Shown here: in pieces, positions 1-64,000 of the stretch
Layout of the letters: each line of letters begins with the position of its first letter
Position numbering within the stretch: position 1 is the stretch's first letter
NCBI GenBank assembly: GCA_021234155.1
Contig: JAJEKV010000072.1
Location: 4,999,620 to 5,063,619, forward strand
Length of the DNA stretch: 64,000 nt
Reading direction: 5' to 3'
Source of the DNA: Isoetes taiwanensis
Lineage: Eukaryota > Streptophyta > Lycopodiopsida > Isoetales > Isoetaceae
The notes under the pieces: generated by a model
Database searches by the model: none
What the model was told of the DNA's origin: nothing
Seen by the model: the letters and a program-made list of their open reading frames with translations, nothing else
Program-made: the position numbers and the translations under genes

Positions 1-326
1 TATTTGATCCGATTTCGCCACATTGCGAGGTTTCTGACGCTATTTCTGCCTTCTCAATTCTTGATTTTAGAGCTGTGAAACGGGCACAAAATCCTTTTTG
101 TTGATCCGATTCAGTTCATTTACTTTCTCATATTTATAATCACGTTAGGAGCTCCGTCAGAAAGATTGAGCAACAACAGGAGCATGTTGCTGATGTCCGT
201 CCATTTGATGCAGAATTGAAAGGACAAGTAAGTTTTAGGAAGAATATTGGCCGCTGTTAGAAGTTCTTATTGATCTTGGCAAAACTTTTTTAATCTTTAG
301 GTCTGTTGATAGATTGAGAAAAAAAA

Positions 327-1037
327 ATGACAAGCGCCAGGCAAACGCTGCACAAAAGGGAGCCAAATCGATTCGGAAGCAGAAAAAGAATCGTTGATCT
401 GACAGGGAGCAATTTGATCCACAGGCCTACGGCAGTGCGGTGCGAAAAGGGTGTAAGATGCTGGAGCCTAAGAACCCTAGTCGGAATAATGGTACCCTGT
501 TGTGGATGCAGCACCATAGAAAAATTTCAGCAGGATGCTGAATCTGTGCAAGGATCCACCATTATTTGCACAATCTTTGGATATAGAAAGGGCAAGGTAA
601 ATTTGTGTATCCAAGAAGATCCTCGTGGTGCACCTTTCTTGATCCTGGAACTTGCTATGCCGACATATCTTCTGGTAAGAGAAATGTCTTCCGGATTGCT
701 CAGAATTGCTCTTGAATGTGAAAAAAGAAAAGAAGAAAATAGGCCTCTATTTGCCGAGCCAGTTTGGTCCATGTTTTGCAATGGCCGAAAGGTCGGATTT
801 GCCATGAAGCGCCACTGTACAGATAGCGATCAGATGATTTTAAGCTTAATGCAGCTTGTGACTATGGGCGCCGGAGTAATCCCGATCCAAGAAGGCAAAA
901 AGGAAGAAGAGGAGATCATGTATATGCGAGCTACTTATGAGCGGGTTGTGGGTTCTGCAGATTCAGAGTCTTACCATATGATCAACCCAGGAGGATCCCC
1001 TGGCCAAGAACTCAGCATATTTTTCATCCGAGCTTGA
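327..1037 (+). CDS. MIZ1-like (DUF617) protein, paralogue 1
   Basis: Single-exon open frame of 236 residues. It matches the MIZU-KUSSEI1/DUF617 family of land plants, whose Arabidopsis founder acts in root hydrotropism. Visible family landmarks are TIFGYRKGKV (about residues 82-91), LELAMPTYLLVREMSSG, RIALECEKR, EPVWSMFCNGRK near the middle, VTMGAGVIP, and the C-terminal block YMRATYERVVG...GQELSIFFIRA that ends these proteins. The length is a little short for the family because the variable N-terminus is brief. The ATG at 327 is the first in frame, and homology with the other two copies begins a few residues later (EPNRFGSRKRIVDLTG). It is clearly diverged from the copies at 23549 and 39827, so it is an older paralogue. 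The biochemical function of DUF617 is not established. An intact gene is likely. Confidence 0.9.
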   Translation: MTSARQTLHKREPNRFGSRKRIVDLTGSNLIHRPTAVRCEKGVRCWSLRTLVGIMVPCCGCSTIEKFQQDAESVQGSTIICTIFGYRKGKVNLCIQEDPRGAPFLILELAMPTYLLVREMSSGLLRIALECEKRKEENRPLFAEPVWSMFCNGRKVGFAMKRHCTDSDQMILSLMQLVTMGAGVIPIQEGKKEEEEIMYMRATYERVVGSADSESYHMINPGGSPGQELSIFFIRA

Positions 1038-2153
1038 AATCTCTCTGTTAATACCTGTGCAGTGAAGGTCTTCTTTATGTACTTGCAGATTCAAACGCAA
1101 TTTAGGTGCACATTTGTCCCAGAAAGCAAATTTCTTGTGATACTTCTTCAGATGATTAAATTGTGGGAAAAAAATATATAGATTTGTCTGAGAAAGATCC
1201 TTGGCAAGCGCATTGTCTGAAATGTTCTTCCAAAAGGCATAGTTTTGTAGAAGTTCCTTGTTGCAAGCAGAATGGGAATGGATTTTGTTACTTGATTTGA
1301 ATAATAAATTGCTTACACTCACATTGCAAAATGAATTTGTGATTGTGACTTCTATGCTGCAAAATCTTTTTGGGTTTTGTAGGGAATCAAAGCTCCAACC
1401 TTTGTATTTCGGAAGATGCAAATTCTTTGGATTCTGATTTTGATTCTGATGTAGTAGAGTAGAGAGCAGTTGAAGAACGAACAAATTTGATGACAATTCC
1501 TAGGTTTAAGTGCAATAATGTCTTTGCTATTAGTAAGCAATCAGTCGTCTCCTCAAAGCAGAGCTAATTAATGTTCTAATCAATGTACAGAATCAAAGAA
1601 ACTGAAGCATTACAGTTTCTTTTAGGTGGTTTCTTTTATAATAGATTAAAGTTTTTGACAGTCCTGATACTGTAAATTAGCAATCGAAGTGGGCAATGCG
1701 CTAAATTTTGTAAAATCTACAGAAATCTGGCAGCAATGTGGCATGATTACAGCCGATTGGCAGAGGATTGAGGATGGAGAAAATGGATGGATCGATGATG
1801 AAAGAGATGAGCACGAGAAGCAAGGCGAAAAGGCAGAGAAAGCAAGCAACAATAAAAACAAAAGCTGGGCAAATCCAGAGATGGCCGGAAGTCCGGCAGA
1901 GAGGCATGGAAGAGTGGGTGGGTTGAATAATAATGAAAGTGCCATGCTTCAGCTCGTGGGCAACTCCATCATGGCATGCCTGTGTAACGGTCCTGTGTCT
2001 GTGGCGTGGCGGATACAGGGAGCCTCTATCCGCCCCCCTTGTGACTTGTCCTTTAGCATTTTGTTTTTGTCCTCCATTTTGGAGCATGGCACGGTTGGCC
2101 TGCCCACTTGCCCATTACTCCACGTGTTGTGTGCCGCTTTTTATCCCCACATT
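1038..2153. other. Gene-poor flank of the first MIZ1-like gene
   Basis: I see 3' flank and AT-rich intergenic sequence. Several open frames of 60-215 codons cross it on both strands, but none has recognisable motifs and they overlap one another. No RNA gene or element boundary could be supported. Confidence 0.5.
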
Positions 2154-2199
2154 ACAACTTGTTCACTCGTTTCATTACAACTTGTTCACTCGTTTCATT
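2154..2199. repeat. Two tandem copies of a 23-bp unit
   Basis: A 23-bp unit starting ACAACTTGTTCACTCG occurs twice back to back (2154-2176 and 2177-2199) with no mismatch. It is a local tandem duplication next to the inverted-repeat element at 2270. Confidence 0.85.
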
Positions 2200-2269
2200 A
2201 CGGCCATATTACTGTTGATCGCATATTCTGTCCAATGCTGTTGGATGTACCTCTTCCACGGCCCACATT

Positions 2270-2460
2270 CGTAAAGTTAGGGGGGAGGATATTTCCCCAT
2301 ATTACAAGCCATCTTAAAACTTATAATCTGCTGTAGCTCGCTTCCTGTCCTCCGATGCTGGCTTCATCTCCTCCCATACTGGCTGATAACGGAGTAATCA
2401 AATTTTTGTGGCTACGATGGCGCCACGTGGCAAGAAATATCCTCCCCCCTTAACTTTACG
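2270..2460. mobile_element. MITE-like element with about 26-bp terminal inverted repeats
   Basis: The left arm 2270-2295 and right arm 2434-2460 are inverted copies that differ only by one extra A. Each arm starts CGTAAAGTTA, runs through a G6 tract and ends in GATATTTC. The 191-bp element is non-coding. No convincing target duplication is visible, so the superfamily is unassigned. Confidence 0.6.
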
Positions 2461-2574
2461 TTAGAAAATGTTCGCCCGCAGGCCCTTACGCGGGGTGCGG
2501 ACCCGGCTCGCCCTGCCGGGCTCGCCAGGTCCTTACCCCGCGTAAGGGCCTGCGGGCGAACATTATCTCTAACA
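2460..2574. repeat. GC-rich perfect hairpin, 29-bp arms
   Basis: Arms 2468-2496 and 2535-2563 are exact reverse complements over 29 bp (arm begins ATGTTCGCCCGCAGGCC), with a 38-nt GC-rich loop. Pairing extends outward imperfectly to a GTTAG...CTAAC pair. It directly abuts the inverted-repeat element on its left. It could be a foldback element or a small-RNA hairpin, and the sequence does not decide between these. Confidence 0.8.
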
Positions 2575-4885
2575 AAATAAGCTGCATTATGTGGCTTGCA
2601 TAAGAGTTCTTGCCATTGATTTAGTAACAGGTAAAGGCCGCTGAGGCCATTATTTTGGCGGAAAAGGCCTGGTGGCGGCGACCAGGCTCGCTGTATGCCC
2701 CATTTCGGCCAGCTATATGCCACATCAGCAAACTATATAAAGTTTTTTTTTCTCCTTTCTTCCAGCGATACTTCCGTTGCCATAGCCATGCACAGAGCTA
2801 TGGCGATATCTGTTTTGACATGGGCACTTGCCTTTTTTCTATTGCCATAGCATTTGTGCATGGTTTACCAGTTGCCATAGCAGAGTTTTTTGCGGATCAC
2901 CATACTTTTGGGGTTGTTCTTTATGTTCTTGTGGATTTTGCATTTCAGCAATCGCCATGGCTGGTTTTCAGAGTTTTTCTTGGAGTTTGTGTCGCTAAGC
3001 TCAGGTAAGAATGCAAAGCTGTTAATCTTTTATTAACAGAGCCTTGAGACCTTACTTTAACTGGTTTTTCGTAGATTTGGAAGGATCTTTTGTGAAGATT
3101 TGACAAGGTAACTTCATTTGCATGCCTTTCTGAAGATTATTTACTCTGTTTGCGTCTCTAACGCATTTCTTTGTGTATTTAGGTGCCTACATTTACATGG
3201 ATGAGCTATGGAGTCAGTTAGACTGTTAGATTCACTGTTAACAGTTGCTTCAAGAACATGCCTAGCTTATTTCTATGCCAGTTGCTTCAAGAACATGTTC
3301 GATGCCAGTTGCTTCAAGAACATGTGCAAATTGTCATTCTGATGGGGACGCTTTAGAATCATGGAACACAAGGCCTCAAAAAAATAACTTTTATTAATTT
3401 TTTGCAGCAATTTTTGCATGAAACCACTATAATAAAATAATATCATTTTGTGGGTTAATATGTTGAATAACTATGAATGGTTATAAAGAGTGGTTTATTA
3501 TAACTATGGTATTTTTATGGTAGTTAAGTAATTAGTTTAATATATGATTTTAGTAGTGCTTTGTTAGCAATTAGTGATGTGGGTCAAAAAACTAGCAATA
3601 GTTTTTTAATTGATTTTTTGTGCAGCCTCTGGTGGTTGCATAATAAAGTTGTTCATATCTTTTTATATAAACCAAATATTGTTCCATATAATAAATTGTC
3701 AATGTTGTTATCGAGTTATTTTAGAGCATACACTGGTATCAGTTTATACACATATGTGATAATTTCTAGAGTTTTTTCACTAGAACGTGTGGTTGTAAAG
3801 CAACAAGAATTGATATCGATTGTCTAATAAACCAAGTGAGTGCATATTTAGTGCATATAAAGAGTGCCTTGGTATTTCCAATTGACACATCTCTATACAA
3901 ATTATATATCATCATTAAACTCTGGACCAATTAATTAACCCATCCCCATACAAACTATATGTCATCATTAAGTTCTGGACTCTCATCCCTGCACAAAATT
4001 AAAGAACACCACTATAATTACTAAAACATAAAACTATTGATCGCCAAGCCATCAATTAGATATAACTGCATAAAAGGCCTTCAATAAAAGTATGAAGCAA
4101 CTACAATAGAATGAATGAACAAGAGCCTCTATGGTCTACTGCAAAAGGATAAGAGAAGCTCCAAAACATAGAAAACAAAAGACCTCACATGCAAGCCCAG
4201 ATACATGCTGATGATGCAAATCCAGTGCTCAATCCCGTATCAAAACATGATTCACATATATATTTTTCAAATAAGGCATAACTTTTGTATTTTTTTCTGT
4301 TCTTTTCTTTATCTACGAAGATACAGTAGTGGAATGATAGATCTGCACACATCGAAGATACAATAGTGGAATGATAGATATGCACACATCATGGCAGTGA
4401 CCACATCATTGGCATTAATTCCAAATTCTTGTGGTGCTCAGGAAAAGGGACAATAACAAGAAGGCTTTAGGGCAAACAACAAATGCAAGGAAAACGATTA
4501 TCGCTGGCTTTGGTTTAAGTTTACAATTCAAGATCATGACTCGAGGCATTGGCAATGGCAGATACATAGAAGATATATAAGCAAATAGCAGCCCAAAAAT
4601 GATGAGTTTAGCTTTTTCCCAGGTTAGAAAATTATTATGGATCATACAAAGACAATTTAGAGGAAAGCCAGTAAAGTAGAAAACCTCTCTCATGCAGAGG
4701 ATGCCAAGAATTTTCTTTTTCAATTCTGAGAATTCCGCACTAGAAGAGTGATGCATTGTGCCCCTCCCAGCAGCGTACCATATTATATGATCCAACATCA
4801 CTTGATTCTGAAGATTGCATGCTAGACACTTAATTCTGAAAATTGCATGCTAGAAGTTCCAGCAACCTACCAACAATATACAAAG
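2575..4885. other. AT-rich intergenic sequence with a short dispersed repeat
   Basis: No supported gene. The 19-bp unit CAGTTGCTTCAAGAACATG occurs three times (3242-3260, 3279-3297, 3306-3324). Short open frames here lack motifs. Confidence 0.5.
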
Positions 4886-7080
4886 AGAATAGAATAGAAT
4901 AGAATTTTTATCGTCCACGGAGACCAATTGGCCTATGGGACCCAACAAGAGGCGCAACAAGCATATTACTACACGGGTTAAAAAAAACCCCCTCCCCGCC
5001 CTAAAGGGTTGTTTGGGGATAGAGGCAATGGATCTATGCTTTTTCATGGGTAGATGAGTGCGGAGGTAGCATTGCGGGCCCCCCTCCAACCTGGGATTTA
5101 TGTGGCGTTGATAATGTGTCGTCTTGGCCTGTTCAAGGGTGCTGGCATTCCATAGCTTACTGAGGAAGCATGCGTCAAGGTACTGTCTGAGACTGCAACG
5201 GTCTGCCTCCGTTTGCATTTGGATGCACCTGTGACAAAAGCACAGGTTCTTCTAGTATCTTGAATAGGTGCGATTGGTGGGCCCAATCATACAGCTTCGC
5301 CTTGTAGCTATTGTTCTCCATTGCATAGAGTGCTTTCCAATCTGCTATGGCTCGCAGCCGAATAGAATTGTCCCAGTTCATGGCCGACATGAACTCCACC
5401 CCCAAATATTTGTAAGCGGACACCACTTCAACATTTTGGCCACGATAAGTGAGGATTGGAGGCAATGGCTGGCGTGCAGACGATATCAGGACCACCTTGG
5501 TTTTGGCTAAGTTGACACGCATGTTAGTCACCTGGCAAATGTGTCCAGGGCATCGACATGGCGTTGCATGTCCGCCCGAGTGTGTGCTAGGAGGTGCACA
5601 TCGTCAGCATAGATTAGCTGCCTGATGATCTGGTGTAGGAGGTGGGCCCCAATGCCTCCATTATCAGCTTGCCAGCTCTCCAACTGATCAATATATAGGC
5701 CAAATAGTATGGGAGAGAGAGGGCACCCTTGACGGACCCCGACACTGCTCTCAAATGGTCGGCCCGCTGGTTGCAACCGGCCGGTACATGTCTCATATAA
5801 TCTGTAGCAGTTCGGCAGGGATGTTTAGCTGCTGCAATCTTGCCCACAGCTTTTCCCGAGGCACAATGTCAAAAGCCTTGGCGAAGTCTACGAAGCAGTA
5901 ATACAGATCCTGCCGATAGTTCCTGCTGTCCTCAACCAGAGTCCGCAGCGTGAAGATATGATCTTTGGTTGAGTGCCTCGGCCTGAATCTTGCCTGTGTG
6001 AGTGCCCGCACTTCTGCTGCTTCTGCCCATCCTGTCAATTGCCGCTCGAGGATCCCAGCAAGGAGCTTTGCAAACATTGAACTGATCATGATGGTCCGAT
6101 AATTGGCCAGGCAATGCGGGTCTCCTGCCTTGTAGATTGGGACAACCCTGCTAGTGGTCCATTGCGGGGGAAAGCCTTCCCGTAATGCCTTGTTGAACAT
6201 GTCCGTCAGTACCGGTGTTATGGGTGGCCCTGCTCACTTGAGTAACTCTGCCTGCATGCCATCAAGGTCTAGTGCTTTTCCATTGGCTAGACGTTGCAGC
6301 CCCTGCGTTACCTCTGCCTCTGTGATTGCTAGTACTGGGCCCTGCTGGGGGGGTAATGCTGCCCGTGCACCCTCCGGGTTGTAGAGCTGTTGTAGTTATT
6401 GCCCCCACTGGTCTAGAGTGATGTTTCCCGTGGGCGGTACTGATCTCCTAAGTACTCTCCGCCAGAAGGTCCTGGGATGACGTTCCAGGAGGAAGAACAT
6501 TTCCTGTTGATGCCGCAATGTACCGGGCCTTTCTAGTCTTGAGGAAAGTGTGGTATTGCTTGACTGCATCCGGGCATAGCGCAGGGTCTGTGACTTGGCG
6601 AAGCCAGCGTTTGCGTTCTTTACACTCGGCATCGAACCACTGGTTACGTGGAAAGGCTGTAGCTCTTGAGGTTTGTCGGGGGCGACTTCTCCCAAAACAC
6701 CTCTCTGCTCCAGCGTTGAGCATTGTGAGATGCTTGCCAGATCCTCTGTAAGCATCTGGGAGTAAGTGGGAGCGCGCTCATAGTCCAGTCTGAGTTGGGG
6801 CATTCGAGGGGATGTTGGATAGGCGTCTGGGGCAACCTGGCAAGCAAGGTGCAGGTAGAGCAGCAGGTGGTCTGAGTCCACCTCCTCATCCCTACCAGCT
6901 GTTCCCACTTGAAAATATTTGACGAGGTGCATGTTCTGCTCGGCCATCAAAACATAGTCTACTACGTTGGATCCACCCCCCTGGTTCTCCTGCATGCAAG
7001 TGTGCTGGCTGGAGGACGACCGTTGTGCCGGCCCATTGCAAATCACTAGGTCAAAGATACTGCAGAGCATCAACAGCTGC
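4886..7080 (-). mobile_element. 5'-truncated LINE (non-LTR retrotransposon), ORF2 relic
   Basis: Read on the minus strand, the pieces come in LINE ORF2 order. About 7073-6396 is the end of an AP-type endonuclease domain, including an SDHLLL motif. About 6200-5793 has reverse transcriptase blocks (VVPIYKAGDPH, NYRTIMISS, FVDFAKAFD). About 5776-5528 has GVRQGCPLSP and the catalytic YADD box. About 5531-5175 has the thumb motif AYKYLGVEF, and 5218-4850 is the C-terminal region. The frame breaks several times, so the ORF is dead. The 3' end is a (TTCTA)n-type tail (4886-4905) next to a 3'-UTR block shared with the LINE ends near 14030 and 62655. The 5' part, including ORF1, is missing. Confidence 0.85.
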
Positions 7081-7084
7081 CTCC

Positions 7085-9960
7085 CATAGCGCGAGACCCG
7101 AATGTCAGCTAATGCTCATGGCCAAGCTAGAAGATCTAAGATCTTGGTATCATCAGATAAGAATAAATGAGGAAGACATTCATAAAACTACCTTTAAAAC
7201 GCGGTATGGGCAATGTGAATTCACGGTATTGCCCTTTGGTCTATCAAATGCTCTCGCAACCTTCATGCGGCTAATGAATGAAGCATTTAAAATCTTCTTG
7301 GATGAGTCAATGGAAGAGCATATAGTCTATTTGAGAATCATATTAGAAAAGAAGAGACGACACCACTTTTTTGGTAAGCTTTCGATGTGTCACTTTGCAA
7401 CATCTAAGGTGAAGTATTTGGATCACACGGTGTCGGTAGAGGGAATTTCCATCGACCCATCAAAGATAGAAGCAATACTCGATTGGCTGCACCAAAGAAT
7501 GTCTCAGAAGCAAGGAGTTTTTTTTTAGTCTTGCAGGGTATTATAGGAGATTTATGAAAGACTTTGTTAAGTAGACAACCCCTCTTTCAGACCTCACTAA
7601 GCATAACAACGTCAAGGATTGGAACACACATTGGATCTAGAATGTCCAAACTTCATTTGACGATGAATAATGTGACAGCATTAACCAATCCATGACCAGG
7701 AGCTCCTCGGCATCGTAAGAGTTTTAGGAATTTGGAGGCAGTATTTGCTTAGTAGGAAGTTCTAGCTAGATACTGACCACCGAAGCCTCCAATATATTAT
7801 GATGCAATCACTCCTCAATTTGAGGCAAAGACGTTGGATGGAGTCTCACAAAGAGTATGACTTCGAGATAGTCTATAGGCCAGGGAAGTTGAACGTGGTT
7901 TTAAATGCACTTTCTCGATGGCACTTGGAGACGAGAGTGCATTGTGACGCCATTTGGGCCTTGGTTAGTAAATTTAGTAAGAAGATTGAAGAAGTCGTTC
8001 CTTCAGACCTTGAATGTAAGGACATATGTGCTAGTCTTTACAAGAAGTCAAGGACGGACAAAGAAAAAGAGGCCTTCAAATATTTTATAAGGAAGGTAAT
8101 GTCTTATATCATAAAGATAACTTATGCATAAGAGAGTAAGAAAGTTAATTCTCCATGACACGCATAATATCCCAATTTCTGGCCACATAGGATTTATGAA
8201 AACCTACTTCAAAATTAGTAGTTACTTCTGGCTAGGCATGAGGAAGCATATAGCCCCAGGGGATGCACCTAAGCTATAGGGGACACGTCATCTGCATGCA
8301 TGCACAGGGTCAGAAGAAACCCCCCTGTATACACTTTTCGTTGTAGAAAACCCCTTCTCATAAGGTCTCATATGAATACTGATTTCAAATATACTAGGAA
8401 ATATATCTAACAAGGTAGAAACCCAAATCCAATAATCCCTCTTCGCATGCATAGATAAAAAAAAGCCCTTCCATACACGTATAATTTATTCTTCTCCTGC
8501 CAACTTCCCCCTCACGACTTTGGATGGTATGAAATGCAAAAAACCAAACTTGCATATGACGTATATGGATGTTTTCATAAAAAATAAATCCCCTGAAGGT
8601 CATTCGCTAGTGTTGTATGGCCAGTATAATATGAATCCCCCTTGCATATAGCAAGGTACATTCAAGAGTGCCAGATATGTCAGACGAAAGTGGAGCAACT
8701 TCGAATTCTAGGAACTTTTAAACCCTTGGCTGTGCCAAATGCCAAATAGAAAATTGTGATCATGGACTTCATAACGGGTCTTCCGAGAACAACAAGTAGT
8801 AATCGACAAGTTGTCGAAGATGGCACATTTTCTGTTGTGTCGCAGCACAAATATAACTTTGGATATCGCCTTGCTCGTCACAAAGGAGATCTTTAGATTG
8901 CATGGAATGCCAAGAGAAATCATCACTGACAAGGATCTGAAGTTCATTGGAGGGACCTATTCGATACAATTGGGAGAAAGCTAAGTATGAGCACATCATA
9001 TCATCCCCAAAAATATGGTCAAACAGAGTGGACCGACCAGATATTGGAGGAAAATGTTGAGGAACTGTGTGGAATAAGCAATCAAGATGGGAAGACTATA
9101 TTCATTTGGTGGAGTACCAAGCAGTCTCCCTTCATGATAAATTATAGCTATCAATATCTGACACTAGATACCTGACACAATCATGTGTCCAAGGTAGAAG
9201 TTTTTCAGCTATTGTTGAGAGATATGCAGTAATTGGTGGAAGAAGTGCGAGGGTATCTTCTAGCCATAAGAAGGCATCAAACGAGCTTAGCAAATAAGCG
9301 CATGACCTTACGAGAATTCCAAGTAAGGGATAGAGTTTGGCTTAAGAAAAAAGTTACATAAGCAAAGCTCCGCATCGACAACTGCAAGAAGCTTGCTCCA
9401 AGGTGGGCGGGACCATTCAGAATTGTTCAAATAGTAGGCAACCAACCTACAAATTGGATCATCTCACTTACTTGAAGGTCTTCTACGTAAGCGTTCTTAA
9501 GAAGCATGCTTCGAACCCGAAGGAGATATTGGTGACTCCAACTACGTTGGAAATGTCAGAGGAACAACTTGAGATTGTTTTGGAGGCCCTAGTTGATAGG
9601 GCATATAAGAAAATAAGGTGGTCTCAATTCCTCCAATACCTGGTCAGTGGAAGCACTTGCCGTGGAAGATGCTACATGGGTGCTCAAATCAAATTTAGAG
9701 AAACATTGCCCAGAGTTCATGGAGCAATGCCAAGATAAGTTCATCACCAACGGAGTCGACAACGAGCTCGAGGGCGTGCGAGGTAGGATGGGGCCCCCAA
9801 TCCAACAGGGTTGGGTGGAAATGAGAGTGCATGCATTCATCTTAGAATAGGGATCATGGATAGAATGCATGATTGGAAACCCTCTAGAGTCTATGTCCAT
9901 TAGAGGATAGGCCACCTCCTATGCCAAGGGCAACAAAGAGTGTAGGCATTAGACATGCAT
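7085..9960 (+). mobile_element. Decayed Ty3/Gypsy pol, reverse transcriptase to chromodomain-like end
   Basis: In order are: reverse transcriptase (about 7110-7520, DLRSWYHQIRI, FTVLPFGLSNA); the RNase H end (about 7780-7925, DFEIVYRPGKLN, NALSRW); an integrase zinc region (C-x2-C in ECQICQ near 8665); an integrase core piece (about 8985-9060, TSYHPQKYGQTEW); and the typical end SVLKKHASNPKE followed by a chromodomain-like VEDATW stretch (about 9490-9720). The segment that should carry the catalytic Y/FxDD box is deleted between LDES and MEEHI near 7305. Stops and frameshifts are frequent. A 389-bp insertion sits at 8255-8643. No LTR pair was recognised. The part from 9035 onward is repeated at 25645. 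Confidence 0.85.
8255..8643. mobile_element. 389-bp insertion in the Ty3 integrase, 9-bp flanking duplication
   Basis: The 9-mer GCATATAGC flanks the segment at 8246-8254 and 8644-8652. Removing the segment plus one repeat joins integrase codons (KHIA to ARYIQECQICQ). The ends are only weakly inverted (GGGGAT-CA core). A 9-bp duplication fits a non-autonomous MULE, but the assignment is tentative. Confidence 0.6.
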
Positions 9961-12900
9961 TCATTTGTTTAGGCATGATATGACATATTTTCCACTGGCC
10001 ATTATGGGAGAAGCATCTTCTCCTCATGTCGGGAAATGTTGCATCCATATAGGTTAAATTAATTAGAGGGGGTGGACCCTTAAAACCACAATTTATTACT
10101 TAAACTAATATAATGTGCTACATGCAGGCCAATAGATGGGAGGCAGCAAAGGGAAGAAGCGCATCACTAAGGAAATAGAAATAGATTTTGTCTTTAATTA
10201 TGTACTTATTTAAAATGTATTTGGGGCTTTCCCCTCATGCTGACGCTAACGCTTTTTCCAGCAGTTATAGTGCTGAATTTTGAATTTTTGGCCAAAGAAG
10301 AAAAAAAAAAAGTAACAATTCAATACTCATTTAGGCTTTTTTTTAAGGTGAGATATGGTCTGTTGTTTCATCGGTCGATCCTCTTTGCAACAAGAATAGA
10401 GATCGTTGTAAGAGGCAAATGTTTAATGGGCAAAGGTAAATTAACTCGTGCAAATGGCGATTTTAGCCGGGAATTGAAAAGTTTTGATATGTCTCCACCT
10501 CGCCACCATGATCAAGTTTGCTCAAGCTTCTTCTTTGGAAGTAAAGGTTTTCTCAGTTAAGCTCTGTCGAAGCTCTTTACTTCAAGCCTCTTCTTTGAGA
10601 TTTTAACATGTTTTCTCTCCGTGTTTTTAGGAAAAAGATCGATATTCCGATGTCTTGAAGCAGATCGGATCTCTCTTGGCGGCCATCTTCTTATGAAAAG
10701 TCATTATATTAGGGTTACTTCTGAAAATATTTGCATCGAAGGACGACATTTGGCTGCTGCAATTTGTGGCATTTCGAAGCATCAAGAATGATATTTGGCG
10801 GGGGGTTCGTGGGCAAAGATGTTCTTTTGAAATGCTCTCGCAACTTGTGAAAATCTCTGGCATTTCCATTAATATACTGGTTTTTTTGGCAAACTTTGTG
10901 GATTATTATTTTTCGTACTTCTTACAACAACCTTAAAGTTTGAAAATTGATTTGAACTATAGTAGACTTTACGAAATAATTGATCTGATTTTCATCTTAT
11001 AATTGTTTTTTTGTAGGCTCTTAAGGCTGAACCGCATGCTTTGAGCTTAAGATTGTGTCGTTTACTTTCTATACAATGTATGCTAATGTTTTTAATTTGC
11101 TCTATTGCTACCTGAGTCTTTCTTGAGTCTATCACAGTCTCCAGTTTTCTTCCATTCTCTATTGCAACTGAATTATTGAATGAATTCGGTTTATGGATTA
11201 AGGTTGTTTGTGCTAAACAGGCACTTAGGTGTTTGAGAGAAATCCAAATTGGGATGCGATGGCTTAAAATGCAATGAATCTTTTTGTTATAGTTTGAGCA
11301 TGGCGCAAGCTAGATTGTCTTGGACAGTATGGAAGTACATTGGTCATTTAAAAGTGCTCTGCTCTTTGTTGCTTATCCGTTTTGCTACGTTTGTTTTGAT
11401 TGCCTGATATGTGAACCTTGGGGTCTTCCAGGTATTGTCTCAAATTTGTGAGACTCTTTTGCTTTCAGTCTTTAACATCACTTTCAATTATCAAGTCTAA
11501 TATGATGCATCGTTCTAATCATTCAAATACTTCCAGCAATCTGATTCTGATAGAAATTCATGGCATTGTGTGCAAATAGAATATACACTTCTTTTTCTGC
11601 AGCCTTAATCTTATGTGTTTAGATGGGACTTCAATGTAAGGGTGGCCCTCCTTACAGCCTTAATCCTCCTTTATATGTGCAAATAGAATATACACGTCTT
11701 TTTCTACAGCACATTATGGCAATTACTTGCTATTTATTGTTATCCTTTGTTAACTTGATTTTATTTGTAGTTCTCAATTACAATGTCATCAAGAAATATG
11801 TCATCGCCATTGGAATCTAGACATTGGTTGTGAGAGCACTAATAATGCGTACACATGTTTCATTCTCTGTCTTTTAGCTGATGTTTAATTCGTCTGTTAA
11901 AATGCATGGGAGCTTAATTGAGACAAAATCAGGCATTTGAAAGTGTCCTGGTCCCATGCAAGCATACATGGAGAGCCAAATCTGGGCCCATGCCAACCTT
12001 GGCTAAGGAAATTATGCCCTTAAATTGCATCTTCTAACACAAATAGAAAGTTTTAATGGCAGCAATTATGTGCTGGATTTGAAGGGTTGCAGAATAGCAT
12101 TGCATCTTGGATATGGAAGATCTTATCCATAACAATATTATTGACACTAGAATCCACGATGATGTAGGCATTTAGAAGGCCATGTCACATACAACATGGG
12201 CAAATTATCCATGAACAGATTTGGAGAAGTACTGTAAGCATGAATTTTGTGGTTAATGCCATTATTTCTATGTTAATTCGAGCATAGTAGCTTGCAAGAG
12301 ACAATTTAGGTGTCAATTTATTAATGCCAGATATTGTTTTCTGGTACTATTTTCTGGGGTGCAATTGCCAAATGAAAATCATATTGCTTTAGTCTTTTTC
12401 AGAAACAAAGCAGGGGGGTGGGTATAAAAATAAATGATCCTATATGTTTGAGCATTTTGCAAGCATATGGAAGATTGAAAGCTATTAAACAGGGCAGAAT
12501 GTTACACAAATTTGGCAGAAATCATAAGGTTTGGTAGAAAATGCGGTAATGCCATGTACATAGGCGGTGGTGGCATAGGGGAGGCACGCAGTATTTTAAA
12601 TAACTTAAGTATTTGCAACATAGTATCTTGTAACACAAACACTGCAGGGCATTGCAGCTAATCGTGTTTGGTAATTTACTTGATGTTGTTTCTTTGAGTG
12701 TAATGATAACGGGATGTGGCCAGCATGGTGACGAGAGATTTGCTATGGGTGGCATGAAGCTAGTGTCACCTTTATTGGGAGTGCACCTTTATAAGGTGCA
12801 CTCGTATAGGCTTAGTATTAAGGCCACATGGTATCTTAGATACATGGAAGAAACATCATTTATTGAGCATGTAAAATGCAAAGTCCATTAATGCAGATCC

Positions 12901-13140
12901 ATCTGGCATTTCGCTTCACTGCCAAATGTCATGTCTTAATTAATGTATTTTTTGACTAGATTATAGATGGATTACAAAGTGATAATGTAGAAGTGCTATT
13001 GGCATTGCTAAATTCATCACTTCCCAACGTCTCACAAAAAAATTAATATATCACAACATTCCATGTAGAGTTTCTTACTTTTTCCACAAATAATTATGCG
13101 TCTTGCATATTATGAATGATGGACATTGTAGGGCAGCTTT
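9961..13140. other. AT-rich non-coding stretch, no supported gene
   Basis: I see no coding motifs, RNA genes or clear element ends. The same sequence recurs at about 26570-29731. Short open frames appear in both copies because the copies are nearly identical, which is not evidence of coding. Confidence 0.5.
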
Positions 13141-14090
13141 TTGCTAGCTTTGCGTTTCCTCCCATATCAAATTCTGCTGCAGGAGACGGGTTTTTTGCCT
13201 CTTCAGAGGGCGGCCCTTAATTGCCACATTATCTATTTTCAGAAGGTGGTCAATATAGACGATGCTCGTCTCCCTAACCTAGCTTATATCATGGCAATGG
13301 AGCCGCAACACCTCAAAGCCTGGTGGAGGAAAAAGAGAGCTCAATGGTTGGTTAGATAGAATGTGCAGGAGTGATAGGTGCATATATGTGGAAATAGAGG
13401 CAGATCGCCATAACTTGAGGCAATATCTTGACACTTGCTTCCTCAACAAGCTCTCGGATGCTAATGCCTTTGAACATGTCAAGATAACACACTACCAGCG
13501 CCATATAAATCCCACATTGGAACGAGGCCCGTAATGCTACCTACATACCCACTTACCTATAAAAAGGCGCAGACTCATTGCCTCTATTCGCACATAGGTA
13601 CACCATCTTCGAATTGAGTCGGGAAGATGGATTGGTGAGCCACGCCAGGACAGGCTTTGTCAATGCTACCAAATGGGAGTCATTAAGGATGAATCTCATA
13701 CCCTTCAAATCTGCCCAGCATATGATCAAATTCGGACGCGCTATGCTGAGTTGGTCAGGCCTGGCCAGCCGCTACATGTGACATTGAGCACGACTTCCAT
13801 ACGGATGCTCCGATCATACCTTCAGGAGGTCATGGATATGCGAGATCAGCTATGTCCTCGGGCACACACTTGACATGTATATATACATATATTTCATGAT
13901 GATATATACTTGTACAGTTTGACAACATTCTTATTACTGCCACAGTTTTTCCCTCGAAAATCCTTCGGGGCGGGGTTTTTTTAACCCGGACAAGAATAAG
14001 TTTGTTGCGCCCTTCTAGGTCCCATAGGCCGATTGGTCTCAGTGGACAATAAAAATCATTCTTTCTTTCTTAGACCTATATCATTTTGAA
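13141..14090 (+). mobile_element. LINE ORF2 C-terminal and 3'-UTR fragment
   Basis: Broken frames encode the LINE C-terminal region. LPLQRAALNCHI and RLPNLAYIMA lie at about 13195-13300. ADRHNLRQYLDTCFLNKL and THYQRHINP lie at about 13400-13515 and match the minus-strand LINE at 4850-5218. A zinc-knuckle-like C-x-C...H...C run with CPAYDQIRTRY follows at about 13655-13760. The 3' UTR near 13950-14060 contains the shared block GGTCCCATAGGCCGATTGG and ends in a CTTT-rich tail. Confidence 0.75.
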
Positions 14091-16040
14091 AGGCTATATT
14101 AATCATAATTTAAACTATATAGAAATTAGGCATAATGCCTTCAAACAAAAATAGAGAAGATCTTTGATGTACATGTATCAGGGAAAATTTTAAGGGACCT
14201 ATAATTTTGTATAAGTATAATGAATTGGCCATTCCTTGTAAAATATGCCCCCAAAAGTGTAGCCCGAATCGCCAATTTTCCTATTTTTTTTTCTAATGTG
14301 GTCGCAACCCAATTGGCGATTTTTGAACCAAATATCTAATAATGTGTAGCTCAAATGGCGATTTTTAGCTAGATTCTTATTAAAAATAGAGCTTGTTGCC
14401 CAAACATAAAGAAATCGCTACCCTATATAAATGTGTTTAAGTTACATGTTGTATTTAATTTGAATTCAAAGATGCATTCTTCGGTAGGGAGAATCAGAAA
14501 TTGGATGCCAGAGTCTTCGTAAAGAGGATTGAAAACTGCCTCGACATTTGATTTTCCAAAAGAGGGGGATTATTCTTAGTTGGTAGATATATTTAGGAAT
14601 AAAAATTTCTAATAATGTTGGCCCCCCATAAATGACGAATTTATGAGGGGGCTCTTAATGAAGTTAAGATTTGGCTTAACTTAAGGCATTACAAGATTTG
14701 GCCAAGTGGCCTAAATGGCCATTCCATTGGTATATCTAGTTCTAACTTGGGACTAAATTGGCCCCAAAGTCGATACCACTCCAATTAGCAAACATCTAAT
14801 TGGCCATTCTAATGTCGTAATCGGCAATAAAGTGCCATGAAATGGCAAATGGGCAGTAGTCCGTCAGTAAGGCATCCTACTCAAGCCGGCCGTCACATTA
14901 CGCCTAAACCTGTAATTTGTGGCCAAATGGCCCGCCGGGGCCACTAAAATTTTCGCTGAATGTATAATCATCCCACAACAAAACCAAGTGCCTATCAGGC
15001 TGAATCCACAATTGCCCACCTGTCGGATAGGAAGCAGCAATGGACCAAAATTGGGCATGAAAAAAAACAAATCTGGTCAAGGAAACGTTCAGTGGACGAC
15101 TTCCGTGATAGAAGGAAAATCTGGGAAGGAGTGGGTAGCAGAAGGAGCCATTATGTGGGAAGGTCACTAGATAATTTCAACAACAAAAATAATTGCAAAG
15201 ACAAATAACGTCAATTCTTGCAAGCATCAACCTGCGCGGCTGTCGAAAGTTGCACATATGCAGATTAAAAGCTGAGTAAAAACACAAGTCATGACAGTTA
15301 TTCTTATTATTTATCATGTTGTGTTGATATCTATATATGATATTGGTTGATCTCATGTTTACACCTGTTGTGTATTGGGAAGTGGGGTAGAGATCTAGTA
15401 GCCATTAAGATGATGCTCCTAGTTTAGATTATATACGGCATGTGCATAGAGCCCACCAGACTACAGAGGCTATGGAGTGACTGAGCACCACACAATGGGG
15501 TCAGTGGCAAACTAGAGGGAGGTTCCTGCTGAGCACGGCTACTGAGAACACATAGCGGGTTAGGCTTATAGCCGGCCACTTTGTGAGGACCGGGATATCC
15601 GTCACTTCCTGGGTCAATGGTGTTGCTCTGACTCCCAAGAGTTGCAGGTGTTTGCCTAGCTCTTGTTTTGGAGAGTTTAGTCGGGAAAGGACACGTGTTG
15701 CCACGATCCTCTAGCTGCCCGTGGAACCACTGCACTCTGGGAAAGGAAGATGCAACCTTTCTACCTCATTGGACCGGGGAGATGCAGCCAGGAGTATTCT
15801 CGTTGGGTAATACCACGAGACTGGATCTCCTATAGGTTATAGTCATGACAAAGCCTGATTTTGCCCATCTGCAAAGTGTGCACAGGAGGAGTAGATAGAG
15901 TGATCAACCCTAGCCATTGTCTATTGTCAGTCCAAATCATTATCAAAGCTGTTCAACCACAACCAAGCTATCATGCAAGAAGTGGCACAAGTTTTTATCA
16001 CTGCCTTCTTCAAGTTAAAGATTGCATGGCTCCTCAACAC
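14091..16040. other. Intergenic sequence, nothing assignable
   Basis: The stretch is AT-rich to mixed. Open frames near 14919-15208 and 15424-15735 have no family motifs that I can name. The copy at about 30665-32629 is equivalent. Confidence 0.4.
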
Positions 16041-16965
16041 CAGTGTTGTCAGGTACGTTTAGTACGGTACGGGTATTATACGTACGTAACGTATTAATAC
16101 CGTATGCATACCTCTCATTTAAAAAGTACTTTAAATACGTTTTTTGGAATTATAAAGTACTTATTATACGTAAAATACGTACTTTACGTACTATACGTTA
16201 AGTACTTTCTGTAATTTTTAGAACTATTATTTCTTGTATTGCACTTGAAATAGTTGCAATAACAACTAGTATGAAGAACTTCAAGTTTTAAATAATGAAC
16301 CGGAATATATTACTTTAGAAAATTAAGTATTTCTTAAAGTTTTCAATCCAGAGTTATATATTCTAGTCTGCAATCTACATTCACAGACAAATAAATTCAA
16401 GTAATTGTTGCTCATTTGTTGCATCTGAAGCTATTAACTGCCACTGACCTCTGTATTTCTTTCCTGGCATGAATGCAAGCTATTAAAGTATTAAAGAGAA
16501 GGTTTGCCTCCTACCATGACAAAACAAGGAGAAAGGTGGGTCTGCATCTCCATCTCCATTCCGGTTCAACAGCCAGGGTAAGAGGAAAGAGGGGGAAAAT
16601 GCAGGGGGTTTGGGTTTTTATTTGCAAGAAGATTATGTGCTTTTTTTTCTTTTTTACTACAATTCTATAATTTTCCTAATGTCTAAAAACTCCTAATGTG
16701 TTTTTTACACCTATTCTATAGTATATAATAATGTATTTTTCCTAATGTATAATTTTACCAATTCTTATTGGTCTAATGTCATTTGGACGATTTTTTTTAT
16801 ATAAAGTACGTATCATACGTACTGTACGTATTAATACGTTAAGTACGGTATTAATAAAACAAGAGCTTAATTTGACCTGTCAACTTATAGGTATAGTACG
16901 TATAGTACTGTGAGGAAGGTACGGGACGTACATAAACGTAAAATACGGGTACGTAAACAACACTG
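16041..16965. mobile_element. Non-autonomous hAT-like element with 8-bp target duplication
   Basis: The element begins CAGTGTTGT and ends ACAACACTG, the classic hAT terminal form, and is flanked by perfect CTCAACAC repeats at 16033-16040 and 16966-16973. Both subterminal regions are dense in TACGTA/GTACG words, as expected for transposase-binding repeats. It encodes no transposase. The 925-bp element has a twin in the second large copy at 32630. Confidence 0.9.
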
Positions 16966-18385
16966 CTCAACACATTGAAGACTTAACAATATTAGACATG
17001 CTTTGGTGTATGAGCAAGAGAAACAAGGTGCTGCGCACGGAGGGTTGCCCTCTGTGGCCTGAGGATGAAGTGGCTTATATCATACTTCAATATCATGTTT
17101 TCACAATCAATCAAAATTGCTACTTCAAAACAATACAATACTTGATACCATGACATTATAAAAGTACAGCTCCGAAGATTGTGGATGGAGTGAATTGCAG
17201 AAATTTAGCTTAAATTTGAATTTACAAAACTGATTTCAAGATCATAATAACTGTTACACTGATTTCAAGACAACAGATGTTTAGCTTTGTATAGAATGGT
17301 TACATGAGTTCATTGCCAGACTCTTAAAATGGCAAGAAATGTCTTATGCTTTTGCATTTACTTCTGTCTTAATTTTTGAACTGCAAAAAAATAGAATAAA
17401 GAAATATTCTGAAGATTATCGTGATAATCCTTAATGATTATTGTGATAATCTTAGGAATATTCTAAGATGATCTAAGTTATGGATTTTAACCCTAATTAG
17501 ATCTAACGGTCATCAACGGTTGGATCATTGTAAACTTCGAGCCCTATGGTTTAAGATGCATCGACAACAATCTTAAAGTCAAGTACAGTGTAGGGCCTAG
17601 TGTTTTCCAAAACGACATTAAAGTCCTAGAAGCACTATATTTGCCTGGGTAAAAACCCTAGAATGTAAAGCTGATACAAAGGTTTAGAATTGTAAGCCTG
17701 ATGAGATCTCACCAAAAGGTGATACAAAAACGTAGTATGCCCAATTGTAGGTCTGAGATCTAATTCAAGCTCACCAACTTATCCACGATACAACAATAAG
17801 AGCAATACTTTAATGATATGAATTCACAAAGGTCTAACCTTACAAAAACATATTTAAATTAAAATCCCATTTTAAGAGATCTAACATGGTCATTCAACAC
17901 TTTACGTCCACCTTATCACCGACCTCAATTGCTCTTACATCTACATTATTGCCTACCTTATCACTATCATAACATCACCAACATTGATTGTGCTTCAATC
18001 AGTAAAAAAGCAACAATAATATAATGTTAACTTAGGCCGATACAAATATTTATACAATATCAGAACATGGTAATGTGTGTCCCTTCAAAACTACCGAGAC
18101 ACACACATGTAGTACTGGCCGGCCATGGAATATGAGTACTTGAAACAGTATGGCAAGAGCGTGACGGGTTGATTTTCTTCAACACCTTAAATTCCCTCCT
18201 AGAACTTATACCCAAACCCAAGTAATTACATGTACCGCTCCTAGCAAGAAAGATAACATGGATCATTAAGTAAACCTCTTTTACAGATATAGCCCAAAGC
18301 AATAGATTGAAACTTATGGAACAAACAAAGTGAACCATAAAGATATTGTTGAGTAAATAACACAAGCATTTCACAACAATCACAC
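16966..18385. other. AT-rich non-coding stretch with a palindrome pair
   Basis: Two adjacent near-identical 16-mers, GATTATCGTGATAATC (17414-17429) and GATTATTGTGATAATC (17436-17451), each have 7-bp inverted arms. No gene is recognised. Confidence 0.5.
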
Positions 18386-19368
18386 CTCAAATACAGTTCC
18401 GGTGTAGTAGGCAAAGCCTCTGATCACTGAAGCGTCAAATTCTAACCAGTCAGCATATCCATAATGTGCAGCCAACTTAAAGAGCTCCTTCAGCAAAGCA
18501 TCGCATTTGGTCCAATCAAGACTGCCAATTTAGAGAAAGGTTTAATGGAACTCAACGCGATTCAGCCGCAAAGCATATTGAAACACCTTAAAACCTAGAG
18601 TAGTTCTATAAGATCTTTAAAAAAAATTCTAGATACTTATAGAGCATCAGATATTTCTTGGTAGAAGTATTCAATTCGTTTTATACCATGGTGGCAAATA
18701 TACTAGGCATGTAAGATCTATCCTTAACTCTACACACCCATTCATGACTGCAGGCATTTTTATACCATTGAGTATATGTCAATATCAATGCAGCTCCATC
18801 ACCTTCTTTCTTTCTTTTATGCATATAGAATGTAAATATTTCAATGGCCGGCTGGGCAAAAGTAAAAGCAAATGCAAGCCCAATGTGTTTTCAAATTGAA
18901 ATGCAAAATCTTTCAATATACATACGTCCAATCTTCAAGACAACTCTAGAAACCCCACTTTTGCAAAAAAAAATGCATTCCAATTGTTTTCCAAAAGATT
19001 TGATGAGCAAACATAGAACTTTCCAATTCCCAAATTTTCCACACTGAATTATTACGAAGAAACTGTAATAAAGAAACACAATAACCACCTTCCAGTTTAT
19101 CCAGTGAACTTAATGAGACAACATCTAATATGCCTTGAATGGCATCATCAAACAACCCCCAAAGACGTAGCTCCGCCTCAATCTCCTCCTTGAACACTTT
19201 CTCAACCTACAGTAGAATAGAATAGTTGCAAAAAGGAATCAGAAAGCCCTTGGAGCATTAGTATTGGCATTTGTTGCTGGGCAAGTTCTACCTTTTCGAC
19301 AATAATACAAACTGCGGAAAAGATTTCCTGTGTTACACTATATTGATCGAGAACCGCTTTCATGAGAA
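18386..19368 (-). pseudogene. Histidyl-tRNA synthetase fragment (organellar type)
   Basis: Three exon-like pieces with splice signals are read on the minus strand. Exon at 19368-19292: AVLDQYSVTQEIFSAVCIIVEK, ending at GTAGAA. Exon at 19206-19089: after a CTGTAG acceptor, EEIEAELRLWGL followed by GILDVVSLSSLDKLE. Exon at 18521-18386: [18 protein letters not shown] then [17 protein letters not shown], the class II HisRS segment just before motif 3. The upstream catalytic exons and the downstream anticodon-binding region are not seen nearby, so this is a gene fragment. It lies beside PTPMT1 and S40-like fragments in the same orientation. Confidence 0.75.
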
Positions 19369-20022
19369 CTTGAAGAAGGCAAATAATGGTCAGAATTTCC
19401 ATGGCAATTCTAGCAAACTAGATTACATGAATAATAGCTTTAAATATACTTGCCACTATTGCAATATGGTATTCACTCATTCATTGAACAACACTATAAT
19501 GCACGCCATCTCTTACCTTCAATCTGGCAGGCTTCTCACTTAGCCTCTCGTGTAACAATCAACCATAGATTCCATTTTAAAATTTTTGGGCGAGAAGTTT
19601 ACTTATCGCTCCTTCCAGTTGCCCTACTATGAATGTGATGTCCAGAAGAAAGCTAGTACTATGAATAGTATAGTGACTTTTTTTATGCATGATCTAGATT
19701 ATCTCTACTACTTTCAGGCATAGCTCCTTTAAATGGCCAGGTGATCAAAAGTCCAGTCTGTTTGGGCAGAAAATGCTCTGTCCAAGTTTTCTTTTTTCCG
19801 TCCAAGTTGACAGTGCATGTTCGTCTGAGCTCATGGCTAAAAATAGATGAAATCCTAGACCATTCACAGCATTGGAGAGACCAAAACCTGCTGCTACATA
19901 CCTTCCAGTAGGTAATCCCTTGTAGGAATTACGAGATGTTTAATGCCTTCATTATGCATTCCAACTTCCAACTTGTTTTAGCCATATGTAGAATGCTCAA
20001 ATGTGATACGCCGCAAGAGCAC

Positions 20023-20570
20023 CTTATACAGTGATACGTGCACCAAAGTTTCACAGGACTCATTCAAAGTTACTACAGCTTTTACGCTAAGACTTCTTAA
20101 GTGAGCCACATCCCTAGGAAATGGCACTACACCGAGCAACAAAAACTTGCACAAAACAAAAGCCATAACAATTAGGTTAATCTAAAATTATTAGTTGCAA
20201 GTGTATAATCGTAACCTTTAACATTCATATATTTTCAGAGACAATCCTGATAATAAAAAATAACATTAACCCCTGCACTTTAACATTGAAAATAATGAGA
20301 GTCACTAGACCTCAGACATGCAAAGAAGCACTTGTGTTGTTAGGGTTTTCAAAAAATTTGCATAAATACAAAAACTTGCACATACCAGAAAAAGATTCTT
20401 GTGAACAAAAGACAAACTTGGTCTATTTCATCTCACCAATGATACTCTGCTTCAAGTTTATTCTGAATGATATTATACAGTAAAGTTGGATAAAACAGTG
20501 CTCTAGCTCCAGCACCAACAAACAGTCGTTTTGCCTCCTGCTTATAAATTTTGAGACTAGAAACCCCAAA
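20023..20570 (-). pseudogene. PTPMT1-like dual-specificity phosphatase fragment
   Basis: Two exon-like pieces on the minus strand match plant PTPMT1 (phosphatidylglycerophosphate phosphatase type). The first, ending at 20418, has GAGARALFYPTLLYN and then a stop (TGA at 20433-20435) where the family has the second Trp of a WWD motif. The second, 20145-20023, has FLLLGVVPFPRDVAHL and AVVTLNESCETLV, ending SLYK at a GT donor. The catalytic HCxxGxxR exon is absent nearby. The fragment is non-functional. Confidence 0.75.
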
Positions 20571-21378
20571 GTCATCTGCCTTACCTCATAGCGTGTCCAC
20601 CTTCATTTTCTTTTCACTACAGAAACTTCTTCCACAGTCTTCTTTCCCTGAAAAGTCAAGTGTGCCAAATCAAATATGGCCTGCAATCAAAGCGCATTTA
20701 TTAAAGTTACCCAATATACTAAAATCAAATAACAACCCCTACGAAACCATTGTTACCCGCTTCATTACATCTCACTCACAGAAACAGTTGTATTGTTCTT
20801 GCACATGTGATTAGTTACTTTGCACACAAGCATTTAGGTCTAAAAGAACTAAATTAACAATTTTCTTGGAAAATCTTACATCATTCTGTCGTTCCTCCAA
20901 CTGCTTTGCCTGATAGTGTCGAAGTCATTCAATATCAACTCAATGGAGAGAAAATGATCTCAGTTACAATAATTCACTACATATCTGTAGAAAGTAATGG
21001 AGCAGCAAAGGTGCAGATCATCAGAGGACAAATGTAACCAAAAGGAAAAGGTGAATCTAGTTATTTACAATGCAATTATCATGATCATCACTCTGTGCTG
21101 CTGCAGAACATGATATACTCATCGAAGGCAAGATGGCCAAAAGATTGAAAAATATTGCAAGTGTTAGTAGAGTAGTAAGGAAGGTGTAGTTGTCAATCAC
21201 TTAAGTTTCTGCACATCATGAACAAGAAGCTGTACATGAATGTAGAAGATGATGGCAGAAAACCCTTCTGCAAATAACAAGCCGAAGTGGAGGAATTATA
21301 GTGTTCAACAGCACTTGGAAAATTTAAATTAGCACGGCATCAAACATGGCCAATTTTTCAGAGGAAGCCAGTCTGCTT

Positions 21379-21965
21379 CTAGACTGCGTTGCGAACCCGG
21401 CTTAGATCCCTTCCTTTCAGAGTCCGGTCTGCGCCTTCATACACAAAAAAAGTCATCTGACTCCTTGCACATTCTCTAGCAACTAGTTCATGAGGAGGTA
21501 GTTTTTCCTGATCATCGTCATTTGTATCAAAATCCAAACCATTCCGCCTCATATCCTTCTTATTTGAACCGAAAATCTTAGACCAATCTGGCACATTCAT
21601 AGGAGCAGATTGATGCATAATAGGTATTCCTGCATCAAACAACCGGAAGAAGATTGGGGAATGGTCTAGAGGCAGATATAGACGACATCCCCGTCTCCAT
21701 ATGAATCTTTGTCGAGACCAAGCCATCTTCTTCCAGTTGAAAGAAATTTATGATGATCCGTGCCTTCTATGTATTCTTCCAGATAACCCTCTTCAGGCAG
21801 AGGTCTTAAATCCGAACCCCAAATGTCGTCTTCTTTTAGATCATTCATATCCGAAAAGTCATGAGATGTTGGTGCAGACCACAAATGATAATCCATCAGT
21901 CCGTTAGACGGTTCGAACAAATGACCCCCCAACCACGTGGGTGACCGCCCGGTTCGCCAAGACAA
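21379..21965 (-). pseudogene. S40-like (DUF584) senescence-regulator pseudogene
   Basis: Minus-strand frames match the plant S40/DUF584 family. The N-terminal part has DLKEDDIWGSDLRPLP. The C-terminal part has SAPMNVPDWSKIFG, DDDQEKLPPHELVAREC and the signature GRDLSRVRNAV. The two parts are in different frames, with a shift near 21670. A TAG stop at 21379-21381 replaces the Trp that normally follows RNAV, and the expected KQTGFL reading continues beyond it. The second large copy has equivalent damage. Confidence 0.75.
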
Positions 21966-23548
21966 GTTTTAGTACTTTTTTCAGATATTCTAGGAATATA
22001 CCGGCATATATCAAGAATATATTGAAAACCCATACAAGCAAGGGATTGCCCCTAGGGGCAACCCAAAAAAAGAAAGAAAGAAAGAACAACACCACTTAGG
22101 ATCAACATCACAAGAAAGGTCAATGTTCATCTTTGTCTCTTATGGTGAATGGGTCTTTCTGCATCTATTTAATCCTACGCATCTATGAAGCTCATGGGAA
22201 GCACGTAAATAACTTTTCCTTTTGAAGATGAAGAAGATGAGTCTATCTCTAAGAAAGAAGGGAAGGGAAAAGAAAAAAAAAAGAAAAGAAAAGGAAAGCA
22301 CTATATCAATCCTAAAGGAACATTCATGAGTCACTCAAATATTAATCCCAATTTGTTTGGAGATCAAACCACATTTTTTTTAGCACAATTATATTTGCAA
22401 TAAATTAGCAAAATCATAAAACTACATCAAAAGAAGATATGACCTTATTTATTAGTATTTTTGGATTCTTAACACGAATATTAACTCATTTATGTAGGTC
22501 AACCATTACTTTCATTTATGTGTATTATAATTCGCTACTTTCATCAACTAAATCTTAATTAAATCATTTGGAGTGACTTGGACAGAGACCTGCGAGATGC
22601 TTCTCATATAAAGAAAGACAGTGTGCAACTGCATGACAACCTGGTCACCAATGATCAAGAGCTTATTTGCCGTATTGACAAGAAAGAGTTATGAAGTGTG
22701 TAGGAAATTGCAGACGACAATATTTAGGATGAAACAACATGACAACTAATACCCGATGGCTAAGTCAGATTAGATGTTGACTATTGGTCATTGTTTTAGT
22801 ACATATTGTTCTAGCTTTTGCCCATACTGATCTTTAAAGCATATACAATCATCTTTTTAGGATACTGATTGAGGCCAAGAGTTGGAATGATGCTATGGAC
22901 CACATGCACAAGATAAAAAAGGATTCTTCATAGTGATTAACCTTGGAAAGTTGATTATCTTTTAAAAAACCACATGTTTTAGAACTTGAAAATAAGGGCA
23001 TAAGTTTTACAATCATTTTGAATTTACTAGTGTTTTTAAATATTATTTCGTAATATGGTGATGTGGTTTTCATTTAGTTATTTTGAGTGGCTTTTTCTTT
23101 AAATACAGGGAGCAACAAATTCTTTTTTATGGGCATTTCTAACTAAAGGTGCCTTTGAAAAAGGAGGGGTGTATAGATTCCTAAGTTGCATTAAGGACAT
23201 TAATATTGTCGGACGGAAAGGCGATCTCTAAATTGACTCTTTTGAAAGTGAGATTTTTAATTTATTCTTAATAGTTATCACTTAAAAGAAACGCCCGTTA
23301 TCGCCACAAACCGGGGTCTCTCTTGCATAGTCGCTGCAACAAGCCTCTCCGATGGGGAAGATCTTCAGCTCTGCTCTTGATTAGGTTTTAGAATCGCCAT
23401 TTTGTCTGAGAACAAATTCCGGCATTCAAGACAAGTAGATCAAATCTGCCATTTGAGGAAAAAAAGCTCGGCATTTGGAGGGCTTTAAATCAAATCCGGC
23501 TTTTGGGTAAGAGCCCAGAAAAATTTCGCATTTCTTCCTTCAGCTTTA
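21966..23548. other. Intergenic sequence upstream of a MIZ1-like gene
   Basis: It contains a near-perfect palindrome around TTGCCCCTAGGGGCAA (22048-22067) and a polypurine run at about 22240-22290. The last few hundred bases are probably the promoter and 5' UTR of the MIZ1-like gene at 23549. No other gene was recognised. Confidence 0.45.
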
Positions 23549-24253
23549 ATGGCGGACAGCCCTGTGAACAGGAAGGAGCCAAATCGGCTAGGAAGCAGAA
23601 AAAGAATCGTAGATCTGACAGGAAATAATTTCATCCACCGACCCACAACTGTGCGGTGTGAAAAAGAAGTAAAATCTTGGCTTTCGCTAAGGACTCTGTT
23701 AGGAATCATGTTGCCTTGCAGCAGGATCAACAGAGCCACAATGCAAGATGATGCAGAATCTGTACAAGGATCGACCATTACATGCACCATTTTTGGGTAC
23801 AGAAAGAGCAAGGTAAACATGTGCATTCAAGAAGATGCTCGAGGAGCGCCGCTTCTGATGCTGGAGTTGGCTATGCCTACCTATATCCTGGTAAGGGAAA
23901 TGTCTTCTGGTTTACTCAGAATTGCACTTGAATGTGAAAAAAGAAAAGGGGAAAACAGACCACTGTTTGCTGAGCCAGTATGGTCCATGTTTTGCAATGG
24001 CCGGAAGGTTGGATTTGCCATAAAGCGCCATTGCACAGATAATGACAGAGCTATTTTGAGTCTGATGCAGCTTGTAACTATGGGTGCTGGGGTTATTCCT
24101 CTTGAAGAGGGGAAGAAGGAAGAAGATGAGCTTATGTATATGCGAGCTACTTATGAGCGAGTTGTGGGTTCTCCAGATTCAGAGTCTTACCATATGATCA
24201 ATCCTGGTGGTTCCCCTGGCCAAGAACTTAGCATATTTTTGATTCGAGCTTAA
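23549..24253 (+). CDS. MIZ1-like (DUF617) protein, paralogue 2
   Basis: Single-exon frame of 234 residues with all DUF617 landmarks: TIFGYRKSKV, LELAMPTYILVREMSSG, RIALECEKR, EPVWSMFCNGRKVG, VTMGAGVIPLEEGKKEED, YMRATYERVVG and GQELSIFLIRA at the C-terminus. The start ATG (MADSPVNRKEPNR) fits the homology limits. It is the intact member of the recent pair, since the twin at 39827 is frameshifted. The J-domain gene starts about 0.86 kb downstream on the same strand with its own intergenic region. A host gene is likely. Confidence 0.92.
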   Translation: MADSPVNRKEPNRLGSRKRIVDLTGNNFIHRPTTVRCEKEVKSWLSLRTLLGIMLPCSRINRATMQDDAESVQGSTITCTIFGYRKSKVNMCIQEDARGAPLLMLELAMPTYILVREMSSGLLRIALECEKRKGENRPLFAEPVWSMFCNGRKVGFAIKRHCTDNDRAILSLMQLVTMGAGVIPLEEGKKEEDELMYMRATYERVVGSPDSESYHMINPGGSPGQELSIFLIRA

Positions 24254-25114
24254 GCATCTCCTTAGTGCATAATGCAGTGCAGATCTGTCTGAGAAAAGTC
24301 TTGGCAGACATGTAGATAAATTAAAAAGAGGAACAAGTTTCTTGCAGCATTACTTTGACCATGTTCCAAGATGCACAGCTATTGATTCATATGTTAGGCA
24401 CCTTTCATACAGGGAACAGTGTACGTTTTCTATACATTGCAAAATGAATATGATGTGGATTTCATCAGTACGCTTCTGTCTATATGAAGTAATAAATATT
24501 GCTAACATAACTAACTGCATGTGCCAATCCTTTGTTTCAATGGATTGCTGCTCACAGCATTAGAAATTTAGTGCAGTGATTGTGTTGACAAGCTTGCAGT
24601 ATATCTCTTAACTGTAATCCATAGCCATGCTTGCCTTGTTCTTCATTGTAATTGAAGTTATTCCATGTCAAGTTTTTTTTTCAAATCTCTATGTGGTTTC
24701 TTATGTGTCATCTTCCTTTGCCATGCATGGCTTCTTAACCATGGTCACGATTTTGGTTCAAGCTTAGTGGTTTTATAGATGTTTTCCTTCTGTTTGCTTC
24801 TGAATCTGTTTAAGCAGATCACATAACTTTCAAGGAGCTTCACAAGAGAGTCAGAATTTAGGTGTACTAGAATTGTTCTCTAACTCATTGCAGGTTTGCT
24901 ACTTCCTTAGTGTTCACATCTGTTCAAGAAACGAAATACTAGCCATTAAATAATCCCATGCAACCAAGTGAACAAGTTGTGTTAGATCCATAAACTTTTC
25001 TTGTTAACATATTAGAAACCGGAAAACAAATATTGCCTGAATTATCTTCCCTTTTCCGGTGGGGAAATATAGGCGCCGTTATCACCAGCAAATTCTCAAT
25101 CGAGAAGGGAAAGC
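24254..25114. other. Spacer between the MIZ1-like and J-domain genes
   Basis: It must hold the 3' UTR of the MIZ1-like gene and the promoter of the J-domain gene. No specific site could be recognised, and open frames here have no motifs. The same spacer recurs at 40531-41391. Confidence 0.5.
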
Positions 25115-25494
25115 ATGGCCATGGCCCTGGCGCCGCCCAGTTCATTGTACGATAGAGTGGGTTTATATGTTGGCATTTCAACACCTGCATGGCCTTCTTC
25201 ACGAAGCAGCGCCAGTTTCTGCTATCAAAATTGGACGGAGATTGCCAGTTATAGGCGAATTAATTATTCCTATTTTCAGGGGATCAGAAGAATACACCGA
25301 ATTGAAGCCAAGTCTTCTGGTTGGGCCGCTCCAGAATCCCCTTATGACACTCTTGGTGAGCTCAATTTTCTTGTCTATATACCATAACTTGTTCTTAGCT
25401 TGTCCCTTTTCCTTTGCAGGTGTTGAAAAGGATGCTGATGACGAAGGAATAAGAAGTGCATACAGACGAATGGCAAAGCTTTTCCATCCTGATG
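25115..25494 (+). pseudogene. J-domain protein gene, 3'-truncated copy (exons 1-2 only)
   Basis: Exon 1 (25115-25355) encodes a Ser/Arg-rich leader like a plastid transit peptide and then SPYDTLG. Exon 2 (25420-25494) encodes VEKDADDEGIRSAYRR and the HPD motif of the J domain, ending at a GT donor at 25495. Intron 2 then breaks off at 25644, where Ty3 sequence of the second large copy starts, so exons 3-5 are missing. The exons are equivalent to those of the complete gene at 41392. Any transcript would run into retroelement sequence. Confidence 0.88.
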
Positions 25495-25644
25495 GTACTT
25501 TTACTATTATCACCTTCAAGCTAGTGTTTTAAATTCAATGTCATCTTCCAGTAGCTGAAGCAGTTCTATTGTATCTACAATTTAAAACCTTTGCTTTAGT
25601 TTATCAATTCTAAGTGTAATCCCTCATTATCTGATAAAAAAGCC

Positions 25645-26560
25645 GACCAGATATTGGAGGAAAATGTTGAGGAACTGTGTGGAATAAGCAATCAAGATGG
25701 GAAGACTATATTCATTTGGTGGAGTACCAAGCAGTCTCCCTTCATGATAAATTATAGCTATCAATATCTGACACTAGATACCTGACACAATCATGTGTCC
25801 AAGGTAGAAGTTTTTCAGCTATTGTTGAGAGATATGCAGTAATTGGTGGAAGAAGTGCGAGGGTATCTTCTAGCCATAAGAAGGCATCAAACGAGCTTAG
25901 CAAATAAGCGCATGACCTTACGAGAATTCCAAGTAAGGGATAGAGTTTGGCTTAAGAAAAAAGTTACATAAGCAAAGCTCCGCATCGACAACTGCAAGAA
26001 GCTTGCTCCAAGGTGGGCGGGACCATTCAGAATTGTTCAAATAGTAGGCAACCAACCTACAAATTGGATCATCTCACTTACTTGAAGGTCTTCTACGTAA
26101 GCGTTCTTAAGAAGCATGCTTCGAACCCGAAGGAGATATTCGTGACTCCAACTACGTTGGAAATGTCAGAGGAACAACTTGAGATTGTTTTGGAGGCCCT
26201 AGTTGATAGGGCATATAAGAAAATAAGGTGGTCTCAATTCCTCCAATACAGTGGAGTGGAAGCACTTGCCGTGGAAGATGCTACATGGGTGCTCAAATCA
26301 AATTTAGAGAAACATTGCCCAGAGTTCATGGAGCAATGCCAAGATAAGTTCATCACCAACGGAGTCGACAACGAGCTCGAGGGCGTGCGAGGTAGGATGG
26401 GGCCCCCAATCCAACAGGGTTGGGTGGAAATGAGAGTGCATGCATTCATCTTAGAATAGGGATCATGGATAGAATGCATGATTGGAAACCCTCTAGAGTC
26501 TATGTCCATTAGAGGATAGGCCACCTCCTATGCCAAGGGCAACAAAGAGTGTAGGCATTA
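25645..26560 (+). mobile_element. Ty3/Gypsy 3' pol piece, second copy
   Basis: Duplicate of 9035 onward. It starts inside the integrase and includes SVLKKHASNPKE and the chromodomain-like VEDATWVLKSNLEKHCPEF, which stays in one frame here but is broken in the first copy at a CTGG/CAG-containing patch. Confidence 0.85.
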
Positions 26561-29500
26561 GACATGCATTCATTTGTTTAGGCATGATATGACATATTTT
26601 CCACTGGCCATTATGGGAGAAGCATCTTCTCCTCATGTCGGGAAATGTTGCATCCATATAGGTTAAATTAATTAGAGGGGGTGGACCCTTAAAACCACAA
26701 TTTATTACTTAAACTAATATAATGTGCTACATGCAGGCCAATAGATGGGAGGCAGCAAAGGGAAGAAGCGCATCACTAAGGAAATAGAAATAGATTTTGT
26801 CTTTAATTATGTACTTATTTAAAATGTATTTGGGGCTTTCCCCTCATGCTGACGCTAACGCTTTTTCCAGCAGTTATAGTGCTGAATTTTGAATTTTTGG
26901 CCAAAGAAGAAAAAAAAAAGTAACAATTCAATACTCATTTAGGCTTTTTTTTAAGGTGAGATATGGCTATTGCCTACTGTCGATCCTCTTGCAGCGCAAT
27001 AGAGATCGTTGTAAGAGGCAAATGTTTAATGGGCAGCAGGTAAATTAATCTGTGCAAATGGCGATTTTAGCCGGGAATTGAAAAGTTTTGATATGTCTCC
27101 ACCTCGCCACCATGATCAAGTTTGCTCAAGCTTCTTCTTTGGAAGTAAAGGTTTTCTCAGTTAAGCTCTGTCGAAGCTCTTTACTTCAAGCCTCTTCTTT
27201 GAGATTTTAACATGTTTTCTCTCCGTGTTTTTAGGAAAAAGATCGATATTCCGATGTCTTGAAGCAGATCGGATCTCTCTTGGCGGCCATCTTCTTATGA
27301 AAAGTCATCATATTAGGGTTACTTCTGAAAATATTTGCATCGAAGGACGACATTTGGCTGCTGCAATTTGTGGCATTTCGAAGCATCAAGAATGATATTT
27401 GGCAGCTGGGGTTCGTGGCAAAGATGTTCTTTTGAAATGCTCTGCAACTTGTGAAAATCTCTGGCATTTCCATTAATATACTGGTTTTTTTGGCAAACTT
27501 TGTGGATTATTATTTTTCGTACTTCTTACAACAACCTTAAAGTTTGAAAATTGATTTGAACTATAGTAGACTTTACGAAATAATTGATCTGATTTTCATC
27601 TTATAATTGTTTTTTTGTAGGCTCTTAAGGCTGAACCGCATGCTTTGAGCTTAAGATTGTGTCGTTTACTTTCTATACAATGTATGCTAATGTTTTTAAT
27701 TTGCTCTATTGCTACCTGAGTCTTTCTTGAGTCTATCACAGTCTCCAGTTTTCTTCCATTCTCTATTGCAACTGAATTATTGAATGAATTCGGTTTATGG
27801 ATTAAGGTTGTTTGTGCTAAACAGGCACTTAGGTGTTTGAGAGAAATCCAAATTGGGATGCGATGGCTTAAAATGCAATGAATCTTTTTGTTATAGTTTG
27901 AGCATGGCGCAAGCTAGATTGTCTTGGACAGTATGGAAGTACATTGGTCATTTAAAAGTGCTCTGCTCTTTGTTGCTTATCCGTTTTGCTACGTTTGTTT
28001 TGATTGCCTGATATGTGAACCTTGGGGTCTTCCAGGTATTGTCTCAAATTTGTGAGACTCTTTTGCTTTCAGTCTTTAACATCACTTTCAATTATCAAGT
28101 CTAATATGATGCATCGTTCTAATCATTCAAATACTTCCAGCAAAATCGATTCGATAGAAATTCATGGCATTGTGTGCAAATAGAATATACACTTCTTTTT
28201 CTGCAGCCTTAATCTTATGTGTTTAGATGGGACTTCAATGTAAGGGTGGCCCTCCTTACAGCCTTAATCCTCCTTTATATGTGCAAATAGAATATACACG
28301 TCTTTTTCTACAGCACATTATGGCAATTACTTGCTATTTATTGTTATCCTTTGTTAACTTGATTTTATTTGTAGTTCTCAATTACAATGTCATCAAGAAA
28401 TATGTCATCGCCATTGGAATCTAGACATTGGTTGTGAGAGCACTAATAATGCGTACACATGTTTCATTCTCTGTCTTTTAGCTGATGTTTAATTCGTCTG
28501 TTAAAATGCATGGGAGCTTAATTGAGACAAAATCAGGCATTTGAAAGTGTTCTGGTCCCATGCAAGCATACATGGAGAGCCAAATCTGGGCCCATGCCAA
28601 CCTTGGATAAGGAAATTATGCCCTTAAATTGCATCTTCTAACACAAATAGAAAGTTTTAATGGCAGCAATTATGTGCTGGATTTGAAGGGTTGCAGAATA
28701 GCATTGCATCTTGGATATGGAAGATCTTATCCATAACAATATTATTGACACTAGAATCCATGATGATGTAGGCATTTAGAAGGCCATGTCACATACAACA
28801 TGGGCAAATTATCCATGAACAGATTTGGAGAAGTACTGTAAGCATGAATTTTGTGGTTAATGCCATTATTTCTATGTTAATTCGAGCATAGTAGCTTGCA
28901 AGAGACAATTTAGGTGTCAATTTATTAATGCCAGATATTGTTTTCTGGTACTATTTTCTGGGCTGCAATTGCCAAATGAAAATCATATTGCTTTAGTCTT
29001 TTTCAGAAACAAAGCAGGGGGGTATAAAAATAAATGATCCTATATGTTTGAGCATTTTGCAAGCATATGGAAAATTGAAAGCTATTAAACAGGGCAGAAT
29101 GTTACACAAATTTGGCAGAAATCATAAGGTTTGGTAGAAAATGCGGTAATGCCAGGCGGTGGTGGCATAGGGGAGGCACGCAGTATTTTAAATAACTTAA
29201 GTATTTGCAACATAGTATCTTGTAACACAAACACTGCAGGGCATTGCAGCTAATCGTGTTTGGTAATTTACTTGATGTTGTTTCTTTGAGTGTAATGATA
29301 ACGGGATGTGGCCAGCATGGTGACGAGAGATTTGCTATGGGTGGCATGAAGCTAGTGTCACCTTTATTGGGAGTGCACCTTTATAAGGTGCACTCGTATA
29401 GGCTTAGTATTAAGGCCACATGGTATCTTAGATACATGGAAGAAACATCATTTATTGAGCATGTAAAATGCAAAGTCCATTAATGCAGATCCATCTGGCA

Positions 29501-29731
29501 TTTCGCTTCACTGCCAAATGTCATGTCTTAATTAATGTATTTTTTGACTAGATTATAGATGGATTACAAAGTGATAATGTAGAAGTGCTATTGGCATTGC
29601 TAAATTCATCACTTCCCAACGTCTCACAAAAAATTAATATATCACAACATTCCATGTAGAGTTTCTTACTTTTTCCACAAATAATTATGCGTCTTGCATA
29701 TTATGAATGATGGACATTGTAGGGCAGCTTT

Positions 29732-30665
29732 TTGCTAGCTTTGCGTTTCCTCCCATATCAAATTCTGCTGCAGGAGACGGGTTTTTTGCCTCTTCAGAGG
29801 GCGGCCCTTAATTGCCACATTATCTATTTTCAGAAGGTGGTCAATATAGACGATGCTCGTCTCCCTAACCTAGCTTATATCATGGCAATGGAGCCGCAAC
29901 ACCTCAAAGCCTGGTGGAGGAAAAAGAGAGCTCAATGGTTGGTTAGATAGAATGTGCAGGAGTGATAGGTGCATATATGTGGAAATAGAGGCAGATCGCC
30001 ATAACTTGAGGCAATATCTTGACACTTGCTTCCTCAACAAGCTCTCGGATGCTAATGCCTTTGAACATGTCAAGATAACACACTACCAGCGCCATATAAA
30101 TCCCACATTGGAACGAGGCCCGTAATGCTACCTACATACCCACTTACCTATAAAAAGGCGCAGACTCATTGCCTCTATTCGCACATAGGTACACCATCTT
30201 CGAATTGAGTCGGGAAGATGGATTGGTGAGCCACGCCAGGACAGGCTTTGTCAATGCTACCAAATGGGAGTCATTAAGGATGAATCTCATACCCTTCAAA
30301 TCTGCCCAGCATATGATCAAATTCGGACGCGCTATGCTGAGTTGGTCAGGCCTGGCCAGCCGCTACATGTGACATTGAGCACGACTTCCATACGGATGCT
30401 GCGATCATACCTTCAGGAGGTCATGGATATGCGAGATCAGCTATGTCCTCGGGCACACACTTGACATGTATATATACATATATTTCATGATGATATATAC
30501 TTGTACAGTTTGACAACATTCTTATTACTGCCACAGTTTTTCCCTCGAAAATCCTTCGGGGCGGGGTTTTTTTAACCTGGACAGTAATAAGTTTGTTGCG
30601 CTCCTTCTAGGTCCCATAGGCCGATTGGTCTCAGTGGACAATAAAAATCATTCTTTCTTTCTTAG
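29732..30665 (+). mobile_element. LINE 3' fragment, second copy
   Basis: Duplicate of 13141-14090 with the same broken frames, zinc-knuckle-like block and 3' UTR. Confidence 0.75.
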
Positions 30666-32629
30666 ACCTATATCATTTTGAAAGGCTATATTAATCATAA
30701 TTTAAACTATATAGAAATTAGGCATAATGCCTTCAAACAAAAATAGAGAAGATCTTTGATGTACATGTATCAGGGAAAATTTTAAGGGACCTATAATTTT
30801 GTATAAGTATAATGAATTGGCCATTCCTTGTAAAATATGCCCCCAAAAGTGTAGCCCGAACTGGCCAATTTTCCTATTTTTTTCTAATGTGGCTGCAACC
30901 CAATTGGCGATTTTTGAACCAAATATCTAATAATGTGTAGCTCAAATGGCGATTTTTAGCTAGATTCTTATTAAAAATAGAGCTTGTTGCCCAAACATAA
31001 AGAAATCGCTACCCTATATAAATGTGTTTAAGTTACATGTTGTACGAATTTGAATTCAGCACAGATTGCTGGTAGGGAGAATCAGAAATTGGATGCCAGA
31101 GTCTTCGTAAAGAGGATTGAAAACTGCCTCGACATTTGATTTTCCAAAAGAGGGGGATTATTCTTAGTTGGTAGATATATTTAGGAATAAAAATTTCTAA
31201 TAATGTTGGCCCCCCATAAATGACGAATTTATGAGGGGGGCTCTTAATGAGTTAAGATTTGGCGAACTTAAGGCATTACAAGATTTGGCCAAGTGGCCTA
31301 AATGGCCATTCCATTGGTATATCTAGTTCTAACTTGGGACTAAATTGGCCCCAAAGTCGATACCACTCCAATTAGCAAACATCTAATTGGCCATTCTAAT
31401 GTCGTAATCGGCAATAAAGTGCCACGAAATGGCAAATCTGCAGGTAGTCCGTCGGTAAGGCATCCTACTCAAGCCGGCCGTCACATTACGCCTAAACCTG
31501 TAATTTGTGGCCAAATGGCCCGCCGGGGCCACTAAAATTTTCGCTGAATGTATAATCATCCCACAACAAAACCAAGTGCCTATCAGGCTGAATCCACAAT
31601 TGCCCACCTGTCGGATAGGAAGCAGCAATGGACCAAAATTGGGCATGGAAAAAAAACAAATCTGGTCAAGGAAACGTTCAGTGGACGACTTCCGTGATAG
31701 AAGGAAAATCTGGGAAGGAGTGGGTAGCAGAAGGAGCCATTATGTGGGAAGGTCACTAGATAATTTCAACAACAAAAATAATTGCAAAGACAAATAACGT
31801 CAATTCTTGCAAGCATCAACCTGCGCGGCTGTCGAAAGTTGCACATATGCAGATTAAAAGCTGAGTAAAAACACAAGTCATGACAGTTATTCTTATTATT
31901 TATCATGTTGTGTTGATATCTATATATGATATTGGTTGATCTCATGTTTACACCTGTTGTGTATTGGGAAGTGGGGTAGAGATCTAGTAGCCATTAAGAT
32001 GATGCTCCTAGTTTAGATTATATACGGCATGTGCATAGAGCCCACCAGACTACAGAGGCTATGGAGTGACTGAGCACCACACAATGGGGTCAGTGGCAAA
32101 CTAGAGGGAGGTTCCTGCTGAGCACGGCTACTGAGAACACATAGCGGGTTAGGCTTATAGCCGGCCACTTTGTGAGGACCGGGATATCCGTCACTTCCTG
32201 GGTCAATGGTGTTGCTCTGACTCCCAAGAGTTGCAGGTGTTTGCCTAGCTCTTGTTTTGGAGAGTTTAGTCGGGAAAGGACACGTGTTGCCACGATCCTC
32301 TAGCTGCCCGTGGAACCACTGCACTCTGGGAAAGGAAGATGCAACCTTTCTACCTCATTGGACCGGGGAGATGCAGCCAGGAGTATTCTCGTTGGGTAAT
32401 ACCACGAGACTGGATCTCCTATAGGTTATAGTCATGACAAAGCCTGATTTTGCCCATCTGCAAAGTGTGCACAGGAGGAGTAGATAGAGTGATCAACCCT
32501 AGCCATTGTCTATTGTCAGTCCAAATCATTATCAAAGCTGTTCAACCACAACCAAGCTATCATGCAAGAAGTGGCACAAGTTTTTATCACTGCCTTCTTC
32601 AAGTTAAAGATTGCATGGCTCCTCAACAC

Positions 32630-33544
32630 CAGTGTTGTCAGGTACGTTTAGTACGGTACGGGTATTATACGTACGTAACGTATTAATACCGTATGCATAC
32701 CTCTCATTTAAAAAGTACTTTAAATACGTTTTTTGAAATTATAAAGTACTTATTAAATACGTAAAATACGTACTTTACGTACTATACGTTAAGTACTTTC
32801 TGTAATTTTTAGAACTATTATTTCTTGTATTGCACTTGAAATAGTTGCAATAACAACTAGTATGAAGAACTTCTAGTTTTAAATAATGAACCGGAATATA
32901 TTACTTTAGAAAATTAAGTATTTCTTAAAGTTTTCAATCCAGAGTTATATATTCTAGTCTGCAATCTACATTCACAGACAAATAAATTCAAGTAATTGTT
33001 GCTCATTTGTTGCATCTGAAGCTATTAACTGCCACTGACCTCTGTATTTCTTTCCTGGCATGAATGCAAGCTATTAAAGTATTAAAGAGAAGGTTTGCCT
33101 CCTACCATGACAAAACAAGGAGAAAGGTGGGTCTCCATTCCGGTTCAACAGCCAGGGTAAGAGGAAAGAGGGGGAAAATGCAGGGGGTTTGGGTTTTTAT
33201 TTGCAAGAAGATTATGTGCTTTTTTTTCTTTTTTACTACAATTCTATAATTTTCCTAATGTCTAAAAACTCCTAATGTGTTTTTTACACCTATTCTATAG
33301 TATATAATAATGTATTTTTCCTAATGTATAATTTTACCAATTCTTATTGGTCTAATGTCATTTGGACGATTTTTTTTATATAAAGTACGTATCATACGTA
33401 CTGTACGTATTAATACGTTAAGTACGGTATTAATAAAACAAGAGCTTAATTTGACCTGTCAACTTATAGGTATAGTACGTATAGTACTGTGAGGAAGGTA
33501 CGGGACGTACATAAACGTAAAATACGGGTACGTAAACAACACTG
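32630..33544. mobile_element. hAT-like element, second copy
   Basis: Same termini (CAGTGTTGT...ACAACACTG) and the same flanking CTCAACAC repeats (32622-32629 and 33545-33552) as 16041-16965. The element inserted before the large duplication. Confidence 0.9.
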
Positions 33545-34964
33545 CTCAACACATTGAAGACTTAACAATATTAGACATGCTTTGGTGTATGAGCAAGAGA
33601 AACAAGGTGCTGCGCACGGAGGGTTGCCCTCTGTGGCCTGAGGATGAAGTGGCTTATATCATACTTCAATATCATGTTTTCACAATCAATCAAAATTGCT
33701 ACTTCAAAACAATACAATACTTGATACCATGACATTATAAAAGTACAGCTCCGAAGATTGTGGATGGAGTGAATTACAGAAATTTAGCTTAAATTTGAAT
33801 TTACAAAACTGATTTCAAGATCATAATAACTGTTACACTGATTTCAAGACAACAGATGTTTAGTTTTGTATAGAATGGTTACATGAGTTCATTGCCAGAC
33901 TCTTAAAATGGCAAGAAATGTCTTATGCTTTTGCATTTACTTCTGTCTTAATTTTTGAACTGCAAAAAAATAGAATAAAGAAATATTCTGAAGATTATCG
34001 TGATAATCCTTAATGATTATTGTGATAATCTTAGGAATATTCTAAGATGATCTAAGTTATGGATTTTAACCCTAATTAGATCTAACGGTCATCAACGGTT
34101 GGATCATTGTAAACTTCGAGCCCTATGGTTTAAGATGCATCGACAACAATCTTAAAGTCAAGTACAGTGTAGGGCCTAGTGTTTTCCAAAACGATATTAA
34201 AGTCCTAGAAGCACTATATTTGCCTGGGTAAAAACCCTAGAATGTAAAGCTGATACAAAGGTTTAGAATTGTAAGCCTGATGAGATCTCACCAAAAGGTG
34301 ATACAAAAACGTAGTATGCCCAATTGTAGGTCTGAGATCTAATTCAAGCTCACCAACTTATCCACGATACAACAATAAGAGCAATACTTTAATGATATGA
34401 ATTCACAAAGGTCTAACCTTACAAAAACATATTTAAATTAAAATCCCATTTTAAGAGATCTAACATGGTCATTCAACACTTTACGTCCACCTTATCACCG
34501 ACCTCAATTGCTCTTACATCTACATTATTGCCTACCTTATCACTATCATAACATCACCAACATTGATTGTGCTTCAATCAGTAAAAAAGCAACAATAATA
34601 TAATGTTAACTTAGGCCGATACAAATATTTATACAATATCAGAACATGGTAATGTGTGTCCCTTCAAAACTACCGAGACACACACATGTAGTACTGGCCG
34701 GCCATGGAATATGAGTACTTGAAACAGTATGGCAAGAGCGTGACGGGTTGATTTTCTTCAACACCTTAAATTCCCTCCTAGAACTTATACCCAAACCCAA
34801 GTAATTACACAGCCGCTCCTAGCAAGAAAGATAACATGGATCATTAAGTAAACCTCTTTACCTGTATAGCGCCCAAAGCAATAGATTGAAACTTATGGAA
34901 CAAACAAAGTGAACCATAAAGATATTGTTGAGTAAATAACACAAGCATTTCACAACAATCACAC

Positions 34965-35944
34965 CTCAAATACAGTTCCGGTGTAGTAGGCAAAGCCTCT
35001 GATCACTGAAGCGTCAAATTCTAACCAGTCAGCATATCCATAATGTGCAGCCAACTTAAAGAGCTCCTTCAGCAAAGCATCGCATTTGGTCCAATCAAGA
35101 CTGCCAATTTAGAGAAAGGTTTAATGGAACTCAACGCATTCAGGCTGCAAAGCATATTGAAACACCTTAAAACCTAGAGTAGTTCTATAAGATCTTTAAA
35201 AAAAATTCTAGATACTTATAGAGCATCAGATATTTCTTGGTAGAAGTATTCAATTCGTTTTATACCATGGTGGCAAATATACTAGGCATGTAAGATCTAT
35301 CCTTAACTCTACACACCCATTCATGACTGCAGGCATTTTTATACCATTGAGTATATGTCAATATCAATGCAGCTCCATCACCTTCTTTCTTTCTTTTATG
35401 CACATAGAATGTAAATATTTCAATGGCCGGCTGGGCAAAAGTAAAAGCAAATGCAAGCCCAATGTGTTTTCAAATCGAAATGCAAAATCTTTCAATATAC
35501 ATACGTCCAATCTTCAAGACAACTCTAGAAACCCCACTTTTGCAAAAAAAAATGCATTCCAATTGTTTTCCAAAAGATTTGATGAGCAAACATAGAACTT
35601 TCCAATTCCCAAATTTTCCACACTGAATTATTACGAAGAAACTGTAATAAAGAAACACAATAACCACCTTCCAGTTTATCCAGTGAACTTAATGAGACAA
35701 CATCTAATATGCCTTGAATGGCATCATCAAACAACCCCCAAAGACGTAGCTCCGCCTCAATCTCCTCCTTGAACACTTTCTCAACCTACAGTAGAATAGA
35801 ATAGTTGCAAAAAGGAATCAGAAAGCCCTTGGAGCATTAGTATTGGCATTTGTTGCTGGGCAAGTTCTACCTTGTCGACAATAATACAAACTGCGGAAAA
35901 GCTTTCCTGTGTTACACTATATTGATCGAGAACTGCTCGCAGAA
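34965..35944 (-). pseudogene. HisRS fragment, second copy
   Basis: Duplicate of 18386-19368 with the same exon-like pieces. A garbled patch near 35930 alters the start of the first piece. Confidence 0.7.
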
Positions 35945-36345
35945 CTTGAAGAAGGCAAATAATGGTCAGAATTTCCATGGCAATTCTAGCAAACTAGATT
36001 ACATGAATAATAGCTTTAAATATACTTGCCACTATTGCAATATGGTATTCACTCATTCATTGAACAACACTATAATGCACGCCATCTCTTACCTTCAATC
36101 TGGCAGGCTTCTCACTTAGCCTCTCGTGTAACAATCAACCATAGATTCCATTTTAAAATTTTTGGGCGAGAAGTTTACTTATCGCTCCTTCCAGTTGCCC
36201 TACTATGAATGTGATGTCCAGAAGAAAGCTAGTACTATGAATAGTATAGTGACTTTTTTTATGCATGATATAGATTCCAACTTCCAACTTCCAACTTGTT
36301 TTAGCCATATGTAGAATGCTCAAATGTGATACGCCGCAAGAGCAC

Positions 36346-36893
36346 CTTATACAGTGATACGTGCACCAAAGTTTCACAGGACTCATTCAAAGTTACTACA
36401 GCTTTTACGCTAAGACTTCTTAAGTGAGCCACATCCCTAGGAAATGGCACTACACCGAGCAACAAAAACTTGCACAAAACAAAAGCCATAACAATTAGGT
36501 TAATCTAAAATTATTAGTTGCAAGTGTATAATCGTAACCTTTAACATTCATATATTTTCAGAGACAATCCTGATAATAAAAAATAACATTAACCCCTGCA
36601 CTTTAACATTGAAAATAATGAGAGTCACTAGACCTCAGACATGCAAAGAAGCACTTGTGCTGTTAGGGTTTTCAAAAAATTTGCATAAATACAAAAACTT
36701 GCACATACCAGAAAAAGATTCTTGTGAACAAAAGACAAACTTGGTCTATTTCATCTCACCAATGATACTCTGCTTCAAGTTTATTCTGAATGATATTATA
36801 CAGTAAAGTTGGATAAAACAGTGCTCTAGCTCCAGCACCAACAAACAGTCGTTTTGCCTCCTGCTTATAAATTTTGAGACTAGAAACCCCAAA
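36346..36893 (-). pseudogene. PTPMT1-like fragment, second copy
   Basis: Duplicate of 20023-20570 with the same VPFPRDVAHL exon and the same Trp-to-stop change. The 253-bp difference between the large copies lies just left of it. Confidence 0.7.
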
Positions 36894-37693
36894 GTCATCT
36901 GCCTTACCTCATAGCGTGTCCACCTTCATTTTCTTTTCACTACAGAAACTTCTTCCACAGTCTTCTTTCCCTGAAAAGTCAAGTGTGCCAAATCAAATAT
37001 GGCCTGCAATCAAAGCGCATTTATTAAAGTTACCCAATATACTAAAATCAAATAACAACCCCTACGAAACCATTGTTACCCGCTTCATTACATCTCACTC
37101 ACAGAAACAGTTGTATTGTTCTTGCACATGTGATTAGTTACTTTGCACACAAGCATTTAGGTCTAAAAGAACTAAATTAACAATTTTCTTGGAAAATCTT
37201 ACATCATTCTGTCGTTCCTCCAACTGCTTTGCCTGATAGTGTCGAAGTCATTCAATATCAACTCAATGGAGAGAAAATGATCTCAGTTACAATAATTCAC
37301 TACATATCGTAGAAAGTAATGGAGCGACAAAGGTGAGATCATCGAGGACAAATGTAACCAAAAGGAAAAGGTGAATCTAGTTATTTACAATGCAATTATC
37401 ATGATCATCTCTGTCTTTGGCTTTGAGAACATGATATACTCATCGAAGGCAAGATGGCCAAAAGATTGAAAAATATTGCAAGTGTTAGTAGAGTAGTAAG
37501 GAAGGTGTAGTTGTCAATCACTTAAGTTTACGCACATCATGAACAAGAAGGCGTACATGAATGTAGAAGATGATGGCGTAAAACCCATACGCAAATAACA
37601 AGCGAAGTGGAGGAATTATAGTGTTCAACAAACACTTGGAAAATTTAAATTAGCACTGCATCAAACATGGCCAATTTTTTGAGGAAGCGGTCC

Positions 37694-38270
37694 GCTTCTA
37701 GGCTGCGTTCTTAACCCGGCTTAGATCCCTTCCTTTCGGAGTCCGGTCTAGCCTTCATACACAAAAAGTCATCGACTCCTTGCACATTCTCTAGCAACTA
37801 GTTCATGAGGAGGTAGTTTTTCCTGATCATCGTCATTTGTATCAAAATCCAAACCATTCCGCCTCATATCCTTCTTATTTGAACCGAAAATCTTAGACCA
37901 ATCTGGCACATTCATAGGAGCAGATTGATGCATAATAGGTATTCCTGCATCAAACAACCGGAAGAAGATTGGGGAATGGTCTAGAGGCAGATATAGACGA
38001 CATCCCCGTCTCCATATGAATCTTTGTCGAGACCAAGCCATCTTCTTCCAGTTGAAAGAAATTTATGATGATCCGTGCCTTCTATGTATTCTTCCAGATA
38101 ACCCTCTTCAGGCAGAGGTCTTAAATCCGAACCCCAAATGTCGTCTTCTTTTAGATCATTCATATCCGAAAAGTCATGAGATGTTGGTGCAGACCACAAA
38201 TGATAATCCATCAGTCCGTTAGACGGTTCGAACAGCGGCCCCCCAACCACAGGGGTGACCGCCAGTTTAC
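37694..38270 (-). pseudogene. S40-like (DUF584) pseudogene, second copy
   Basis: Duplicate of 21379-21965. It adds a frameshift after ECARS, at a site that reads CTG-containing TCATCTGACTCC in the first copy and TCATCGACTCC here. Confidence 0.7.
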
Positions 38271-39826
38271 TGCCAGTAGCAAGTTTGTAGCAGTTTTTCG
38301 TATATTCTAGGAATATACTGGCATATATCAAGAATATATTGAAAACCCATACAAGCAAGGGATTGCCCCCCTAGGGGCAACCCAAAAAGAAAGAAAGAAA
38401 GAACAACACCACTTAGGATCAACATCACAAGAAAGGTCAATGTTCATCTTTGTCTCTTATGGTGAATGGGTCTTTCTGCATCTATTTAATCCTACGCATC
38501 TATGAAGCTCATGGGAAGCACGTAAATAACTTTTCCTTTTGAAGATGAAGAAGATGAGTCTATCTCTAAGAAAGAAGGGAAGGGAAAAGAAAAAAAAAAG
38601 AAAAGAAAAGGAAAGCACTATATCAATCCTAAAGGAACATTCATGAGTCACTCAAATATTAATCCCAATTTGTTTGGAGATCAAACCACATTTTTTTTAG
38701 CACAATTATATTTGCAATAAATTAGCAAAATCATAAAACTACATCAAAAGAAGATATGACCTTATTTATTAGTATTTTTGGATTCTTAACACGAATATTA
38801 ACTCATTTATGTAGGTCAACCATTACTTCCATTTATGTGTATTATAATTCGCTACTTTCATCAACTAAATCTTAATTAAATCATTTGGAGTGACTTGGAC
38901 AGAGACCTGCGAGATGCTTCTCATATAAAGAAAGACAGTGTGCAACTGCATGACAACCTGGTCACCAATGATCAAGAGCTTATTTGCCGTATTGACAAGA
39001 AAGAGTTATGAAGTGTGTAGGAAATTGCAGACGACAATATTTAGGATGAAACAACATGACAACTAATACCCGATGGCTAAGTCAGATTAGATGTTGACTA
39101 TTGGTCATTGTTTTAGTACATATTGTTCTAGCTTTTGCCCATACTGATCTTTAAAGCATATACAATCATCTTATGGACCACATGCACAAGATAAAAAAGG
39201 ATTCTTCATAGTGATTAACCTTGGAAAGTTGATTATCTTTTAAAAAACCACATGTTTTAGAACTTGAAAATAAGGGCATAAGTTTTACAATCATTTTGAA
39301 TTTACTAGTGTTTTTAAATATTATTTCGTAATATGGTGATGTGGTTTTCATTTAGTTATTTTGAGTGGCTTTTTCTTTAAATACAGGGAGCAACAAATTC
39401 TTTTTTATGGGCATTTCTAACTAAAGGTGCCTTTGAAAAAGGAGGGGTGTATAGATTCCTAAGTTGCATTAAGGACATTAATATTGTCGGACGGAAAGGC
39501 GATCTCTAAATTGACTCTTTTGAAAGTGAGATTTTTAATTTATTCTTAATAGTTATCACTTAAAAGAAACGCCCGTTATCGCCACAAACCGGGGTCTCTC
39601 TTGCATAGTCGCTGCAACAAGCCTCTCCGATGGGGAAGATCTTCAGCTCTGCTCTTGATTAGGTTTTAGAATCGCCATTTTGTCTGAGAACAAATTCCGG
39701 CATTCAAGACAAGTAGATCAAATCTGGCATTTGAGGAAAAAAAGCTCGGCATTTGGAGGGCTTTAAATCAAATCCGGCTTTTGGGTAAGAGCCCAGAAAA
39801 ATTTCGCATTTCTTCCTTCAGCTTTA

Positions 39827-40530
39827 ATGGCGGACAGCCCTGTGAACAGGAAGGAGCCAAATCGGCTAGGAAGCAGAAAAAGAATCGTAGATCTGACAGG
39901 AAATAATTTCATCCACCGACCCACAACTGTGCGGTGTGAAAAAGAAGTAAAATCTTGGCTTTCGCTAAGGACTCTGTTAGGAATCATGTTGCCTTGCAGC
40001 AGGATCAACAGAGCCACAATGCAAGATGATGCAGAATCTGTACAAGGATCGACCATTACATGCACCATTTTGGGTACAGAAAGAGCAAAGGTAAACATGT
40101 GCATTCAAGAAGATGCTCGAGGAGCGCCGCTTCTGATGCTGGAGTTGGCTATGCCTACCTATATCCTGGTAAGGGAAATGTCTTCTGGTTTACTCAGAAT
40201 TGCACTTGAATGTGAAAAAAGAAAAGGGGAAAACAGACCACTGTTTGCTGAGCCAGTATGGTCCATGTTTTGCAATGGCCGGAAGGTTGGATTTGCCATA
40301 AAGCGCCATTGCACAGATAATGACAGAGCTATTTTGAGTCTGATGCAGCTTGTAACTATGGGTGCTGGGGTTATTCCTCTTGAAAGGGGAAGAAGGAAGA
40401 AGATGAGCTTATGTATATGCGAGCTACTTATGAGCGAGTTGTGGGTTCTCCAGATTCAGAGTCTTACCATATGATCAATCCTGGTGGTTCCCCTGGCCAA
40501 GAACTTAGCATATTTTTGATTCGAGCTTAA
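39827..40530 (+). pseudogene. MIZ1-like gene, frameshifted third copy
   Basis: Nearly identical to 23549-24253. Two compensating single-base indels near 40063-40088 garble a short stretch (ILGTERAK in place of IFGYRKSK). A further one-base loss near 40385 shifts the frame inside PLEEGKK and gives a premature end at 40474. The conserved C-terminal block survives in another frame up to 40530. All three indels lie in short homopolymer runs, so they may be consensus errors rather than mutations. Confidence 0.8.
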
Positions 40531-41391
40531 GCATCTCCTTAGTGCATAATGCAGTGCAGATCTGTCTGAGAAAAGTCTTGGCAGACATGTAGATAAATTA
40601 AAAAGAGGAACAAGTTTCTTGCAGCATTACTTTGACCATGTTCCAAGATGCACAGCTATTGATTCATATGTTAGGCACCTTTCATACAGGGAACAGTGTA
40701 CGTTTTCTATACATTGCAAAATGAATATGATGTGGATTTCATCAGTACGCTTCTGTCTATATGAAGTAATAAATATTGCTAACATAACTAACTGCATGTG
40801 CCAATCCTTTGTTTCAATGGATTGCTGCTCACAGCATTAGAAATTTAGTGCAGTGATTGTGTTGACAAGCTTGCAGTATATCTCTTAACTGTAATCCATA
40901 GCCATGCTTGCCTTGTTCTTCATTGTAATTGAAGTTATTCCATGTCAGTTTTTTTTTTCAAATCTCTATGTGGTTTCTTATGTGTCATCTTCCTTTGCCA
41001 TGCATGGCTTCTTAACCATGGTCACGATTTTGGTTCAAGCTTAGTGGTTTTATAGATGTTTTCCTTCTGTTTGCTTCTGAATCTGTTTAAGCAGATCACA
41101 TAACTTTCAAGGAGCTTCACAAGAGAGTCAGAATTTAGGTGTACTAGAATTGTTCTCTAACTCATTGCAGGTTTGCTACTTCCTTAGTGTTCACATCTGT
41201 TCAAGAAACGAAATACTAGCCATTAAATAATCCCATGCAACCAAGTGAACAAGTTGTGTTAGATCCATAAACTTTTCTTGTTAACATATTAGAAACCGGA
41301 AAACAAATATTGCCTGAATTATCTTCCCTTTTCCGGTGGGGAAATATAGGCGCCGTTATCACCAGCAAATTCTCAATCGAGAAGGGAAAGC

Positions 41392-43280
41392 ATGGCCATG
41401 GCCCTGGCGCCGCCCAGTTCATTGTACGATAGAGTGGGTTTATATGTTGGCATTTCAACACCTGCATGGCCTTCTTCACGAAGCAGCGCCAGTTTCTGCT
41501 ATCAAAATTGGACGGAGATTGCCAGTTATAGGCGAATTAATTATTCCTATTTTCAGGGGATCAGAAGAATACACCGAATTGAAGCCAAGTCTTCTGGTTG
41601 GGCCGCTCCAGAATCCCCTTATGACACTCTTGGTGAGCTCAATTTTCTTGTCTATATACCATAACTTGTTCTTAGCTTGTCCCTTTTCCTTTGCAGGTGT
41701 TGAAAAGGATGCTGATGACGAAGGAATAAGAAGTGCATACAGACGAATGGCAAAGCTTTTCCATCCTGATGGTACTTTTACTATTATCACCTTCAAGCTA
41801 GTGTTTTAAATTCAATGTCATCTTCCAGTAGCTGAAGCAGTTCTATTGTATCTACAATTTAAAACCTTTGCTTTAGTTTATCAATTCTAAGTGTAATCCC
41901 TCATTATCTGATAAAAAAGCCTTCAAGTGCTGAAAATGATTGTCATCTGTCTTTCCGAAGTTTTTAGCTTAATATCCTACCAACCAAAATGTGATAAAGT
42001 TGTATAAAAAACAAGAGCACAAACTTAAAATAAGGAATCCTTGTCAATTTTTTGTGATGAAAACATGCCCTTGGATGATAAGGACTTGGAGAATGTGAGT
42101 TTCTGTGGTAATTCACGCTTTCAACATGGAGAAGGCAATTGGTAGTAGTTGCTAGCCAATTTTGAATAGTAGCATATTATTTATATTTCTCATATTAAGT
42201 ACCTCCCTCCTGTTTGGTACTATTATTATTGCTTCTGAACACTAAAATCAGCAACTAATTAAAAAGGAACAGTCTTTCAGTTTATAATGGCAGTGAAGAA
42301 CTGGAGGAGGGAGAGACAATAGAGAGTCGCTTTATCAAGATTCAGGCGGCCTATGAATTACTTATGGACAGAGAAAAGCGCAGGGAATATGACATTGAGA
42401 ATTCTAGTAATCCTATGAAGGTTAATATTAGAGTTATTGATGAATTATGATATAGCATTCCACACTGTTACCTTATCTTTCAAATCATGGCGATATAGGC
42501 TTAACAAGAATATGCATGATGACCAGGCATCTAAGGCATGGATGGAATGGGTAATGAAGAAAAAGAAGGCATTTGATCAGCGAGGTGATATGGCTATATC
42601 TACATGGCAAGAGCAGCAGCAGAGAGACATGAATCTAAAAGCTCGTCGTCTTTCCCGGAACAAGGTAAGATATCAATTTATTTTTATACCTTGTGGATAT
42701 AGAATATAGTAGAAAGTAAAAGCTTCCATATGATACCAAAATTTACACTTACAAACTGCTTGGCTGATGTAATAGTAGAAAGTAAAAACTAAAGGTAATG
42801 CTGGACAGCAAATGTGACCATTACCAAGCATAACTATCTGTCTAGAACCCTTAGCCAAATTCAATGTCTTTTCTGCATGGTCTTTTAAAATATGCCCATC
42901 CTATGTGTTTGCATGATTTGTTCTTTATCCTTTTGTTTCCATTGCTGAGGCTTTTATGTTACCTATTGTTTAAGCTTACACTAATTTCTGGCAGATATTC
43001 CTTCATTTTCTGTCCTATGTATCCCTGTAGTCGAGTTTCTATATTTCTTATTAACATCTTGAGATTATTGCAGGAAGATCCAGAAGAGGAGAGAAGGCTT
43101 CTAGCAAAGGAAAGACAGGCTTCTACTACCAACATAGGGACTACCTTGAAACGACATAGTTTGGTGTTAAGAAAACGCGATCTCGTTAGAAAACGGGCAG
43201 AAGAGGAGGCGAATAAAAAACTGATACAACAACTTTTGGCTGAAGAGGGCCTAGAGCTTGATGACGATCGGTTCACATAA
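41392..43280 (+). CDS. J-domain (DnaJ-like) protein, probably plastid, complete gene
   Basis: Five exons with consistent phases: 41392-41632, 41697-41771, 42281-42420, 42527-42664, 43074-43280 (801 nt, 266 residues). Exon 1 gives a Ser/Arg-rich N-terminus typical of plastid transit peptides. The J domain starts at SPYDTLG and continues with GIRSAYRRMAKLFHPD, containing the HPD motif that stimulates Hsp70 ATPase, then FIKIQAAYELL and REKRREYD. The C-terminal half (ASKAWMEWVMKKKKAFDQRG, LRKRDLVRKRAEEE) is charged and matches plant J proteins without Zn fingers. It probably serves as an Hsp70 co-chaperone in the chloroplast. Introns are short and GT-AG. The upstream relative at 25115 lacks exons 3-5. 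Confidence 0.9.
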
Positions 43281-43969
43281 TTTAGCTGCACGACTTGAAT
43301 ATCATGTAAGCCTGTAAAGTTGTACGTGTTGTTTGGACTGTAGAAATTGTGGTTATTTGAATAGAAAATTTACTCATTTTTTGCCAGGTTTTGGCAAAGT
43401 CATGGTCAAGAAGGATAGGATAGAAATAAGCAATCTCTTGCATGTTATGTAGTGATTTTTTTTTGGGCGGGCCCGGGTTTGAAAAGTCAATTGTCTTTTG
43501 GGTATTATGACATTCAACGAATTACTTATGAAAGGATGGTACTTACTAATATGGAGATGAAACAATATAAGAAATTGTGAGGTATGGTTGCCTCCTCTCG
43601 CGCATGGACCCTTTAGTGCTCACTCCCCCTCCTTTGTAACATATATTCTAGGCTGTTAGGATAAAAAATCAATGGCTAAGATTTGATGTGCACTACTATA
43701 GCATGGCCCAAATACCATAATTTGGGATGCAACTGCGCGCGATGGGTGGGCTCTCACAAAAACCGTGATAATCTCTCTTTTCCATTTCTCCTTAGCACAC
43801 ATACATGTGCATGGGATAGCTACTTTGTATGGTTTTCTCTTGATTTTGGCGTTTTCCACGTTTCCCTCTTAATACTCCTTGAAGAGCTTCAAACGCAAAC
43901 ATGGAGATCGGCCTCACAGAGGGCAGGAGAGCCGCGTCACAGAGGGGGCCATCAAACCCCCTTCTCTTC
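43281..43969. other. 3' flank of the J-domain gene, no further gene
   Basis: It contains the 3' UTR and AT-rich spacer. A short G/C patch (GGGCGGGCCCGGG near 43467) stands out, but I cannot assign it. Confidence 0.4.
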
Positions 43970-44690
43970 CACCTATTGTAGTTTTTTAGAGGTATTACAC
44001 AATAAGACGCTTTTGAGTTCATGTGAAATGCAATCATAATCTGCTCTTTAACTGCGCGGAACATGGAGACTATACCCTATAAATTTTGCTATGATTCCAC
44101 AATTGTTCTAGATGATGCAACTCAATTTGCTCCTATAATGTCTTTAACTAGATACGAATTGTCATCATCATAGAACCAATAATTCTTGCCTCGAAGGAAC
44201 ATAAGGGGAGGAAATTACATGCCTATAATTGTGCCTATCAGCCACAATTGTACTTTCTTGTAGGTATTACAGAATAAGACTCTTTCGAGTTCCAATTTCA
44301 AAAACATAGTTTTATCCAATTTTGACTTTGATTGTGTATCCATTTTCATAATTTGCTCTTAATTGCATGGAACATGGAGACCATGTCCTATATAACAAAA
44401 AATATTTCTTGTGTTTGCACAATTGTTCTAGATAATGCAACTCAATTTGCTCCTATATACAAATTTTCAATGTGCTCTGTAATGTCTTTAACCATATACG
44501 AATTTTCATCATCATAGAATCAATAATTCTTGCCCTTGAAGGAACATAATTGCCCTTAAAGGAATATAAGGGGAGGAAATTACATGCCTATGGTTGTGGC
44601 CTATACGAATTTTCATCATCATAGAATCAATAATTCTTGCCCTTGAAGGAACATAATTGCCCTTAAAGGAATATAGGCCACAAGGTGGGT
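43970..44690. repeat. Degenerate tandem repeat of about 290-330 bp, 2.3 copies
   Basis: Units start near 43975 and 44262 with GTATTACA-AATAAGAC and share GGAACATGGAGAC, CACAATTGTTCTAGAT and ATGCAACTCAATTTGC. Both end in an AATTCTTGCC...GGAACATAA block. That last block occurs a third time at about 44600-44690. Non-coding. Confidence 0.7.
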
Positions 44691-44890
44691 TAGGATAGAT
44701 ATTATTTTAACATCCACAGAGATCACAGAGGACCATGGGGCGAAACTATATATAGTGTGGCTCTAAGTGATCTCGAAATCGAGACATAGTTGTTCTCGGA
44801 CTAGTGTGTTACCATTAGATCAAAGTCCCAAGCACAAACCTATACAATTACAAATATTTGGAGATCTTTCTTTAAAACAAAATCCTTTTT

Positions 44891-44917
44891 AATAGAATAG
44901 AATAGAATAGAATAGAA
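44891..44917. repeat. (AATAG)n microsatellite
   Basis: Five or so pentamer units. The same motif forms the tail of the LINE at 4886, so this may be a leftover LINE tail. Confidence 0.7.
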
Positions 44918-44954
44918 CAACTTTTATAATCTTGGAGGTGGGGTGAAAGATTGT

Positions 44955-45125
44955 GTTAATAGGAGATGTTATTTTTTTTGTTTAAAAAAGAAAATTCAAA
45001 AACAAAAAATAGGAGATGATTTTTGATACAAAAAAATGATAGGAGATGATTTTCTTTTTTAAACAAAAAAAAATTTGTGTTAATAGGAGATGATTTTTTT
45101 ATTAATAGGAGATGTTTTTGATACA
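44955..45125. repeat. AT-rich minisatellite with AGGAGATG units
   Basis: TAATAGGAGATG-type words alternate with T-runs and A-runs at irregular spacing over about 170 bp. Low complexity. Confidence 0.6.
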
Positions 45126-45355
45126 AAAATCTTTCCAATATCTTCATAAAAGCTTACTGCACTCCTAGAATGATTAGCTGGGCAGAGGATCAACTAGTGG
45201 GGCGTGAAATACTACCAAATCCGCCCGAAAATTTGATGTATTCTTCCAAAAAACTTAACCAAATATGTGCATATCGTATATCATCAAAAAGATCCTTGAG
45301 AGAGCTTTCTAAAGCAATATAAGGTAGAAGGTGTACTTAAGCTTTAAAGGAAGAA

Positions 45356-45900
45356 TTGGGAGTGAAAAGTCAAACATCATACTTTATTCTTTTAGCAAAA
45401 ATTGGCATGTTGCACATACACAAGAGTTGGACATATCCAAATTACTACACTTGGGCTCATGAAGACTCAAAAACTTGTCGTTGGTATAGAAAGCTGATTA
45501 TACGTGCTGAAAGTTGGGGCATTCAAGAGAGGAAGCCAAACACAGATGTGGACATTAGGGATCTTATACAAAGCAAGGTGCTTGAAAAGATGTGGAAACA
45601 AATAGGCACAAAAGTGAATTTCCATAAGACTAAAGTAAATCCTTTGCTTGTGTTGGTGGAACAAGAATACACCTGTTCTGATGTCTCTGAGAAGGGCAAT
45701 TGTCAGATATCGTACAAGTTCTCATAGATTAAATATTAAGCCAGGTAGATGTCATCCTTGCCACGAGAAAACTGTAGAGTATGTAATTCAGGACAGGCTG
45801 AGGATGAACATACTTTTTCATTGAGTGTGAACAATACCAAGACATACGAGACCGACAGGCAATGACTGAAGATGTATTTTTCTCGTTACTACAACTTGAC
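45356..45900 (+). mobile_element. LINE ORF2 C-terminal relic
   Basis: Broken plus-strand frames contain RYRTSSHRLNIKPGRC, a C-x-C pair, EDEHTFFIECEQYQDIRDR and the usual acidic end. These are the C-terminal region of LINE ORF2, homologous in layout to 13141-14090 but diverged. The upstream part (SKVLEKMWKQI) fits the same region. Confidence 0.65.
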
Positions 45901-47140
45901 GAAAGCAAGTTAGATGAATAAATCTTTGTATATTGTCACTTCTTGACTTTAAAGGTCTTACGTGACATGAATCAATATCTTCTTCTTACATATATAAAAT
46001 TATTAGTTAACTTTTTGGCTTCCAAAAATAAACAAAAAAAATTCCAAAATGTTTACATTTGGAGCCGAATTTTGTTTTTCCAGCATTGCCCATTTGTGTG
46101 CAGGAGATAGCCACCCTGCCCGCCGTGAAATTTGCATATCATGAGCTCTCTGAGACCAAAAAGCTTCTAAAGGGTAAGCTAAGATATGCATTATATATTT
46201 CTCTTCAAGTTTTACACTGGCCTGATTCCGAACAATTGATATGTTTTGTTGAATCGATCTATAGGTTTGTGTCAGAAAGAGATAGTAATTTTGCCCGATG
46301 AAATATGGCTTGAGAATGCTAGAGAATATTAGGATGCAGGAACATACTGTAAAATGGACGGAATAGGGGTGACCCTGAGTGATTCGATGCTGGGCTAGAA
46401 AAATTAGATATAAAGCTGTAGCAAGCAGGCAAATTGTATAGGTATAGTTTTTTGTGTCACAAAGACAGAGCATCCTGATTTTATCCGGATAGATAAGTAG
46501 GTTTTGCACCCTATGCAATGGAATCGATGGATATATATTTACTGGCAATGGATTCTGGCAATGGAATCGATGGATATATATTTACTTCCTTTTCTGATTA
46601 TGTCGTTCTCAAAGGGTTCAATATTTTCTTTTTTTGATGCAAGCATTGCTTGCTTTATGCTCTATTTATGAATTGCAGATAAGAATTTGTTGGATAATTC
46701 ATTGAACAAACAGTTTTTTTTGCTGGCAATTTCTTCAAAGGTCAATTCCTACATTCAAAATATTTGCTACACAACATGTAAGCATGGACTGCTGTCGAAA
46801 GAGTTGTGGCTCTTATGTGCTTGCAGAAATGCACCATGCAGTGAAAGTCTAAGGGTTAATGTGAGAGACAATGCTTTGTCGTCTAGGGATCTGCACTATT
46901 TTGATTGAGGTTCAATTCTTTCATAGGGTTTGCCAATGCCTTTTCCATTAGAACGGTCTGCTTCCTTTGCTCTTTCAATTCTTATCTTCTATGGATTTGT
47001 TGTTTCATTGTGATCTCAAATTACAACTTAAGGTTTGCCAAACAACTCTCATCTTTCAAATTTCAGCAAATGTAGCCTCTTATCTTTCAAATCTCATCAA
47101 CTGTGATTTGTTGTGTGCATGTGTTTTATGTATATAGTAT
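45901..47140. other. Intergenic sequence with a 29-bp direct repeat
   Basis: A 29-bp unit beginning GCAATGGAATCGATGG occurs at 46515-46543 and 46558-46586. A minus-strand frame of 181 codons (46003-46548) has no recognisable domain, and I do not accept it as a gene. Confidence 0.45.
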
Positions 47141-47216
47141 AGTGGGCTTTCCTGCTGTGGAAACAAGGCGACGCGCGGCAGCGCGGAGCCGTGTTGACAC
47201 AGCAGGAAAGCCTACT
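47141..47216. repeat. Hairpin with 19-bp arms and 38-nt GC-rich loop
   Basis: Arms 47141-47159 and 47198-47216 pair over 18 of 19 positions (GGGCTTTCCTGCTGTG in the left arm). The loop is 38 nt and rich in GCG/CGC. The design is like that of the hairpin at 2468-2563 although the sequences differ. Confidence 0.75.
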
Positions 47217-47826
47217 AAATGGGCTTCCCTATAACGTGGAGGACAATTAGGTGATGTTCTGTGCCACGTGTCAACCATCCGACGGCTGGAGCAGAGAATC
47301 GCCACAAAAAACAATGAGTAATTTTGTTACTATACTTCCCTGGAAATGAATGTCCCCTAAAAATTGCCACGTGGCGACATAGGGTTGGACGAGAGGGCAG
47401 AACAGCACCTAACTGTTCTTCACGAGCTAGATGAAGTATCGACCCACATGTTTGAAACCATTGAGAGCCTTATGCCAGCGTGAAACCATTGAGCCGTTAA
47501 GGTTGGGATAAACTATGCGGGGAATTTTATCTGGAGGGTTTTTTTTTAGATGGCTTGGAGGGTTCCATGGGAGAATATTCTTTGGAATATTCTATTGTGG
47601 CATGTCGCACCACTTGCCATTTTTTTTCCCATCTAGCAAAAGTCACTATAAGACCTTTTAAAATAAAACAATTTTGCGTTCATCTAATGAACATGTGTAT
47701 TGTGAAGGTTATAACATATACCATAGTGAGATCAGTTTGAGTCAACATTTAGCGAAATTGCTGATTACCACACTACTAACTATTATAATTTGATATGGAA
47801 ATCTTCCTACCAAGAACTGTTTTTCC

Positions 47827-50800
47827 TCAGGCGAGGACCCTTTGGAGAACAACCTCTGTCAATACAGGCTGAATGATGTCCAAGAAAAACCTGGGGTCGT
47901 GGTTCAGGACTTTCGCAAATACGTACATCAGATGTTTGCATGGAATGTATATCCTTTTCAGTTCTCTACCCATGAAATCCGGGCATGTGCAGGTGGGATG
48001 CTTACATACCCTCACTGTATAAGTTTCATCTGGTCGACGCAACTCGTAAGCAACATCCCTATTGGTGATATTGACCTTTACAGACTCAATATCACACTCC
48101 AGTTGTAAAGCTTGATTAAGCTTTGTTTCAGCTTCTACACAAAGCTTCCCTCGTCTGTTCATGCGCTTGCCAAAACGTTCCATGAAGTGGACAGAGCTGG
48201 TCAAAGTAGAACAATTCACACTAGCCATATCGGGCATTGAGTTCCGTGGGGTAATCCCTCTAACGGAATAGTTCTCCCTCTCCAATGTTTCCAACTCTGC
48301 ACTAGTTATATTTATTCCTTTTGCCACAGGCCAATCTGCTGGACGAGTTGGTATGGCTATGATGCCTGCAGCTGGATAGTAAGTATGCTGCACATTTTGA
48401 GGACAAAACCAAAACCTTTGTGTGACTTCTCTCCCATTTACTTTCCTTTGTCCAGTGAAGCATGGTGCAATAGTAGACTCTGTACGAACTTTATTAATTT
48501 CAGCATTGCATCTTCGACCATTGGACTTTATTCTACCTTGACATCTTATTTTACTACCAGGCTCTGTTCTTCTAATAGCCCATTCCCCTAGCAGCAAATC
48601 ATACTCCTGTACAAGGTATGTAGCATCATCAAAGATTATATTCCGCTTTGCTGAAGCATCTACCCTAACTCTAGACCGAGTATGGGCCCTCTTGTCTGGA
48701 CGATGGCTACCGGAACCCACATCCTTGTTATATTCCGTTCTATCTCTGGTCCTTTTTAGCACAGTCTGATTGTTTCCTTTTGAACCTGCATGAATGGGCC
48801 TTAAACCACTATGTAAAACTGTCGAGTTGACTGCGCTGACACAAGCAGATGGAGTAACGTTACTAGTAACTGGAGTGCCCATTCTGCACATTAAGGTATC
48901 CATCCCTGGACCTATTCTAACAAAATTGTGTTCTCTATGTGCTTTGCACTTTGTACTTTGCAGCACAGCTTCTGTCAGATCGTACAAGCATGCATCGTAC
49001 AAGGATAATTTATTCACGTACCCTCTTGATGCTAGCCAACTAGCATGCACAGATTCTGATAGATTAGTGTTAGGGATTTGAGCTCTGCACAAATTTAGAT
49101 GCTCTTGTCTATGCTCTTGGAATATGTACTTATTTGTGTGTCGTTGAAGACATTGTTCCCAATGGAACTTACAGCCACGTTCCTTTCCTTCCATGGGCTG
49201 GCCATCATTGAACACAACCCGAATTGCATTCCAATTAGCCTGAGCTTCGTCTGCCATGAATCCTTTGAACTGAGCAGGTGGTGAGTTCCTTAGTATCATA
49301 ACTTTGTTTAGCTTTGTCCAGAACTTTATCTGAGCTTCCGTATCCTCCGTTTTCATGTCACATGTTGCTATTGTAAGAAGGCAACGCATACTGCACATTT
49401 CAAAAATTACAGTAAGTAAATAAGTAGTTTGAAATGGCAAGTGAAAAACATGACAGATAAGAATATCACCTTGGGTCATACACATGACATGCTAAAGTAG
49501 TCCACTCAACAGTGCGTTTTACGTGGTCAAAATGTACCCAAGAGTTTTCTAAATCTCCTCCTGGACGCATTCGATTGACGAGTTCCACTCCAGAACCTGC
49601 TCCTGTTGTGGACATTTTGAAGATATAGCATCGACCATTTTCTTCATCATGAAGTTGGTATGGAAATTTGGAACCGTGGAAGAATTGGTATTTGCAGTGC
49701 TGTTTTAAGTATATGATCTTTCCAACTTCATCTTTTTGGTGGACTTTATTTTCAAGACTCTTATTTATCCATTGACGTATCCTACAAAAGAACCAATTTT
49801 TAGAAAATAAAGAGCATCAAGTAGTTACAATTTAAACTTGAGCATAAGAATACTTTCTTTTGTTGCAAAGAGGTTGAAGTTGCTTCAAAAGATTGTCTAT
49901 TTTATCTCTCCCCCACAACTGTATGTCATCACAATCAGTAGTTGTTATCAAGTTGTTGACAGTGAGCTCCATAGCTACCTCCATCTGTATCTGTTTTGCA
50001 CCCTTCTTGCTTCCTATAGAAGCATTAACTCTACTATTGACCATCTGGTGCAGCAAATGTATTTCTTCACGAGTTGGAGGAGTTCTGATAGGATGATCAT
50101 GTAAACCAACATGAATGGATAATCTTGTGTGTATGGCTTCGTCAGGTATAACATAATATATCACGCAACTGCATAGTGCGAGACACGTTGGCTGTTCCTC
50201 ACAGTACTCACAAGCTAGAATTCCATGTGAACGGGATATAGGACCAAGTGCAGGTAGCTGCTTCATAGTTCGCTTCCACTGGACATCATTTGGCACACTT
50301 CTGGAAAGAAAATAGTCACATGTTGGATTCATGCACCTTAAATGACCACAGCACTTGGAATATTTAACTATGCCATCGAATGAATGACTTGTCTTCTCGG
50401 GCTTCGTCCAGAGATGTGGATCAAACTTTCTTTCCATGCCTGCCATAGAATTCAAGTCATCTGGAGGTAGCTCAAATACCACATTGCCATTGTAATTAGA
50501 GGGTAGACATCTCACTGATATTGGTGCAGTAACAGATGAACACAATCTCTTAAGTTTGCTAGATCCAAAACTACCAACAAGTGTTTGAAACGTGGAAACA
50601 ATGTTTACAGTACTCTCACGAATATGCTGGATCGGACTGTCAACAATTATTGGTGCATGAGGAGTGCTGACCTCAAGAATAATAGGCGTGCCTTCGACTG
50701 TGACAAAGTTCCCATTATAGGCTAGGGCCACATACACACTCTGCCCCTCTTGATTCACAACTTCGTCAAGAAGAATTGTCATTCCTCTACCACTCTTAGA

Positions 50801-50974
50801 TTGCACAACACACAATTTTTCATTACGAAATTGGAAACTCTCACACAACCATTTCCTAGACAGTTGATATTCTCCATTCACAAAAGAGCATACCATTCTC
50901 AATGTTTTACCAGGTGATGAGATTATCACGTCATTTGCAGTGAAAGAAAGAATCTCACAGTCGTTTGCAGCCAT
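47827..50974 (-). CDS. MULE-type transposase with SWIM zinc finger
   Basis: Three coding exons on the minus strand, all with GT-AG junctions and matching phases: 50974-49854, 49781-49470, 49390-47827 (2997 nt, 998 residues). About residues 200-290 form a Cys/His zinc-binding domain of WRKY-GCM1/FLYWCH type (CCGHLRCMNPTCDYF, then GLHDHPI). About 430-560 resembles the MULE core (EWTTLACHVYDP, TIATCDMKTED, FMADEAQANWNAI, CKFHWEQC). The C-terminus has a GRF-like Cys cluster and a SWIM finger near 939-962 (CTCPDF then IPCKH). An ATG 96 bp upstream at 51070 is an alternative start. No internal stop is present, so the gene may be active or domesticated. Confidence 0.82.
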
Positions 50975-51490
50975 TGCAACAACAAATAACTTCGTGCTAC
51001 ACAGAACTCTTCCGCAGGAAACTAGACTACTAAAACTAGAATAGCTAACTTGAATACGTTGAACAATCAATTGAGGTCCTCAAAATAATTAATTACTGTC
51101 ACGAATATTCATAATTAATGAATTGCACGCCAACAATTTCGTATGCTAATTACAAAATGCAATAATTTCAGCCGGTTTAAAACGTTTAAATATTTTAGGG
51201 CGTGTGAAAATGTAGGCGTTAAAAAATAATGTATAAGAGAAGCAAGAATTTGAATAATGCCTTTGCAACCTCTTTTGCTTTTGAAAAAATAGATGTTTTG
51301 TTGTTCGTGAAATCTGTATGGGAATTAATGATTTTTTAACCTCTATTGTTTTTTTAAAGTTAATTTTCGAAAAAAACCTCGAAACATTCCTCTGTACGTC
51401 GGAAAATATCTCTGTACCTGTGTTTTTTCAAAATACCTCTCCCAAAATCGTTCGAAAATCATCTGTTCTTGGAAATTTGTCTACCCATTA

Positions 51491-51525
51491 CAGACCTAGT
51501 GCGGCGGCGCACTCCATCCAGCAAG
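51491..51525 (+). repeat. Leader repeat R1 (hairpin plus splice-donor-like end)
   Basis: CAGACCTAGTGCGGCGGCGC begins the unit. GTGCG-GCGG-CGCAC can fold as a 5-bp stem. The unit ends CAAG|GTAGG, like a 5' splice site. Confidence 0.6.
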
Positions 51526-51635
51526 GTAGGCTCGATTTGAATAAGCTGCATGATTTGCATGATTACCATGATTTCCACGATGTTTTCCATGTTTTTTCCA
51601 GCTGCAATCCGACCTAGTGCTACTGCTACTGCTTC

Positions 51636-51673
51636 AATCCGACCTAGTGCGGCGGCGCACTCCATTCAGTAAG
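51636..51673 (+). repeat. Leader repeat R2
   Basis: Same GACCTAGTGCGGCGGCGCAC core, ending TAAG|GTAAG, a strong donor match. A partial extra copy (CAATCCGACCTAGTGC) lies just upstream at 51605-51620. Confidence 0.65.
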
Positions 51674-51781
51674 GTAAGATCTGTTTTGGAAAAACACATG
51701 TCTGTGATTTGTGAGGGCAAACTTCTGAGAGATTTACCATGCCTATTTTCAGCTGTATTCATATCTAAATCCTTGCTCCAG

Positions 51782-51846
51782 TTATGTAAGCTGCTCAAGC
51801 CTTTCATACCTCTGGATTTAATAATCAGTTTATACGGTTTCATGCC
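51782..51846. repeat. 65-bp direct repeat, copy 1
   Basis: Identical to 53120-53184 (begins TTATGTAAGCTGCTCAAGCC). Each copy follows a leader repeat (R2 and R3), so the leader plus downstream block was duplicated as a unit around the GH9 fragment. Confidence 0.85.
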
Positions 51847-51859
51847 CCAGCTCAGAGTT

Positions 51860-52714
51860 TCATGCCCCAGCTCAGAGTTTCATGTCTCCATTAGTGTAAA
51901 TATACTGGAGATATTTACCGCCCATGCTTGCTTTGTAAAGCCATGCAGCTCCCCATAACAGTTCATCCTGTACATGAATAATCTCAGTATTAGGGCAAAG
52001 TTTGCTTGATCAAACATGTAAACAACTTCGCCAGAGTAGTCATACCTGAAAACCTGAGTAAGAAGTGTACAGAACGGAGAACATTGATGTAGCTACCTCT
52101 GAATTTGTCTGCAAACTCAAACATCTGCCATAGCCAGGTTAAAGTTAGCTAGGTGCAAGGAAAAAAAAGGAAGAAAAAACTAGTTTATGATGTGGTTTTA
52201 GCAAAAGCAATGAGATATATACCGCCTAGCTTGACCGGTGGAGTCTGTTGGAGTAAGAAGGGTCACATTGTTCGAAAATCATGGATGCAAAGAAAAGGGG
52301 GCGGTTTGCCTCGGAAGCAACATCTGAACCAGGATTTTCTTCTTTGACTTTATAAGCAGTTCTTGGAGTATCCATATCTTTTGGTCTCTCTCAGCATTGG
52401 TGATCAGAGTTAGGATCTCCAACCTGAAATAAGTGAGAAAGAAGTGCATTAGAGAAATGCATGGATTGATTTGCTCAAGCATTTTTTTGTTTCTACAAGA
52501 ACTTGCTTACCTGAACCCAGAGCTCAGTTGGACTTGTGTATGCTTTGAGAAAATAGTCACTGGCCCACCTAACTGCAGCTTGTGCATGACCCAATTCTCC
52601 TTCTTTTGAAAGCTGGTTTCCATAGCTCCATGATAGCATTGTTGTTGTAAATGCCATTGGAAAACCAAACTTAATGTTGTGCCCAGAATCATAATATCCT
52701 CCAGTCAAATCTAC
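51860..52714 (-). pseudogene. Captured GH9 endoglucanase (cellulase) fragment
   Basis: Minus-strand exon-like pieces in gene order with introns retained. 52714-52511: [28 protein letters not shown], then [12 protein letters not shown]. 52423 to about 52215: VGDPNSDHQC, a TGA stop in place of the Trp of CWERP, then DMDTPRTAYKV and NPGSDVASE. About 52132: MFEFADKFRGSY. 51967 to about 51860: DELLWGAAWLYKAS. The catalytic DAGD motif reads DSGH. No N-terminal or C-terminal exons are present. It lies inside the MULE, as in Pack-MULE gene capture. Confidence 0.85.
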
Positions 52715-53033
52715 CTGCAAAATGTTTGGTGGTTATTTCAGTTACTTCTAATCCTTTACAAATCATTGGCTTAAAGATAGCTGAAATCAGTTTTTCTTTT
52801 TTTTCCTTTTTTTTCCCCTTACATTTTGAAAATGTCCATCTGTGAGTCCAGAATCACACCTCCAATGCATTCTTTGCTCTGGAGGAAGCTTTTCTGATCC
52901 CATTCCCTCATATAACAATATGCTCTTTGAAAGGGCATATGTCATGCGTTTGCTATTTTAAATTTTTGAAGACCTTAAATTTTGATGCTCAGAATCTGAT
53001 GGCAGAAGACAAATTTTGAAGTCATGGCAACAG

Positions 53034-53072
53034 ACTGCAGACCTAGTGCGGTGGCGCACCTCTTAGATTAAG
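53034..53072 (+). repeat. Leader repeat R3
   Basis: ACTGCAGACCTAGTGCGGTG begins the unit. The stem GTGCG/CGCAC is kept with a changed loop base, and the unit ends TTAAG|GTAAG. Confidence 0.65.
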
Positions 53073-53119
53073 GTAAGCTATCTGATTCACATTTTGATGT
53101 CTACGTTATCAAATTCTGT

Positions 53120-53184
53120 TTATGTAAGCTGCTCAAGCCTTTCATACCTCTGGATTTAATAATCAGTTTATACGGTTTCATGCC
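53120..53184. repeat. 65-bp direct repeat, copy 2
   Basis: Identical to 51782-51846 and lies 48 bp after leader repeat R3. Confidence 0.85.
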
Positions 53185-53596
53185 AAGTGCCATGTTTGTA
53201 TTATGGTTGCCATGTCTTATTATATGGTTGCCATGTCTTCATCCCTTCCCTTACCAAACGTTTAGCACTGGTTACTAGTAAATTCACTGGTTACTAGTAA
53301 GACTTGAATACTAGTATTATTGTTGTGCCAAAGATCATATGATGTTTAGATAGAGAAGGCATAGTTTATCGTGGTACAGGGAAACCATTTGCCAAGTATT
53401 ATATCTAGATAAAAGAAGCAAGTGAATCCAAGTATTAAATCCAAGTATTATATCTAAGATAAAAGAAGCAATCATAATAAGGCAAATGAAGCCTAGTGCC
53501 ATGTCTGTATTATTGTTGCCTTATTATATGCCATATTTGTTGTTGTTGATAGTGGTGTCTCTTATAATGCAGAAGACAACAGACTACAGACACTAG

Positions 53597-53635
53597 ACTG
53601 CAGACCCAGTGTGGCGGCGCACCTCTTCCAAAAAG
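53597..53635 (+). repeat. Leader repeat R4, likely 5' UTR exon of the next gene
   Basis: ACTGCAGACCCAGTGTGGCG begins the unit. The stem becomes GTGTG/CGCAC, so a G-T wobble keeps pairing in RNA. It ends AAAAG|GTTGG. An acceptor (TTGTGCAG) lies at 53729, just upstream of the ATG at 53749. Confidence 0.6.
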
Positions 53636-53748
53636 GTTGGTTCTTTCATTCATAATGTTTGTTTGTTAAACCAAAAAAATGTTCATTGCATTCATTTTAT
53701 ATCTATTGATCACTTTCGGTGTTGTGCAGAATAGGGACATGGTTTGTT

Positions 53749-56700
53749 ATGGTTCACACTAGAAACAAAACTCCCATCCCATTTGTTCCTATAGCGTACA
53801 CACCACCAAAGCGAAGGCGAGAGAAGCATTCATATTCACTAGAGGTATCCAAAGAAGAAGCAAAATCTATAGCCCTTGACAAAGCGTTAACTGAATCAAC
53901 AATGACCAAAGATATCGAAAGTCCGATGTCAGAGAAAGACAAACCAAATGATGTTCAGGATATGACTGCCACTGATCCAGAATTTGCCCAGGTGAGTGGT
54001 TCTCAAATTGGATCATTTTCTTTTTCTCCTTGTGAAATATTTAATCATGAACTTTGTATAGGTTTTTGCTCATGAGATGGTGGCTGACATAATGAGCAAA
54101 TGTCGCATTGAGAGAGGAACAGAACCTCCCAAGATTCCCCTTTGTCGTGTTTTACGAAATGAAGCCGTGCGTGCAGTGTCAAAATCTGATACTAAAATGA
54201 GAGATATTCTTCGTAATGACGGATATTTACCTGAGAAAGGAAAGTTTGTACTATCCATGAAATCCATTAAGGGATGTGATGTTTCAGTTACAGATTCTAT
54301 TCGCTCTAAATGGGATGATTATTGGAATGAAGTTAACGATGACTTTGAGAAGGAACTTGAAGCTTCCGAGGAGTGGAAGGACTTGTCAGGTAAAATGTTC
54401 CTTTGTTGGGATGGTAACCATAGAACAGTAGCGTGGATGGAGGAGATACGTTACAACCATCAATTCTGTTATGAGAAGAGCAGGCACATTCGAGTCGAAG
54501 TGTCTTTCATTGATGTGGAGAAGTGCCATGTTCAACAACTCATTTCGGCCCTCAACAGAGTTAACGAGTAAGTGGGTTGCATGTTTTGCATTGTTATGGT
54601 TTTGAATTTTGTTGATGATTTTCATGTGCATTTTAGGTTGAATGAAGATGGTGTTGTTCAAAACACAATGAAGGATACAATATACAGTGTCCACAAAATT
54701 GTTACAGCAAATCCAGAGCAATATTTTTCCAAACTGGATCCGCAATACCTGGCTACATTGAAGATTAAAGATAATGCTTCTTCCAGCACTGGCACGGAAC
54801 AATGGTATCAACTACCACGTCTGGCTTACTGCAAGATACTATTCCAGGTTACATGACATACTTGTTTATTAAACCTTTTGAATTTATTTGTCCTCATTTG
54901 TGTGCTCGTAACAAAATGGATTGTCCTTGTAATTGACATAGAGGCAAATGGATAAGGAGATAGCAGTTGAATTGGCAGCAGCAAAAGATAATGATGACAA
55001 AGAGGCCTTGCGAACAGCAGCCACAAGAAGGGTCCAAGATAAATGGGTACAGAAAATGGGAAAGTTGCTTGCCATAGTCAATACTGCATTGGGTCCAAGT
55101 TGGTTAGATGCTGTTACTAGAGCTGATTTTGACACCAAAACATCACGATTGTCCATTGAAAAGTTGCTTGAAATGGTGAAGGCTAAGGTACCCAATGACA
55201 TAAGAGATCGTTGGGTGCATTGGATGTCGTCTGGGTCTGCTATCCACAGCACGTATGGGATCCCTAAGGGTGACAAAAGCTTTAAGGACTGGATAAAAAA
55301 GGAAGTTTGGTTGGAGCACTTGGTTGAGAAGTCTTGTGAAGTCTTCACTGAGACTTCTTCAACATATCACTTGCAGATTCAAGTTCCACATGGTGCAGAC
55401 CTGGAAAGTTGGTTCCGGGCCTTCAAATTAAAGAACAGAGCCAACATGTTCAAGCCATATCACAAACATATGTCTGCAACTACAGCTCCTGTCTCTTCCT
55501 ATGAGATAGATAGAAGTTCAAGAAGAGTAGCCTATAGGTATAATAGCTATTTCATTTATTTCTCTTGTAAGAATCCGTCTAAATGTTATGTGCAATTTTG
55601 CAGATATTACAAGCACATTCTCCGTGAAAATTTTTTAGCAAATCTTCCAATTGAATTGGAATGTTGGAAGTCCACAGATGAAAATTCAATGTACTCAAAG
55701 AAGGGGAACTTGGATAGGCCAGGTGGTCTAAGTGATTATGAAGCTCAAAATTGTCCTTGGTGGATAGATCTTGCTAGTGGAGAATATCCATTAAGTGAGG
55801 AGGAAGAGTATAAGGCAAATGTCAAAGTTTCAAAGCTCAAGAGCAAAGTGGATTATAATGAAACGATAAAAAGAAGTTTGGATGCTCCAATTGATAAAAG
55901 AGATGTGAAAAGAAAGAGAAAAAATCAAGAAAAGTCACAAGCGTCTGGTAAATAATTTCAATTATTTTTTTGCATTCATGTGAATATAGATCTTGAATAA
56001 ACGTGTGACACTTTCTTAAACATGTGGCATTCTCATGCGAAGAATTGATTTGGATTTATCCGAGGCTACTTCAGAGGAAGATGTCCAACATTTTGACATT
56101 GCCAAGGTGATTACAAACACTTCGCTTGAATTGCATTGTGGAGATATTCAGCGTACGTATGAACAATATTCAAGGAAGGTAGAAGCTCCAGTTTTCCAAA
56201 ATGTTAGAGATTTTGCAAAGAGAAATGCAAGGAAGTTGCATGAGTACAAGAGAGGTGGTAATGTCAAGGATTGGGGGTTTGACTTAATAATTATTGATTT
56301 CCCTACAAATAACATGTCATGCGGGGAAGATTTTGAGATTCCTCCATGGAACGTATGCAACACTTCTTTAATCCAAGCTTTGTTTCTCGTTGGCACATTG
56401 TGCCTTGATGATGATGGTTTGGTTGGTCTCTATTTCTTGGTTGAACAAGCAAGAATAGTGGAGAAAGAGGCAAGATTAAAATGCTTGGAGCCCTTTAGAA
56501 CTTACTACTTGCATCGGGATGCCCTTTTGGATACATGAAGGACGAGGTGGGAAGTTCACAAGCAGCGTGTTGCTAGTGACTTTATGGTCAAGAAAGGGTA
56601 CTTCACCAAGCATTCAGAGTAATGTTCAATTCTCAAGTAAGTGATCTTCAATTCTATCTATTACATTATAAGCTATCTTATTTGATGTATATTGATTTTA

Positions 56701-57328
56701 TGTTTATCTTAGTTTTACTATATCTGGTTTCATGTTTTATTAATATTTGTCCATTTCAGACAAACGTCTTTCAATCTCCAAGCAATCTCTTGATCATTTT
56801 TTCATGGAAGGCAGTAAACTTACAGCAAGTCCTACTACGCCTGGTAGGAAATCCACCGAGAAGTCCATTTCATTCATGGAGTTTATTATTGAGAATTTTA
56901 GTCCAAAAGAAGGCTTGGTATTGGACCTACTTAGCTATGAGGTTGGCATTGGTAGCATCTGCTATTTTATCTCGTCACTGCTATGGATTGGACAATGATA
57001 AACTGTTAGTGGAACATGTAAAGGCATCTCGTCTTTCAGCCTTAGCAAGTGTTTCACAAAAGTTTGATGAAAGGATTATTGATCATCCCGAGGATTCAGA
57101 CGACGAAGTGGCAGAGGAAGATGAAGAACCTACATAGTATGTTTGTTTTTTTCTACTGTAATTTTTTAGCATTTGTGTCAATGCTACTTATCTTTTTTAC
57201 GTATTAGCATTCTACCTGTGTATGCAGAATCAGTAGCATCACTAATGTCAACAAGGGAATCCCCAATTCAAGTGGAAAGGAGACGTCGACGTTGTCTGCT
57301 TGTAGATGATGAGTGTGAAGAAGGATGA
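53749..57328 (+). pseudogene. ParB/Srx-like plus beta-class DNA methyltransferase-like gene, 3' part disrupted
   Basis: Exons with matching phases: 53749-53991, 54062-54567, 54637-54847, 54942-55537, 55604-55947, 56075-56636, 56760-57136, 57208-57328. The first 787 codons are open. Residues about 197-206 (WDGNHRTVAW) fit the ParB/sulfiredoxin DG-HR motif. The C-terminal half has beta-class methyltransferase order: DLIIIDFPTNN where DPPY is expected (about residue 708), CLDDDGLVGLYFLVE, then VLDL and SRHCYGLDNDKLLVEHV as a motif I region. Damage: in-frame TGA at 56536-56538 (one transition from CGA), a frame change near 56618, another near 56935. The end is RRRRRCLLVDDE. Its place in the MULE suggests a transposon accessory gene. 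A host gene or bacterial origin by transfer are alternatives. Confidence 0.65.
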
Positions 57329-57723
57329 CGACTTCTTGTGGCTGTATTTTCATAACATTATTGTTTCTCATAGTGTTTTGGCTTCCGTTGTTTACTTCAA
57401 ACAATTTGCTTTACAATGCTATCTTTTTCTATGCTTATACTGTGGATATGATAATAACAGTATGAACACTAAGGCAATTATATTTATTATAATAGTATGG
57501 GCAGTATGATGTATGGACATAACATAGTAAGGAGTATGGTGTATTTAGTATAATGGTATGAACAATATACTACTTTCGTGTAGTTGTATTTATTATAATA
57601 TGTAGTCTAGAAGTGCATCTTTTATACCTCAGAACCATTGACAAAATTAAAAAAAAAAAAGAAGACACAATCTAATAAACCCTCTAAACCCTTCCCAGAA
57701 AAACCCTCCAAAAATTCGCACTC

Positions 57724-58036
57724 AACTATGCCAGCATTATTCTAGGTCGTCAAAACAACACAAAAGCAAAAAAACATAGAATAGAAACAAATTGAAACTA
57801 TTCATGCTTATAGTTATTACGTGCTAACCATAAAAGAGCATATACACTTGGTTCAGACAATTTTTTGGCATTGCCATTTAGGCACATTTGAGTAACTCCT
57901 GGTGCTTTAGACACAATCACTTTTAGAACTGAACAATTGCAGTTATTTCAATCAATACACTGGAGATTGCATTTGAGTTCTACTGCCAGGCCTGCATAAG
58001 GCGTCGCGCTAAATTCTTGTATTATTGTTATTGTTA

Positions 58037-58067
<31 letters not shown>

Positions 58068-58222
58068 GACATAGACAGATCAATATAACCTTGAAAGCAT
58101 TCTGGTTAAGACACTATAACGATACATTTTGATGTTATTTGAACTAGAGATCATTGCTGTATTCAAATTGCCCATTATTAGGGTAATTATACTTAAAAGT
58201 GTGTAGGTTTCTCCTCTGGATG
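57724..58222. other. Spacer with a (TTA/TTG)n microsatellite
   Basis: The simple repeat lies at 58018-58066. No gene was recognised between the MULE end and the ABC-transporter pseudogene. Confidence 0.5.
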
Positions 58223-59160
58223 TCAAACTAGAGGCTCTAAGACCCAATTTCGAATGCTGTTATCGAACTGCTCATATAATCGTAACAGATGTGTGTAGAA
58301 CTGCTTCAGACTACCAACACTAATAATGGAAATATCCATTGCCTGCACTTCTTTGTACAGAAGGGTTGCAGATACAAGCCCGAACATATATAGAGAATTG
58401 CCAACCTCACTCTGTTCATCAAGGGCACAGGGCACTAGTTGCTTCATATAGGAGGACCAACCTTGGATGGGAAAGCGACAATCCTAGGGACAGCTCGTTG
58501 GACCAAGCAACTTTGGAATCCATCTCAGAAGTTAAAGGACCTAGCTGCACTCTTTCCAGAATCTCAATCAACTAAATATCAGCAGGCTGGCTCCGGCTTT
58601 CATCAATAACTTGCTCTCAGCCCCCATCCGTGGTTTATACTGCATATCTGAAACATGGATTTGTTATTTTATTACTGACCTTTAAAATGCAATGCTGTCA
58701 TGTAAAAGTAGAACACCAGCATTGGTATAGTTTTCACTATCTCCTTTATTGACGCTCCAAGTGAGATACAGCCGCTGCTGGCATAGTGATTCTAATATCA
58801 GATATGGCCTTTGTGGCAAAAAGAAAATTTCTTTGCCTGCAATGTATGTTGTCAAATTTTCTTCCAATTGCAAAACCGACCCATTGTTATCGTTTCCAAT
58901 TTCTCGTAGTTTATCGCCTGATTATGCCACTTCCTCAGCACCATAATCCAGTAATTGCTCTTAAAAGTGATGTCTTACCAGTTCCACTTGAACCCATTAT
59001 CTGTAACAATCAAATTGTTTTCATCATTGGTTCAATCTTCACTCTCCAATTGATGTACAGAAAACTTACCAACAACTGTTCTCCAACCACCAACATCATC
59101 ATGCCTCGGGAAGTCAAAGTTCTCAATTTGCAAAATACTTACACGATGCTGGTCATCACC
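58223..59160 (-). pseudogene. ABCD-type ABC transporter nucleotide-binding domain pseudogene
   Basis: Minus-strand pieces follow ABCD half-transporter order. First is Walker A IMGSSGTGKTSLLRAITGLW (near 58990), followed by a stop. Next come EIFFLPQRPYLILESL and LYLTWS (near 58800), then a damaged signature and Walker B, ELSLGL...PRLVLLYEATSAL (near 58480; Asp to Tyr). The C-terminal end is ISIISVGSLKQFYTHLLRL then NSIRNWVLEPLV. The switch region reads GSL where GHR is usual. Stops and shifts make it non-functional. The transmembrane half is not seen. Confidence 0.75.
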
Positions 59161-59637
59161 AGATATTGATGGGAGTACCAATGTCGAGAAGAGAGAGAAG
59201 ACAGAAGAAGTTTTATAGAAGAAAAATACTATTTATCTCGGAAGAAACGTAGGCTAATCAAGTTAACGAGGGATGTTTTGCTGAAAACAATTTGGAACAT
59301 ACTGGAGCAGTTTGAGTGGATAAAAATAAAGCCCCTTTCACCAATGTAACCCACCTGCTTATTGTACAGATGTTAACTGTTGGCATCCTTTGGCACAAAG
59401 CAGTTCCATTCCCTTTCCAACAACATTTAACAGCATACAATTTGTGCAACAAAAAATGGAGTGCTATTTCTCCAAAGTGAATTTGAGAACCATCGTCAAT
59501 AAAAGCCTCAAGCACAATTACATTGCAGTTTGTGTCAAAGTGGGGGCAAAAAAACACCTGGGATGCCCTCACCATAAACACCAACAATCAGGGTTTGACA
59601 TGGTTACATTGCAGGTTTACAAAAATATTAAGCTAAC
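59161..59637. other. Spacer between the ABCD pseudogene and eL43
   Basis: A 109-codon minus-strand frame (59258-59587) has no recognised motif. The right end probably contains the eL43 3' UTR. Confidence 0.4.
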
Positions 59638-60269
<632 letters not shown>

Positions 60270-60732
60270 TTCGAGGCGAAGACGAAGACGAAGGGCAAGA
60301 TGCGGCTCTGCTCAAGAGTGGCAAAAAGCACTTACAAGGGAACCCTAATCTACTTAAAAAGAGACCTAACCTAATCTACTTTAAACGTTTGTTGCACCCC
60401 TCGTGCCGGTGACGATTTTACACGCTTTAGTTTTGGAGCTATAAAAAAAAAGGGAAAATTTCAAAAATACCCCTCTATTTTGTGTTATTTGTGATGTGAA
60501 AATGCCCTTATATTCTTGCACTGCGACTCGCATGAAACTAACAAAGCGCCCGCAGATAGGCTTCTCATTCATCTCAGCAGATTTCTACAATGGTGGACAG
60601 TGGATAGCCGCACACATGCGAACTACCCATGAAAAATAAAGGGAAAATCCAATTATAACATTTGGACCCCAAAAACAAATACAATGCTAATAGATGAGTG
60701 GCTGATGTACCTGCCGAAAGCTTATCACCGGG

Positions 60733-60780
60733 ATTAAAAAACCCCGCCCTTTCGGGTTTTCGAGGAAAAACCCTAGTAAT
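60733..60780 (-). mobile_element. LINE 3'-UTR remnant
   Basis: The block TTAAAAAACCCCGCCC followed by TTTTCGAGG-AAAAAC is the reverse complement of the LINE 3' UTR at about 13945-13990, so a short LINE end lies inside the TIR element. Confidence 0.55.
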
Positions 60781-61023
60781 AAGCCTTTGAGGGGGCTTAG
60801 ACAAACGTAAAGGCATAGAATCGCCCCAAAAACCCCGCGCATGGAGAAGTCAAAAGCGGATGGCTTCGCCAACCAACTGCGCACGCACATCACCAACAAC
60901 AAACGAGAAACATACCAAAGAATAGCATCACCCGGTGAGTGGAAAAAAACATCACCCACCGGGTGGAAAACATGATAAACGTAACTTGTACAAAATATAG
61001 TAAACAAAGAAGGGGGAGGGTGG

Positions 61024-61596
61024 GTTCAAAGAGAATAAGGATGCTGAGAGAAGAGGAGCCTTACCGATGAAACGTCGATGAAGAACTCGCAATAAGTAGC
61101 AAACGCCTAACCCGACGAACGGCCCAAAACGCATGCGATGCGTGCATGCGACGATGTACAATGCATGCATGCTCGTCTTGGAGCAAGAATGCCGATTCGC
61201 TACGCGAATCGACGACATTCTTGCACTGCGACTCGCATGAAACCAACAAAGCGCCCGAATACCAAAGGACTTCCTTAACAAACTAGGATCGAGGACGAAG
61301 GTCACAGGATGAAGGCTAAAGGCCTAAAAAAGGACAAAGAGGAAAGCAACGCCAAATTAGCCAAACCAGTGTGAAGAAGCCCCTCCCCCCGCCGGAAACA
61401 ATTCAAAGAGAATAAGGTGCTGGCGAGAGAGAAGAGGAAGCGCCGATGAAACGTCGATGAAGAAATCTGCAATAAGTAGCAAACGCCCAACCTGACGAAC
61501 GGCCCAAAACGCATGCAATGCGTGCATGCGACGCATGCAATGCATGCATGCTCGTCTTGAGCAAGAATGCCGATTCGCTACGCGAATCGACGACAT
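61024..61596. repeat. Tandem duplication of about 190 bp units, offset about 375 bp
   Basis: 61024-61215 and 61392-61596 share AAGAGAATAAGG, GATGAAACGTCGATGAAG, a GCATGC-rich stretch and an exact hairpin CGATTCGC-TAC-GCGAATCG. The block TTGCACTGCGACTCGCATGA near 61220 also occurs near 60518. Non-coding. Confidence 0.75.
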
Positions 61597-62423
61597 TTTG
61601 AGATGTTATCAAAATGCCCCTGATACTGATATGGCTACGAAACTACTAGTAGCTAGAGATAAGAAGAATGATTGGAATGAGTTTCAGGCAACGGATGGCT
61701 TTGGCATAGGGCGAGATCACTACTATGGAGTGATAAATTGGAGCTGATGATTTGGGCTTTTAATCAGATATGGAAAATGATGATGATCCGGTTATGGAGC
61801 TTGCAAACATTTCAGTTTCGAGCAGGGCCAGAAGCAACAGGTTGAGAAAACCCTTCTTGGGGCAGAGTAAGTTTCTCTTTTGTTTTTTGTTGTAGGTTTT
61901 GAGCAATGGCTCCAATTCTCAAGAAGCTGTCAAATTCTCCACTTGTTGTACAAATTACTAGCAAAATCCATCTACAATAGTGCTTTGAACTTCCTATTGG
62001 TTGCCGGATATATGCAACCTAGAAGCAACTCGCATGCATGCCACAATTACCTCCGAAAAAACACTGAAGGAAAGCTCTGTGGGCCTGCCACAATTATCTT
62101 CAAAAAAACTCTGGAGGAAGGCTCTGCAGCTCTGGGCATATCTTTGTCTAGTTTTGGATCACTCTGCTCTTATTTTAAAGCATAGACTGCAAATTCACAG
62201 GGCAGAAAGGTCTGGCATTGCACCAGTGGATACCATACTAACCGATTTTTGTGAAAATCGCCAAATTTTGAGTTGCTACTGGTAGATTGTTTGTTAGATT
62301 CAAAGCTAGCGCTACAGGGATCATCTGAAAGCTATAGATCAAGGGGTATTTCGACAATATATCAAAATACAGGGGTATTTTGATAAATACCTCAAAATAG
62401 AGGGGTATTTTTAAAATCTTCCC

Positions 62424-62631
62424 AAAAAAAAAAACTAGCAAAAACGCAAGCTTTTGGCAAGGTAAAATATGTTAGGTTTATGGTTGTTCATATGTTTGTG
62501 ACTTTTTTATTCATTGTTCTTGTTTTTTGTTTTTGAGGTAGCAGTTTGAAGGACCTCGCTTAGCTTACGTGCTTTTGCATAGTTGATGTGCATGTGATAC
62601 ATTTGATATGTTTTTTGTCATGTCATTGAAC
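62424..62631. other. Short spacer, nothing assignable
   Basis: AT-rich sequence between the TIR element and the LINE end. No motif was seen. Confidence 0.4.
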
Positions 62632-62793
62632 AAGATAAGATAAGATAAGATAGATTTTTACGTCCACGGGAACCCAACAGGCTATGGGACGGCACATGCA
62701 AGGGCAACAGCCCATCTAAAACCTGGGGACTAGGCCCCATCACCAAACACAATAACCAAATATTAAAAGGCTACCAAGAATAAGATAAGATAA
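62632..62793 (-). mobile_element. LINE 3'-end insertion with (AAGAT)n tail
   Basis: The conserved LINE 3' block (TTTTTACGTCCACGG, CTATGGGAC) is preceded on the plus strand by AAGATAAGATAAGATAAG. A similar AATAAGATAAGATAATG lies at the other side (62779-62793), consistent with a target duplication or tail. It is heavily 5' truncated. Confidence 0.65.
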
Positions 62794-62831
62794 TGCTAAT
62801 GCTAGTAGTAAATTTATGCTTCTAAAATTAT

Positions 62832-63362
62832 CTAGACATAGCCAGTCCAAGGATTGGAAGGCCATTGATCTAGAATAATTGCTGCGCCTCCCCTGTACAC
62901 TGCCCCTTTCTTTTGCAGGCGGGCTGCCCTCACCTTGCAGAGCTCCTCCTTACGGTTACACAATTGAAGAGGGGAGAGGTCCTCCTGTACTGAGAAACTA
63001 GTCCCTCTGAGATGGTTTCCATGCTGAAGAACATGTAAGCGGCTAAGAGTGTCTTGAAACCGAACCAAAAGATGGCGAGGACGATCAGGTCTTGCCGCTC
63101 CCACCCTAGTAGCGGAGACAACTCCACCAGCCTTCACATGCATGACATCAGTGAAAAAATGCAAAGCAGCATCCATATCAGAAAGGGCATCATCTTCTGC
63201 CTCTGCAACCCCTATAATACGCAAGTTCAGGCTCCTAGTAACAGAAGATACTGAGGTAGCCTGCTCCTGTTTGCTAGCGCGGCACTGCGACTCCTGGTCC
63301 CCTTGGGATTGTGGAGATGCCTGTACGCCCACCGCAACATATTCCCTTTCCAATGTCTGCAC
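62832..63362 (-). pseudogene. LINE ORF1-like fragment
   Basis: An open frame of 176 residues with LNLRIIGVAEAEDD, HLLVRFQDTLSRLHVL, TSFSVQEDLSPLQLCNRKEE and a basic end with a YRGGAAIILD motif. This matches the RNA-binding ORF1 domain of plant LINEs. No start region or following ORF2 is present. It lies just 5' (minus strand) of the LINE 3' end at 62632, so the pair may be one internally deleted element. Confidence 0.6.
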
Positions 63363-64000
63363 TTCCGCTTCAACATAATGTATAATAATTTACATTTGTC
63401 CAAACTAAACGATGTCAATAAAGTCATTGGCAATTCATCTACATATACTAGTCCATCATTGCTTGTATATAGAAAAATTGATTTGTGTTTATGATTGTCC
63501 ATGCTTATTAATGTTGTTGATGATATGCAAGAGACCTCGGGCAAATATAAACATTACAGCATTATCTGAAGTGCAATGCTCGGCAGGCAAATCCAAGCTT
63601 TGCGGAATCAATACTATAACTAACTAGCTCTCAACAATCCAAGCTCGATAATGCTTATGCCAGGTTATTTGGGTGTAAGAACTTGGTTGTGGCCAAATAA
63701 GCACATGCTGTAAGTCAAATTTTAGTTCTGACTGACTGGCAGACTATATATCTTGACAATAAAAAATACTTGGACGGACATGAATCCATCCAAGCTTAAA
63801 TAAACCATGTTTATCATGGATATCAAAGAGTTCCTCCTCGTTGACCGTTTGGCACTATACAAGAAAGAGATTACAAGATCAAGAATCAACATGACAATAT
63901 TAGCAAGAAAGGTATCAATCTATTGTAAAAAACTTACTGCATTTGAGGTCCCTCCCTGCTTAAGGATTGATCAGGTAACTATAATGTGTTCAAACAATTT
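63363..64000. other. AT-rich sequence at the window edge, no supported gene
   Basis: Short overlapping frames only. The stretch continues beyond the window, so partial genes cannot be excluded. Confidence 0.4.

Follow-up and report, generated by a model that had tools for sequence, protein, structure and literature searches.

DNA methyltransferases joined to ParB-like domains have been described as cargo of algal transposons. The Ectocarpus element Sola1-1_Ec32 is a 21.5-kb Sola-1 DNA transposon that encodes a 1104-aa protein combining a ParB-like part with a DNA methyltransferase, and its describers point to further cases in green and red algae (PMC12477816). Mutator-like elements (MULEs) may carry additional ORFs or domains, partly antisense, and their target duplications measure 8-11 bp (PMC6446971). 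In VANDAL MULEs, the targets of VANC are repeat arrays in non-coding DNA (PMC6446971, PMC5735166, PMC10398659).

Here we analyse a 64,000-nucleotide stretch of Isoetes taiwanensis DNA (the window). Our preferred reading, to which we assign a probability of about 0.57, is that a Mutator-like DNA transposon of 10,205 bp inserted here once and is now a decayed copy, with a MULE-type transposase and an accessory protein of the ParB/amino-methyltransferase type known from algae. The initial annotation had placed perfect repeats against imperfect inverted ends at 47519 and 57723, and this is confirmed: the insertion spans 47519-57723 and is flanked on both sides by a perfect 8-bp AACTATGC. The boundary features are:

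47511..47518, plus strand: left target site duplication AACTATGC, abutting 47519 exactly (from sequence)
47519..47568, plus strand: left terminal inverted repeat, imperfect, with GAGGGTT at offsets 16 and 40
57674..57723, minus strand: right terminal inverted repeat, with GAGGGTT at offsets 16 and 40
57724..57731, plus strand: right target site duplication AACTATGC, abutting 57723 exactly (from sequence)

The inverted termini show 76% complementarity over 33 nt; ungapped, 30 of 50 positions are identical, and the identities include same-offset runs of lengths 12 and 7. The heptamer GAGGGTT, inverted between the two termini, is absent from both strands of the element interior and occurs six times in the rest of the window. 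The element thus has the terminal inverted repeats of a MULE, imperfect and about 46 bp long, and its 8-bp duplication falls in the MULE range of 8-11 bp. Repeats of this length are short by MULE standards, which counts against the MULE reading.

The inverted-end score of 31 is the best of 15,564 pairs of identical 8-mers lying 3-15 kb apart in the whole window (runner-up, 28). It also leads the 1,740 8-mer pairs that lie 0.8-12 kb from each other between 46.5 and 59 kb, where the second-best score is 24. The same score was reached somewhere in 5 of 60 windows simulated by a first-order Markov model; taken by themselves, the ends therefore have only moderate significance across the window. A rival pair at 48283-48297 and 58837-58846 also scores 31 when the scan admits duplications as short as 5 or 6 bp, but falls short of 31 with duplications of 7-10 bp. 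Among 2,000,000 random pairs of 50-mers, 10 had at least two same-offset runs of length 7 or more and 4 reached 30 identities. Since the simulations and the rival pair leave room for chance, the argument is carried by three features: the ends enclose the two genes snugly, the duplication is 8 bp long, and the heptamers are paired. An empty site was sought inside the window, where a 16-kb tandem duplication (9033-25644 / 25643-41921) stops short of the element.

The minus-strand gene encodes 998 aa in three exons separated by GT-AG introns:

49854..50974, minus strand: transposase exon 1, with a Cys/His cluster ending in ...HDHP
49470..49781, minus strand: transposase exon 2, with the first D, in HFDH
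47827..49390, minus strand: transposase exon 3, with the second D in MADEA, C-x2-H, the E in NLSES and a SWIM-like CxC...CxH

By its motif, we take the Cys/His cluster of exon 1 to be GCM/WRKY-like. Two relatives, P0001 (E 4.6e-145, 31% identity) and P0002 (E 7.1e-89, 35% identity), were the sole matches among 3,067 candidates. The motif distances of P0001 (D-D 66, D-H 31, D-E 127, W at E-18) resemble the spacing of the catalytic positions of Muta1 (D214/D283/H307/W401/E419), which supports a Mutator-like assignment of the minus-strand protein. P0001 holds seven W in the 70 residues preceding E, so the W at E-18 is not striking by itself. In the window copy, the second D lies only 65 residues from E, 62 fewer than in P0001, and W is missing at E-18; its transposase is therefore probably inactive. 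The Pfam MULE transposase domain matched neither the window protein nor P0001 or P0002 at E up to 1, and we thus term the element MULE-like and not a proven member. The SWIM-type CxC...CxH motif is present and conserved in P0001; the Pfam score for SWIM in the window protein is sub-threshold (E 0.062, 13.3 bits against a cut-off of 19.6). No relatives of the transposase were found by tblastn in viral contigs, and a plasmid megablast with 47400-51100 as query gave no match. The 998-residue transposase of the initial annotation is supported as MULE-like, with SWIM below the Pfam cut-off; the annotation had overlooked the 62-residue shortening.

The plus-strand gene diverges from the transposase gene in a head-to-head arrangement and comprises six exons, which encode 787 aa before an in-frame TGA is reached:

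53749..53991, plus strand: accessory gene exon 1
54062..54567, plus strand: accessory gene exon 2, with a ParB/Srx-like segment containing WDGNHR; related to P0003
54637..54847, plus strand: accessory gene exon 3
54942..55537, plus strand: accessory gene exon 4
55604..55947, plus strand: accessory gene exon 5
56075..56538, plus strand: accessory gene exon 6, with the motif IV-like DLIIIDFPTNN, ending at the TGA at 56536-56538
56748..57137, plus strand: putative methyltransferase C-terminal remains, with motif X/I-like EKSISFMEFIIENFSPKEGLVLDL followed by a frame change (from weak profile matches and frames)

The methylase half is interrupted by the in-frame stop and the frame change. Canonical amino-methyltransferases have [DNS]PP[YFW] as catalytic motif IV, in place of which this gene has DFPT. 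The multi-exon ParB/Srx plus beta-class methyltransferase-like gene of the initial annotation is supported as a divergent second gene with motifs of both types, with both domains recognisable at motif level only and with a disruption of the methylase that had gone unnoticed. Since both genes are decayed in the window copy, function cannot be taken for granted for either product. With a transposase core 62 residues short and a broken methylase half, the element has probably survived here as a non-autonomous relic.

The ParB and methyltransferase assignments of the plus-strand gene are made from motifs, and neither is statistically secure. With exons 2 and 3 as query, the sole match among 121 candidates was P0003 (E 1.5e-20, 39% identity over 145 columns, WDGNHR included); the full-length protein gave no match among 7,995 scored candidates. 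A ParB identity found no support in Pfam, NCBIfam, PDB sequence searches (nothing meaningful, best E 1.3) or phage tblastn, the last giving no match with the plus-strand protein, its joined C-terminal remains or P0003, and tblastn with the ParB-like exon found no relatives in viral contigs or prokaryote genomes. In PHROGs, the match of P0003 to a family of ParB-like partition proteins had E 0.43, and that of the exon itself to an unknown family E 0.1. As a positive contrast, the E. coli ParB-like protein YbdM matches Pfam ParB_N at E 2.9e-5. AlphaFold models of exon 2, alone or with P0003, had a mean pLDDT of 35 and were useless.

For the methyltransferase half, the joined C-terminal remains drew three PHROGs matches, all to methyltransferases (E 0.0076, 0.11 and 0.21), and no match in Pfam or NCBIfam. 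A 51-aa piece matched Pfam N6_N4_Mtase at E 0.091, and the piece 56748-56996 alone in PHROGs and 56748-56993 in Pfam gave none. These methyltransferase matches are weak and vary with the piece submitted.

It could be argued that the plus-strand gene has an unknown fold and resembles ParB and methyltransferases by convergence or chance, as neither domain has a family match above cut-off. The ParB-like exon was aligned by hhalign with 12 ParB-family proteins (YbdM and 11 phage proteins, picked for their annotation or through tblastn against YbdM); its score of 20.1 (probability 1.4%) is not significant, and 2 of 40 column-shuffled controls beat it. We nevertheless find this explanation rather unlikely. 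The only stretch that hhalign aligned is the DG-x-HR motif (WDGNHR/DGFHR), the methyltransferase matches point to one function and coincide with the expected places of motifs X and I, exon 6 by itself has a weak match to a BMT5-like rRNA methyltransferase family (E 0.017), and the algal gene carries this pair of domains (PMC12477816).

Between the two genes, the interval from 51.5 to 53.7 kb is a patchwork:

51493..51512, plus strand: intergenic repeat GACCTAGTGCGGCGGCGCAC copy 1, with a donor-like AAGGT after it
51641..51660, plus strand: intergenic repeat GACCTAGTGCGGCGGCGCAC copy 2
52225..52715 (approximate limits), minus strand: captured plant GH9 endoglucanase gene fragment (from Pfam and frames)
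53040..53059, plus strand: intergenic repeat GACCTAGTGCGGCGGCGCAC copy 3, with 1 mismatch
53603..53622, plus strand: intergenic repeat GACCTAGTGCGGCGGCGCAC copy 4, with 2 mismatches

The core of GACCTAGTGCGGCGGCGCAC is palindromic at 12 of 14 positions, and the plus-strand gene may have a 5' untranslated exon that includes copy 4. The first GH9 piece (68 aa) matches PF00759 at E 1.9e-21; the second, recognised by eye beyond an intron-like gap, has an in-frame stop. MULEs habitually take up host DNA, and the GH9 fragment fits such capture.

A perfect 65-bp direct repeat flanks the GH9 fragment, and this patchwork would suit a second transposon, nested in the MULE and bearing the plus-strand gene, so that the two genes would be unrelated. 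Such nesting appears very improbable to us: a scan for inner ends, which allowed duplications of 5-10 bp at distances of 0.8-12 kb, gave no score above 27, whereas the outer ends score 31. The remains of the plus-strand gene come within about 590 bp of the right terminus, a distance that shrinks to about 400 bp with the last short open frame included. The gene could also be captured cargo from a host, a symbiont or another transposon, with no role in transposition. Its decay and the GH9 fragment captured alongside it speak for this view, and we regard it as a serious though unlikely alternative, because the gene still has six exons that agree in phase and are bounded by AG/GT splice signals, and because an unrelated algal transposon is reported to have a gene of this type in the same orientation relative to its transposase (PMC12477816).

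We then propose a model based on the single Mutator-like insertion. The ends and the duplication show that the element was inserted by a transposase, leaving an 8-bp target duplication. By motif spacing, this element appears to encode a MULE-type DDE transposase and, head to head with it, a putative accessory protein of the ParB-plus-amino-methyltransferase kind found in algal DNA transposons, the latter by motif resemblance. In working relatives, the transposase may bind the paired GAGGGTT sites at each end, while the ParB-like part of the accessory protein may bind element DNA, and the protein as a whole might mark this DNA or shield it from silencing. It is tempting to speculate further, by analogy and as a distinctly long shot, that a land-plant MULE lineage took up a bacterial-type ParB-methyltransferase, independently of algal elements or by exchange with them, and that the protein came to serve as a sequence-specific protector with little catalytic function. 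Much as VANC does with its repeats, the ParB-like part would recognise the four copies of GACCTAGTGCGGCGGCGCAC between the divergent genes, in their promoter region, and keep both genes unsilenced, a self-recognition resembling that of parS/ParB but housed in a eukaryotic transposon.

Among described systems, the bacterial fusion Bce_0392 of B. cereus likewise joins a ParB-like domain to an amino-methyltransferase, although we detected no sequence-level relationship between it and the window gene (PMC5512222). The DNMT retrotransposons of dinoflagellates and charophytes are also transposons bearing a DNA methyltransferase; theirs are C5-cytosine enzymes in retrotransposons, whereas the present gene is amino-methyltransferase-like and sits in a DNA transposon (PMC5890265). 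As in Pack-MULEs, a host gene fragment (GH9) has been captured inside the element. Pack-MULEs have lost their transposase (PMC6446971), whereas this element keeps a nearly full transposase gene; the Pack-MULE class was rejected, since that gene sits beside the GH9 fragment.

The element resembles MuDR and VANDAL MULEs, which have a DDE transposase with a SWIM-type finger, additional, partly antisense ORFs and repeat arrays in non-coding DNA (PMC6446971, PMC5735166, PMC10398659); its own transposase is DDE- and SWIM-like by motif. It differs from them in terminal repeats of about 46 bp, in an undetected Pfam MULE domain and in an accessory gene that is ParB/methyltransferase-like.

The closest parallel remains Sola1-1_Ec32. 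In both elements, each longer than 10 kb, an accessory gene of ParB-like plus amino-methyltransferase architecture, in the window element a putative one, lies inside the transposon ends on the strand opposite the transposase (PMC12477816). The initial annotation had regarded such cargo as undescribed in plant MULEs; the Ectocarpus precedent means that it is not new in kind, and no case in a MULE or a land plant is found among the literature matches listed (titles and abstract openings). Sola1-1_Ec32 is a Sola-1 element of a brown alga, whereas the present one has a MULE-like transposase and resides in a land plant; unlike the algal gene, that of the window is broken and has a non-canonical motif IV (PMC12477816). 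If confirmed in intact copies, this type of accessory protein would extend to land plants and accompany transposases of no fewer than two unrelated superfamilies. ParB-methyltransferases would then seem generally advantageous to transposons, and marking of, or protection against, silencing by plant DNA methylation could be put to the test.

The interval 47519-57723 (10,205 bp) is a real, decayed insertion that resembles Mutator-like elements (MULEs). The initial annotation of a transposon at this place is upheld by a perfect target duplication and by two termini that form imperfect inverted repeats.

Features of the element and its flanks
47511-47518 and 57724-57731: perfect copies of the target duplication AACTATGC, flanking 47519-57723
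51493, 51641, 53040 and 53603: four copies of GACCTAGTGCGGCGGCGCAC (at most 2 mismatches), in the divergent interval between the two genes
51782-51846 and 53120-53184: perfect 65-bp direct repeat, either side of the GH9 endoglucanase fragment

At both ends, GAGGGTT occurs twice, with its first base at positions 16 and 40 counted inward from the terminus; there are no further copies inside the element on either strand and six in the rest of the window. Aligned without gaps, the outer 50 bases of the two ends are identical at 30 places, including runs of 12 and 7 bases. Among 2,000,000 random pairs, two or more such runs occurred in 10, and 30 identities were reached by 4. The element pair has the best score both window-wide (31 versus 28 for the next; 15,564 8-mer pairs) and locally at 46.5-59 kb (runner-up 24; 1,740 8-mer pairs). 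This score was attained somewhere in 5 of 60 simulated windows, and another place pair near 48.3 and 58.8 kb ties with it once duplications of 5-6 bp are permitted. Both genes fit closely between the two ends: one terminus is 308 bp away from where the transposase stops, and ~590 bp (~400 bp counting a final short open frame) separate the other from the last stretch recognisable as methylase. The boundaries 47519-57723 are taken as established.

The minus-strand gene encodes a 998-residue transposase from three exons with GT-AG introns, in which Pfam detected a SWIM finger alone, below threshold. Of the 3,067 candidates from a search of 5.8 billion proteins, two were relatives of the transposase: P0001 (E 4.6e-145; 1050 aa) and P0002 (E 7.1e-89; 721 aa). 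The aligned proteins contain an N-terminal cluster of Cys and His residues that closes with H-x-H-P, followed by HFDH, MAD and C-x2-HW motifs. In P0001 and the window protein the MAD motif reads MADEA, and these two also have NTNLSES and a C-terminal CxC...CxH in common; P0002 stops before this region.

The cited passages name D214, D283, H307, W401 and E419 as essential in the functional MULE Muta1, whose activity is abolished by W401A (PMC5225508). The D-D spacing is 66 in both P0001 and the window protein and 69 in Muta1, and the D-H spacing is 31, 29 and 24, respectively. In contrast, the D-E spacing is 127 in P0001 and 136 in Muta1 but only 65 in the window protein, which also lacks the tryptophan found 18 residues before E in the other two. 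Since P0001 has seven tryptophans inside the 70 residues preceding E, its tryptophan at E-18 is weak taken alone. Between the second D and E, the window protein is 62 residues shorter than P0001, inside one open exon. In the alignment, P0002 keeps part of the missing segment, which favours loss in the window copy over gain in P0001; tblastn with P0001 did not find this segment elsewhere in the window. Because W401A kills Muta1 activity and the window protein has no tryptophan at E-18, the transposase of this copy is probably inactive.

The divergent plus-strand gene comprises six exons whose phases and splice sites are consistent (787 aa), and its open frame ends at an in-frame TGA (56536-56538). 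Exon 2 contains WDGNHR, similar to the DG-x-HR signature of ParB/Srx proteins, with a strand ahead and a helix behind seen only in very-low-confidence AlphaFold models. The 199-aa protein P0003, from a contig of 1,008 bases, aligns with exon 2 over 145 columns at 39% identity and conserves WDGNHR. The ParB-like part had no Pfam or NCBIfam match. PHROGs matches were at chance level (P0003 to a ParB-like partition family, E 0.43; the exon to an unknown family, E 0.1), and hhalign against 12 ParB-family proteins aligned the DG-x-HR motif alone, at shuffle level.

Exon 6 carries DLIIIDFPTNN, positioned like motif IV of beta-class amino-methyltransferases, without PP[YFW]. Taken alone, it weakly matches a BMT5-like rRNA methyltransferase family (E 0.017), beside two unrelated families (E 0.084 and 0.24). 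Downstream, in a different frame, EKSISFMEFIIENFSPKEGLVLDL is similar to motifs X and I; the surrounding 51-aa piece matches Pfam N6_N4_Mtase (E 0.091, profile 164-189 of 221). The joined 309-aa remains matched three PHROG families, all methyltransferases (E 0.0076, 0.11 and 0.21), and nothing in Pfam or NCBIfam; alone, the stretch 56748-56996 had no PHROGs match and 56748-56993 no Pfam match. An additional frame change lies near 56990, 3' of the motif X/I-like stretch. Both the ParB and the methyltransferase identities are likely, and this copy's methylase very probably no longer works.

The divergent interval between the two genes spans 2.8 kb and contains a minus-strand GH9 endoglucanase piece (E 1.9e-21); a second GH9-like piece, recognised by eye past an intron-like gap, contains a stop. 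The 65-bp repeat is possibly the trace of GH9 capture or of a gap-repair event. GACCTAGTGCGGCGGCGCAC is a 20-bp, GC-rich pseudo-palindrome (core 12/14 palindromic) that has no copy in the rest of the window even when 3 mismatches are allowed, and 0/100 in the shuffle control. Repeats within non-coding DNA are likewise the VANC targets of VANDAL elements, in the passages cited (PMC10398659), and a protein-binding role for GACCTAGTGCGGCGGCGCAC is speculative. Since a donor-like AAGGT follows every copy within ~15-20 bases, the copies may instead be duplicated 5' untranslated exons.

Features in the rest of the window
359-1035, 23575-24251 and 39853-40528: DUF617-type gene copies, by DNA similarity (Pfam scan on the second only)
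5796-6233 (minus) and 6923-7525 (plus): reverse-transcriptase fragments on opposite strands
9033-25644 and 25643-41921: head-to-tail tandem unit copies, 16.3-16.6 kb each, ~98-99% identity
61025-61219 and 61402-61597: ~200-bp direct repeat, 90% identity, right flank region

The 16-kb head-to-tail pair is a recent tandem segmental duplication that ends short of the transposon; a scan of one copy per gene identified DUF617, Senescence_reg and DnaJ-like genes in it. DUF617 and Senescence_reg are land-plant families, and their presence alongside GH9 is consistent with a land-plant host. The DUF617-type copies are MIZ1-like; the first copy is ~80% identical to the other two. The reverse-transcriptase fragments are remnants of two retroelements.

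The decayed insertion carries a probable ParB-methyltransferase-type accessory gene, which may be either a regular part of the element or a single capture. The cited passages of a MULE survey describe several groups with additional or antisense ORFs or domains, including oomycete MULEs with a SET domain; neither a ParB domain nor a DNA methylase is mentioned in them (PMC6446971). Among the literature matches listed (titles and abstract starts, with subscription journals mostly outside), there was no MULE or land-plant element with ParB-methyltransferase cargo. The proposal that such cargo is categorically new does not stand: a study that also points to green and red algal cases describes a ParB-methyltransferase gene opposite the transposase in the Ectocarpus Sola1 transposon Sola1-1_Ec32 (PMC12477816).
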